A stretch of DNA of 64,000 nt from Ricordea florida (taxonomy: Eukaryota > Cnidaria > Anthozoa > Corallimorpharia > Ricordeidae), in the NCBI GenBank assembly GCA_949710005.1, contig OX453274.1:35147714-35211713 (forward strand), read 5' to 3'. Shown in pieces: positions 1 to 64,000 of this stretch (the first letter of the stretch is position 1; every line of letters starts with the position of its first letter). A program made the translations under genes and the position numbers. The notes under the pieces are model-generated. The model did not search any database, was not told the DNA's origin, and worked only from the letters and a program-made list of their open reading frames with translations.

Positions 1-34
1 GTTGAGAAGAGGAAGAAAACTACGGGTCAGTCTT

Positions 35-328
35 ATGAAATTGACGACTCATTTAGGTGAGTATACATTGAGTGTCTTCTGCCTCTTTTTCTTCATTTGT
101 TCAATGACATTGCACGAACAAACAAGTGCTGGGCTTATGTGCTCCAAAAAAATTAATCAAACGGAAGGATTTAAGACCGCAGCGAGAAATAAACGCTTCC
201 ACCTGAGGACACATAAATCACTTGGCTCTGATGATGACTTTCCCTCAAGTTATCGAAACTTCGGGTCAACGTCATCAATCAGTAGCAGATCTTTTCAGAA
301 CTACTCATACTTAGGGACGCACCATTAG
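35..328 (+). CDS. hypothetical secreted protein, fragment
   Basis: An open frame starts at an ATG at 35 and is followed by a hydrophobic stretch (SVFCLFFFICS) that could be a signal peptide. A basic RNKR site and a Ser-rich tail come after it. I do not recognise a family. The last codons lie inside a MITE that begins at 314, so the natural end of any real gene is not visible. It could also be non-coding DNA or a 5' flank of the channel gene that follows. Confidence is low. Confidence 0.2.
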   Translation: MKLTTHLGEYTLSVFCLFFFICSMTLHEQTSAGLMCSKKINQTEGFKTAARNKRFHLRTHKSLGSDDDFPSSYRNFGSTSSISSRSFQNYSYLGTHH

Positions 329-581
329 AAAAGTGATGGGGGGGGGGGGGGTGGGGAAAAAAACAAAAAAAATTCATGTAAGGCAAAATGCCAAGAAAAA
401 AAATTCATGCAAAGAAGAAGGTAAAACAAAAAAGTTCATGCAGAAGGAAGGTTCAATTGTGACTTTTTCACACGTAGTAAAAAAAATTCGTGCACAAGCA
501 GTGAGCAAAAAAAAAAAAAAAATATTCGTGCAAGCTGAAAATTCCCCACCCCAGCCCATCATTTTTCTAATGGTCAGTCCC
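314..581. mobile_element. Harbinger-type MITE, copy 1
   Basis: Terminal inverted repeats start GGGACGCACCATTAG and end CTAATGGTCAGTCCC, with a TTA target duplication on each side (311-313 and 582-584). The inside is a poly-G run followed by A-rich DNA with repeated AAATTCATGC-like words. Three further copies occur at 23.4, 24.5 and 33.7 kb. Three-base TWA target sites are the hallmark of PIF/Harbinger elements. There is no coding capacity. Confidence 0.85.
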
Positions 582-748
582 TTAGACGATCAAACTCCAC
601 AAACAAATACTGGGACTCCTGGGTTCAATCCATTGACTGAACGGGTTTCTTCATGGTCTAGTTTAAAAAAAAGGGTTATAAATTAATGCGCATACGCATT
701 GTGACAGATATACAAAACATTTGGTTTGGTTAACTTTCTCTTTTACAG

Positions 749-1420
749 TAGAACCTTTCTGCAAGTCAGGGTTTTCTTTGAGCGACTTAACTACCAGGAA
801 GTAAAAGAACAGCTGAGTTACAAAGTAAGCGCGATCAATAGTGTGATACGTTATATAATTAGTAAAAATCTACTTTCTAGACTAATGCAAATGCTGCAAA
901 CTGATTGGCTGAGCTACCGCAGATTATAAGCCATTAGCCAGCACTTGGATGAAGATCGTTTTCAAAATGGCGACGTTTTCACGCTTTAGCTTTAGTTTCG
1001 CAGTAATTTAATGTTTTGCTATCTTTTTTTACCGACACGTGATTCGTTTATTATGATTTTTACTGAAACAATTACGTTATTTGCTCTCGATTTCTATTAA
1101 ACAATTAGATTATGAGCTCGAGATTTCTATCGCGTGATATGGAACGCAATATGGAACGCAATTTGATTTCTATCTTTATTTAGAATCCGATAACGCTGCG
1201 TTGTTATCTTGTTTCTCGTATTTTCTAGGGCGTGAATCTCGTGGCAGACATTGGTGGTCAGTTGGGTCTATGGATCGGTGTATCAGTCTTGACCTGCTGC
1301 GAAGTCTTGGAACTCGTGCTGCTTATCATACAAAAGCTGTGTAAAACCGCAGCGATAAGAAGAAGAAGAAGAGCCGAAATACGTCCACAAACAGCCCAAT
1401 ACATTCATAGCCGACAGTAG
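749..1420 (+). CDS. DEG/ENaC (acid-sensing type) cation channel, C-terminal two exons
   Basis: Two exons, 749-824 and 1229-1420, join in phase 0. The first follows a pyrimidine-rich acceptor (ctttctcttttacag) and ends at a GTAAGC donor; the second follows ttttctag. The first encodes the pre-membrane segment ([17 protein letters not shown]). The second encodes the conserved [17 protein letters not shown] motif and the second transmembrane helix, which lines the pore in this family. The cytoplasmic tail is short and basic, with five consecutive arginines after the helix. DEG/ENaC channels are trimeric sodium-permeable plasma-membrane channels gated by acid, peptides or force. The first exon needs two bases from an upstream exon, so the extracellular domain and first helix lie outside the window to the left. 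Subtype cannot be decided from this end. Confidence 0.88.
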
Positions 1421-1497
1421 TCAGTCTGAAAAGTTATAACTATTTAGACTGGAGTGTTTTATTTATATTAGCGTCGCTGTGTAATATCTATTTATTT

Positions 1498-1880
1498 GAG
1501 GGTCTGAATGGGGCTAACCGACTAGCGACAAAGGGCGAAAAATACTACCGACTACCGACAAAACGAGAAAAAAATTACTGACTACCGACAGAAAAAAAAT
1601 TAACCGACTACCGACATGGACCGCCATTATCAATATTTGTTTTCAGAAAGAAGAGATCAGAAGAGCATTTTGTATTTTTTGTAGCTTACGATGATGCAAT
1701 CTTCCAAGTTACAAGTTTTACACATCATATGGGCCTCAAAGTCTTAAAACTAGGTAAATTTTATAACAAACATTAATAGTTAACGTACATTTTAATCATT
1801 AACTGAGATTTACCGACAACCGACAAAGATCGAAAATTTTAACCGACTACCGACAAGTGGACCCCCCCATTCAGACCCTC
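1498..1880. mobile_element. MITE with GAGGGTCTGAATGGGG termini
   Basis: The ends are inverted copies of GAGGGTCTGAATGGGG and are flanked by a six-base TTATTT duplication (1492-1497 and 1881-1886). Just inside both ends are repeated copies of a CTACCGACA-like word in the same orientation. No open frame is present. A lone copy of one terminus occurs near 23,074. Confidence 0.75.
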
Positions 1881-1886
1881 TTATTT

Positions 1887-3560
1887 CATTGCAGTAGTCA
1901 TTGTATCGTTTCTCAGACTACCTGTAATAGAAGAAGCCTGGCTTAAAATGCTTTGTAAATAGCGACTTTTTAGCTCGTGGAGCTTCAGCTCAAGAGCTAT
2001 TGTGGTGGATGGGGAAATCAGGCGTAAACAATAGAATATTCGGAACTCACGTGATCTTTGCGTGTTCGGTTCGGGTTCGGAAACGTACAGCAGGACATGG
2101 CACGTGGCCATTTTTAGCTATCGGGTTGGTCAGGGAAGCTGGATGTCAAGCGTAAACAATAGAAAATATTCTATCGATTCTCGATCGTCTCAAGTTCAAG
2201 GTAGCAAAATAGAACAAAGAAATGAAATCGTAATTCAGTTAAGTGTATTGCACGGAATTTGCAACCTCTCTATACGCTTGATAATTAGCAAAATAAGATC
2301 CCTGACCCAAAATCGTACTCCACGAGCTCACCACAGGATGCCTTTGATTTCGTACATAGCGACGCAAACATTTTCGAAAACTTTTTTTGACACCACATAT
2401 CCATGTTTTAAATTACATCCTGAACAACAAGAACAATAACAACAAGAGGCTTCAAAAGCCTTCACTGGGTTGCCTTTGTGAACCCTTGGTATGCAAACGG
2501 CTCAATTTTTGGAAACTGTTTTGTCAATCCATTTTAGTTTGCAGTGTGAGTTGTGTTCAGTAAGAGAAGTGTACAAGGAGTTAATCAAAGGCTTCTATGA
2601 ACAAACTCATGAATGCATTCGGTGACACATGAGGAGAATTTTAGATTTCAGAACTCATTCAAATAATTTAATCAAGAAAGGCCTGTAGGGCTCTGCCATC
2701 TCGTGTTCCATTTACCAATTTAAAAAATATGCAGCCAAGGCCTGCATACAGCTTCACATTCTATATAGACAAGGGTATCTTTGAAAAATAGAAAAGAAAA
2801 TCGATTCAGTTTAAAAAAATTACAAAAAAAGAAAGTCAAAAATACCCCCCCCCCCCTGCTGCAGTTGATTATATATCGGGTTTTGTAGTTTTTGTACGGT
2901 ATAGAGGATCCAACGCTATAAATATAAATGAACACTTTATGAGAATGCTTCCCCCGATGTTTTCGATTTGATCGCTTTTAGAAGTCAAGTTAAGACGAAG
3001 GTAAGTATCGTATTTTGACGCGCGTAACCAGCTTGTTATCTCGGATTCAAAAAAATACCGTGATATCAGAGCGAGCCACACTCTTGCTTTCCAAACTTCA
3101 CGCGTGGATCGACTCATGAACTCGATGGACGTGGTCTGCTAAGCGTGAACCAATTCTTAAGAATAAGCTCTACATTTCCAACAGAAAAGATGTGAATCCT
3201 TTCACCGAGGGAATCGCTAACACGGGAATCGCTAAACGTTTAAAGAAGAAAACACTCTCCAGCACGAAAACACATCCAGGAATAGCAAACATAGACACTA
3301 ATAAAGTCATTTGGTGAATAAATCGAGTTAACAGCTCGAAAAGAGAGCAGCTCTACACAAGAAAAACACTTAGGCGAAAGGAGTCCACATGAAACTTTTC
3401 ACGTTCTCTTGACCGTCGTGCTTACTTCAATCAGGTTGTTATATATGGCGATGTCCATGCCGAGCCAATCACACAGCGGCGGCGTCTTTCCTAAGCCTTA
3501 TATAGGCAATATTGCGCAAGAATTGCAATTTCTGACGGAGAAAAAAATACCAACCCATTT
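1887..3560. other. intergenic, no gene seen
   Basis: AT-rich sequence between the channel gene and the Penelope-like element. It contains a short poly-C run near 2843 and a near-duplicated GCGTAAACAATAGAA word near 2022 and 2149. No exon with convincing coding content or splice sites was found. Confidence 0.6.
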
Positions 3561-3686
3561 TAATACTGTGGGGATAGTTTCTAAAGAAACTGGTGCTGCG
3601 TCGGTGGGAAGTTGAAACACAAGAAAATGGGTAAATCAAACGAGTTGATTAAGTAAGTTATATCACCGTAAGGTAAAAAGGAGGTG

Positions 3687-3716
3687 CTGACGTTTCGAGC
3701 GTTAGCCCTTCGTCGG
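3687..3716 (-). ncRNA. hammerhead-like ribozyme motif in left pseudo-LTR
   Basis: On the minus strand the motif reads CGACGA, a short GGGC/GCTC stem with a UAAC loop, then GAAAC directly followed by GTC. GAAAC-GTC with a two-pair stem III and no loop is the short-stem hammerhead arrangement described for Penelope-like elements. The first core position pair is CC rather than the usual CU, so activity is uncertain. Confidence 0.45.
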
Positions 3717-3828
3717 AGCGAATGAGAGGATTGTGGGTTACGTTCAATTTATATAGAGAAGTTTGGAGCCATGCTATTGGTGGAATCATAGCATTGTGTG
3801 AATGGAAGTGAATAAATTAGATGAATGA

Positions 3829-5145
3829 TTAAATGAATGAGAAACGTTCGTTGATACCGTGGGGATTAAGAGAACCGAGTTGGAAGATGAACTTCTGTTC
3901 TAGGTTTTTACGGCTTTCCGTATTGCCCTGATGCATGGAAAGTCCACATACCGCCATGTTGTGAGTTGAGTGGTTAGGTAGATTAAAGTGTCGCGCTACA
4001 GGTTTCGATGCATCTTTGTCATTTCGTTCGACGTCACGCAGATGTTCGCGGAAACGGTCACCTAATCTTCTTCCGGTCTCGCCGATGTATATCTTCTTGC
4101 ATAAGGTGCATTTTATGCAATAGATCACATTGACGGAAGTGCATGTGAAACGGTCGGTGATTTTAAACGCTCGTTTAGGTCCTGCTATTTTGTTTGTGTT
4201 ATGGACGAAAGGGCAAGTTTTGCATCTTTTGCGTGTGCAGTTGAAAGTGCCGGGTGATTCGTCTGATTTTAGTGTACTTCTAACTAAAAAATCGCTTACG
4301 TTTTTGTTACGTTTGAATGAAATGAGTGGTGGTAGTGAGAAGATGCTGCCTGTTTCGTTGTCATTCTGAAGTAACTTGAAGTTCTTCAGAATGATGTTCT
4401 TGACAGGTAGGTTGAGTGGGTGAAAAGTGAGTGTGAACGGTATTCTCTGGTTCTCTTCCTTTTGTGACGTTTGTGGTGCTGAGCGTTGGTCAGTTGTATG
4501 AGCGCGTTGTTGAGCTGTCTTCACAGCTGAGTCAGGGTAGCCACGGTTCTTGAAGAACTGAAGCATTTCTTCTGATTTGCTGGAGAAGTCCAACTCATCA
4601 CTACATAAACGTCGAAGTCTGAGGAATTGAGAATATGGAATGGAATTTTTAACATGGGTGGGGTGAGAAGACGAGTGCAATAAATAACTATGGGAGTCTG
4701 TAGGTTTGTAGTACACACTAGTTGATAGGCCGTTGTTGTGGATTGAAACGTTGATATCGAGAAAAGCTATTGAGGTTTCTGAAATTTGCCAAGTATATTT
4801 CAATGCTGGGTGGAACGAATTGACAGAATTAATGAGGTGTTCAAGTTCTTCCCTGGTGGATGAAGTTGCGCCAACGCAGTCGTCAATGTAGCGGCGATAT
4901 AGTTTAGGTTTAGGTCCGTTGTATTGGCGGAAAAATTGATTTTCAATGTAGCCTACGAAGAGATTGGCATAGCTAGGTCCCATTTTAGTGCCCATAGCGA
5001 CGCCATTGATTTGTTTGTAGTAGTAGTTGGAGAATGAGAAACAGTTGAGTGTTAAAACTAGTTCGGCTAGGCGAAGTAATGTTTGTGAGCTAGGCTCTTA
5101 TGTCGAGCGCTGATCGAAATAAAATTTGAGTGCTAGAAGTCCTTC
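3829..5145 (-). pseudogene. Penelope-like reverse transcriptase + GIY-YIG endonuclease, 5'-truncated
   Basis: Reading leftward, a reverse-transcriptase core contains GVAMGTKMGPSYANLF and the catalytic YRRYIDD box. A central region follows, then a Cys-rich patch (CKTCPF), and finally a GIY-YIG nuclease (KKIYIGETGRRLGDRFREH) near the C terminus. The unbroken frame from the first internal Met (4995) is 388 residues. Reverse-transcriptase homology continues upstream in the same frame to about 5145 but is interrupted by a TAA near 5100. The N-terminal fingers of the polymerase are missing. RT copies the element RNA primed at a nick made by the GIY-YIG domain. The order RT then GIY-YIG separates it from LINEs and LTR elements. 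Confidence 0.9.
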
Positions 5146-5198
5146 AAGCTCCAAACTTCTCTATATAAATTGAACGTAACCCACAATCCTCTCATTCG

Positions 5199-5230
5199 CT
5201 CCGACGAAGGGCTAACGCTCGAAACGTCAG
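5199..5230 (+). ncRNA. hammerhead-like ribozyme motif in right pseudo-LTR
   Basis: This is the mirror copy of the motif in the left pseudo-LTR: CCGACGA, a GGGC/GCTC stem, then GAAACGTC. If active, cleavage would fall after the GTC triplet at about 5228. The same deviation from the CUGANGA core is present. An isolated copy at 46.15 kb keeps the canonical CTGACGA. Confidence 0.45.
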
Positions 5231-6039
5231 CACCTCCTTTTTACCTTACGGTGGTATAACTTACTTAATCAACTCGTTTGATTTACCCATTTTCTTGCAT
5301 TTTAATACTGGATTGCCATTGCCATGGCAACCCAGTAACAAGAAAAACAAACCCCCAAAAAACAAACTACTTAATGAAATCCGTTCGTGCAAGGCTTATG
5401 TATGTCCTTACTGCTTGATAAGAAAAAAAGAAAAACTAATAGTCCAGTAAAAAGGCATAGGCTGCATTGTATTTCGGCTACATTTAAGCATGCTACTTTA
5501 TAAGAGTAACTATGGAAATAAATTGACAGCTTAAAATCGTCTTCTGTGATCTATCAATAATTCATTCCCTGCATGTGCAGTAAAAATGTGTCACATGACT
5601 CAATATTGCTTCAGCCAAGCATGAAAGAAAACCGAAGTTATAACAAACCATTAATTTTCGCGCTATTATATTGATTGGATGAAACAAATCGCGTGCCAAA
5701 AATCGTTTGATGTATGGGTATAACACGGACACACACCAAAAAAAAACACGCTCTGTGTTAAAATCTTTTCTCCGATTATCTACCAATTAAGAAACCAACA
5801 TAAAAGTCACATTTTTTGTCTTGCGTGCACCAGAACAGAACGTTTTCCTGTTGGGATATTTGATCCTCACAGAAATTAACAGGAAACTGAAAACGTTTTG
5901 CTCCAACAGTGGAGAAAACATTTGATTGAATAAAAATGCTATGGCAAAAAGTAACAATGGGTTTGTCTTAGCTTATTGATATTGGATAGGAGAGTAACAG
6001 GCGATTGAGCCTTTGTTGATCAGACTTTGAGATAAAGAA

Positions 6040-6118
6040 CCGCCCCACAGGGACCTGAACCCACAACCTCAGAATAAGCAATCCGACACGTTAGTCCATT
6101 GCGACAGGGAGGCTGACA
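6040..6118 (-). repeat. tRNA-derived SINE head
   Basis: On the minus strand an A-box-like GCAATGGACTAACG and a B-box-like GTGGGTTCAGGTCCC are about 40 bp apart, as in tRNA promoters. The stems are imperfect, so it is a tRNA-derived repeat and not a working tRNA. A related truncated copy lies at 6960-7012. Confidence 0.5.
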
Positions 6119-6184
6119 CGAGAAATACTGGAGTTCACTAATCTAAAACTAAAGGCCTACTAGACCTAGTAGTTGACATTCATT

Positions 6185-6300
6185 GGCTCGTGCAATTTCA
6201 GCTCTTATAAAAACTCACTCGTGCAAATGAATTCCAAATTGAACTCGAAACCGTATGATTACCTTTACTAATATTTATAATGTTTATATTATTTATGTTT
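6185..6300. repeat. fold-back repeat family fragment
   Basis: It shares the words CTCGTGCAATTTCAGC, CACTCGTGCAAAT and CCGTATGATTACCTTTACTAAT with the fold-back element near 37.9-38.1 kb and the copy near 25.8 kb. Only one arm is present here. Confidence 0.6.
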
Positions 6301-6387
6301 ATTTTAATTTAAAAACATGACCCCATTGATAACAGTACTTTTGCACTGAAGGTCTATCCTGTCAGTAAACATTCGTTCGTTCTTATG

Positions 6388-6540
6388 CCTGAGTTTTTTT
6401 TTTTTCAGGCTTTAATTTCACAGCTGCTTAAGTTGTGTACATAACTGCGATGATCAATTAATGTCATTACATATTACTCCGCAGTTCAAATATATGGTCT
6501 TTCATATATTCATTTGCATCATTCGTTATTATCATTATTT
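6388..6540 (+). repeat. SINE body, copy 1
   Basis: The stretch from TTTTTTCAGGCTTTAATTTC through TCTTTCATATATTCATTTGC is shared, on the opposite strand, with 35440-35600. There it is joined to a tRNA-like head, so this is a head-less copy of the same SINE family. Confidence 0.65.
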
Positions 6541-6959
6541 ATTAATATAATTATTTAGCACCTAAGGGACATGTACAGTGGTATTGGTATATAGTACGAC
6601 ACGATAAACCACCTCGATTCGCTTTGATATTCCTCGGCTGACTCCAATTCTCTACGAAACACGAACTGACTATAAAACTAAAGAGTCAAACAAGACCAGA
6701 ATTATTCCGTTAATCACTTAATGGCCGCCAGTGATAAGGAAGATAAGCGAAACCTCATATTTTTTATCAGTTAACGTTTAACTGAGTAAAGTATTTGAGC
6801 TTAGGAAAATAATTATGTACTAAAGTTATCTGATATCGCGTGTAGTCGATAGCTATATACACGTACGCTCAATGTAGCCTCTATTCCTATGAGTGGGCTT
6901 GGATCCAGAATGGCAGCAGGGGATTGAGACTATGTCTGAAAATAGAGGTTTGAAAAAAA

Positions 6960-7012
6960 ACAACACCCCCGAAGAAGTCCAACACGCTAGTCCATTGCAC
7001 CACGGGGGCTAA
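6960..7012 (-). repeat. truncated tRNA-like SINE head
   Basis: The minus strand reads CCCCCGTGGTGCAATGGACTAGCG, an A-box-like promoter matching the copy at 6040-6118, but no B box follows. Non-functional remnant. Confidence 0.4.
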
Positions 7013-7404
7013 TATGGCGACACAGTTGTTCAACAAAGTCGTTCTTTAGAAAGAGATTTTCATGCCTCTGGTTCAATGATCAGTATCACCAATCTCTGAA
7101 TCCGCGTTGGGGACATCAAGTAAATGACACTGAGTCATATAACTGATTTTAAATTTGATTCTGTGAGTGAAGTTAATATGGTAACTTCTGTATATTGTTA
7201 GTTAAGGTAGCTAGATACATATTGCTCTTTGCTTCCGAGTTCAGATTCCGTCTCTGATGAAAATGTGAAAACAATTTGAGTGACAAAACACCTCAAGGTA
7301 GTCTACTGTTAAATTACATTTGTGTAATAATATTTAGCAACAGCCATGCATTGGTTCATCTACGGATATATTACGAACTCACAACATGACCAGCTCCCAG
7401 TTGG

Positions 7405-7490
7405 CTTGATAACTCAGTTGGTAGAGCACTGCTCCGGTATCGCAGAGGTCAGGTGTTCGAATCCCGTTCAGGTCTGAGGTTTTTTCAGGC
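7405..7490 (+). repeat. tRNA-derived SINE head
   Basis: A-box TAACTCAGTTGGTAGAGC and B-box GTGTTCGAATCCC sit at tRNA spacing. The outer 7-bp acceptor stem can pair with two wobbles, but the D, anticodon and T stems carry mismatches and position 33 is not T. It is followed by a T run and CAGGCTTGAAG, the start of a SINE body. The 35.6 kb copy shares the sequence from GCAGAGGTCA onward. Confidence 0.6.
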
Positions 7491-9102
7491 TTGAAGCGAC
7501 TGTCCGCGTAAGAACGGATAAGGCAATTTTCGGACCTTTTCCGATTTGGCTGATTTTTTCAACAGCGTGAACCTGCAATAAGTGGGTTAGTCATCTATCA
7601 TCAGCTAACGGCCACGAAAGGCTGATGAGCAATGAATGATGTTAAGACCTGGAGTAATTACAGACTTTAGCAACCTTTACGACCCTCTCCCTTTGATTCA
7701 TTTAATTGTAATACTAACTGGCTAATGCAGACCTTGCTGTATATCCTGTTTGTCAGAGTACAAACAGGGAAAGACAGCCAGACACAAGATGTTATGGATA
7801 TAGCTATATATGCAGACTGTAACAAGAACCGGGAGGCAGGCAGGGCTCAGGCGAATACATTTGCATTTTGACCTTTTTGTATCTTTTTGTGTGTTCAAAC
7901 GTTGTTTTGCAAACGATCTTAAGACTTTGCTTGTTAAGGAAGTAAGTATTTATTTTAATTAAAAAGGCACATTTTTACTCTCATCAGTCAATGACAAATT
8001 CCTGGAACAAGTAATTCATCAATTTATTAAGAACATTAAGACAGTTATGGGAGGCAATCACAAGATGGCGCAAACATCCTCATAATATTCTTCCTACTGG
8101 TATTTTGTACACCAGGACGACAAAAAAAACTTGTCAATGATATTGGAGCTTCAGGGTGAAAAATTGGCATTTCATTCATTCGGTGCTGTTTAGTTAGGAT
8201 TTTTATTATGCAGTTATTCTAAACGTTATGCAATTCAGTGATACTGACAAGTCAGTTCAATACTTTAAAAAACACCCTTTAACGCTAAAGGAAAACTGTT
8301 GGTTTAAGCACGTTTATATACTTAGTATATATTTAAAGTCCCACATGAATAGTAGAAAGCAGGGCCACCACATGCACTATTGATTGCGGTAGAAAGCATT
8401 AACGGGCTGTGATAATCCTATAGTGTTTACGACACGATACACATGGCGACATTCTTGTGCGTGTATGGACAAGAATATTTCAGCATGGAATAATAATATG
8501 ATCAAGGGTTTCACAGGCTATGGCTTTTCTTCGAAAGCTTAATTTTTGGTTAAGGCACTCTGTAGGTTTTAAAATGATGTTTAGGGTTTTATACCAAGAG
8601 ATATGTCCAGCGTGGTACAGCAAATACAGAAAAAAATCAGTTGAATTACAGAACAGAATGGTACTGCACCTGCTACAACAACAAGCACAGCGTGTGTTAT
8701 TGATAATAAAATAGTTTTACGTTACACTGTTACACAATTCTTTTTCTCAGCTGAAATAATTACTGTTCAAAAGGCTCCTTGTGAGCTTGTCGACTGGTTA
8801 TATCCGGAACGTTTATAACGTTTAGATGCGAAACAGTTAGATAAAATTGATTGGGTTTTGGGGATGTAGAAGGAAGATTCGGGAAGAAATGTAGAAGGAA
8901 GATGCTCACAAAAAAAACTTAGGATTTAGATATATAACATTACTACTTAGTAAGCCCGAGTTAATGAATAGATACGCCTAGTTACTTAATTGTGCTACGA
9001 AAATGGTACTCTGGGCTTTTCATGGACTTCACAGTACTGCAGCTAGTTTAACCTGAGTCATCGTTTCTTGAGGCATTTCTAATTGTATGTAACCTCGTGT
9101 TA

Positions 9103-9222
9103 TTTAACAATTATTCCCCGAAGGCGAAGTGATTATCGGTGAATATTCACCGAGAATCACTGAGCCTGAGGCGAATAATTGTTTTAGTATAAATACAGAG
9201 GTGATTATATTCATACTAATGG
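9103..9222. repeat. small hairpin MITE fragment
   Basis: A perfect-looking hairpin (GTGATTATCGGTGAAT/ATTCACCG..TCAC) is followed by GCCTGAGGCGAATAATTGTTTTAGTATAAA. The same pieces form the right end of the element at 36465-36722 in reverse orientation. It directly abuts the 3' end of the TNF-ligand gene. Confidence 0.55.
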
Positions 9223-9223
9223 A

Positions 9224-12200
9224 TCATATTTGATATGCACCAAAAAAGTTCACAGTGTGATCACCTTCTATAGTGCCAGTTCCCAAAAGCCGTATAGAAA
9301 TTAAACTGGACCTGCTAATTACAAATACAGCCCCGGAGTAGGTAGCTTCTTCGCCCTTGACAATTTTTGATAAAACAATGGTCCTGTTTACTAGAATCTC
9401 GAAGCCCGTTCGCTCGGCATCTGATTGAAGCAAGTGTAACTGGCAGTAAACGTAGTACTGTCCGTCCCGCGGGATCTCGAGGGACGTATTTGATGACTTC
9501 ATTCCGCCCGCGAGGTGTGAAGAAGGACAGGAAGCGCACCATCGGGAAAAAGCTGAATGGAATAAATAATCACAAACAAGCAACTGATTATGATGCTGCA
9601 AAGTCAGTTAGTAAGGTATTTTATATACATGTAAGCACACAGAAAATATTTTCGATTATTATTATTTCAATCAATTCAAATTCAAAACATGCAAAGCAGC
9701 TTCGCCCGCAAATAGCAAACGCCAGTCAAGGCGGGAGGGTTTAAGCTATAACAGTCAGTTATGTAAATAAGTAAAGTACTGTTTTTAAGAGGTACGGAAA
9801 AGTTAATTAATTTGACAATAAATAAGATTCTTACGGAAAGTAAATGAAAGTAAATGGAAAGTTGCAAGGCAGTAATAATTACATTATTACGCATCAGGTT
9901 TCAACTATTATTTTTATTTTGCATTATTAGCGTTAACTTTTGCCATTATAATTAATGACAGTGAGTTAGACTTTTACACTTACCAAGACCATCAGAAAAG
10001 CGAAACGTGCTGCCGTCACTTGTCAGATGTCCAGATGGTTTTTCCTATATATGGAAGAAGTGAAAAAATGAGCTTTCCTTGTACGTAACGAACTGAGAGG
10101 TGTATATGCGATTGAATCATTTTGAACTAGCCTTTATTAGCACTGTCACCGACAACAAATTGCCTCCAGAACTACCATCGATATCACCGTTTCCGCTGCC
10201 ACCACCACAACAAAAACAACATATACCAAGTATTACCTATACACTTATAAAAATAAATACATGTACGGCGTGTGATAAAGAGCTTCTCAAACCCTCGCTC
10301 ACAAGCGGGCTCATCCTCGGTGTAAAAACCTGTTACGCTCACGAGTGACGTAGAACAAAGGAAACAAAGGAGACAAAACAATAGAGACTAGGAAAATAAT
10401 AGTGAAATAACAAAGAAAAACTTCACAGGTTTTTACACCGAGGATGACCCCACAAGCGGTTTTCACGTCTTGCCCAACTCCATAGAATTAAGGAGGAAAA
10501 TTGAATGGCAATGGAAAATTGAAAATTGCTCTTCTTGACACTAACCGCCTTGCCTCAATCATTGTTTTCTTTGTTTTATTGATAGTTTGTGGTGTTTGCA
10601 TGGTATATTGAGTATGTTGTATTGGTATTAGTTTGCTGTATTGTTATTAGTTTAATTTGTCCATCATGTGCCCTGTTGTGTTGCAAAACAACAACAAGAA
10701 CAATACCAACAGCAACAGCAACAATAATGATTAAGGCTGCCCCAACCGATTCCAAGAGAAGATTACTATTACTACCACTGAATAGAAAGCCAGTCAAAAC
10801 TTACAACAATCGGATCGAAACCACCCACCACTCCTCCACCACTACCATCAGCAGCGGATTGGAGAATGGGAGTTTTGACGCCTGAGAGAGGTCAATCGGA
10901 TTGGTTGGTCTGGGTGTTGTAATCCAAGATTTTGGCACGAAGCATTCTTACCTGTGTTGATGAAATTGAAGGGCTACTGTCGCCAAACATGTTTGCTGGA
11001 CTATCGCAGTACTTGGTAGTATTAAAGACAAATGAAAGGTAGAATTGGTTTAGGTACTAGCCCGACTTAAAATAATACTTAGATATAGCATTATGTATAT
11101 TTTAAAATTGCTAGACGAAAACAACATTAAAATATCGCGAGGGGCATGTGGTGTATAATAATATACGAGCTGATTGGCCGAGAGCACGTCAATCAATCCC
11201 AAACACTGCAGAAAGTCACCGTAAAATTAAGTGCAGAAAGTTTTGCATGTATATTATTTTAATAATATACATGCAAAGACAACAAATTTTCCAGTCTTTG
11301 AACATGCTGAAAAATTGACTTGTGCTCATTTATTCCAAAATTCACTCGAAACCATTTGATTACCAATACATAAACGTACAGAGCGATCATTATATTTTGC
11401 TTATATATTGCAAAATGTTCATGAATGCTATTAACAACATGGGATTTAAAACGTGAGACCAAATTCCAAACGTCACCTTTAGACAGCAAGTGATTTGTAC
11501 ACACCTTGGATGGAGCCGGTGGTCCGGGAGGGCCTGGGTATCCTGGATCGCCCTTGAAACATAAAGAAGTCATTTATCACTGATGCGAAAAGCCAGATGA
11601 TATGCACCTTATTCAATGGTTTGCGAGATAATAAGCGCAGATATTTTACGAGTTTCATGCGTACTATTTTTCCCAGCTCTGCAGAGGGGTGGAAGAATAC
11701 GAGTAATGAGAAAAATGTCCACGCGTATCATCTCGCAAGTCATCGAATAAAAGGTTTACTATTTTTTTAATCATGCTATCAAGCATCTATATTTTTAGCT
11801 AGCGTATAGAAAACTGCAACTTTCTCATTCTTCATACGGCGAGCGTGAGCTACATGTCGGCTGTTGCAATAAGTTCGTCCTCCTGAAAGTCAAGTTTGAA
11901 AGCTGTAAAGAATTCGAAATTTGGTTCATCCTGTTCGGCCATTTTTTTTGTTTTTAGTCCTCTTCTAGATAACTGGGTAAACTGGGACTTGACAATGTAA
12001 GACACTGGCATAGTTTGCGTGATCTCTTGACCTTATAAGGCAAAATGACGTAATAGTGGAATATTAAAAGCTAGACTTTGTTTTTCGTTGGTTACTAATT
12101 TCTTATTTCCGACAATACAGACTCATAAAACCAGCAACACTCCCTACTGGAAATAAAAGAACTGTTTTACTTCATTCTATTTCAGGATTTACTCTCCGAC

Positions 12201-14696
12201 TTAGTTTAAAAACCCTATAGTAAGTAAAACGCCATAGCTGTTCACAAATTCTGACCAAATAATTTCCATCATATTGATGCTAGCAATGGGCCGCCAGTGA
12301 AAATGAAAGAAGTTCACAAGAAAAGTCTATAACATAAAGCAAACAGCAGTAGTTGTTTATCAGACGAGTTTCAAGCTGGAATCCACTTGAGGACTCTTGC
12401 CATCATTTTATTGTGGATACGATCCAGAAGGCTGGTAGCCCCTATACACCTTATTCCAAAATGGCCGAAAATATATTATTCTTTTGCCTATATGTTGAAT
12501 TGGCCCTCATTGCCTCGTTTTAAGCCAAAGATTCTTTTGAATTCTGCAGTTGCGATCGAGGCAATGAGGGCCAATTAACATGAAGACAAAACAATAATGT
12601 ATTTTCCGCCATTTTGGAATAAGGTGTATGTCATCGGGATGTAACTAAGAGTGAAAACATGACACACGAGGGATGTTGGGATTTCAAGTGTTCGGACTAG
12701 TTTATTATGCAACCACACCAAACCCAATTACCTCAGAAACCAAAGTTAAAACTTAACTACAATGGCTTTTTAAGTCAATGTTAGAAATTGAAAAATATGG
12801 TGCATTGACAAATCTTACTATAAAATAAAGTGCACAGCGTATAAAAATTACTAAACTGCAGTAGCTACGTGTAGTCCTAGACTACCTATTTTTAGGATTG
12901 TTGCAACGCGTTAGAGAGACCTGAACCCCTCTTATGCACCTATCAATGTTAAGCCGGCGGGAGGGGAGTCATGGCATGGGGTGGGGATTTGATTGTCTTT
13001 GTTGGGCCCTGGGATAGGGCATTTGACTGACCTTGTTCTCCCGGGGCAGGGAATATTTGACAATCTGATGTCAGCGTGCAACCCATGGACAAATGGATAT
13101 CGCGTATTAGCCAATCATAGCGCGCGCTTTCCCAAAGCTATATTACAACGCGCATTGAAAACTGCAGATTTGTACTTGCGACGCGTTAGGCAAAAAAATC
13201 TAATCATTAACATCAATAGCTGTGGCAAACTTAACTTATATCGTGATCTTTATCCCGTCGAATAATTATGTGAAGAACAGCAACACACGCGTTTTTCTTT
13301 GCGCACCGACAGCAGGACTGAGTGTGAAAACAGTCCCGCTAACTGCGTAAAGGTAAAAACAGCTAGATAATAGCTACGGTTTTACTTTACCTTCAAACCG
13401 TCGCGTCCATCCCGTCCATCCTTTCCGTCCCTGCCATCTCTACCTTTTAGTAAGGGCTCCAACTTTTTAACGATTTCTTCTAGAGACATCGAGTTGAGAT
13501 CGAATTGCCGAAGGCCTTCAGATTTTTTCGTCATCGTTATAACATCCTGAAGAGGAAAAGTTGCTAGTCTAGGTAATAGGATCCAAAATGGATTGCTGAC
13601 TAAGCATTGATTGTATTGTTTTCTTGGCTTTTTCAGGAGTTCTGATTTATCATCTTTTATTTTGGGACGTGATGGACGAGTGAGAAAGGCTAAGGCGTCT
13701 TCAAGAAAAACCAATGAAATAAACAAAGGCCAAAGTGTTCATAAAAGAAAGAAATTGTTTCCTAGCAACACTCGAGCTCCACCATTAAAAAACCGTTGAT
13801 TGTTGATTGATGTTTGTATATACTGTCAATTAAGCCAATCTTAGCTGTCGTCAAAGCATGCACAAAGTTTTTTGTGGACCGAAATCGGGCAGTGAAAGAT
13901 AAGACTGCAGATGATAGTTATAGAAGGTGAAAGGTAAGAACAATTTAGAACGTTTCTAGTTAAAGATAGATTAAATTTGAGAAGCAATGTGAAAATTACT
14001 AAAACATATTATGGACACAGGCATAGGCGATTCGATTTTCGTATAATTTTACCATTATAATTTAAACTAAGTGAATTTTGTTGCTCCTGAAAAATTCCAC
14101 AATAATCGCTAGAAGTAGCAAGATGAGATTCGTTACGTGGCCGTTCGAGACATTCATATATAGAAATTCATATTTTTAACTATAAAGTGACTTCATTCCA
14201 TACTCACACTAGAATGTGTATCTTTCTTTACTCGTCTGTTCCTTTGCTTTTCCGCAAGAGATCGTCGATCATTATTGCGCATGCTCATTGAGGCTGTTTC
14301 ACTGCTCATGTAGTCTTTCAAAAAGTTTAGGCCGTCAGGAATCTGACGCTTGTCAATCAAATGCTCTCGATCTTCGCCTGAGGAGGTTTCCAGCAATTGT
14401 GGACCATTAAACGATCTGGTTAACTTGTTGGCTCGGGAACCACCTGGCAAGTCTTCATGAATAGATTCTATGCTCCGACGCCCGCGAACTAACCGAAGAG
14501 CCTCGTGTATAAGATCTCCCGGACTTCCTATAAGCTCCTTGGCTTTTCGTTTGCTCAAACGTGCTGAAAGGAAGCCTTCTTTGTCGTTTATACCATTACC
14601 GTCTGAAGAGCTTTTGGGTGACCCTTGGCACTCAACAGCGGGGCGCAAAACCAATACCAGAGTCAGGAAAGTCTTGTAGCTTTGTCGGATTCCCAT
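9224..14696 (-). CDS. collagen-containing TNF-superfamily ligand (ectodysplasin-like)
   Basis: Five exons, all phase-compatible: 14208-14696, 13391-13546, 11505-11552, 9984-10044, 9224-9552. Predicted length is 360 residues. Residues 1-25 look like a signal peptide (short core FLTLVLVL) rather than a long type II anchor. Furin-type sites RGRR (71-74) and RNRR (152-155) follow. Ten unbroken collagen Gly-X-Y triplets (about 198-227) run across an exon junction. A TNF domain (about 232-360) contains DGQYYVYCQ and GAVFVISRSS and ends FFGAYQI. TNF ligands are trimeric signals for TNF receptors; collagen plus furin sites is the ectodysplasin layout. The furin sites imply release of the collagen-TNF part. 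An additional upstream 5' exon cannot be excluded. The introns carry MITEs. Family confidence is high; the EDA assignment is by architecture only. Confidence 0.88.
10306..10459. repeat. inverted repeat inside TNF-ligand intron
   Basis: TCATCCTCGGTGTAAAAACC occurs at about 10311 and its reverse complement at about 10431, bordered by CAAGCGG words on both outer sides. The arms are about 30 bp with a 90-bp spacer. A small MITE or hairpin; no target duplication was identified. Confidence 0.6.
11150..11290. repeat. fold-back repeat, truncated copy
   Basis: GCTGATTGGCCGAGAGCACG, CCCAAACACTGCAGAAA and the terminal ATAATATACATGCAAA word match the element at 25697-26164. It ends in a small TGCATGTATATTATTTTAATAATATACATGCA palindrome-like junction. 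It lies in a TNF-ligand intron, just downstream of the collagen exon. Confidence 0.6.
12444..12629. mobile_element. MITE with ATACACCTTATTCC termini
   Basis: Terminal inverted repeats ATACACCTTATTCCAAAATG are at 12444 and, complemented, end at 12629. A second, internal inverted repeat (TTGGCCCTCATTGCCTCG and its complement) makes the element a double hairpin. It lies in a TNF-ligand intron. Confidence 0.75.
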
Positions 14697-15061
14697 CGTC
14701 AGTTGTTACAGTTGTAGCTTAGCTCTAATATAAAAATCATGGAATTTTTAGTCTTAAACTTTGAGGTAGCTCTTGGTTTAGTTATATTAGCTATACCAGA
14801 GTCCTCCATACCTAGTTTCAAGGATGAATGGTATAACTTGTGTAAAAACCACATAATTCAAAAGTTTTTTTTTTTTTATTTCAGAAACCACATATTTCAA
14901 AAGTCGGGACTTCAGCCGGTTAAGGATTTAACTGTACTTAATAACTACATGGAATGATTCAAGTTGTCACTTTGATAGCAAAGAAATTATTAAATAATTA
15001 ATACTAATGACTACAGCTCAATTGACTGTGACTAGCAGATCGACAAGAGAGCTCCATTGTC

Positions 15062-15890
15062 ACTAGGAGCGTTCCCCTTCCTGATTACAAGAGGGATCGG
15101 GCGTTTTGACAGACCTAGCTTTTTCATAGAAATGCTTCGTCCTCGGCACTTCGCCTCATAACAGCTTCATTATTTTTGTGATACTGCTTAAAATCATTGC
15201 AAAGTGTTGGCCAAGTTGGTGTGGCTTTGTCACAAACAGATTTTTCGAAAACCAACACAACTATATCAAGACCGCAGCCTCCTTGCAATGTGCAATGACG
15301 TGCGCGATTGTTGAGGGGTATTATATGATTGCAAACTGATTGTGGTGAGAAGTGACGTACAAGGGTAACTACGGGAAAATAAAATATGGATCAGGGTTGG
15401 CGCAGTGTTCGGTAGCATGGTTGGCACAGTGTTGGGGAAGCAGGGTTGGCGCAGTGGTGAGAGCGCTCGCCTTCCACCAATGTGGCCCGGGTTCGATTTC
15501 CGGCCCCGGCGTCATATGTAGGCTGAGTTTGTTGGCTTTCTACTCTGCTCTGAGAGGTTTTTTTCCGGGTAATACGGTTTTCCCCTCTCCACAAAAACCG
15601 ACATTTGATTTGATTCAATTTCATTTGTTCTTTATAGTCTCCCCGATTAGTACACTAGTGCTAAATACACTTGACACTCAAATAAAGTTCATTGCTATTA
15701 TTATCATGGAGGAGAGATTTTTTCACACACTGCTTACTTGGCAGCTACGTTGTTTTTGGCAGCATGTGCGAACCACGGCGGAGACATCATCATATCGTGC
15801 GAAAAGCGTTTCTAAAAGTAACTAGGTCTGTCAAAACGCCCGATCAAGAATATAGAGGAGAGTAACACTCCAAGTGATGGGCTTCACTTG
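15062..15890. mobile_element. DNA transposon family A, copy with nested SINE
   Basis: The left end contains GATCGGGCGTTTTGACAGAC and the right end its complement GTCTGTCAAAACGCCCGATC. The inside matches the copies at 35.9-36.3 kb and 44.2-45.0 kb (for example the CCTCGGCACTTCGCCTCATA region). No coding frame is visible, so it is non-autonomous. A SINE interrupts it at 15391-15705. Confidence 0.75.
15391..15705 (+). mobile_element. tRNA-derived SINE nested in transposon A
   Basis: The insertion is bounded by ATGGA on both sides (15386-15390 and 15706-15710); sequence around that target is continuous in the copy at 36.2 kb. A tRNA-like head has TGGCGCAGTGGTGAGAGCG (A box) and GGGTTCGATTTCC (B box). 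The tail ends AATAAAGTTCATTGCTATTATTATC. Partial extra copies of the TTGGCGCAGTG word lie upstream of the head. Confidence 0.8.
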
Positions 15891-18800
15891 ATTTAAATTA
15901 AGTTTAAAATGTTTGCCGAGTCGGAGAGATTTTCAGTTTCTGAACAGTTTCAGTCAAAGATGAAGTCGCAAACGAGAGCTCATAGGTTGAGAGAGCTCAC
16001 CGTACTTAAGCCTTGTTGTTACAGACAATACTTGTACATATAGTCCGCTCTCTAAATGGAGGTTATAGCCTTATTTTTAATGTGATTTTGTGGCCTTTAA
16101 ATGTGGTTTCACTTAGCAATGAAAGCACCCGCCTGCTGCTAGTTGTACCATGCACCTGAGGTTTGGATGTCATTCAGTGTATGGTCTATGGTCGAAAAGC
16201 GTAATTCAGTGATTTGCTAACTAAAGCAATTCTAACTCGAGTTAAAGCTAAATTGCTTGTTTACAAAGGGAAATCTCCTAGAAAAGCCACCCGTGGTTCT
16301 AGTTCACACAAGTGTTCACTGCAACAGGTGGCTTGTTAACAGCTCAATCATGACTCGAGTTGAATAAATTTTCAAGTACGACAATTCTCGGTGGGGTTCC
16401 TTCATTATTCTGCAAGAAAACATTTCAAAAAAACGTTCCTGTATTTCACATTTGCCTTTTTCTCCTGTTCAATTTTTTTCTTACAATTTGGTGTGTGCTG
16501 CTATCTTTTTCACTGAATATTCTGATGCTAGCTTATCCCTTTTGCAAATAACCGAATAATTCGAACTATCTTGTAATTTGTAGCCCTAAAGTCTTGACTA
16601 ATGTGTTAAAAAGTTGAAATTTTGAAACTTGTCATGTGAAATTATAAACAACAACAACGTTGACTCTGAAAACAAAATTAAAGGCCTTGGTATTCCAATT
16701 TTGAGTGTGGTTATGCGGGCTTTGGATGAAAAAGAACAGCTATTTAGATCCAGTACCGGCATTGAAATCCTAGCTTGTTTGTTTACAAAGAACTCCCCAG
16801 TCCTTAAAGATTAAACTTCCACAAAACGTCAAGTTCTAGCTCCAACGGGCTTATTAATAGAGGAATCATTATCCGCGTTGAATTGCCGTCTTCAAGCGCA
16901 ACGTTCAGTTTCTAATGCGAGTGTTACATTGTTCACGAAGTACTTAGAATATTTCATAAAATGTTTTACGTTTCTCGTACTATTTTCGGAGTTAGTTCAA
17001 ATGTCACAGCATGGCTTGTCATCGTAGTAACTGTCATTTTGTCTCTTAAAGACGTAATTGCAATGACCTTGGCTCAAATGGTTCAAACATGATGGAAATT
17101 TTGGGAGCTTTTAAACGGGTTTTACCACTATAAGATAACAGAGAGTTTCTAATAATCATCAGTAACCTTGGTGTTACACAGCCCATCAACTCGTTTGATA
17201 AGCTATAATTTCGGGAACTCCACCAACGCAGGAGCGGGAGCTAATTTCAGTAAAGCATTCTAAACAAATTGCAAACTGTACCGCCGAAATTTTAAGTCCT
17301 GAAATTAGTCAAGTTTGAAACTCTTCTAATAATTTGAGATCTAACTCTTATAACGGATATTAAATCTCGAAATATAAAGTTGAGTTTCGTTATTGCGGGC
17401 TTAGCCGAGATAAAAAGGGCAACTAGTCCTCTTTCGTGGCGCGCAAAATTCTAAATAACTGTTCATTGGGTGTTCACAAAGTAAGAAAGCGTCGAAAAAC
17501 ACACTCGTGGGTCCGATACACTGTGAGTGCTTAGACATACAGGTGGCAATAATTCGAATCATAATTTGAGTTGAATTCAGAAACATCTTCAAAAAAGGAT
17601 TCGGTTCGTCATTGATAGCGTTCCTGCATTGAACTTGCGATTGAGTTTGTTTCTTTTTTAGCCTTGTTCTCATGTATAGTCCTTTTGAATACTATGGTAA
17701 TGCTTTTTTGGCGCTAATTAGCTCCTTGTACACAAATATAATCAGGTCCAATAAGCAAGGGACTGATTTGGTTCACTTCGGTTTGTTCGAAAGTTAGACC
17801 ATAATAGCCCCTTTTTACCCTCCATTATTTATAAATTCAAAGGGTGCACTTAAACTACATTCACCTTGAATCACAAACTAAGATAATTAAACTATACATA
17901 GTGCAAACAAAAGGAACAAATAAAGAAGGATGTCTGTATCTTCCATTATCAAAGTTTGTGCAAGTCACCAGCAACATCTTAGGACATGAATGTTCTGTTA
18001 GGTTGCGTAAACATTGATTCACCACATAATAAATAAGAAAGTTAGACTCGCATGGTCTCGCCAATTCGAGGATTTGCTCTGATAACGATGGGTTTAAATT
18101 ATTTGGCCCAACAAAGCCTGTATTTGCCCGCATTCATTGCAAAATCAGTCATAAACGACATATCCTATTAGCGTTACCAATCAGAATCCGCGAAGACAGT
18201 TCAACAATCAATGCTAAGTTGGCACTTTCGACTTACAAGAACTTTGGTATTGTTTAGATTTAGAATAACTTTGTACTTTCTTAATCTAAGTCCTCAAAAG
18301 AATCATTCTAAACGGCACTGTCATAATAAGAGCGACTTGAAAAGCTGTCATAAAGCTAATTGTTCACCAGTACTTGACACCCCAATAAATACGATAAGGC
18401 GTAAATTTATGTTTTGTAAGTCGGATATGACTGTCACAATACATTCACATCGGAAACTTTTTACTCAACTTCTGTTATAGAGAAATTAAAGAAATTTCTT
18501 GTAAACACGCCGCAGTTGAGAGCTACAGAAAAGCGGCAACGACAAACTGGACAAGTCATTATACTAATCAGTTCTTCTAATTGGTATTGTCGCTTTTCTA
18601 TATTTCGAGCAGGTAAATCTTAAGAGGAGAAAAAACAGAGCAATGTTTTCAGCGACGGACTGTTTGCCCGCATATCGCTCAGTATCTACCTCTAACTTAT
18701 CAGACCTACCGTGATTTCATAGTTAGTATCTCACGTCTGTTAACCTCTTTGTATTAGCGTTGCCGATGAAAATTAAATTCATAGTTTTCGTCGCAACGAT

Positions 18801-19041
18801 CTATTCGACTGCTTCGGTGAATTCAAATTTACGCCTCTTCTTCCCGCATTACTGATTCTTACGTTCATTTTAACAGGTGGTTGTGCAAAGTTTTGGCAAA
18901 GTTGATTTGCAAGCTTCCGCGACTTTCCCTCTAGAATCACAACCGTTATTCATGCTTGCCTGACATCAAAGTTATAGAATGTTTATGGTTAATCTTTCAT
19001 ACCTCTCATATTTGACCACTCATTTCAATTGTGTGTTTCAG

Positions 19042-19164
19042 ACAATCGTATTTATCGAAGAGCCTCAATCGAGAAAAATGATGTTAGTAAACAATATTCC
19101 ATTAAGCCATGATCGGAGTTCTGTACATCTGCAAACAAAAGATGAAGACTTTCAATGGATATAA
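19042..19164 (+). CDS. possible terminal exon of an unrecognised gene
   Basis: A strong acceptor (tttcaattgtgtgtttcag) is followed by 41 codons beginning TIVFIEEPQ and ending DEDFQWI before a TAA. Composition is protein-like, but no partner exons or family were found. A similar ttttatttcag followed by ACAATTAGTG occurs at 21,692, where the frame closes sooner. Confidence 0.25.
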   Translation, partial: TIVFIEEPQSRKMMLVNNIPLSHDRSSVHLQTKDEDFQWI

Positions 19165-22100
19165 AGATATTTCATCATGCAATTCCCTTCCTGTGCCGCG
19201 TGGAGCTGAGATAGGTTAGCATGTTACACTTTAAGATTCGTATAAGGTTCAAGGTCCGGTGACTACTAAAAACATTTTATCGTCTTAAAGAAGAAAAGCT
19301 TGTCAATGACATCTCCGACACTTTGCGCTGATTTGTAGCTCGGTGTCAACAGCTCATTCCCCTGCGGTGTCAAAAAAAAAAATAAATAAATAACCAGCGA
19401 TATAATGCTGTTATTGGCTGGAAGGAGGAACCTGGGATAAACTGGCATCCGTCCTAGGGGAGGGGGGCATGGTAACAACAGTCAGTGGGTGCCGCTTTCA
19501 AAACACAAAAATCGCCGGGAGTTACTTGGTGTTGCTATCACCAATTGGACCCAAGAGTTATTATTATTATACTAGTGGTAACCACAGGTTAGAAAGTGCG
19601 GGCCTAGGTGCACTTACCGTAATTTCCGGCCGTTTACCCGCGCGGCAGATTACCCGCATCAGTCGATTTTTCCAATAGCGAGAAAAAAATTTCAACAGAT
19701 TACCCACACTGACAGATAACCCGCACCCCAAAACAACTGTAATTTTAAAATAAACTAGCGAAAAGCGACTTTCAAAATCATCTTGAAACTCTGACGTGCT
19801 CGTTTTTCACCGGGCATATTGACTCAAAACTGCACGTGGTTACACTTATCGTAAATGATCGAAGATTGTAAATTGTTGTCAGTTACCTTTCTATAACGTT
19901 TTGAATCTAGTAAAAACTTTATCCATGTTCACAACCATTGTTTTCGATATTTCATTGAGAATAATAGCGCTTGTAAAAATCTGCCCTAAAAAAAAAACGA
20001 TATCTCAGGACCTACTGAGTCTAAAAAATCGCTTGAAACGGGAATATACTCTTTAACTACAGGCAGTGCTAGCTAAGAATATTTCACTGATGCGTCGAAT
20101 ATTCCGGTATTGTAAATTTTGTGCTGCGAATGTTTGTTTACACGCGTGCCGACAATCACCTCAGTTCCTTGTCGCCTTTAATTATGCGGAGCCATGAAAT
20201 GAACATGTCGGCATCACTTTTTGTGTGCTTTTGAAGCCTGCTTTTTCACGTTTATATTCATTTATTTTCAAGTTCAATACCCGTGTAAGTGAGACATGTT
20301 TTTTTTAATAAACAAAAACGAGCTGTGAAATAGACAAGGTAAGAAAACAATAGCACAACCACGATAAAGGATTTGTTTATTTATCGATTTTGAAGATATG
20401 TTTTCAATTTGTTCAGCCTTCATCAATAGCATCAATAGAGAAGGTACTGAAACGAGAGTGTATAATTTTAGATTACAAAATGTACATTCGTGTGGACGTT
20501 TTTTGGGAAGTTTGCATTGAGTTGTAGTAGATCAGCTCCGTAAATCGAAACATGTCAAACAGCTCCTTCAAAAAGTGAAAGTGGTTTACCAGACAAAGTA
20601 ACCGTCCAAAAACTGAACAGTATAAAAAATAACGCAACTCACCTTATCTTCACGGCAATATGAATTTAAAAATCTTCACAATCACAGCAGATCGTCTCAA
20701 AAGCAACACCTGTAAAACAACTTCTCCAAAACGTAACGTTTGCAATCTTCCATGCCTCGATTTTATGTGACAAACTGTTGAGATTGACTCATTTTTCGCA
20801 TTGTGAGATTGACTCATTTTTGTCGCATTCTTATCGCTCTTGGAGAACGGATTTTTCTCTTCCGGTGTTACGACAAACTGTCGTGATTGACACATTATTT
20901 ACATTCCGATCGTTCTTAGTGGAAGAACAAAATTTTGAACTTCCGCTTTGTGCTTGCCTGTTATTAACGTGGCGCGCACGCGTAAAACGCAATCCGCTGG
21001 TCACTGTCAAGATTAGGGTTGCGGGCCTCTCTTGGGCCCGCAATTACGTGAAAGACAGCGCAAGGTTATCAAAAAATCTTGCAACACCACAAAGATTTGC
21101 AACAGCATTTTATACCCTGTGTAAAAGTGTAAGTTACAGGTCTTCACTGAGTTAGCGGAACTTTGCCTTTATCGAGGAATAATATTACCAAAAAATGTCA
21201 AAAGCTAGCATTAACGAAAGAAAAGTAAACTGATTCCTTGACGTCGTGCTTGTAATCACGGTATGCATTTTTTTTACTCGGTCCCTTTTGAAATTTTGAA
21301 ATTGTACATATTCGATTTCGGAGCATAATAACACCAATCTTTCAATTTGATTGGCTAATGCTCTCACTATCTGTATAAGTACTAGTGCATGGTATTATCG
21401 TCTGAGAAAAAAAGCCACAAAAATGACGAATGTGGCGAACACGGAAACATGAAAACAGATTTCGTTTGGACCTTATGCAATGGAAGTGACTGATGTTAGA
21501 TAAAGCGTTAAAAGAAATGAAAGAAAAAAAAGGAAGGGTGTAGATTTAATCCCTACTAACAAATGTGCACAATAAATTATCTACTCGTCGTGACATCTAT
21601 AGCTAATTTTGAGTATCGTTACATTTTCTTGACGGTTTTACTACCAATTCAGTTCTCGCTTTTTGTGAGTCAAACTTTTATTTTATTTCAGACAATTAGT
21701 GTGGAGCTATTCCTTTACTGCTAAGATAAAATCTAAACCAATACGTGGTTCTCGCTGAGTTATGTTCATAGATATGTGAAGGTTCAACTTGACTTCCACT
21801 GAGGTACAGCCTACCCAGACCAACATTCTGTTGTGCGTTGTTTTTTGATGGAATGACTGATACCATACAAAATAAAAATACCTTGTCACTTAAAAGGAAA
21901 ATGTTTTTCTTAGATAATATGTTTGATAAGCAGGTAATATTGACTTTTTAACTCAAACATGAAAAGCGACTACAAAATTCTGACTTTTAAGAAACACTTC
22001 GGTTCAGCACTAGTCAAAATAATTAATTATTTTTATAAAAAAATAGAGAGATAAAAAAGGTAGAACAAAACGAGAAAGGCTCCACTAATAAGTGTGCTCT

Positions 22101-23363
22101 TAAAATGCATTCAAATTTGAATTACGTCTTTGAGGCGAAGAAAACCGACGCACAAAGAGGCTTACCACGTGTTCTTTGAACACTGTACAGATATCTGTAA
22201 ATAAATACGAGTGCAATCTTCGCGTTCTCTTTCAAGGAACAGACAGGAAGAGCAAGATATATATATATATATATCAACTGTAAACGGTTTCGAATGTAAT
22301 ACCGATACAAGGAATTTTATTTAAGTATCTTTACCTTAGTGACTTGCGAAAAAGTAACTATTCACAATTAAAGAAACGCATGTCAAGATGCAATGCTCGC
22401 AATCTCGCCTAGCTCAGATCGCTTGCTGTTTTTAAAGTATGTTACTTGGTTTTCTCATTTTGCGCTCATTAAACTGACTCATATAGTCGTATCAACTAAA
22501 CAACTTAATTTCTTCTTACGGTTAAAACGAGCTACAAACTATGACAGAGAGTGAATGGAGTGTACACATTTTCGTTCGACGAAAGAATCTATTTACCTTA
22601 CCTGACTAAATTCGAAATTTTCATTTCCAGGAACACAGTATCCACAGAGAACAGATTTTCAGGAAAAATCTCATACAAATACCACGTCCAAGGTATTTTG
22701 GATTGATTTTTGGTTGATTGAAGAAGACCTAAATAATGGTGCCACAATACTCCTGGTATCATGATTTATTCCATGCGTTACCTGCTCGCTAACAAAAGAG
22801 AAGACTGCATACGTACTTAAATTTGTCGATTTTATTCATTCAGCGCAATGCCTGCTTCCTGCTTTGTAACAAAAGACAAAACTTGGAGTCTCTTTAAAAT
22901 TCTTTTATGGCTATTTTCGGGAGCAAAAATATGAAAAATTGGACATTGAGAAAGATCTTGGTGTTCCCGGCATTTCTGTGCTGCACGTTGAAGTCGTAAA
23001 GTTAACAGGAATGAAATTGGCAGTTTAGCACATTATGTTAGTTCACTGTCGGCTGACAATAAAATGCAAGACGAGGGTCTGAATGGGGTTACCTCGATAA
23101 GACTAAACACTTTAGTTTTTGGCTTTGTAGCATGAAAGAGTTTAATGTTAGACAAATTAACACTAACATTAGAAAATTCGATTAAATAGTAATTTCTTTC
23201 CAAAAAGAAGCAAAAACGGCTCCAAAAGACCAGTATCATTTTTTTAGTATATCAAGAAGTTTTTTTTGCCATTTTACGACAATTCCGGATTATTGTTCCA
23301 AAAAATGAGTAAAGTTAAGAAGTTTGCATTTTAAATTATATATATAGTGTTATATTCTACTTA

Positions 23364-23659
23364 GGGACGGACCATTAGAAAAGTGATGGGGGGGGGTGGG
23401 GGGGGGTGGGGAAAAAACCAAAAAAAATTCATGCAAGGCAAAATGCCAAAAAAAAAATTCATGCAAAGAAGAAGGTAAAAAAAAAAATTCATGCAGAAGG
23501 AAGGTCCAATTGTGAATTTTTCACACGTAGTAAAAAAAATTCGCGCAGAGAGGTTCACCTGAAAAAAAAACTTCCTGCAAAAGCAGTGAGCGAAAAAAAA
23601 ATTCGTGCAAGCTGAAAATTCCCCACCCCCCCCCCATCACTTTTCTAATGGTCCGTCCC
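23364..23659. mobile_element. Harbinger-type MITE, copy 2
   Basis: GGGACGGACCATTAGAAAAG at the left end and its complement at the right, flanked by TTA on both sides (23361-23363 and 23660-23662). Internal A-rich AATTCATGC words as in copy 1. Length 296 bp. Confidence 0.88.
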
Positions 23660-24460
23660 TTATTAACCGAGAGTGAGGTCATTACAGGGAAATCTCGGAC
23701 CGACACGTTGATGTATTGACCGAGCGATAGCGAGGTCAATACAATCAAGGCCGAGGTCTGAGATTTCCTTGTAAATGACCGAACAGACGAGGTTAATAAA
23801 ATACTTGTTATATGGCCTTTTTACCACTGGAAAAAAGAAAAACGGAAGGGTCATGTCAGGTCATGTTCATTGAACCGAAACACGCATGACCATGCGATCG
23901 AGACCAGAAGTGACAGAAAAAAAAACAATTTCTTTGAAAATGAGATAACTTTTGTCCAAATCAAAGGAAAAAAATTTGAAAAATTTTTATAATGCCCGGT
24001 CAATACAAGAAAATCTTGCCCGCTCAGCAGTCAATCAGAGCGCGCGTGCTATTGTAGCCATATAACAATACAAGTTAATATACAAAATATCTTGACGCAT
24101 TGCTGCAAGAAAACACATGGACCTCAAAAATCAAATATGGCTGCCGGTTACATAGGTAGAAATGGTGGTAGCATTTTGTTAAAAAAATGGTTTAGGTTAA
24201 TATTTCTGTAACTTCGCTTAGAGCTTTATACAGTTCCTTCGTTTTCAAGCATGTCCCTTCTTACTTCCACGCAGCCTGGGTTTGACCTTGTCGGAGGCAC
24301 TATACGAGCGTAGGAAAACTGAAAAACAGGAAAAATGATGATGAGCCCATGCAAATAGAGTAAAATTAAGCGGACAACGTCAGCGGTGATTGGGCAACGG
24401 CTGTGAAGCTCCTTTTATACCCGCAAAGAATGGTGTTGCTTAATCACAACATGTAAATAA

Positions 24461-24674
24461 GGGACGGACCATTCATGCAAGGGAAAATGCCAAGAAAAAA
24501 AATTCATGCAGAAGGAAGGTCCAATTGGGACTTTTTCACACGTAGTAAAAAAAATTCGTTCAGAGGAATTCACCTGAAAAAAATTCCTGCACAAGCAGTG
24601 AGCGAAAAAAAAAAATTGTGCAAGCTGAAAATTCCCCACCCCACCCCCCCATCACTTTTCTAATGGTCCGTCCC
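24461..24674. mobile_element. Harbinger-type MITE, copy 3
   Basis: GGGACGGACCATTCATGCAA at the left and TCTAATGGTCCGTCCC at the right, with TAA target duplications (24458-24460 and 24675-24677). It is shorter than copies 1 and 2 because the left sub-terminal G run and one internal block are missing. Confidence 0.85.
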
Positions 24675-25075
24675 TAAGAGTCGGGTAATAACCCGCCATC
24701 GTCGAGGTCCAATGATGACATATTTTATAAAGGTCAAGTGAAAGTTTAATAATTATGCCATGAAATTATGATGGCGTTTTCTTTACTCATAGCTAGTATA
24801 TGAGCTGATAGCTTGGGAGAAGGAAACCAATTAGAGCGGGCGTTTAACTCATATCCAGGGATTGTAGATATAGTAGTTAACTTTAATACACGAAAAAAGC
24901 AGTCCCGGCCCGGACCAATAAGTAAAATGAGCCAATCAGATTTCTTCATCATAATGTCCCTGTCCTCATCCCGCGCAATTCAAGGTGAGATTTTCGTCTT
25001 TCAAGTTAGACTGGTCGATCTTTTTTTTTTAATTTTGATAAAAGAAATTAATGAAAAAACTGTTGAATGGGTAAT

Positions 25076-25076
<1 letters not shown>

Positions 25077-25118
<42 letters not shown>

Positions 25119-25241
25119 GATAGATAGATAGATAGATTGATAGATTGATAGATTGATAGATAGATAGATTGATAGATTGATAGGTAGATAGTTAGATAGA
25201 TAGTTAGATAGATAGTTAGATAGATAGTTAGATAGATAGAC

Positions 25242-25272
<31 letters not shown>

Positions 25273-25273
25273 C

Positions 25274-25308
<35 letters not shown>

Positions 25309-25330
25309 CAGATAGATAGATAGACAGATA
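25077..25330. repeat. (TAGA)n microsatellite, about 250 bp
   Basis: Nearly uninterrupted TAGA/GATA tetranucleotides with scattered TTGA, TTAG and GACA variants. Open frames through it (YLSI repeats on the minus strand) are artefacts of the repeat. It lies immediately downstream of the last recognised exon of the giant minus-strand gene. Confidence 0.95.
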
Positions 25331-25381
25331 TGCACTGCATGCCTCAATATCAGGGCGTGGAGCACAAAACAATGAGTCTAA

Positions 25382-28300
25382 TTAACTTACTTCATGCGCA
25401 AGGTCTATCCATGTCCCGGTGTTGACATAAATCAACTTTCCAGCTCTGTTCTTTATTCTGGTCTCTTCCCAGAGATGCGTGTGTCCCAGTACAACAACAT
25501 CCTCTCCACACTTGCAGAGGAAATCAAAATAATTGCCCAGTGCTCCTTTTAACATGTGATACGTCTCAGTAGGACCAAACTACCAAAACAAAATCATGTC
25601 ATAATCAGCTACCTGCATGAATTCGTTTGGACTATATTTCATTTACTTAAACTAGGTAAGTCCCTCTAGTCATTGCCAGGGTTAGTTTGTTAGGATAATA
25701 ATATACATGCAAAAAATTTCAACGCGCTGATTGGCCGAGAGCACTTCAATTAATCCCAAACACTGCAGAAATTTGCAATTGAGTGCAAAAATGTGGAATT
25801 AAATTTTTACATTCATATTAGTAAAGGTAATCATACGGTTTCAAGTCCAATTTGGAATTAATTTGCAGGAGTGAGTTTTTCAAAAAGCTGAAATTGCACG
25901 AGCCGCTTCGGACAGGAAGTGAGCATTTGAAGCGGATTTAACACTTTATTTACTGATTGGCTGATGAAGATCAGCTGATAACGCTACGAACTCAAAGCGG
26001 TTTGTTTAAAAATAAAGGATATCATAATCCAGAATATCGATGTGTAATTTGCACTGGTGTTACACATTTTGCATTGGTTTTACACTCTTTGCACTGGTGT
26101 TACACTTGAACTGCACGGCTCTCAGAAAATCAGAATCGAGTTCCTTTTTCATGTATGTTATTAACTATTGTTACATACCGTTTCTAAAGCGCGCTGTATG
26201 TATTTGTACTTCATCACATTTGCCATTTTTACCCATTTCCCGCCATCTAACAAAACGTATTCCTCCTCGTTAATGTCACGCTCCAGTGCCGTCTCGATCA
26301 AAGTTTCTGTGAGGCGTTCCTGTAAAGCAGGTCTGGCCAGTATTTCAGCAACAAACGATCCAAGGCCATTGTCAACCATTCGCAAAATGCTGGTGGTGAC
26401 GTTTCTCAAAACCTGAATAACATGAAAATACGGTTATTTCCTTCTCACTGCATCAAGAAATAATGATATCAAACTAATCCATATGCGTTATTATTGGCCA
26501 GGAGTGTGGTCAAGGTGGCTACATATTGGCCAAGTTCCTTTCTGCATTTTTTATTGGCTGAGATGAGGCTAATATCCAGATATCTTGTCCTAAGAAGCTT
26601 TCTTAATAACGATTTATTATTCAGCCATTTATTATTTTGATTCACTAGCAATCCAGAGCGGGCAAGATTGGTCCATTATCTCGGGTAGCCAATCAGATCT
26701 TAATCAAATTTGTACGCCTCAAAAACTGACATTTCCTTAATAATGGAGCCGCAAGTCTCCAAAATAGTCAGTGGAAAAAAAAGATGTCATAACGAGCCTA
26801 CACAAATTAAAACCGTCAGTTGATAGTGTCAGATGCCCCAATCAGAACCGCAGAGGAACTGACACGTTAGTGTAAAATGAATGGCAAATTTGCTTTAAAA
26901 ACTGGGAATGAAAAGCGAACCACTGATAATCAGCACAGTGCAACATCAACACCAAAGAGACATGTGGACATTGAAACAAACACTAAACGAGTGCACTTGC
27001 AAAGAAGAACCAATACTTAAGCAATAAATTGACGAAGTTCGTATGCAATATACGTAATTGTTGTTAAGATCAAAACAAGGACTTGAAAAAAAGAACTTCT
27101 TGTTAACCAATTAATGGACGAAACGTCGACGTAGTAGATATAATTGTTAGGATAAAAACAAGAAGTCAAAAAAATAAGAACTTGTTAACCAATTAGTTGA
27201 TAGTGACGCAATAGTTGTAATTTAAATACAACAGTATAAACGTAAGTGACCACATCTGTTAATGCATTTAGTCCAACGGCACGATAGCGACCGGACAAGC
27301 TGAAACTGTAAAATCTCGCTGAAGAAGACGTTTAAGTCGAAACCGGTCCAGGAATTGGCTTGTTTAGGTTTGAGACGGCTGGATCGACACCCAACCATAC
27401 GTGCTCACAGGACTTCAGGTGTCCATCCTTAATTTCCAGTGAGAAACCGCAAGGGAGGTTCCAATATGAGAGATGGGAGGCAGGCAGGATCTAGATAAGA
27501 TCTCCTGGCAAGAGAGACTGTGCAAATTATATCTTCCCCCTATACTTCTTTCGTGCTCTCGTCACCCTCCTGCGTGCTTTATAAGAGAACAAAGTCAGGT
27601 GGAGACTTATTTGTTTGTTTAATATATTACCTCCTCTGTTTCTTTCATATGAAATTCAGATGTGGCTACTGCTCGTGATACGTAATATCCAATTGGTCGG
27701 CCTCCGAGTGGATCATCTGGTCTGATCAAAGAGTAAGTGTTGAACAAATCCCAATCATGCCCATGCGCAAACCGGACCCTGTACTGCTGTCCATCATCAC
27801 TGTTGATGACGTAAATCAGAGTTCCTTCAATGAAATCCACTTTTCTTCCCATCAGCCTAGCAACTGCGTTCGCGTCCAATTCATGATCATGGTTGCCCCT
27901 AACGTAGAATATATTTACATCATCTTCTTCGGCCATCTTACGTATGACGTTAAAAAAGAGGGAACAAGTCTCGTTTGAGGTCCACTTAGTGATATGTTCT
28001 TCCATCGTTGGGGGCGAAAGGGATAGCGGGTAAAGCCACATCTCGAGTACATCCCCCAGAAGAACTAAAGTGTTCAAACTGACCTGCAATGCAACATGAT
28101 AACTTTTACAGGGGCTCATATCAGTTAACGTTTCCATCTGAATCATTTCCCAGCGACCATAGCTTCCTGCCCAGTTGTTTTTAGTGTAGTAGTATGGGAA
28201 GAGAAAACAGCACACTGCCATTACCTGCGAGCTGGGACCTCGGCGGACCTCGCGATTAAACATGCAGCAGGGTGGAAGCTCACTTTAACAACACTGTCTT

Positions 28301-28972
28301 ATTGACATTTTCCTGGAGCTGGTTATTCTCAGGTGAATGTTTGTTAAAGGAGGTACTTTTCAGAATTGCGACAGACAAACTCAGCCGAAAAAGGAAATTA
28401 ATCCGAGTTTTCCCAATAGGAGTCAAACCTGTGACCTTCCGATTACTAGTTCAGACGCTCAACTACTGAGCTATAGGAAACTCGTGGGAACAAGGACATT
28501 AAACTAGGTTCATGGTACAGACATCCTGCATACGGCTAGCATTTGAATGTGAAAATAATTGGAAGCTCGTAGGTTCGACTCCTACTGCTTGACAGTTAGT
28601 CGTCTGCCTGCCGACAGACAACCGACAGGAGAACTTGGATGTCCTTTCAGTCCTAACTTTACTGTGACCGTGCTGACAGAAATTAATCTTTAATTTCACA
28701 AATTTCTTAATTAAGCTTCAGACTTTCGCAACCCATTCACTTTGAAAAACAAAACCTTGCAGTCGGTTCGGATGAAGTCTTATATAATTACCTCAGCTAT
28801 ACTGGCGAGCTTTGTCATGAAATCGTTCAGTCTCTCCTTTATATTTTCACTCCAGGGACTGTCGAGATGAAGATCGCTCATGGCGATTATCAAGTTCTTC
28901 TTTGGATGGTTGGGATTCGGCATTTCCCTGATCACAACTTTTTCAATATCTGTACCCTCTGGGGGATTGTAG
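25382..28972 (-). CDS. module 4: calcineurin-like metallophosphoesterase
   Basis: Four exons, about 352 residues, all phase 0 after the first junction. The metal-binding motifs occur in the usual order: [10 protein letters not shown] (DxH), [11 protein letters not shown] (GDxxE/D), [11 protein letters not shown] (GNHD), FAHGHDWD (second His motif) and [12 protein letters not shown] (GHTH). The GDxxExW form resembles the LpxH/YbbF-like branch, whose founding members cleave UDP-diacylglucosamine, but many relatives act on other phosphoesters. The last exon ends [11 protein letters not shown] at a GTAAGT donor; a further small exon is expected, but none was found before the microsatellite. Read-through gives only Val-Ser then TAA. 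Confidence 0.88.
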
Positions 28973-30701
28973 CTGTAAAGTATTAAAATAAATATAATAT
29001 AATAAGCAGTCTGGCAAAGTCCCCCACAAAAAAGTGTTGTAAAGCGCTTTGAGCCTTGGAATAAAGCGCGGTATAAATCCTTCGTTATTTATTATTTTAT
29101 AAGATAAGTCAGAATTATTGTGTTTCTTCTCAGTTTCCAAGAACCTCTCACTGATCTCCAGTCCCCGGCTGAGATGTTTCATACCTAGTCTATCCGCTTG
29201 TTTCGTACCCAGTCAGGTTGACGTTTGTTGGTTTGAAAATAGCAATGCAAGTCCACAATCTATAGACTGAATAAAACATTTTTTTTTCGATTTTTGACTT
29301 ACTTGTGAACTTTTAAGGGACTTTGTTACAACTGCTAATGTTCCAATGATCGATATCTTTGATTCAATTTCAGTTTGTCGAGTCAGTTCAGATCAAGACA
29401 CGCATGACGTACGCACAGCCTTTTATTGTTTGTTATTGCATGTAAGCAAACTTCTATGAATCAGAACGCAATTGTTCTCGCTAGCTTTCCTAGAATCGTT
29501 TCCAAAGAAATAAGGATGAATCTTGGGGAGGTTTGGTGCGAAACGAACGGGAATTAGTACAATTCGTCCGAATTAGGGCACGGGCAGAGATGAGCTCTTG
29601 GTACGAAACGACTGCGGGATAACATGCCTTCTCACCAACAGCCGAGTTTTGTTTGCTAAGAGCTACAATGTTGTCACTTTACAAGACACTTCACAAGACT
29701 TTAATTTATCAGAGACTTGGTACAAAACACAGGTTGTTGGCCACTTAGTCAGTGATCACTTTTGAAGGTGAGAATTTTAAAGCAACACTCAATGCCTAAA
29801 ATAAGGCATATGGAATGAGATAAAGTCCACATAATGTATATCTGTTTAGTTAAGAATACTTATTATCGGCCACAGTCGAATCGACTCTTGTCAGATCATG
29901 ATTGTAAAACCCTCAAGCAGCTCGCCAGTAAACGTGAATCTGACTCGAGGAACCGTATAAGCATTTTATTAATACTAATACGGAACGACTGACTGTTCAA
30001 ATAGAATAATCTCACAAGATAAGCTTTTTTTCAAGCTATGTTTCAGCTTTCTGGGTCACAACTGATTAAATTGTCGCTTTACGCGTGAGCTTGACAAAAG
30101 GGAGAACCCTTTTGAGCTTAAAAGTTATAAACGTGAATTAAATTATTGGTGATTGTCTGCCCTAATAGTTCAGAAAAGTTAAAACTCAGGACAATCGACA
30201 ATTCTTTATTTCAAATTTCGACGACTCCACGTTCAAACCAGCAGAAAATGTGAAGTCGCTATTAAGCCGTGAGTGAGAATATAAATTATCATAAGTTTTG
30301 CATCGGCAACACTAACGTACTCGTAGTAAACAATCCTTTATGCTTTTTATACAGAAAAATACTGTTATCATCTAATTTAAGTACTTAAACAAAGCTTTTC
30401 TTATCTATTCTACTCTATACCTCGGGTTTCTTTTCACTAGGCCTTTTCTCGTCGACTTGGACGGCCAAGTCTGCCATGAATCAAGTGGAGTTATTTGATC
30501 GAGCTCTTTCCATGCATTTTCCACATCCTCTGGCTGCGTCACGTCATTGGCCTCAGCCGGATAAACAAGTTCCTCAAGCGAGTATTCAAGTTCATCCTCC
30601 TTTTCTGGCACCACCTCGAGCTCCGCAGGGAGAGAGGAAGCCTGCAGTGGCTTATGGGTTGCAGGACCATCGCTTTCGGCTTTAAAAAAATGTAAACATA
30701 A

Positions 30702-30733
<32 letters not shown>

Positions 30734-33700
30734 GCTTAAGACGAAAAGTAGATTTGTGTAGACAAAGCTGAAAGCCGTTTTCGTTTTGGCGCTTAATTTG
30801 AATCTTCTGTTCCTGGTTATATACATTTTCTCTTGGTTATTGTACAAAGGGATTTTGGTCCAAGTAGGAAGGCGACATTTGCAATACACACGAAAAAACC
30901 GAAGAACAAGCTTAGAAAAAAAGAAAAGTATTTGATTTATAAACAAAGGGTTTTCTACAAAACAAACTCAGAAAAATAGATTTCCCTCTTTAAATTGAAA
31001 CATGAACATGTGTAGCTGTTTGCTGAGTTTAGGGGCGTGTGGACACCTGCAGCTCTAAACCCCAAAGGACCCTGAATCTTAGTTGCCTATGTCGTGGATC
31101 AGTTGTGTCCTTGGTTCAAAGTTTATTTGCCTTTCTTTCAAACTGATTATCATTAAATTACCATAACCGAAACAGAAGAAAACCAAATTTGAACCAAGGA
31201 TAAAATTGAACAACAACACTCCACCTTCGCCTTTAACCTAAATGACCCTTCAATAGTCATTGGGTGCGTTTTTTGGTACGTATGATCCGTTTTTGAATTT
31301 GTGATCCGAACCACATCAAAGAAACCGATGAATCCTCGTTTAGTGTGGATTCATCGGTTTCTTTGATGCGCCATGATCCGTGTGCTCTCGAATCACAAAT
31401 CCAAAAACTGATCCGTACCAAAAAAACGCACCCTCTAAGTGTGGGCATTTGGAGTGTGGATCTCGGCCTCAGGGTCCTGCATAAAAGGAAACCTCGTGTG
31501 CAGTTCTCGTTGGCAGCTGGAGTACAACAAAGAAATTTAAAAAGTTGTTAAGATTAAATTTACATTTCTCTGGTGTTAATGATGACACTGCCTTTGCCAC
31601 CTTGCTAACCGCAGTCTTATCAAAGTGTAAATCGTCTTCAGCGTACGCATCTAACGCTTTCAGGATGTGTGGGTAGACATCGTACACTGCAGTCTTGCCG
31701 TATATGCAGTCCAGGTGCCCATAGTTTGGAATTTGTATCCATTGGTATTCCTGAGTGGGGTGAGCTTCTTTCGCAAGTTTGTACGTCGTAAATGTACTGT
31801 CAGGGATGTAGCAACTATTTTTTTCTCCTAAAAGAAAAATAGAAAAAAACGGAGACGTTAGATTAAGGAGAATCTACAGTCGTACCTCGCTATCTCGAAC
31901 TGAAACCATTTCCCTTGGATTGTTTTTTTTTTCATTCAGTTACGATCGGTTATCTCAAAACCCCACTATCTCAAACAAGGTTCGACTGTATAGAGCCTAC
32001 TCACTCACTCGATCAACGATCATGTTTTAAACGGAAACAAAAGACGATGTTTGTATAAGAAAAGAATTTAATTCCGGGAAGATCAGTTTGGGACACCAAC
32101 ATGGCCACCTTTTCTTTCTTTGGGGACACCAACATGGCTGCCGTGACGTCATGTGCATACGCTCTATAAGCAATCCGAACATATATCTTGTTCAATAGCG
32201 TTGCTTCACGTTCGTACTGAATGAGAGCTCCGTAGGTTCGACCCCTTTTGGGAGAACTTAGTTATCCTTTTTATGAGTATGCCTGTGACATGTAGAAAAA
32301 TAAAATTTTCTACAAGCAAAGGTTTATGCAATACTTTCTGTGAGTCCCAACCAGACATTAAACTGTTTCTGGAACTTGGTAACCTCGTCGTTTTTTACAT
32401 GTTAAAAGTCTGAATGAAAAAGTACACGAAAATAAAGGTTCTTAGAATATGCCTACGCAGCAATCCTTGACAGTTTAAGTAACATGGTTGCCTTTCTATC
32501 TCGGGGTATTGACTGTTCATCTCTCCCGAGTATTGAGATTGTATTAATATGACAATAATTCTCTCCAATCTTGGCAAAGAGTAGCTTTAGAAATATTTAC
32601 GTACCTTGCTCTTTCCCTGCCCGGTAAATATTCCGCCACTAGTCACCTCTATTTAAGCGACTGGTTCAGTTAACTAATCATAAACAGTGCAACGGTTGAA
32701 GAAAATGCCAGACTGCTAACATTTGATCTTTACCAAGTGGTATCATCCCTCTTTGCTAAACAACTGAATTGGGGACACACACCCTTACCAGAAAATAACC
32801 CGCTTTCACTAAAACTAGCTCTCACCAGCTATGAAGCAGATAGGTATGTTAAGCCTTTGTATGTGCTTCTTGTACTCCTTCGAGTTCAGTCGATCACTCC
32901 TTTCGGAATCCGGCAGGTAGTCTTTACCTTTCGCAGACACCAATTTTCGTTTCGTCATCGTCAAAGCCAGCTGATCAGTCACTTTGGAGCTCACATAGCC
33001 GAAAAACTCGTGCAAACTGTCGTGTGTAAGAGGGTTTAAGTTTTCGTGCTCCCATAAAAGACCGTAGATAAACGTTATTCTGCCAAGGTAAAAATTAAGG
33101 AAAAACTATACAATTTATTCCCGCTTATAAAACAAAAATAAAACCTTTGTTATATTCCTACACTTTCACCTCATTAAAGAGGGACAGTCATTGGTTGATT
33201 CTAGGTCACGTGGCCTTGACCATTTTCTTGACGCTTTGAAATTGACATCAAACCATGATTATACAAACAAAACTACCGACCAATGATAATGCGTTTACTA
33301 TTTATCCCATTATCATGAGGAATTAAGTGGTGTACCGAGTGGTAACAAACGGATAAAAGTTTACCTGTGACAGACAGGATTTTGACAAAGCTCATCATAA
33401 GGCAGGAAAACTCTCGACACTCCCTTTACAAACGTGTTAAACAGGTTTTCCGTCAATGACACGTAGTCGTCAGTATCCACTGTGAGTCCGTCGACACCGA
33501 GGGATTCCAGAGTTCCAGGAATGTACAGCCCCGCCTTCAGTTTATTGAAATTACTGGACTTCGGGTTCGCGGCCACTTGACTGGACACTAAACTACGGAC
33601 CTTGCCTTCAAGCGCACCAGACAACAATGACCCGAAGAACGTCAGGGATCCTGCGCAATGAGCAACAACTTGCACAGTTTTCTAGGGAAAAAACACGTGA

Positions 33701-36700
33701 CCAACGAAAATAACCAAGTACTTTATATAAGGGACGGACCATTAGAAAAGTGATGGGGGGGGGGGGGAATTTTTCAGGTGAACCCCTCTGCACGAATTTT
33801 TTTTTTACTAAGTGTGAAAAAGTCACAATTGGACCTTCCTTCTGCATGAATTTTTTTTTCTTTACCTTCTTCTTTGCATGAATTTTTTTTCTTGGCATTT
33901 TCCCGTGCATGAATTTTTTTTGGTTTCAAACACCACCCCCCCCCCCCCCCCACCCCTCCGCCATCACCTTTCTAATGGTCCGTCCCTAAGCAAAGAAAAG
34001 GTAAAGGCGGCGGGCGCACTCGAGCCTCAAATTCTACGCCGCCGGAGCTTATCCGACTTTCAGTTGCATAAAGCACCTCCAAAGCAGGAATACCAATAGC
34101 ATTATATTCTATTGTGCTGTTGTTTGCTAAATAAGCAATTTAGCTTCAATGTCTACCATAGAGAACAAATAACACACAATTAATTACAAATAATCGTACG
34201 AGCTACATAAAAAAACGAGTGAAATGAAACACGGCAGTTAAGTGAATGAAAAAACTCGTCATGCAAGCAAAACAGTCAATTTTAACTTCGCGTGCTTATG
34301 TCTTAAACACGACATACTGTATGCGCGTTTTTAACCAAGCGTGATATCAAATGGCTGAATATATTGGTCTAGACATTATTTAGAGTTTTTCATCAGTATG
34401 GACCGTCCACAATTACGGCCAATAAAGACACAGAAAAAAGCCAAGTCAATATTCACCCTTCTTGATCGAACAAGCTTGGTCATTACGGAAAGGAATTTTT
34501 ATATGGCCATTTTGTTTTATTTGTTTCGCAGGACAAATCGGGCAGTCCCGAGCATGTGAGACTGGCCCATCTTACTTGCTCGGGTAGCCAATAAGAGCTC
34601 ACGATTCGCGTCATCTTGCCTTCTTGCGGGACCAGCCAACGACTTTTTCACAGTCCGTGAAGGAACCAGATACGTAACGGTTACATTTTCGGTTCCCTTT
34701 AGGTATTTTGAAGAAGTCGTCAGTTTTATCATTTATGCCAGATGTGATACCTGTTTAGTGATTTCCAGAACTTTGTCAATGGCTGCTGGATGATCATATG
34801 CTGCGCAGTCGTCTAGCGTGTAGTCCTGGTAAACAGTCCAAAGGAGATCGCTCGACGCCCGCCAATCAACCAGCCACACGTCATACCTTAAGCAATGATT
34901 CCGGCAACATCAAAAGAATAAATAGCAAACTATAAAAGACGACGACTTCAAGTCGTCAGACTTTCAAAATGAATGGCAGTCGGCTTGTATAATTTTCTCT
35001 GCATCGCAGGCTATTTCAGTGCATCTCAGAATTTTTAAAGGCCCTCTTTCAATCCTATAAGTTACGTTCTTTAAAACAAAATAGTTCCATATCAATTCTT
35101 ATTAAATACTGACTTAACAACACTGGCATTTTGAGCAATCCAATGTGGATCACTATATCGGGATATTTACCCGTCAACGGATTTTCACTCCTCGGCCTGG
35201 GTGTGACTGAGCTTTGCTTCATTGGTATATATCATTTAACAATTATTCTCTTCAATCTCGGTGAATAAAGGCCTTTAGAAGTATTCTGCCATTATTTATT
35301 CACTTCGATTTTGGAAAATCATTTTGTTGAATATCATCGTTTTACAGTGCATGAATTAAGTAAAAACCTAGCAAATCATAAATATTTTTTTGCCGTTTCG
35401 GGTGCAATCTCAGTTGGTCGTTTTTCAGTAATTGCATACCTAGCGACATTATTGTGGTATGCAAGTGAATATATGAAAGACCATATATTTGAATTGCGGA
35501 GTAACATGTAATGACATTGATTGATCATCGCAGTTATGTACACAACTTAAGACGCCGTGAAATTCAAACCTTCAGAAAAAATTCAGGCCTGAAACGGATT
35601 CGAACCCATGACCTCTGCGACATTATCGTGGTAATTTGTGGTTTATTAGCCGAGATATTTTTTTAATTACCTGTTTTCGAAGAGGTATTCCACTAGGTTT
35701 GTCTCAATGGTGTCCAAACTAAAAATTCCGCTACTCACTCCCACTCCATGAAACAGGACAACCGGTCCTTTTGAACCTCCCTCGAAGCGGGTGAGACGCA
35801 ATTCAAACTGAAATAGAATCAGACATTTTTTCATTGATTGTCACGTGTTGAGTATCGAGAAATCTCAACCAAAAGGCCAAGGGGATCGAATCAACCAATC
35901 ACAAGAGCCCAACACCGGAAGCGTTTATTTTCCCTATTACCTCTTGGATCGAGCGTTTTCACAGACCTAGTTATTGCTAGAAAAGTCGCCTCATAACAGC
36001 TTATGTAGGATTGAGATGCTGCTTAAAATTATTTCACAGGGTTGGTTAAGTTAGGGTAGCTTTGGTATTAACAGATATTTCGAAAACCAATCCACTTCTG
36101 TGAAGACCACCAGCCTCCTCGCAGTGTCGCATGACGTGAGCGGTTGCTGAAAGACCATTAGATATGGGATTGCAAACTGATGCTGGGAAAGGGCCCGTGC
36201 AAAGGTAACTGACGGAAAATGAAATATGGAGTTCTTTTATTCACACAGTTTACTTGGCAGCTCTATTATTTTACCAACTTATGCGAGCCTCACAGTGAAA
36301 GTTCCCGTGAAATGTAATTTGGGGCAGGTTTCTTTGTTCTTTTTCGTGCTAAACATGAACTCTCGCATGGGTCGTACGGACAAAAGGGCAATTTGGGACT
36401 GAAAGGCAACAATATTGAAGTCCATTTGAAATTAAAGCTGCGGCATACCTACGGATGCTCGATTAATAAATATTAGTATAAACACTCAGGTGATTATACA
36501 AAATCGCGCGCTCTGATTGGTTCGCTATCTCGGATTATCAGCCGATAATCACCTCGACGAACAAAATGGCTGCCAGTCGTTCGCGCACTTTTGATGAAAT
36601 AAAGTTTTTGTCGTGTTGTACAATGTTTTTTCTTTTCTCTTTTAAAATAATCACCTGTGAATTTACACTAAAACAATTATTCGCCTCAGGCTCTGTGATT

Positions 36701-38359
36701 ATCGGTGAATAATAGTTAAATAATGCTTTCTTTACCAACCTTGTCTTGAGTGACGCATTTATGAACCTCGGGAACACGGCCCTTCAGTTTTAGTGGTCTT
36801 TTCTGTCTTGGCGGGGCGTCGAGATCAAAGCGTGATTTCTTTGTCGTAACAGGACTGTACACGTCTAAAAGGTTTCCAGCGAAGGAAGAAACAAAACGTG
36901 ATGTCCACTTCACTTTTTCTGCTTTACTGTTTGTGTTTGTAATTTCGATCGTTGCAAGCTGCTTAGCAAAGTTAGGCAAGGTGACATACACCTTCCCTTT
37001 GCCAACTGGCTTTCCTGAAAACTTGCTGCCAGGGTAAACAGTCACGTGTAGGACCGTTGTATCTTCCAGTCCTATCTCACCAAATGAATCGCCTTTGACG
37101 TATTTGATACCAGAGACAGAGTAGGTTTGTCCTCGGTTCCCTGTTACCACCATCTTGTAGATAAGTTCCTTGGTGTCTATGTGGTCGGTACTTTGACTTA
37201 AGAGCTGGAAATGACCTGAGGAAAAAAAAAAGATTTCATAATGGCACATTTGCACCTTCGCTTGCTCGGCATCAATTGCTCTATTATTCATTTTCATATA
37301 TGTAAATAGTGGGGGTATATATATATAAAGGCAAGAGAAAATGAGGTAGGAGAACGCATCTTCCATACTGGGTTCTCTTACTATGATAAGGGGACAGAAT
37401 CTGTTTTTAGATCCGGAAACTATTTTAACTGACCAATGACTGATGTCCCTCTCATCACGTAGTTGTAATTTCAATGCGACATGGGGATCTTGTTTCGTTT
37501 GACCTCGATTTTCCACTTTCGGTACTGGCAAACCGCACAGCCATGGAACGAGATATGAATAGATTCCACTCTGAAAATAGATTCTGTTCCCTTATAATAT
37601 CAGACGGGGTTATGTTCTCGTTCCTCATTTTCTCTTGATAGAGGATGGTATTATTTGATAAAAATGATATCACACTTGTGGGGAAGCGATTTTATTAATT
37701 TTCTTCCACTTGCGCGATCAGGTTGCACACACCACTAAATTTTATATTAATAGAAAAAAGAAAGTTATATGGTTGCAGTTACGGAGTTCCCAATCTCATT
37801 TTGAAAAATACTTCACTCGATGAGAAATTTTGAATCACGCTCAGCCACGCAACGTCCTCTGAAATACATGTCTCTATTTCTGATTTATCTCCTGGTTAGA
37901 ACGCCCCAGTGACGCAACAAATTATCAATTAGTAAAGGTAATCATACGGTTTCGAGTTCAATTTGGAATTAATTTGCACGAGTGAGTTTTTCAAAAAGCT
38001 GAAATTGCACGAGCCGCTTCGGCGAGTGCAATTTCAGCTTTTTGAAAAACTTACAAGTGCAAATTAATTCCAAATTGAACGAGAAAAGCCGTATGATTAC
38101 TTGTTAATAATATAAACATGAAAAAATTCGCCTGGAAGAAGTACAGGAGGATCTCATTGCGGACGGACAGGAAGTAAGCATTTGACGCGGATTTGACACT
38201 TTATTTACTGATTGGCTGATGAAGATCAGCTGATAACGCTACGAACTCAAAGCGGTTCGTTTAAAAATAAAGAACATCATAATCCAGAAAATCGATGTGT
38301 AATTTGCACTGGTGTTACACTTTTTGCACTGGTGTTACACTTTTTGCACTGGTGTTACA

Positions 38360-38392
<33 letters not shown>

Positions 38393-41300
38393 GAGTAATT
38401 TTTTCATGTGTATTATTAAGGGGAAAATTCATTGTCAAACAATGCAGATCACAACAGCAATGGCCCAAAACAAAGAATATCTTTAAACCGTTTTACACCG
38501 AACATAAATAGAAGATATTACATGGCCGCGGGGGGATACGAAATTTCTCTTCGAATGTTGAAAAATATTTTTCTTTGGCTGCTCATCGAGAAAGTCACCC
38601 GTAACCGTACCGTCTTCGCACCTCGAAGTCATTTTTTGAATGAAATTTCAAACGAACCGGCCACGTGCCTGGGCGGGAAGCTCCCATGTAATTGGCTAAT
38701 CATGTTGGTAACCATGGCGACACCAATATCCTCACACGTGAAAGATAAAAAATAATATCTTCACTGCGCGCGATGAAGATATGATTTTTTCGTCACTGGA
38801 AAAATCCTGGTATTTCATCGGTGTCTATATAATAAATCCTATTTCATCCTGGCCAGCCTTAAGCTTTCCACATCAATGGAGAGCACCTTCCACAATTTAC
38901 ATAGTTCTTCATATCCTACTCACTCACGTAAACATTAGTTATTTCTATTACTACATAGTTGATGGTGGTCCAACTGTGTGTTACAATGGGCTCATTACAT
39001 TAGCAACCAGCTTTCATTCACGGAAAGGTTTACCTGGTATTCAAAGGGACTAGTTATTGGTGGGGAATTAAAACATAAAAATGGAGTTATAAAACAAGTT
39101 GATTAATTAAGTAACATATACTATCGTGAAATGATATTTAACCCTTCGCCAAACTGGATTTACTTGTCCCTTTTTCCTGTTGTTAGATAGCCACAGATAT
39201 TCAGTTTTATTACTTTTGTTTTAACGTTTCTTTGCCTGTAGTGCCTTTTTGTTAATCATGTGGATGTGAACACCTTGTCAATGGCAGGAGTCTGTCACTG
39301 AATATTATCACCGTACCTATCTCGTATTTCTCAACTATGGTAATTTTTAGTAAGTATTCACATCGTTAGAAAATTAAGAAGTAGCACTTCGATTTTTCCA
39401 GTTTCCCATTTCACATAACACAAATTAGCTACTGCGAATCTTCTAGCTTCCAGCGTTATCTTCAACTGAATAAAAACAAATTGAAAAGATCTTAAAAGGA
39501 CGAGTCACTTACCCTGGGAAATAGTCATTGGCCCTTCCGATAGCGCTGGGCAGACAGCTGTACCGCTCATCTTGGCCGAGTGCATTGGGTCTTTCATAAG
39601 CATTCGTTTAACGTCATCAGACTCTACAGTAACGGTGAATTCAAAGGGTGTCTCAAGAGCAGCGTATCAATGCTCAGCGTGTGGCTTTGTGTCGAACGAT
39701 TTCAGTCTTTTTTCAACAGCAGTATTTATTTTTCTGGCCGCCCAGATAAATTGCCTGGGGAATCCGCCCAGTGTACATTACTACTTGTGTCAATAACTGA
39801 CACGTTTCCTTAGTCATCCAGAAAGACTCGGAAATGGTTTTCGAACTCCCCCGACAAATACGCTGGAATGGCCACTTCGGAGTACCCATTTACACGAGTT
39901 AATTCCCTCCAAATAAAGCAGGCAACTGCAGCCAAAAGTATTACGTCGTCGTTGCTATCGAGAATGGTACAACTTATTGTTTCACAGTCATCCTGCTCTA
40001 AAGCCGCGAAAATGTTCAAAAAGTCCGCCATTTTCAACACAACAAAGTTTCACCCAGCATGCCCTGTGTTGCAGAGCACGAGACCTCGAATTCTGGAAAG
40101 CGGTCGGACGCGTTCCATTCGACCAGCGAAAATTCCGAAAATTTGAACCGGCGATTTTTGTTGAATGGAAAGCGCCCAGAAATTCATGGGGCGTCACATT
40201 GTACAGCAAGAATATTCAGACAAAGTAGTACCGGCATCGTTCTCTCTACAATGCTAGGTAGCCAACCTCATTCCCAACCTACCAAGTGGTATGAATGTGT
40301 CATAGTCAATATGCCACCCTTCTCTTTCAGCAAGAAGTCGTATGCATCGTTCAGCTATACAGGAGATGGTCATTGTAGGGTTCACTCCCACAGCCATAGG
40401 AAGGATTGCTCCGTCTACAACGTAAAGTCCGTCCAAAACTTCGTCTGACTCTCCTGTGAAGTTATAGTGAAAGTTAAAACGGCAATAATAACCATTCAAT
40501 TACTTCAAACAAAAGGCTTTTCAAGGGCGGTTGCCATGTGATCTAAGTACTTCCTTAGGCTAATTATTACAGACGCACCCAGCGCAATGGACCAATCAGA
40601 ACTCATAGAAAATATAGGTCTAAACCAGAAACCTTTAGTTTTCCATTGGATTCATGTCGTAATATACCTACATGTATAGCTGCTTGGATACTATTTGGAT
40701 ACTATTTCAACTCTATCAATTTAATAAGAGTTAAATAGGGATCACGTTATTATGTCCGCTCTGTATGGATCACTCCTTTACCATGGCCGGGAGTGTCCCA
40801 TGCCGATCAGGTCGACGGGTAGGGGCCTGGAGAAAAGAGATAACCTCGTCCTCCACGTTTGGAGGTTGGGCTGAGAGATGGTAACTCTCTCCTATAAATA
40901 TGTATACGAACGGAAACCAGAAGCAGAGAAGATTTACGTAATCCACTTGATGGTGTGGCCAAAACTCACACCGGAGAAATCCAATTATGATGTCATCGTA
41001 CATAAAATTACATTATGCAAAACACATTAACCTAACGGAGACAATTAAGATAAAGAAATCAACCTGAAAAACCAAGCTGCTTGCAACATATATAAATGCC
41101 TACCATCAAAGACTTGTCCAGCATGATTGACAACCCCGGTCCGTCCCGTCTCCCCCATGGGACAGCCTCCCAAAGGGTGCGCAGAGACAACGCTTTTGCC
41201 TAATACATCAACCCAAGTTGGGTTCTTCACAAATGTCCCTCCTAAGCCACGTGATAGGTTTTCCAGCGCTTGATTGACAACTTCAAAGTTTTTGTCAAAG

Positions 41301-44300
41301 CCGACTCTGTCCCATGTGATGTCGATGTCATTGTTTTCTTTGTCAAAAGTGATGAAGCCACCAGAATCATCATGACTCATGCAAAGAAAGGCAAGGGTGT
41401 TGTCAATTCCGTTTCCGCTGATTTCCTAGCGAAAATAAAGGTGAAATATGATTTATGAGCAAGTACAAGAAGAACCGTGCATCTTGTAAGGGGGGGGGGG
41501 GGCTGTTCATAGGGGTGAAGGGAGGGGAGGTCAGAGTATTTTGCCTCCTCTACCTCGTCCTCCCCCCATGACCGAGAAAAGAAAGAAAACAAATGGAAAA
41601 TTCAATTCCACAAGGCTCTATACTTTTTGATCACATATTCACGTGTGTCAAAGCTATTTTAATACGGGACATTGACCAAAGTCACGATTGTGGTTCAGTG
41701 ACATGATAATGTAGAGAGAACCCTTAGTTGGCAGTATTTGCCCAAACAAGCTTTGGGCACTGACTAAAGATGCTCCTTCTTTAAACACAGTAAATACTTG
41801 ACTAACCAAATGATGTTTTGGCCAAAAGGCTTCCTTAGCTTGATTTCTGTTGGTAAATTAGGCTTCTCATTTACAACTGATTATAAACAAAGAAGCTAAG
41901 AATCATTGTAGTTTGCAATCAGAAAGAGTTGTCTTCAGTTTTGTCGGGAAAATAAACTTGCACCAAATATAATGTTTGATTCAAAAATCGTTGACCGTGC
42001 ACTTTCAGTCGGGATCTCATTTTGTTTTCCCAACCTTGAATTTCTTACCTGGAAAACCTTTTCCAATTTGTCACTTGCAGGATACTTCTCAATTCCAAGA
42101 ACTTTCGCAGCAAAAGTAACTCCAACAGTGTAAGGGACAGATATGATTGAAGGAGGTGTACCATCTTCAATGACAAAATGACTTTTAAAATTACCTCCAA
42201 TCTCTTTACGAAAATCCATTACAGAAGTAATACAGGGTCCAGGCGGATTTTGGAGTTGTGAACCCTTAAGATCTTTTGTCTCGATCCCTAAATTGTTTGC
42301 CTTTTGATCTCCATTATAACAAAACCCTAACACGTCCCCGTTCGTCGAGAAACGTTTTCCAAGTTGGTCAGATACCTCCAATCCTTTCTCCTTCGAGCGA
42401 AGCAGTATTTTTGTGGAGCCAAGCGACCCGGCACCAAGAATGACGTACGTTGCTCGAATAGTTTGTTCTTCGATGGTGAAACTACCAGGAACCAGTCTTT
42501 TGTAGTTGACCAGCCAGTCGCTGGAATTGTGACTTTTTAAGATAGTCATAACTTCTACCTAAGCAACGAAACCAAGAAAAATGTCTATAATAATGATAAT
42601 GATAGAAATAATTGTCTCAGTCACTATCGTGATCTAGATCCCCATCACGATCACGATCACGGTCACGGTCACGGTCACGGTCACGGTCACGATAACAATC
42701 ACTATCAAGGAAACGATCACTATTTTGATAATAGTAAAGATGTATAATTACTTATAGAATGTCTATTAGCCAGAGATTCTGATCATGTAGTGACAGAGGT
42801 CAGTTATATATACCTAGCCTTGATATTGCTCTAGAAGCTGAAGTACCGCCGCAAGTTAGCTCAGTTGGTTATGCGCCGGCCTGTCGAGCGGGAGATCGGG
42901 AGTTCAAACCTCGGCCGCACCAACACTCAAGGTCTAAAAAAATAACTGAGTAGAATGTGCTGCCTTTGTTATGACATCTGCAAATGGTTAGACATTCTAG
43001 TCATCTCTGCTAAGGACGAAAAACCGTAAGCTCGTCTCTTAGAACTGTTCTTGTGGGACGTTAAAGACCTCACAACACTGTCCGAAAAGAGTAGGGGGCG
43101 TAGACCCCGGTGTGTGGTTGACCTTTAATAGTTGGGTGGACTAGCACGTATGGTTCTCCGGTTCCCTGCTGCTTACTTGTGTATCTTGTATTTTTTACTT
43201 TTTTTTAAATAAAAAATATTAAATAAGTATCCCCTCGCTAATAAGTATCCGATTACTGGCTTACCCCTTCGTCACTCACCTCCGTAAAGATCTGGGCTCC
43301 GTGTGCTATTGCATCAGGCAGATAATTTAAGTTGAGTGTGTTCTTGGCACCAACATTGCATCCACCACAACAGTTTCCACACGCGGTACATTTGGGCTGC
43401 GGTACTCCAACGTTATTACTGGGCGTGTCTTCAAACGTCACGTAGAGCGGAGTCTTATAGAACATCTTGTCGAGATCTTCAATTTCAAACTCTTTTAGAC
43501 TTTCCTTCATTCGGTCGAGTTTTTGCAGTGGTGGGTAGTGATCAGGATAGGGTGTCGGACGAAGCATCTTATGCACGTGGTCACGATCGATTGTAAGTAA
43601 ATTGACGAGGTCTTTTCTCAGGTCTTTTGGCCACGATGGGTCTTCAAACACTTTGTGATCACAGTCAAGTCCGACATTTGCATTTATCAGCGAGCCCCCA
43701 CCTAATCCGCACCCTTGGACCACGCTCAGGTCATCAGTTACAAAAAACTCATAGAGATTCGACGATTCACCTAGAGATAAGCCAACATAAGTATCACTGC
43801 TTTTACAAATACGCTTTTTCTGTATGTACATACCTCTTACTAACCTCGTTTTCTCGGTCCGTACTGTAAGCTACGGACCGAATTTTTCCGCTCGGATTTA
43901 TGGCCCAAGCGTGAAGCGCGCGGACCATGAATCCAAGCGGACAAAACGAGGATCCGTAACTTACCGTACGGACCGAGAAAACGAGGTTTGTAAGATATTT
44001 ATTATATCTCAAAACAAACTTTTGAATTTCGCGGGCCGTACAGTAAAGTACGGCCCGCTAAATTGGCCAATCACAGCGCGCGTACTAACTGAGAGATGTA
44101 ATAATAAACATTCTTAGACTGCATGTAAAAAGCACCTTCCAACAATGAAAATGTCAGCTCATTTATAGGATTCCAACTGCAACTTCCGGACGAGATATAA
44201 GTAATATAAAGAACCGATCACTTGGGGCGTTCCTCTTCTTTAAATTATTGATCGGTCGTTTTGACAGATCTAGTTATTTTCACAAACGCTTTTCACACGA

Positions 44301-45475
44301 AAAGATGGCGCGTTCGCACACTTTCGCACGTGTTGGCTAAAGCAATATAGCTACCAAGTAAGCTGTGCACCAAAGAAGACCATTTCTCACTACAGTTAGT
44401 TTACAATTTCACAACGCTTTTGGGCAATCGCACACTTCATCGCATACAACAAGGAGGTTAGCGGTCCTCAAAGAGGTGCGTTGGTTTTCAAAAAATCTCT
44501 TTGTAAAGATACCACCCCAATTTGACCAACCCATAGCAATAATTTGAAGCAACCTCACAAAACTATGGAGATCTCTTACTAACCAAGGTCCGTACTGTAA
44601 GTTACGGACAGAGTTTTTCCGGTGGGATTTATCCAAGCGGAAAAGACGAGGATCCGTAACTTACAATATAGACCGAGAAAACGAGGTTTGTACAGTAAAG
44701 TACGGCCCGCTAAATTGACCAATCACAACGCGCGTACGAACTGAGAGATATAATAAAAGCCGTTATGAGGCGAACTACCGGCATATAATTCATGGTAGGC
44801 CACCATATAGTTACCAAATATAGTGTTTACAGGGGTATACAAGGGTTTACTGAGGTATATCCTTGTAAACCCTTGTATACCCCTGTAAAGTGACTATATG
44901 GTAGCCTACCATTAATTATATGCCGAACTGCCGAGGACAACACGTTTCTAAGAATATAACTAGGTCTGTAGAAATGCCCGATGCAAGAGGTAATATAGGA
45001 GAGAAACACTCATAGTAATGGGCTCCTAGCAAAATGCTTTTTTTTATTGATTTGTTTTTATTTCGTAAACCACTTAATTTCCAAAATTTAATCTATATCA
45101 TACCATACCTATTTTCTTATTCGTTCCTCCAAAAGTTATCTGAACTTGCTCTGATGCGTCTTTGAACGTTTCGGGAAATTCACCTGGTAACCACTCCTTC
45201 CCTCTTTCCAGAACACATGTAGCCTGGCCAGCTCTTGCACAGCGGCTGGCTGCAATTGAGGCGCCGTAGCCAGAACCAATGACAACCACGTCATATTGAG
45301 GTTTGATATCTGCATGTGGTGACGAAAGCCTGGGAAATGTTGGCTTAAAATGATTCTAAGGAAACAGAAACAAACGATTCGTTCCATGAGATTTCTTTTT
45401 TGGTCGGCACCACAAAAAGTTATAAAGGCAAGGGTAGCTTACGAAAGGCTTCTTCTTGTAGCTGTTTACGGACAT
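25382..45475 (-). CDS. GMC oxidoreductase - alpha/beta hydrolase - metallophosphoesterase fusion gene
   Basis: Eighteen exons on the minus strand: 45443-45475, 45109-45355, 43280-43770, 42049-42558, 41104-41425, 40283-40453 (donor possibly 40267), 39513-39651, 36740-37215, 35671-35807, 34751-34886, 33365-33681, 32826-33079, 31564-31827, 30421-30679, 28792-28972, 27631-28083, 26179-26412 and 25391-25579. Each has AG/GT borders and, apart from the 40.28/39.65 kb junction, phases match, giving about 1,600 residues. The start is the ATG at 45475 ([11 protein letters not shown]). The order is FAD oxidoreductase, beta-rich domain, alpha/beta hydrolase, acidic linker, phosphoesterase. No signal peptide is seen, so a cytosolic or peroxisomal location is possible. 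The last exon ends at a GTAAGT donor, but reading through gives Val-Ser-stop, so the true C terminus is unresolved. The biological substrate is unknown. Confidence 0.85.
25697..26164. mobile_element. fold-back/MITE element with ATACATG termini, copy 1
   Basis: The left end TAATAATATACATGCAAAAA and right end TTTTTCATGTATGTTATTA are inverted. Inside are GCTGATTGGCCGAGAGCAC and a triple tandem of a 22-bp unit containing TTGCACTGGTGTTACAC (26046-26110). The right end lies about 15 bp from the donor of the 26179-26412 exon. It is closely related to the element at 37.9-38.4 kb. Confidence 0.75.
28396..28480 (-). repeat. tRNA-derived SINE head
   Basis: The minus strand reads ATAGCTCAGTAGTTGAGCG (A box) and CACAGGTTTGACTCC (B box), with CCAATAGG-like outer pairing. 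Stems are imperfect. Related B-box fragments (TAGGTTCGACTCC or TTCGACTCCTTTTGGGAG) lie at 28,568, 32,235 and 46,309. Located in an intron of the fusion gene. Confidence 0.55.
28985..29100 (+). repeat. SINE/LINE 3' tail
   Basis: TTGTAAAGCGCTTTGAGC followed by TAAAGCGCGGTATAAATCC and an ATTTATTATTTTA tail is a conserved tail type shared by many LINE-mobilised SINEs. The head is not preserved. Confidence 0.6.
30421..30679 (-). CDS. acidic linker exon joining hydrolase and phosphoesterase
   Basis: One exon of 259 bp, phase 1 in and phase 2 out, joining exactly to the hydrolase upstream (AAA-T/CC) and to the phosphoesterase downstream (AG/C-TAC). The 86 residues are rich in Glu and Asp ([16 protein letters not shown]) and end in basic [12 protein letters not shown]. 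No domain is recognised, so it is probably a flexible tether. If the donor at 30420 were not used the frame would close seven codons later, which would separate hydrolase and phosphoesterase into two genes. Confidence 0.75.
30700..30733. repeat. (AAT)n microsatellite
   Basis: About ten AAT units in the intron just upstream of the acidic linker exon. Confidence 0.9.
31262..31433. mobile_element. hairpin MITE with GGGTGCG termini
   Basis: GGGTGCGTTTTTTGGTACG at the left and its near-complement at the right. The two halves also pair through AAGAAACCGATGAATCC and its complement, so the 172-bp element is one long hairpin with a short loop. Located in the intron between the linker exon and the last hydrolase exon. 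Confidence 0.85.
31564..35807 (-). CDS. module 3: alpha/beta hydrolase
   Basis: Five exons, about 369 residues. It opens with [21 protein letters not shown], the oxyanion-side strand of the fold, then [22 protein letters not shown]. The nucleophile elbow is [12 protein letters not shown], with Cys in the position usually occupied by Ser. A later strand ([17 protein letters not shown]) may carry the acidic residue, and the catalytic His is probably that of [10 protein letters not shown]. Cys-nucleophile alpha/beta hydrolases exist (dienelactone hydrolase is the classic case). The order and motifs match the hydrolase half of bacterial GMC-hydrolase proteins. All four internal junctions are in phase (2, 0, 2, 1). 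Introns contain a Harbinger-type MITE, a pogo-type MITE and SINE debris. Confidence 0.85.
31877..31988. mobile_element. pogo/mariner-type MITE
   Basis: Ends CAGTCGTACCTCGCTATCTC and the related complement GATA-type end (CTATCTCAAACAAGG...CGACTG) are flanked by TA on each side (31875-31876 and 31989-31990). TA target duplications with CAGTCG ends are typical of pogo/Tigger relatives. 112 bp, non-coding. Confidence 0.85.
33731..33986. mobile_element. Harbinger-type MITE, copy 4
   Basis: GGGACGGACCATTAGAAAAG at the left, complement at the right, TAA duplications at 33728-33730 and 33987-33989. The interior is inverted relative to copies 1-3, with T-rich AGGTGAACCCCTCTGC first. It lies 50 bp upstream of an exon acceptor of the hydrolase module. 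Confidence 0.88.
35440..35645 (-). repeat. tRNA-headed SINE, copy 2
   Basis: The minus strand carries a tRNA-like head (GCAGAGGTCATGGGTTCGAA) followed by CAGGCCTGAATTTTTT and a body matching 6388-6540, including the ACATATTACTCCGCA-like region. The 5' part of the head is degraded. It lies directly downstream of the 35671-35807 exon donor. Confidence 0.7.
35935..36310. mobile_element. DNA transposon family A, truncated copy
   Basis: Matches the left and middle of the 15.06 kb copy (GGATCGAGCGTTTTCACAGACC, then CGCCTCATAACAGCTTA) and continues through the site where the SINE inserted in that copy. The right inverted end is missing. In a fusion-gene intron. Confidence 0.7.
36465..36722. mobile_element. 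MITE with GATTATCGGTGAATA end
   Basis: Left GTATAAACACTCAGGTGATTATA and right AATAATCACCTGTGAATTTACACTAAAACAATTATTCGCCTC-type sequence are partly inverted. The right end is shared with the fragment at 9103-9222. A GATTGGTTCGC box lies near the left end, as in several families here. Confidence 0.6.
36740..39651 (-). CDS. module 2: beta-rich middle domain
   Basis: Two exons (39513-39651 and 36740-37215), about 205 residues. The first holds [16 protein letters not shown] and [18 protein letters not shown], then joins in phase 1 to FQLL... and a long alternating-hydrophobic region ending [15 protein letters not shown]. In bacterial GMC-hydrolase proteins, as I remember them, a similar segment with a FxxTI.sdD start and a FAGxLWDVY end lies between the two enzyme modules; its function is not known to me. 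The 2.3-kb intron between the exons contains the fold-back element at 38 kb and a decayed pseudo-LTR. Upstream of FEF the same frame meets a TGA near 39,665, so the exon must start at or after the TTGAG acceptor or the gene is damaged here. Confidence 0.75.
37925..38425. mobile_element. fold-back element, copy 2
   Basis: The left 190 bp is a long hairpin: TTTGGAATTAATTTGCACGAG...AAAAGCTGAAATTGC and its complement meet around CCGCTTCGG at 38022. The right part matches 25900-26164, including three tandem copies of the 22-bp unit with TTGCACTGGTGTTACAC and the TTTTTCATGTGTATTATTA end. It lies in the 2.3-kb intron of the middle domain. Confidence 0.75.
39058..39165 (+). repeat. decayed Penelope pseudo-LTR fragment
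   Basis: Words such as ACAAGTTGATTAATTAAGTAA and TATCGTGAAATG parallel the pseudo-LTR at 3,630-3,675 (GAGTTGATTAAGTAAG, TATCACCGTAAGG). The ribozyme motif is not preserved. Confidence 0.4.
39813..40185 (-). pseudogene. Harbinger-like transposase N-terminal fragment
   Basis: A minus-strand frame from 40040 begins [15 protein letters not shown] and ends [20 protein letters not shown]. The AIPAYL...EF..HFRV pattern is what I associate with the N terminus of PIF/Harbinger transposases from cnidarians; the DDE nuclease domain is missing. Upstream DNA begins GGGCGCTTTCCATTCAAC at 40184, plausibly the original element end. It sits in the intron between GMC exon 6 and the middle domain. Family assignment is by memory of pattern, not alignment. 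Confidence 0.45.
40267..45475 (-). CDS. module 1: cholesterol-oxidase-like GMC flavin oxidoreductase
   Basis: Exons 1-6, about residues 1-591. The FAD-binding Rossmann motif is [14 protein letters not shown] with the matching acidic end of strand 2 (VLERG). [14 protein letters not shown] is the second FAD contact typical of the family. A Cys-rich block ([18 protein letters not shown]) follows, then the [16 protein letters not shown] motif. The C-terminal catalytic region has [11 protein letters not shown] in exon 5 and DGAILP...[14 protein letters not shown] in exon 6; the His and Asn of these motifs are the usual catalytic pair. GMC enzymes oxidise alcohols or sterols with FAD and oxygen or another acceptor. 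The [11 protein letters not shown] form is the one I associate with bacterial cholesterol-oxidase-type proteins rather than with insect glucose dehydrogenases. The specific substrate cannot be read from the sequence. Confidence 0.88.
42630..42702. repeat. hexanucleotide microsatellite (GGTCAC/GATCAC)n
   Basis: About ten tandem units, first ATCACG then GTCACG variants, in the intron between GMC exons 3 and 4. Confidence 0.9.
42848..43218 (+). mobile_element. full-length tRNA-derived SINE
   Basis: The tRNA-like head has TTAGCTCAGTTGGTTATGCG (A box) and GGGAGTTCAAACCTC (B box), with CCGGCCTGTCGAGCGGGAG in the anticodon arm, closest to tRNA-Asp in appearance. A 270-bp unrelated body follows, ending in a T-rich then A-rich tail. 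A SINE rather than a tRNA gene because the arm mismatches and the body continue without a terminator. Confidence 0.75.
43835..44110. mobile_element. hairpin transposon, CTTAC-AACCTCGTTTTCTC family
   Basis: A 45-bp arm containing AACCTCGTTTTCTCGGTCCG at 43841 is repeated in complement at about 43950-43994. A tail with GGCCAATCACAGCGCGCGTAC follows. A truncated copy is nested at 44565-44770. It lies in an intron of the fusion gene, 65 bp upstream of the 43280-43770 exon. Confidence 0.75.
44210..45025. mobile_element. DNA transposon family A, reverse-orientation copy carrying nested elements
   Basis: The left end GATCGGTCGTTTTGACAGATC and right end with AGGTCTGTAGAAATGCCCGAT match the two ends of the 15.06 kb copy in reverse. 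Inside are a truncated hairpin element (44565-44770) and an hAT-like hairpin MITE (44780-44924). In the intron between GMC exons 2 and 3. Confidence 0.75.
44780..44924. mobile_element. hAT-like hairpin MITE nested in transposon A
   Basis: A 145-bp near-perfect palindrome from GGCATATAATT to AATTATATGCC; the arms pair through GGTATACAAGGGTTTAC and its complement. It is flanked by the 8-bp duplication GAACTACC/GAACTGCC. The copy at 15.14 kb shows the empty site. Eight-base duplications fit hAT or P-type transposases. Confidence 0.85.
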
Positions 45476-46139
45476 ACGTGCAATTTTTGTACCTTCCCTA
45501 GGAACAGAAGCAGGTTTTGATCAGTGTCGGTTTCAAGTTGTACCGGCATAGTGTGAAAACCTTAGTTTGGTTTAGTTGTCGTCCTGGGAGGTCATTTTTA
45601 AAGTTATGTGCTTTCTGCTCGTGGTAAAATGAGTAAAACACCTAGCTGAACCGCTATCTTCTAGCAATTATGAACCGCTATAGTGTGACCACATAAAACT
45701 ACGAAGGCTGCCTCAGTGTGTCGAACAGGGGTAAAACGTAGCTTGCACGGATCCAAACGGATTCACTCTGTACATGCAGCCGTTGGTCTGCAGTGTAAAC
45801 GTAGACTAAATTTAAACCGTGCGGCAAAATACGTTCAACCTCATGATTTTTCAAAATACTGAAACGGAACCATTTGGAAGCAAAAAGAGAGAAAAAAAAA
45901 AAACAAAACCCAAAAGCCATCGTTATGTTCAAGTCCCTCAAAGGGCTGGTTCCAGTATACTTGCAGGCTAGGACCTATTTAGCGAACGAGGCACAAGTTA
46001 TGAGTCACATTACTCTTTCCGTGAATTGACAATGCCCAAGCCGAGTGCTAACTGTAAAATTTGAACCTGTTTTAATAGCCTTGCTCCTACGAGTCCCCTA
46101 TGGCTAAGCCGTAAAGCGTCCGAACCAGTAATCGGCTGG

Positions 46140-46310
46140 TCCCGATTCTGACGAAAGGCTAACGCTCGAAACGTCAGCACCCCGTTTTTTTTACCTTACC
46201 GTGGTACAAATTACTTTATCAACTTGTTTGATTATCCCAATTTCTTGTGTTCCAATTCCCCACTGATGGAGCACCAGTTTCTTTAGAAACTACCCCCACA
46301 GTAAGTCCTA
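46140..46310 (+). repeat. solo Penelope pseudo-LTR with hammerhead-like motif
   Basis: The sequence from CTGACGAAAGGCTAACGCTC through TTACCGTGGTAC and on to TTTCTTTAGAAACTACCCCC matches the pseudo-LTRs of the element at 3.6-5.3 kb, with no coding part. The ribozyme-like core (46147-46177) keeps CTGACGA, a GGC/GCT-type stem and GAAACGTC. Confidence 0.7.
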
Positions 46311-46462
46311 AGTTCGACTCCTTTTGGGAGAACTAACGAAGTATCAACAAAATTCGAGATAATGAAATTGACTGAGCACAACTGAAAATTGTTTGTCCAA
46401 GTCTTACGTTTCCACGTAAAGAATACTGAAGACGACAGCTTTAACATTGACGAGCACAATTC

Positions 46463-46544
46463 AAGCTTATTGTCGTAGCGAGTGATTCTAAACTCAACTG
46501 ATGAGTACAAGCTTGTTGTCGTGGCGAGTGATTCTAAACTCAAC
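46463..46544. repeat. tandem duplication, 46-bp period
   Basis: AAGCTTATTGTCGTAGCGAG and AAGCTTGTTGTCGTGGCGAG, each followed by TGATTCTAAACTCAAC, lie 46 bp apart. Two copies only. Confidence 0.8.
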
Positions 46545-48636
46545 GGACGGGCGCAAGCCGAAGGTGTCTCTGTTCTTTGTAACTGACGCGGAAAAAATTG
46601 AAAGCAAAAAGTTAAATTATCATTTTGGTTACAATGTTCATCTAAGGAATTAGCATAAACTGTTTCTGTTTCTGGAGCACGTACAAAACTTGCACGAATA
46701 GGTGGTACAAAACATGTCCGTAAACAGCTACAATGTGGACGGAAGGCCTATCCACGCAAATTTTATAATGGATCAAAAGTTGCATCCGTTATAGCGTGAA
46801 CGTAGCCTTAATTTCGCTTGTCAATAAAACAGGAGGAGTTTGACGTTAATTAGGGGAGAGGGGGTCTCTACACAGGCAACATTCACATGGTCTACTGCGT
46901 TTTGCAAAGCTCAATCTCAACTTTAACCTAACGACGTACTGATTCTTAAATCAGTTTATTTGCCTGAGATATCCTACCAAAAATTTCGCTACTCAAGCCA
47001 CTCCTGTTCACCTAGATATACATCTTTACAACAATTGCTAATTTGTTTGCATGAGGCGTTTCATCCATAATCCTACTATTTGTTTTTCATCGTCATCGGC
47101 TTGGGTTGCTAGGCTGCCATAATTAGTAATCCTACTGAAGAGTACAGGCTCAAAACACAGATTTTTCCTGAACTTGAAAATTCTAACACCGATGTATGTG
47201 TCCTAAAAGGGATGACTAAAATTAACTTATCACACTTTATAATCATGCAGGACTTCGTTAGAAGAATTAAAAACGTTTTTCAATAGACCCGAGTGTTTTC
47301 ATTGTCTTTGGAACGATGATTTTAATTCATCGAATTGCATCTGGCTTTCACAATAATAAGCAACAATCACGAGATGTCGCTAGAACATTTCGCTCTGTGA
47401 ATTTTGTCAGCTTTCTCAATGCAATTTAAGCCTTAAAAACAATGGAATCGAACATATAGATTGTCTTAGACACAATTGAAGGACTGAGCTGTATTACTAA
47501 CTAAACATTATGCAATTAGTACACGTTTAATTTTGTGACACCAAAGAGGTGTTTCGCAAGCCAAACTGTGTCGAAAATAGTACTTATTCTAGCTAGCTCG
47601 GTTCTGGACTTTCGTTACAAGTAGTTTATATGTGCAAACAAACAGACAACAGAACGTAGTCATACCTTTACTGCATTATGCTGAGAAAAGCACGAAGCTC
47701 CGGTTCCCATGTTTCTCTATTAACATAGAGAAATTCCGCTGTCGACTTGTAACGACGAAAGCTTTAGTTTCCGGCTCCCGATTTTATTACCAATGTAGTT
47801 TTTTTCATGTTCGGCCCATAAAGAAATTCTTTCTAGCGATATTGGCTCTGAAAAGGCGTCGAGCAAGACATGATTGCCCAAGAAGGAATGAATAGGTGAG
47901 ACAAAAGCTATTGGATGAACAAAGAATGCCTAGCTTTACCCATGAGTTAATTGCATCTGTGTTCTTGCAGATTCCATGGAGACAAGGATAACATTAAAGG
48001 CCTAAAACATCTACGGCTTGATATATGGCGCCATTTTTAAAATCGACTCTCAATGAGTTTTTTTTTACCATTTTTGGACATATGCTGTAATTCAATCCAT
48101 TTCTTTACTGTAACTTGCCAAAACAAAACTGAAAAATGTAAACCGCAAGCCCCCCCTCGCGTCGAGAAAGCACGGGAAAATTGCTTGCATCTGCTATCTC
48201 TATGAATACAAGTTTTGATAAATAATTACTCGAAATCCATAAGTGCTTATGTTTCTTTTATTTGGGTTTCTTGGTAAAGCCGGGGAAAACGTATTCATAA
48301 TGATACGGGGAAGATGATGCAATAAAAAAGACTTTTTTGCGAAGTTTCAAAGAGTAAAGAAATATGTACTTCTTATCAGTCCTCTATAAAGTAACTATTT
48401 GTTTATTATAGATGAAACAAAACCTTTTTTATGAAGTCCTGAGCGCGGATGGGGAGTTGTTATGCGTTACTTCGTTGTTTTCCCTGAAAAAGTGTATATG
48501 TCATGAAAATAGTTCTTGTAAATTTTTTTCAAGGGTTTGCGATTTCTGAACGTTCAAATCTAAAACAATTTTCTACGTCTTCACTGTTTGATCCCACAGA
48601 TTAAAAGCTTGAAAATTGAATTCATGAGTCCGAGTT

Positions 48637-49662
48637 TCAAACGTAGGAAATTATTGTAGAAGTTCTTTTCTTGTCCTCAACTTCCACGGGCAGCTGTGTC
48701 GGAATACATCCGCCAGTATTTTCTCTAGGACCGTGATGCAAGGATTTCATTCGCAACAACTGCTTAATTTCTTGTTGGTAGCCTTCGTTAACAATAGTGT
48801 AACATATCGGATTTGCCGCGCTGTTTGCAAAGACAAGTATGTTAGAAAACGCCAAAAATTCTTTAAAGTAACTGAACTGTTTGTCGGCGGCGCCATAATC
48901 AAGCCAAAGCCACATGATGTTATTCGGAAGAACGCAAACTGCAAACAGCGTTGTCACTACTTTTAGCATGCGCACTACTTTTCTCGCCTCCAGCTCCTGC
49001 AGAGACTTAAGATGTTCGTTCCCATTTCTCGACCTACGACCGAGCTCATGGCCAATGTCGAAGTAAGCCTTAACGATGATTCCCAATGGGAGGACGTACT
49101 GGAGGAGAAAAATAAAGGTTGTGTAGGCCTTGGCAATGGTTTGGCTATTCCATCTCTCCTCACAAGAACTGTCAATTAAATTAAACTGCAACGCTTGGAA
49201 TTGAGGCCCCACAGGTAAAAGCGAGCATGCCCAGACGGCGGCGATCACAGCTTTCGCGCCAGACCTTGTGAGCTGTCTTTTCAGAGGGTGAACAATAGCT
49301 CTTTTTCTTGTTAAACTCACCGCAGTTAACGTGTATATCGAGACAAACAATAGAACAGTTTGTAAGGGATACAGCAGCTTGCACATTAATGATCCATACG
49401 GCCATGCGTAGTTCAGCTCTTGAACAGGAATGTCGAATGGTATACAGATACAGGTTAGAGTTAAATCTGCCACAGCCAGGCTTAAGACGAAGTAGTTTGT
49501 TACTGTTTTCATTTTCTTTCGACGTAAAATAACGCAGCAGACGAGAGCATTCCCCAAAACGCTTGTCACGAAAATGAGAACATATAAACTCAATTTCACA
49601 GCTCTGAAGTGTTGTGGGGTCGATTCGTGACTTCCTGAGGACGACACAGAGGTATTTTCCAT
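48637..49662 (-). CDS. class A (rhodopsin-like) GPCR, peptide-receptor-like
   Basis: One uninterrupted exon encodes seven hydrophobic helices in 341 residues. Helix 1 has VLGNALV, helix 2 LAVADLT, and the first loop AWPYGSLMCK carries the disulfide Cys that should pair with DSSCEERW in loop 2. Helix 7 ends with NPICYTI. Two hallmark motifs deviate: the end of helix 3 reads LTRKRAIVHP (TRK instead of DRY), and helix 6 has CVLP instead of CWxP. Overall it resembles neuropeptide receptors of the NPY/galanin/orexin type, but the ligand cannot be assigned. The start at 49662 (MENTSVSSS, with an NTS glycosylation site) is preferred over an ATG at 49782, because a strong acceptor (ttttttttctttgtag) lies between them, implying a 5' UTR intron. 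Confidence 0.9.
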   Translation of the reverse strand: MENTSVSSSGSHESTPQHFRAVKLSLYVLIFVTSVLGNALVCCVILRRKKMKTVTNYFVLSLAVADLTLTCICIPFDIPVQELNYAWPYGSLMCKLLYPLQTVLLFVSIYTLTAVSLTRKRAIVHPLKRQLTRSGAKAVIAAVWACSLLPVGPQFQALQFNLIDSSCEERWNSQTIAKAYTTFIFLLQYVLPLGIIVKAYFDIGHELGRRSRNGNEHLKSLQELEARKVVRMLKVVTTLFAVCVLPNNIMWLWLDYGAADKQFSYFKEFLAFSNILVFANSAANPICYTIVNEGYQQEIKQLLRMKSLHHGPRENTGGCIPTQLPVEVEDKKRTSTIISYV

Positions 49663-50424
49663 AACTAGCGACCGTCCTTGCCGATAAGAATGTTTATAGG
49701 TGTTCTGACCTACAAAGAAAAAAAACAAACTTGTCCCGGCAAAGCTAGAAAACGCTTTCAGCTTTTTCCCATGCAGCTGCAAATTAAAGATAAAGCTTAT
49801 ATATCTATTAACTAGAAATGACTAGGTTAGTTTAGTAGGTGGTATTTGTAACGTAGTCGTTAGGACTATTCACCTTTAAGGCGTCTTTACTTGCGTCAGT
49901 GACTGAAAATATGATAGAATTACCGAGGGAACTCTAAGGACGTTATTGAGATAATCGTCGACCAGGTGATTCCAGAAACCACATCATCGGTGGCTAATTT
50001 GTTATATTTGGTAGTTCTGTAGCTTTTCAGGAGACAATCCTCTAGTTAGCGTTCGGTCACTGCAGACAGAGGCTCCTATTGGACAATTTTTTTCAGTGGG
50101 CGGAGATACTCATTTAGACCATGTCGTTCAGGAAATATTTAATTATATTCCTTTATAGGCAGTGCAGACGGTTTAGAAATGCCTTAGTGAATAATGATTT
50201 TTGTAGATCGACTTTCGTTAGGAGTTGAAAGCTGGAAATGTTCACATTTTTTGTGGTTTAGTAGCTAGCACAAACGTTTACTTCATGATGTTAACATTGT
50301 CGTATCCATATTTCGTATTTGAGCCGTTTTCAAGTGAATGCGAAGAATAATTCGCGATTGTATTGGTTCTTAAGTGCTACGATTGGTGATTATTGGCTGA
50401 AGAAACTCGCGCCACTATATTAAT

Positions 50425-50760
50425 CAATTAGAATTTTCAATACATGCCAAACTTTCAAGGCGCTTATTGGTTGAGAGCACGTCAATTGACCCCAAACAGT
50501 GCAGAAAGTTGAAATTGAGTGCCGAAAGTTGAAATTAAATGAATAAATTTGAAATTAATGTTTCATATTTATATTATTAACAAGTAATCAAATGATTTCG
50601 AATACAATTTTGTATAAATAAGCATTTGCAATTTTTTCAAAGACAACAAATTGCTCTCGCCGTGCTGGCTTGTTCCGTTTTTCGGTCTTTGAGAAACATT
50701 CCTTGTACGTAATCTTTCCAAATTGCACTCGAAGTCGATTGATTACTTATACAAATCAAA
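50425..50760. repeat. fold-back family, diverged copy
   Basis: GGTTGAGAGCACGTCAATTGACCCCAAACAGTGCAGAAAG-type sequence parallels 11,170-11,220 and 25,730-25,770. The AACAAGTAATCAAATGATTTCG and CACTCGAAGTCGATTGATTAC arms parallel the 38 kb copy. Diverged and partly rearranged. Confidence 0.55.
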
Positions 50761-51630
50761 ACAAGTCGTGACTTACTCGCACGATAGCGGCAGGTCAATT
50801 TGCTGTAAGTACTGATTGGCTCGTTGCGTTGTGACATGATCTGTTGTGATATTGCCTAGCCGTTCTTAGCATGGTGAAAAGTTTCAGATTGTTGGAGTGA
50901 GGCCAACACGTACAGGTATACCCTACCCTGCTAACAATCAGATAGGGCAATTTGAGGGGGGAGGGGAGAGGAGAAAGCAATACTTCATGATAAAACGTTT
51001 TCGTGGGCGCTGACGTTTAATGAAATTTTAAAAGCGTGGCCGAGAAAATTCTGTTTTGGAAACGCATTCAGTAAAGCTATCACGAATAGATGAATCGACG
51101 CATTATTAAGTGCTGTTTTATTAATACGGCTGTTAGAATTTTGTAGTGGTTTGTAGAGTTGCGCAACCAACAGACTGTTTTACCAAAAGTAATCAACGTT
51201 ATGCTTTCTTAGAACGTTTCTGCATTAGAACTTTTTTGCATAAACTAATATTAATTTTCAATTTGTAACGGATGTTTATCCGTGGGATTTTTTTTTGTGT
51301 CAGAATAAAACGAATCACATCATAATATGTAAGCAACAGGCAGCCCAATGATAATTTCACATTCGCATGAATTCAAAAACCAGATACTCATGAAGCCAAT
51401 TCTCATGGGGCCCGTTTATCGAAAGGCTTGCTAACTTGCCAAGCCCTGAAAACTGTTTCCTGATCCACACAATGTTTACACCGGGAATTACGATTTTGTT
51501 TTTGTTTTTGTTTTTTCAAGGTTGAGCAATATAGTTTTAGATTAACTTGTAGATTGGGTTGGTTTGTACGGTAGGAAGTTAGTACTAGACAAAACGATTT
51601 GGTAGACTTCGACCTAAAAATGGCGCTCAG

Positions 51631-51863
51631 GGGTCGGTTGTTCAAAGGCCGATTAGCGCTGAGCCAGGGTTAGATTTTAACTAGAGTTTCATTTCCTCTT
51701 GTTTAAAAGCATTCTATCAGATAACTTTCTATATTTTTTTTGAGAGCATACAATCATTAAATTACTCTTAATTAAATTCTACTGAATGTGCTTTTTAAGT
51801 TCTCATATCTGCATTTAAGTTTCGCACTAACCCTGGGCTACCTTCACCCTGCTTCGAACAACA
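51631..51863. mobile_element. MITE with GGTTGTTC termini
   Basis: The left GGTCGGTTGTTCAAAGGCCG and right CTGCTTCGAACAAC ends are inverted. Sub-terminal GCCAGGGTTAGATTTTAAC and CACTAACCCTGGGCTAC also pair. About 230 bp, no coding capacity. Confidence 0.65.
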
Positions 51864-51874
51864 CGAGCTCAGAG

Positions 51875-52135
51875 GTTCGTTTCTCGAAAGTCCCGATATC
51901 TCTCTGGGTCCGGTAAGCTCTTTTTTAGGTTGATATTAGCCGACTGTTTTTGTAGTTGTTAACGTAGAAACCAGTCAAACGAGCAAGCTGGGGGGTACAA
52001 TTGTATTTCTGAACCTTGAAAACTAACAAAATTGTAATTCCCGTTGTAAACATTGCGATCATAAAATTTCTTATCGGGCCCGACAAGTTACCAGGCTCAG
52101 TTTTCGAGAAACCGCGGACTCCGGGGCATTAAAGT
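51875..52135. mobile_element. MITE with TTTCTCGAAA termini
   Basis: GGTTCGTTTCTCGAAAGTCC at the left and GTTTTCGAGAAACCGCGG at the right are imperfect inverted repeats around a unique interior. It directly follows the preceding MITE. No clear target duplication. Confidence 0.5.
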
Positions 52136-53949
52136 TATATCGGAACCTTTGAAATACGTGGACCCTTGTATCTATAACTGTTCGTGTTCTTTTAACTCAG
52201 TTAACTCAAAATATAATTGTAATTGAAGCTACGGGCTTTCCGTTTCTCACGTATTAGAATTATGCGACCTCAGATTTGTTTTCCTTTTCAAGTTCCTCAT
52301 ATTCTGCTTCAGAGCCCTCTTAAACCTGGAATCATTTTCTATCAATTTGCAGAACATTTCTTGTATGCATTTTCTTTACGCGACATTCAAGGCAAAAAAG
52401 GCAATATAAGAATACCTTTCAGTTATAGACTGATGCACTTACGATATAGCAAGTCTAAACTTTGAAATACGTCGCTATCGGGTCCCAGTCCACTTTTCTT
52501 TTCGTCTTCCAACCTCTGCCCCTTCGCAACAAAGCCCAGTCTACGACTCAGCAGCGAACGTAACTTACCAAAACAAAGAAAGCTAAAACTGTGGTAGATA
52601 CTATGCACTGAGTAAACGTAACATCAAGTTGAACTCTGGTTTAAATTATTTTTACATAGTTGACATTACTTGCCAGATCGGTTGAACATCATTTTTTAAA
52701 CATCAAGCAAAACAAATTTAATTAGTACAAGCGAAAGTTCTTCCATTTCCCTTTTCCATAAATTTAAATCACATTAAGTATAAGATTCCCAAGAAATTGA
52801 AAGAAAAAAGTACATGCGTAAATCATCAGTTTATAAAATAAAAAAAAGAAATAAAAAATAATTACAATCTAAAACTTAGTTTACTTCTCTTGCGCAGCTC
52901 GAGTTCTAATTAAATCAACTTTGATATATCATGTTTTTCATTATCTGTGTTTTCATAATTAACAGATGGAAAATAGCGAAAAGTAATGGCGAATTGCTTT
53001 CGCTACAGGAGATCGTTATGGCTTCTTTCACTCAGTCTGCATCGTTAACAATTTGCGTAATTCAAATAAAGCAAACTGTTTGTTTCATTCACCCTCCTTG
53101 AGGCAATAGATTAATTCGAATAGTCATCTTCCAGACAGTCGCAATCAGGGTCTCTTCTATCATACAGTTACTGTATTGCGAATCCGAACAGAATGTTCAT
53201 GCGGTAGCAGATGATATGTCTCCATTTCAAATATTGTGGCCTCGTCAACGCCTTGCTTCTGCAATTTGATTGATAAGGTTTCGCCAGCCAGTAGGAAACG
53301 GGAACGTTTCTTGTTGTAAAATCAAATATTGTTCGCCTTGCTTATTAAACCGGGAGATTTTTGACATTGCGACCTTTGCAGTGAGTCCATATCAAAGTAA
53401 CCGATCATTAGAAAGCTATCGGCGTTACTTTCATCAGGTGTTATATCAGCTATATGTTTTTCATAAGCATGGCTTTAAATCGGTTGCTCAACAGGACCAT
53501 ACGTCTTAAGGAATAAAAGTACAAACGAAACTGACGAAAGGCCGGTAAGGGCTTGACATGAAGAAGGATTGATGTCATTGATTAACCGGTGAATTCATTC
53601 CTTCTGACCGAGCCTTATCACAGCTGCCCAAGACAAAACCACTTCCGACCAGTATTTTAATTATTATTTTGATCATCTCGTCTCATCAAATTTTCGGTTG
53701 AAGTAGACCCTGTCTGTCATCTTGGGGCGAGTAAATCAAATTTCATGTTCATATGTTGTTTGAACACGTTTATCTATTATTACCGCCACAAAATCTCTCG
53801 CTTCCAAATTTTTTATGCTGTCAATATTCATAAGACACATATGAAAATGTCGTTGACTGTTAATGCCATTTCCTTAAATAGCGAAGAACAGAACTAAAAT
53901 AAATTCTAAATTAAAGGGGTCGTAAGAAGGCTTATGACCCAGTAATAAA

Positions 53950-54310
53950 ATTGAAAATCGGAGTCATAAGTTCGACGGAGTAGGAGTCGGAAGAATCAGA
54001 TCAGTTCCATTTTCGTCTGATTCCGCTAATGAATCCGACGCTCATGATCAAATGAAAACAAGATTGTCGCAAGCAGAAGTGGAAGTACAAACCAATCATC
54101 GTAAGGCCTGAATTCTAGCTTTGTGATTGGTTTATTCTTCCGCTTCTGCTTGCGACTCCGACAATGTAGATTTCACTAGATCGTAAGCGACGGAGTCGCA
54201 AGCAGAACCGGTAGTTTCCTTCCGATTCCGTCGATTTGATTTTCACTATATCGTATCGATCGCTCTACGCTTCTGACTACTACTCCGACTCTGGAGCTAG
54301 GGAAGACCAG
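53950..54310. mobile_element. MITE built of GGAGTCGGAAG/GCAAGCAGAAG inverted repeats
   Basis: Outer arms GACGGAGTAGGAGTCGGAAG and CTACTCCGACTC, and inner arms TCGCAAGCAGAAGTGGAAG and CTTCCGCTTCTGCTTGCGA, pair across the element. Several hairpins can form. No open frame. Confidence 0.65.
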
Positions 54311-56037
54311 TCTTAAGACACCGTCATGTCATTTTCTCGCGATTAAAACCAACATTTTTAACCCGTTGTATTGCACAACAGTTTAAAATTTTCAAACTCT
54401 CTTCAGGCTCCTTTTCCCTGCAGCCACAAAAAATTCACTGCATCGTAAACGAAGGAAAACAATATTGTAAGTTCGAAATTAAAAGCACGAACCCAGTATT
54501 GCCGCCAGAAATGAATTCGTTTTGGAGAACTGAAATCAATGAAAGAACATCACATCCGAAGGAATAAGGCAGAATGCGGCTAGTGTCATATATCATGAGT
54601 CTTACGGAAAAAAATCTTATTCTAAGAAAATGTGCGTAACGTTAAACGTTCTATCAATTTGAACTTTCCTGTTTCTATGTCAGCTTTTGCAACAAAATTT
54701 CCTTCAATTTTTACCTTTTGGCGTCTTCAATTCTCAACTTCGTGTACTTACTTTTTGCATCAACAGAACACGACCTTCTCTTGTTTATGTGCTTTCTTCG
54801 CCTTCCCAAACTTTCGACAGCCACTTCATTGGCTCTTGTGTCCACTTTTGAAATTAAATTATAATAATTATAAACTGGGAGTAAACATTAAAATACTTTA
54901 GTTGTAATTTTTACTTGTATATGCGCACGTCCGGGGCAATGAGTTGGGTTTGACAAGGTTTGAAAAAATAAAAACGGCACAACTAATGACATTTAGATGG
55001 TTTCATCGCGTGCTACCATTTTCAAGAAATATATGAAGGTGAAATAATGTAAATACATTTTAACCCCATTTGCAAGGAATCACTTTTGATTAGAGGGAAG
55101 TCTTCAGAAATAGAGCTATTTCCAGAACGAGCTTGGGAAAATATCTGGGAATACAAAGTGAGAATTAGTCAGTTACGTCATGCATTATTCATGTTAGAGC
55201 CGTGCCTTCGCGAAAGTACCGCAATTTTCCGGCGCGATTTTGACCCACCAAGCATCACAAGAATGTTTAACTTTCATATTCTAAAGACATTTCAAAAGAT
55301 TAAAATGATAGGCTCTACGAGCCCGAAAAGATAAAGCAGCTTTCGAGAAACGCAGGCCGGAATCCGGGGGTCGCGGGTGCGGAGGGGGGGTGAGGGAGCT
55401 GGAAGTATTCCCTTATATGGGCTGTATAGGTATGCGTGTCATCAATAGGGTATCGATTTTAGCCATTTTCCCGCCATTTTGGTAATAAATAGGGTATGGA
55501 AATTTGCACTCTAGTTTTAATTTTTTTGAACTACTTCTTTATCATGTCCCCCCTCCTTCCATCCGCGCTTTGCCTTCGATCCTCTCCCCCTTTTAACGTC
55601 GGCTACGCAGGCTAGATAAGACCAGCTTCCCGTGGTTTTTGAACTGAAGGTGACCAGACACTATAAACTGAAGCAGGCAGTAAATATGATGAAATATGAT
55701 GAAAATGAAATTTTTTATCAAACGAACGTAAACAGGTCATAAATTGGACATCTGATTTTTGATCGGGTCATAAATAGGAAAAATCGCGAATTTTGGTCAT
55801 AAAAGGGAAGAGTTTTGGGGGAGCGGGTTGTACACCTCTACCCACTTTTTCTGGGAGTAACCCCCCGGAACCGGAATAGAACACCCACTAAAATACTTTC
55901 AAGAGAACGATTAACAAACATGGTCAGCGTGTTTTTTAGATTACAATAATTAAGAAATAAGCGGTGGAATATGCACATACACTCCGTAGAAGTGCCGCAA
56001 GTAATGATAAAGAAGATTACATCACCAAAAGCCCGCA

Positions 56038-56098
56038 CAGAAAGAAGAAGCAGAAGAAGAAGAAGAAGAAGGAGAAGAAGAAGAAGGAGAAGCAAAAC
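56038..56098. repeat. (AGA)n-rich purine microsatellite
   Basis: Sixty bases of AGAAGA/GGAGAA units. Arg/Glu-rich open frames through it are artefacts. Confidence 0.85.
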
Positions 56099-57504
56099 AA
56101 CACACAAAAAAACAAAACCATATAGCAAAATTTGTTGTACCCTCAAATTTAAATTTAAGCTTTGATGTTGCTCCACTGTGGTTTCCCATCTGCCATCCTT
56201 TTTTTCATGAAGGCAAACTAAGAAAAACGTCCGGAGTACAAGCGAGGTTTAGTGAAAATGGGTGGTGATCCTGGGAAAATTGATTACACAGATGTCTCAA
56301 AAACCAGGCGTTTAATGATTGTTTATAACTCATACGACGAAGAACCGCTTTGCGGCCACTGGACTGGTTGTGAATTTGGACATTTTAGTGTCAGTTTTTT
56401 ATAGAGAGTTTTGTTGTAGTTGTTGTTGTTTGTTTCACACAACTTATGTAAACTACAGAAATATAACCAATCATGGAAAAAAAGACAACTTTGAATTATC
56501 TTTGTGAGCCTGAACAACGCTTTTGTCGCTAAATGTATTATTTACACATTTATTTATTTGCTTATTCATTTACATATACTTCGGTTTTAATATTGCGAAC
56601 AGAATAAATGCTGTGTATTGGAAAATGATACTCTAAGATACTGAAAGAAACTAAAGGCAGACATTTATGCGTCGGTATGCCTGAATAGGCAAACCTAACA
56701 CATTGGATTTAGGTGACTACGGTCAATTCGGGTTAATTGCAACATAATCATTCGCCATCAACATTCTATTATACGACCTTAACATTTCGATGGCCAATAA
56801 ATAAAAATAGCCAATCAGATGTCTTCATTTCTGGTCCCGCTAGGGCCAATATTTGTTCAGTTTCGGTCTGCGTATTGTCCAGAATAATCTCACGTTATTC
56901 GAGGCCAGATTGTTTCCTTTCAAATCGAGCTGGCTGACAATTTTAACTGGTTTTGGGGTACAAAAATCGATGCAAAACTCCTGAATGGATATGTTGAATA
57001 GAAACAACAAGGGCACCCAGCAACTATTATCAGTAAAAATCTGTTGAGAAGCAAGGTGAGCTAGAATTTTCGAACCGTGTCTCTTTCAGTCCCTAAAACA
57101 TCACCTAAAAGATTCTCAACAAGAGAATCGTAGTCCCTTCGGTCTTGGACAGGATATTTTTGCAATTTTTGGGACTTTAAAAGGTCACCTAGCAATTTCG
57201 GATGAGCAAATGACATCGTTCGTTGGGACGTTTTTAGAAGGTGCCGTCCAGCTATAGCAATTTCTGAAATGAAGATATCATTCCCAAAAATTTTCAACAC
57301 CCCAATTTTCAGCTAAGATATCCGAACAGATCAAATTCTTCTAGGTGATAAAAAAAATCTCTTAAGACAGTCTTAAAAGACAACCGTTTTCAATCTTGAA
57401 GGACAAATATTTATGCTAAGACCTTGGGCCAATATTCCCTAAGTTGGTCCCTCGCGATTGATCATGCAATAAGAAAAATGTGTCTGTCACTGTTCCGTTG
57501 TGCT

Positions 57505-60500
57505 TTAGTCATAATAAGAAAAACCATGGCGAAAGACAAATGCCCCACGAGCCCACGCTCTGGTAGAGTTATTTAGCTCACACTTCATGGAGAACTTCCC
57601 AGAGTACCCAAAGTTAAATGAGAAACAGTTCTCATTGGTCAAACATTTGTGAAAACACTGGGTGATATCCTTGACGTCATGCACCTCGATTGTGTGATTA
57701 GCAAGAGCATGGTCTTTGTTCCTTAGCAACGATGACATTTGATTGACGGGATGAGCCAAGACTGCATCTAAAGGCAGAAGCAAGAGAATTAAAAAACAGA
57801 ATGACCGGTTGGAAGAAAAGTCACAAGCAAAAACACTAGCAATCAGTTATAATAAGATTTATGCCCCATAAATGTTATGACGCGCAGTAGTCCTATTTGC
57901 TTATGTTGCGGTTCAATTTTTTCCTTGGTTTAAATTTTATTTTCCTTTGTTTTTTTCATGGTAATGTGCGATAATGAGTTTGATACAAAGGAAAATATCT
58001 ATATGCAAATGATTTTCTTCTGTCTTGCCTCCGCGTAACTCTGATACGGAGCTTGTGGGTTTAATTCGATTCTTAACGAGGTCAAAGTGAATTTTCCTTT
58101 AACTTGTGAGTTTCTTGCTTGATAGTCAGCCGATGGATGAAACTTGTTTTTTAGATGTTGATTTATTGGTATAGGTAATGGCATCATTTATTAGGACTTT
58201 TGGCGCAAAATATCACAAGCGATGGTTCGGAATTGATATACATAATCGAACGATTCGTTGGTTTAATATAATTTGGGATCCTATCAGCAAAATCAGAGGT
58301 ATTTTATCCAGAATCACCGAAAAATGACGCCATTATTTAATCATAACTTGTAACTGTTGGATAAGAGGATCTAGCGCCATATGTTTATTTGATTATCCAC
58401 TTACACAATTGGCTTTTTGCCGCATGTTGCCTAAAAATGAGCGCCAACATTCGTAATGTTCCCTTCTCGTATTCATTCCAATCTAGAGTTAAATATTTTA
58501 TTTTTATCTTGTTATTGAATTCATAACCTAAATAACCTTAGTGATTTTTGTCCTTACTCAGTTTAAGGTATCACTCCGCATGATTCACTTTAGTTGTTTT
58601 CTTTGTGACTGGGGAGTCCAGGCCTTATAAGCTACCTGGGTTTTTCTGGACTCCCTTGTCAATTTAAATAAATTATTTAATCTTTACTGTAATGTATTGG
58701 AATCTTGCTAAAGAATATGAACTAGATTAAACTGAACGCGCGATCATGTAATGTATTTAAGTATATATTTATTATATTTTATTATTTTTTGTTATTTAAT
58801 TTATGTTGTGGTGTCCCCAACTAGCAACACCATGCCAAAGTTACATGACACTTGAATAAAGTTTATTATTATTATTATTATTATTATTATAATTATTATT
58901 ATGCCAAATTATTAACTTCTTCCTCAAATTAGACCAGTCTTGTTTAAAACTTACCTCTTTCACAGACATAAGGTCTTTTATAACTGCACGGAATATCATT
59001 CCAACCGCCACTATCTGCGAAAATTTCGACACAGTTCTCCTTGCCTTGAACATTGTTTGGCTCGCCATAATTCCAGTTCGCATATGTCAACTTTGAGCCA
59101 TCTTTTTTCCAATAGAAGGAATTATTTTGTCTTGAAAGACCAATCCAAGCGCTGCCTGAACGCAAAGGTCTTACGAACGAATGGTATAGAAAATGAAGCT
59201 CCGCTTTACTGGACACGTGGACCAGATAGGCGTCGTGTAGTTTGCAGCTTGCCGCACTATCTACCCATCTCTTTCTTTCGGTATACGTCTTATAGCAGGA
59301 TTTCCCAAACGGCTTCCAGCCAATCCCGCACACCTCTTCATCTAGGAAAAAGGGATTTATTAGCGTCTTCAAAACAACAGAATCGCCGTAATCCATGAAA
59401 ACTATTTTTAACTTCAAACCTGCAGGCAATGCTTTTAACGCAAACACACCACCCCGGTTGAAACAAAGTTGTATTTACGAGAGGACTTGAGTGGGTTAAT
59501 GCGAATACAAAAATCCTAGGGAAATTTAAGTTTGAAAAGCAGAAACTAAAAGCTTCTGGAGGTAAGAGAAGCCAGTTTCTGTGTCTGAAGAGCCCTTGTT
59601 TTCTAATATAAAAGCCTATGACACATTGCCGTAAGCGCCATTCTCATCATGAAACTAAGATTTCCAAAAATCATAATGTAAATTCTTCTTTTGTCACACG
59701 ACGTAGTCACTGGATGTTGATCGCGACGTTACATTATCATCACAATTTCCACGATGAACAATAACATTAATGTTTATGCTGTAAATATATTTTTTGGTTT
59801 GGTCCTGAGACTTTTTAGCACTGCAACAGTCACTTTAAGTAACAATGGCTTAGCAACATGTTACACTACTTGAGTTTTTTTATATATTTTTTTCTCTAAA
59901 GGAAGTATAGAAAGTCTTGACTTGAAGATCTGCAAAAGCCCTCAAAAATAATAGCAATTGTAATTATTATGACGAAGAACCAAAGGTTTCTCGATTTGTT
60001 GAGCAGTGAGTATACCATTTGCAAAATTTCTTGGTAGCTTTAGTTTGTTCACGCAATCAATTCATCCCTCATTGACGGTCTGAGTTTGAAGAAGCTTTCT
60101 GATTACTCTGCAAGAAACTTGTTAAATTAAAGAAAACAATTCTTTATTTTATTCTTTTCAAAGTGCTGTGTACATTTTTGACACAAGGGTATACATGGAG
60201 ACATCGGCTGTACTGAGCGCAATGATATGGAAAAATTATCTTAAATGGAACGAAGAAATAGCCTACAACGCGGTTACAGCATGGCAGTATACGCAAATGA
60301 AAAGACCTAATGCAATCAATGCGAAGCTTTTTACACACGTACTGAAACAAACGACAACACTGAGACGAAAGTCTCTACGGTTATCAATTAAGCTTCCGGA
60401 CAGTGAGCCGGCTTCTGCACAAACACAGTTTGATACAATTAGACTTACCAAGATGCAGCTCAAAACAACAAGGCATCCGCAAAAAATTATAAGCGATCAA

Positions 60501-60539
60501 GGTAAAAAGCAAAACCTTGTTCCTCGTGCGGAAGAGCAT
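57505..60539 (-). CDS. secreted C-type lectin with PAN/apple domain
   Basis: Three exons, 60449-60539, 58955-59341 and 57505-57767, join in phase 1 at both borders, giving 246 residues. Exon 1 encodes a signal peptide (basic RTRNK then VLLFTLIAYNF). Exon 2 is one C-type lectin domain: CGIGWKPFGKSCYKTY start, WIGL core, an EPN triplet, WND, and closing YVCER. EPN plus WND is the calcium-site pattern of mannose-type sugar binding. Exon 3 encodes a Cys-bearing domain (CFHKCLTNENCFSFNFGY...CELN) that fits the PAN/apple fold, a protein- or glycan-binding module. No membrane anchor is seen after it, so the product should be secreted. The domain-per-exon layout is typical of shuffled extracellular modules. 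The start ATG at 60539 is the first Met before the signal peptide. Confidence 0.88.
58560..58905 (+). mobile_element. non-LTR retrotransposon 3' end with (ATT)n tail
   Basis: GTGTCCCCAACTAGCAACACCATGCC followed by GACACTTGAATAAAGTTTATTATTATT is a LINE-type 3' tail, and the same AATAAAGTT-TATTATT ending closes the SINE at 15.7 kb. No coding part remains. It lies in the lectin intron just downstream of the lectin-domain exon. Confidence 0.6.
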
Positions 60540-60544
60540 TGAAA

Positions 60545-62580
60545 AGTTTTTGATTGATAGCAATGTGGCCGTGTTACATTTGGGTCTGCGACAGTTGAAT
60601 TTCTCAAACGTGCGTTCTGTTTAAGGTGCGATTTTTAAATAGTTTTATTTCGTCAGCTATGTCATAACAATGTTTGAACGAGAAGCTTTTACCGTCATCT
60701 TGCGAGGATTTGATTTGGTATTGCTTTACTCTCAATATATTTATCCGTCCATTTTGAGTTTGCAACTGAGTGGTGCAGGGACATTTCTGACAAGGTCAAA
60801 ATAAACTTGACGTGAGAAAAGTTTTATTTTGGGCAATATGGCAATAAAATGGTTTTAAAGGACAAATGCAACTATAAATATACCGAATTTTCGGGACAGA
60901 TAGGGAAAATGATAATTTCACCAAAACAAATAAATTAATTCAACTTGGGTTGCTTCGATGGTGATTGAGATTCAATTCAGTGTTTGTCCGGCGTGTAAAG
61001 AAAGAAACGCGTCTTGCTCTACGTTGACTTCTTGTGCAATTAGGAATACGTCACGGTAATTACTCAGAGATTTCTTAGTAACAACCACTTACACTTAGAA
61101 GCTGTTTTTCAAACAGCCAATCCGTGAGTAAGCCGCTGAATGACGTAGGAAAGCCATGATGTTCAAAGCCACGTGTCCCGTCCTTGTCTTAACAACTGAA
61201 GATGAAGCGTCTACATGTGAGTTTCATGAACGCAGAACTGACCCTACCATTCTCAATCAGGTTCTGACCTGTTATTACTCTCCTTTGTGAGTCCCATAAA
61301 ACTTCCTTTATGTTAGTTGGGAGAATGAAATGCTAGATCGATTCAATATTCGTGAATTAAATTGTTCTTTAATTTTGATGATCGTTTTTACCATAATAAA
61401 CTGCGTCTTGAGCCTTTCTGGAATAAAATTGTTAGAGATCACGTTAAAAATAGGAAAAAGGAAAATGAAAAGCAAAACGAAACCAAAAATGTAAAGGATT
61501 TCTAACTTTTGCTTTTTTTTTAATGAAATGCAGCATTTAATGTCAGAAACTAAGCTGTAATAAACCTTTCAGTCTTTATTCAAAAATATCTAAAGGGAAG
61601 TTCATTATTATAGAAAAATTCGAATCAAGATTTATTTATTTATTTATTTATTTATTTAATTATTTATTTATTTATTCATTCGTCTTATTTTGACGCGGAA
61701 AAAAAGTTGAAATCGAAAAGAAATTATCCAGTTTTCGGATTCTTCTTTACTCTATAATCAATCAAAGATACCCTAATTGCCCGCGTGAACGATATTTTTA
61801 TTTTCTACTCAAGTAAATACAAGACAATTCCATATCAGGTAAATATGGCCCATTGTAGAGAAAACTGTTCGAAGCACAAGCAATAAAAACAGCATTTATC
61901 TCGTTAAGTTAAAATGTCTTTATTTTTTTACCGGTGTTCGCAAAAACGTAATTCGCCTCCAGGTTGTTTCACACAAACTAACGTGAGTTTGCAGCTTGTC
62001 AAAGTAAATAGAATAGAAAAGTTTCTTCCAATATCGTTCTATGTACCTACCACCAAATAACACCATCCTTCCGGGTCTCCGTTTTGATTCCGTTTAGTGA
62101 GTAGCTAACAACACGACTACTAACTTCTTCCAATTTCGATTAAACCATGGATTTATTAAAAGGGGTTTGCAATACTCTAGGTAATTGATCATGAGAAAAT
62201 GCTATCATTTCTTACGACCGCTCTATGCAGTATATATTCACATCATGTTTATAGGGGTTAGTGCCTGCTACAGATGTCGAGCCACTTGGTCGAGCTAAAT
62301 GCCAAATCAACCAATCAGCCAACGACAAAATCACGAGTGCTTTTTCGGTTAATTTATATTTGCTCTCGTCCATTGGTTGATTTTGTCCTTCGGACGTCAA
62401 CGGTTAAACTGTCATCAGTGATGTGAAATAATCAATAAAGATTGCTCGTGCTCTTTCTTGATCAGTCCTGCAAAGAAACATTGGAATCAAAAATGAATAA
62501 AGTGATGACAGATACTTAAGGTTCTAGAGAACGCAGAGTACGCTGACGTATTCACTGAAATAGTAAACCTTTCTGCATAA
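60545..62580. other. intergenic, upstream of lectin gene
   Basis: AT-rich DNA with a (TTTA)n run at about 61,625-61,672. This is the presumed promoter side of the lectin gene, but no TATA or initiator element could be assigned. No gene seen. Confidence 0.55.
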
Positions 62581-62584
62581 GGCT

Positions 62585-62930
62585 TTAACCACAGATGGAA
62601 AAAATAGAACTACACTGTACAGTAAAGCAAACAGTGCCACAGTACAGTACTGTTCAGTAGCTTTGTAAAGAATAGTCACACTGCATGGATTGATCCAGAA
62701 ATGAAAAAGTTAGAACCACACTGTATAGTAAAACAATCCGTACCACAGTACAGTACTGTTCAGTAGCTTTACAAAGAGTGGTCACCCTGCATGGTTTAAT
62801 CCACAGATGAAAAAAGTTAGAACAACACTGTACAGTAAAATGAACAGTACCACACAGTACATTAAACCAAACAGTAACACAGCAAAGTACACGGCTGTCC
62901 AATAGTTTTACAAAGAATTGTTACATTTCA
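62585..62930. repeat. tandem repeat, about 106-bp period, three copies
   Basis: Units start CCACAGATGGAAAAAATAGAAC-like at about 62,590, 62,696 and 62,802. Each contains CACTGTACAGTAAA and CAGTACTGTTCAGTAGCTTT. The third is longer, with an internal duplication of the ACAGTAC-rich part. The many CAGTA/TACTG palindromes allow hairpins. Confidence 0.85.
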
Positions 62931-63099
62931 TTAGCAAGGTATTTCACAATCACATCAAAGTTCACTGCTCACCAATATCTCCGATATCATGTATGCAACA
63001 GCGACTTTTGCTCAACTGTGTGTTTAATTTCTCCTGTAGCTTCAGCTGCGAAAATAAATCAAATTTTTCAATATCCAGTATGCAATGCTTTGCTTTTTC

Positions 63100-63610
63100 T
63101 TAAGATTTATAAAATGTTCGAGTAATTGCGCGCGCTGTGATTGGTCAGTTCGAGTTCATTATAGCTCCATAAAGCACTCTGCTTACGTCACGCGCGTGCA
63201 TTATAACTCAACATATGCACGCAAGCTACGTCACGAAATAAGAAAACGTTTGTTTCTTGCCACAAAGGGAACGGTTTTACTTTTCATTCAGCATTTAAGC
63301 CAATAAAAAGAAAGCATGTATATGTAAGGAGAATACTTTTTGTGATTAATTAAAATTCGCAATCCTTTTCTTGTTTAATATGTCTTTATGTTAATGTGGT
63401 GGTTTACATTTTATAAAAGAAATAAAAAAACGCGCCCTTCGTGCATTGTTGAGTTATATAAGCACTTGGGAATTTTTAAGAACACTCGAGAAGTGCGACA
63501 AGCACTCGGCTGCGCCTCGTGCTTCTCTATGCACTTCTCTCGTGTTCTCAAAAATTCCCGCGTGCTTATATAACTCAACAATGCACTCGGGCGCGTTTTT
63601 TATTTCTAGA
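63100..63610. mobile_element. large palindromic element
   Basis: The stretch 63,428-63,605 is a long hairpin: AAACGCGCCC, CATTGTTGAGTTATATAAGC and GGGAATTTTTAAGAACACTCG on the left, with complements in mirror order on the right and a loop near 63,510. An upstream block (63,110-63,300) with GATTGGTCAGTTCGAG and ATTATAACTCAACATATGCACG resembles the arm, so the hairpin may be the right end of a longer transposon. Confidence 0.7.
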
Positions 63611-64000
63611 ATCAAACACGAGATACAGACAGTGTTTCATCACATATCAAACACCGAGAAGAAAGTTGAAAATACGACGCAAAGCGCTGCATTCCGGCGA
63701 AATTCTCGCTGTTTGGTATGTGATTGACATGTTTGATTTCAGTGTCGACACGAAAAGCGTATTCGGTATGGTATGAACAGTTTAACTCCTGAAGTGGCAC
63801 AAGTTGTTCACACAGGCCATGATACCGTACCGGAGTGTCATTAGAGGTTTGGTATACGAATGTTACGAATCAGACAACGCCGTTTATAGTCAGGCGTATT
63901 TTTAACTTGGCATCCAAGGAATTTTTCATGGCCTGACAAAGGACTTGTTCTACTTCTTCGACTTATGATTTGCGGTTAGTTACATGAGACAAAATCTGAG

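Follow-up and report, generated by a model that had tools for sequence, protein, structure and literature searches.

A 64,000-nt stretch of the Ricordea florida genome (hereafter the window) carries on its minus strand a gene model in which a GMC flavoenzyme, a beta-rich linker, an alpha/beta hydrolase, an acidic linker and a calcineurin-like metallophosphoesterase follow one another from the N- to the C-terminus. The three modules have their active-site motifs, recur in the same order in an old paralogue on another contig, and have bacterial homologues whose genes are associated with metallophosphatases. This architecture and the bacterial kinship are, taken together, claimed with high confidence. 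We also consider it fairly probable that the locus is an anthozoan gene, rich in introns, whose single large product descends from bacteria and unites on one chain all three parts of a bacterial module. No title among the matches listed in the open-access literature describes a three-enzyme gene of this kind.

Gene model and second copy

The model comprises 18 exons between window positions 45475 and 24226 and yields 4,767 nt, or 1,588 aa, with all exon joins in phase, GT-AG intron ends and a sole, terminal stop codon (Table 1). It agrees with the preliminary description, which had proposed an intron-rich gene of 18 exons chaining to about 1,600 residues, and the FAD, hydrolase and phosphoesterase motifs quoted there are all found on the minus strand. 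The range given for the gene, 25382..45475, holds exons of the model but misses the gene end, since the final exon with the stop codon (FSYARIVPP...NEGTV) lies outside it; this exon is phase-matched and its counterpart in the second copy is conserved. The least certain exon is the first.

Membership of the three enzyme families is confirmed by Pfam: GMC_oxred_C and GMC_oxred_N score 49.4 and 41.4 bits (cut-offs 24.6 and 23, respectively), Abhydrolase_1 32.2 bits (25.8), and Metallophos PF00149 34.2 bits (21.5), with five phosphoesterase motifs in both paralogues. In the 1,588-aa frame, GSGYGAS is located at 38, HPLGGC at 510, AHCAGS at 848 and YGHLDC at 1067, followed by the phosphoesterase motifs SDLHLD (1238), GDVLEMW (1276), GNHDHE (1329), HGHDWD (1373) and GHTHLW (1527). 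Together with the identical module order in the paralogue, these scores bear out the claim that one gene model holds three enzymes.

Table 1. Positions of exons, exon remnant and repeat insertion in the window
Feature	Position	Strand	Evidence or remark
Putative first exon, [11 protein letters not shown]	45443..45475	-	ATG, GT donor, phase 0; no C16 homologue found
Exon 2, GMC FAD-binding motif GSGYGAS	45109..45355	-	C16 counterpart 72.6%
Exon 3, GMC, C-x2-C-G-x-C-x3-C cluster	43280..43770	-	PF00732 E 9e-7; C16 77.6%
Exon 4, GMC	42049..42558	-	C16 59.5%
Exon 5, GMC HPLGGC, catalytic His by alignment	41104..41425	-	PF05199 E 1e-7; 4u2l cholesterol oxidase alignment
Exon 6 of the 18-exon model, [11 protein letters not shown], catalytic Asn by alignment	40283..40453	-	C16 71%
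Repeat insertion at the site of the next exon's 5' half	39657..40178	.	39 other places, 91-97%; extent from copies L103, L104
Linker-domain exon remnant FEFTVT...TISQG, first ~34 codons (GIRFTEKM...) gone	39513..39646	-	Intact in C16; outside the 18-exon model
Beta-rich linker domain	36740..37215	-	Bacterial alignment; C16 49%; strands in bacterial model
Alpha/beta hydrolase, N-terminal exon	35671..35807	-	Pfam, bacterial alignment, frame
Alpha/beta hydrolase exon	34751..34886	-	Bacterial alignment, frame
Hydrolase nucleophile elbow AHCAGS (Cys)	33365..33681	-	Cys in 41/42 distinct bacterial segments
Alpha/beta hydrolase exon	32826..33079	-	Bacterial alignment, frame
Hydrolase C-terminus (AGEKN, YGHLDC) and extension past the bacterial C-terminus	31564..31827	-	Extension and donor also in C16
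Acidic linker exon, hydrolase to phosphoesterase	30421..30679	-	Open, phase-compatible; sequence not conserved in C16
Metallophosphoesterase SDLHLD	28792..28972	-	Pfam; C16 67.7%
Metallophosphoesterase GDVLEMW, GNHDHE, HGHDWD	27631..28083	-	PF00149; C16 61%
Metallophosphoesterase insert region	26179..26412	-	C16 35%
Metallophosphoesterase GHTHLW, NTGTW	25391..25579	-	PF12850 E 0.004, under its cut-off; C16 67%
Last exon with stop codon	24226..24318	-	Phase 0, stop at 24226; C16 53%

Paralogues were searched for in the genome of 538 Mb in 48 contigs, in which the window belongs to contig C3. A second copy with the three modules in identical order lies on contig C16 (6802097-6826125), and searches with both protein halves give only the C3 and C16 loci among the matches listed. 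The two copies share 17 colinear blocks of 35-78% identity, which correspond to 16 model exons and one exon that survives as a remnant in the window; neither the first nor the acidic linker exon is matched in C16 by this comparison. The dN values between the copies are 0.23 for GMC, 0.34 for the linker, 0.31 for the hydrolase and 0.32 for the phosphoesterase, and because dS is saturated in all four no dN/dS ratio is given. Low dN with saturated dS would be expected if purifying selection had acted on every part after a single old duplication, and the pattern fits parts that were retained together under selection from then on. The genome also holds 61 GFP-family matches. Expansions of that kind presumably mark anthozoans, in agreement with the cnidarian host named in the preliminary description.

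One exon of the window copy, however, is damaged relative to C16. A repeat, scored at 39 other places with 91-97% identity in the part searched, occupies the site of its first 34 or so codons, and the missing piece was not found in a search of the whole window. Between 40283 and 39646, 14 and 20 phase-compatible internal exons can be drawn from two donors, none of them like the bacterial GIxFTExM. The piece is missing because the repeat sits at its site, and the C16 copy is intact. The 1,588-aa frame is written without the remnant; in C16 the exon appears to be phase-symmetric (phase 1 at both ends), so skipping it would keep the frame. Since part of the exon was lost at the repeat insertion, the C16 copy may be the working one, and it is quite conceivable, if short of probable, that the window copy is decaying or no longer functional and that the working enzyme comes from C16 only. 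The repeat replaces not only the codons, including the GIRFTEKM stretch common to bacteria and C16, but also the exon's acceptor. However, the remaining exons keep open frames, splice sites and active-site motifs, the frame would survive skipping, and another haplotype may be intact.

Bacterial kinship and the single-chain reading

Relatives of the GMC-hydrolase part are found in bacterial plasmids and genomes. According to tblastn, 73 plasmid records have some match to it, and 7 match at least 80% of its length, each with 96% coverage and 34-40% identity. Among the best 80 of 143 relatives from a pattern scan of prokaryote genomes, the best segments are 24-47% identical. Profile matches are reported for 60 of 195 genomes of the Corallococcus phylum and 8 of 395 genomes of another phylum (both at E 1e-60), and for 9 of 398 genomes of the Pseudomonas phylum (E 1e-100), many of these matches covering the GMC or the hydrolase part alone. 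Phages give three weak partial GMC matches. The first five bacterial GMC-hydrolases aligned have 1,134-1,169 residues, which matches the bacterial protein of roughly 1,100 residues given in the preliminary description. Bacterial proteins of this type are annotated as either 'GMC oxidoreductase' or 'alpha/beta fold hydrolase'.

In the GMC tree (54 rows, midpoint root, the coral pair as sole eukaryotes), the two coral copies group together (100/100) inside a 30-row, otherwise bacterial clade (97/93). The possible bacterial origin suggested earlier thus gains the expected nesting, although for this module the proposed tree does not yield a well-supported bacterial sister: the nearest neighbours of the coral pair are weakly resolved (83/71) and the coral stem is long (0.99). 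Any transfer would presumably have run from bacteria to the animal. An old inheritance within eukaryotes, such as from a bacterial donor early enough to be shared by many of them, instead of a transfer into animals or cnidarians, appears rather unlikely; it would account for the long stem and the want of a well-supported sister, and the exon boundaries shared by the paralogues suggest age as well.

As for the single-chain reading, the joint between hydrolase and phosphoesterase is where two adjacent genes, a GMC-hydrolase and a separate metallophosphoesterase duplicated together, would have to be divided. The first five bacterial GMC-hydrolases aligned do stop after the hydrolase, and the linker exon sequence is not conserved between the copies on C3 and C16. 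However, the hydrolase frame of both copies passes the end of these five proteins without a stop and reaches a donor that agrees in position and phase between them, and in both the opening exon of the phosphoesterase begins at an acceptor and is conserved 5' of its first Met. In each copy, a phase-matched candidate linker exon joins the two modules, although the linkers are mutually dissimilar; the scan gives 2 candidates in the window, 3 in C16 and none on the opposite strands. We therefore regard the two-gene arrangement as improbable, and the three modules are probably carried on one transcript and one chain. Bacterial contamination or an assembly artefact, which the bacterial-like protein might bring to mind, is practically ruled out by the GT-AG introns throughout, the genome-wide repeat within the locus, a contig extending beyond 35 Mb, a rhodopsin-family GPCR adjoining the locus, and the second intron-bearing copy on another contig.

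Catalytic residues and the bacterial metallophosphatase association

According to the sequence search against solved structures, the GMC module is nearest to cholesterol oxidase (E 4e-36) and the hydrolase to gastric and lysosomal acid lipases. An AlphaFold model of the Bryobacterales protein L009 has a mean pLDDT of 59 and pTM of 0.37, and its fold matches, which are the same relatives, only back up the sequence results at this low confidence. HPLGGC and GVNP align with 4u2l, so that the cholesterol oxidase catalytic His/Asn pair is kept, and Glu361 of cholesterol oxidase (number taken from entry titles) falls in an unaligned gap between two aligned stretches. The cluster C-x2-C-G-x-C-x3-C is present in 52 of the 54 GMC rows, and its C210, C216 and C220 (A1 numbering) have C-x5-C-x3-C spacing. 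According to PMC6719666, which also treats the role of a cholesterol oxidase-like His/Asn pair, the 3Fe-4S ligands of Burkholderia cepacia FAD glucose dehydrogenase are three cysteines with this same spacing. The cluster may bind an Fe-S centre, and the conserved residues suggest an Fe-S flavodehydrogenase: the GMC domains of the preliminary description stand, but look more like a dehydrogenase than an oxidase.

The hydrolase assignment is refined in a similar way. The alpha/beta fold, AHCAGS and YGHLDC hold, but the nucleophile is likely Cys, not the Ser of serine and acid lipases: both coral copies carry Cys in the nucleophile column, as do 41 of 42 distinct bacterial segments (a first count gave 53 of 54 loci, only 42 of them distinct). 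His and Asn are conserved in all 38 distinct bacterial segments aligning there, and lipases have Asp where this family conserves Asn. The residues suggest a Cys-nucleophile enzyme.

For the phosphoesterase, a profile built from just the two coral copies does not report genome G466 at E 1e-4; partial matches are found in 4 of 193 Corallococcus-phylum genomes for the coral phosphoesterase and in 6 of 193 for a wider profile that includes the G466 protein. One weak match is found among 15 genomes and records, with none in plasmids at 1e-5 and none in PDB at E 0.01 (none at E 1 for the Rokubacteria neighbour). The phosphoesterase of locus L175, just upstream of a full-length GMC-hydrolase, scores 34.8 bits for PF00149 and aligns with the coral module over 365 aa (E 2e-14; hhalign 300 columns, E 4e-12). 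L196, from another genome of the same phylum, outscores it as a coral relative (E 9e-15 vs E 9e-11); its 3,450-base locus shows no GMC, and its genome, G452, is outside the 60 with a GMC-hydrolase profile match.

A new result here is a metallophosphatase that lies next to, or is fused to, the bacterial GMC-hydrolase: in some loci it is a fused PhoD, and in one it is related to the coral module over its full length. Of 37 GMC loci with the hydrolase, 23 have a metallophosphatase fused or no more than 4 kb away, compared with 7 of 52 without a detected hydrolase (Fisher p 2.7e-6, uncorrected, for loci that are not phylogenetically independent and were partly found by the same profile, and with a BLAST set of phosphatases taken from the loci themselves). 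The count covers 89 of 100 given loci, those with a GMC match at 1e-10 (11 were dropped), and includes L023 and L172, which are the same sequence; a regex-only count gives 10/25 vs 4/28. The Pfam cut-off is reached in 19 of the 23 hydrolase-bearing loci, with L024 exactly at the cut-off. L004 is annotated as metallophosphoesterase with 19.5 bits (cut-off 21.5), L005 is called on motifs with no Metallophos hit, L036 and L190 have the phosphatase on the opposite strand with no Pfam hit, and the L176 hit is a 266-aa gene about 3 kb off. Among the 7 hydrolase-less loci, 5 reach the cut-off (L022, L023, L172, L039 and L040) and L015 and L050 do not; L040 has a weak Abhydrolase match under its cut-off, and the contigs of L039 and L050 end near or in GMC.

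The arrangement varies between loci. In many of them the phosphatase gene comes first, while the coral phosphoesterase is last. Directly upstream of the GMC-hydrolase, Azospirillum has a gene annotated as metallophosphoesterase and Persicobacter an unannotated frame with phosphoesterase motifs, and in L169 and L175 a phosphoesterase gene adjoins the fused GMC-hydrolase. L170 has three unfused genes in a row (phosphoesterase-GMC-hydrolase), L009 and L010 have GMC-hydrolase, a RoxA-like cytochrome c and phosphoesterase, and L034 and L044 a GMC-hydrolase fused to PhoD. At BLAST E 1e-4, 24 such bacterial phosphatases and the coral one split into four sets with no links between them (16, 5, 3 and 1 members); the set with the coral one includes the Variovorax and Rokubacteria neighbours. 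The recurrent link with separate phosphatase families is independent evidence for a functional partner of the coral phosphoesterase.

Proposed function and known systems

In the simplest reading, an Fe-S flavodehydrogenase would work with a phosphatase and with an esterase or acyltransferase that uses Cys, all three on one lipid-like substrate. In a chemical scheme that we put forward tentatively from the motifs, with a putative substrate and order of steps, the phosphoesterase would take a phosphate or phosphodiester group off the substrate, the lipase-fold Cys enzyme would cleave or transfer its acyl ester, and the GMC domain with the His/Asn pair would oxidise the freed sterol-like hydroxyl. 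Electrons would pass from FAD to the Fe-S cluster and on to an outside carrier, not to oxygen; such a hand-over agrees with the cytochrome gene next to some of the bacterial versions. The order of oxidation, hydrolysis and dephosphorylation hinted at in the preliminary description is equally tentative.

A broader proposal, likewise on the doubtful side of even, is that bacteria repeatedly combine an Fe-S GMC dehydrogenase, a Cys lipase-fold enzyme and a metallophosphatase of several unrelated families into one system for processing lipids, as separate genes or as two- or three-part fusions, and that an anthozoan ancestor acquired the complete system and fused it independently into a membrane-lipid or sterol remodelling enzyme, since duplicated and kept. 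A large multi-enzyme protein of bacterial kinship in an animal nuclear genome, with two old, apparently selected copies, would stand out as an example of an entire bacterial module taken over by an animal. The bacterial association also puts the putative pathway within reach of tests in bacteria, from which single genes are easily removed. To our knowledge, corals cannot make their own sterols, and an enzyme processing sterol or lipid esters would, speculatively, bear on host-alga lipid traffic.

Among known proteins, the bacterial GMC-hydrolases (WP_338815766.1 from Bernardetia and WP_149201188.1 from Azospirillum) are colinear with the coral protein over GMC, beta-rich linker and hydrolase, and share the Cys cluster, HPLGGC, GVNP and the Cys-His-Asn set. 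Unlike the coral gene, they lack introns and end after the hydrolase, the metallophosphatase usually being a neighbouring gene. L034 of Acidovorax sp. CF316 (1,886 aa) and L044 of an uncultured Variovorax have the coral-like order on one chain with the metallophosphatase last, but the phosphatase there belongs to another family, PhoD (PF09423), and their GMC branch is more distant. Streptomyces and Brevibacterium cholesterol oxidases are the best solved relatives of the GMC module and have the same catalytic His and Asn; however, the cysteine cluster is unmatched in the printed alignment, and the equivalog NF058674 gives 159.8 bits against a cut-off of 850. Lysosomal acid and gastric lipases come closest in sequence and in fold (the latter by a low-confidence model) to the hydrolase, which differs from them by Cys in the nucleophile column and Asn at the lipase Asp place. 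As for the phosphoesterase, LpxH-like calcineurin phosphoesterases have the motif pattern DLH, GDxxExW, GNHD, HGH, GHTH and NxGxW. The coral module has this pattern too, while its score for LpxH itself (UDP-2,3-diacylglucosamine diphosphatase, NCBIfam PRK05340) is 19.9 bits, below the cut-off of 134.

Separate GMC gene and drift from the family model

According to the search of the Ricordea florida assembly with PF00732, a GMC gene distinct from the fusion copies lies on contig C4 (loci L001 and L002), while both fusion copies, in the window and on contig C16, are absent from the listing. Thus, since this search listed the C4 gene and not them, the GMC module of the fusion copies is far removed from the family model.

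Features within and around the fusion gene

A rhodopsin-family GPCR lies immediately upstream of the fusion gene. Inside the gene, half of one exon is lost at a repeat, possibly of Harbinger type, for whose searched part 39 further genomic places were scored, with 91-97% identity. As for the 3' part, mutually related low-complexity stretches occur within and around it, and the C16 copy has translated stretches similar to them. The reverse transcriptase/GIY-YIG stretch resembles a Penelope-type element.

Features of the window and the separate GMC gene
Feature	Position	Strand	Basis or remark
Reverse transcriptase remnant, then GIY-YIG stretch	3829-5097	-	both under Pfam cut-off
Low-complexity repeat stretches	23350-23700, 24415-24700, 33608-33925		ORF listing and sequence
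Long (ATAG)n tandem array	25076-25330		just past the exon closing the range of the preliminary description (25382-45475)
Repeat in damaged exon	39657-40178		
Rhodopsin-family GPCR, one open frame	48637-49821	-	PF00001, E 8e-51
C-type lectin domain	58944-59474	-	PF00059, E 4.5e-22
Separate GMC gene	C4:332192-333437		PF00732 genome search

Splice donor in the C16 copy

Near 6808710 of the C16 copy (locus L099), the donor after the linker-domain exon is GC rather than GT (CAAG|GCGAGT), and the intron that follows is possibly a GC-AG intron.

Cytochrome c gene in bacterial loci

In two bacterial loci, L009 (Bryobacterales) and L010 (Pseudomonas), a RoxA-like cytochrome c gene is located downstream of GMC-hydrolase and before the metallophosphoesterase; its product is a possible electron acceptor.
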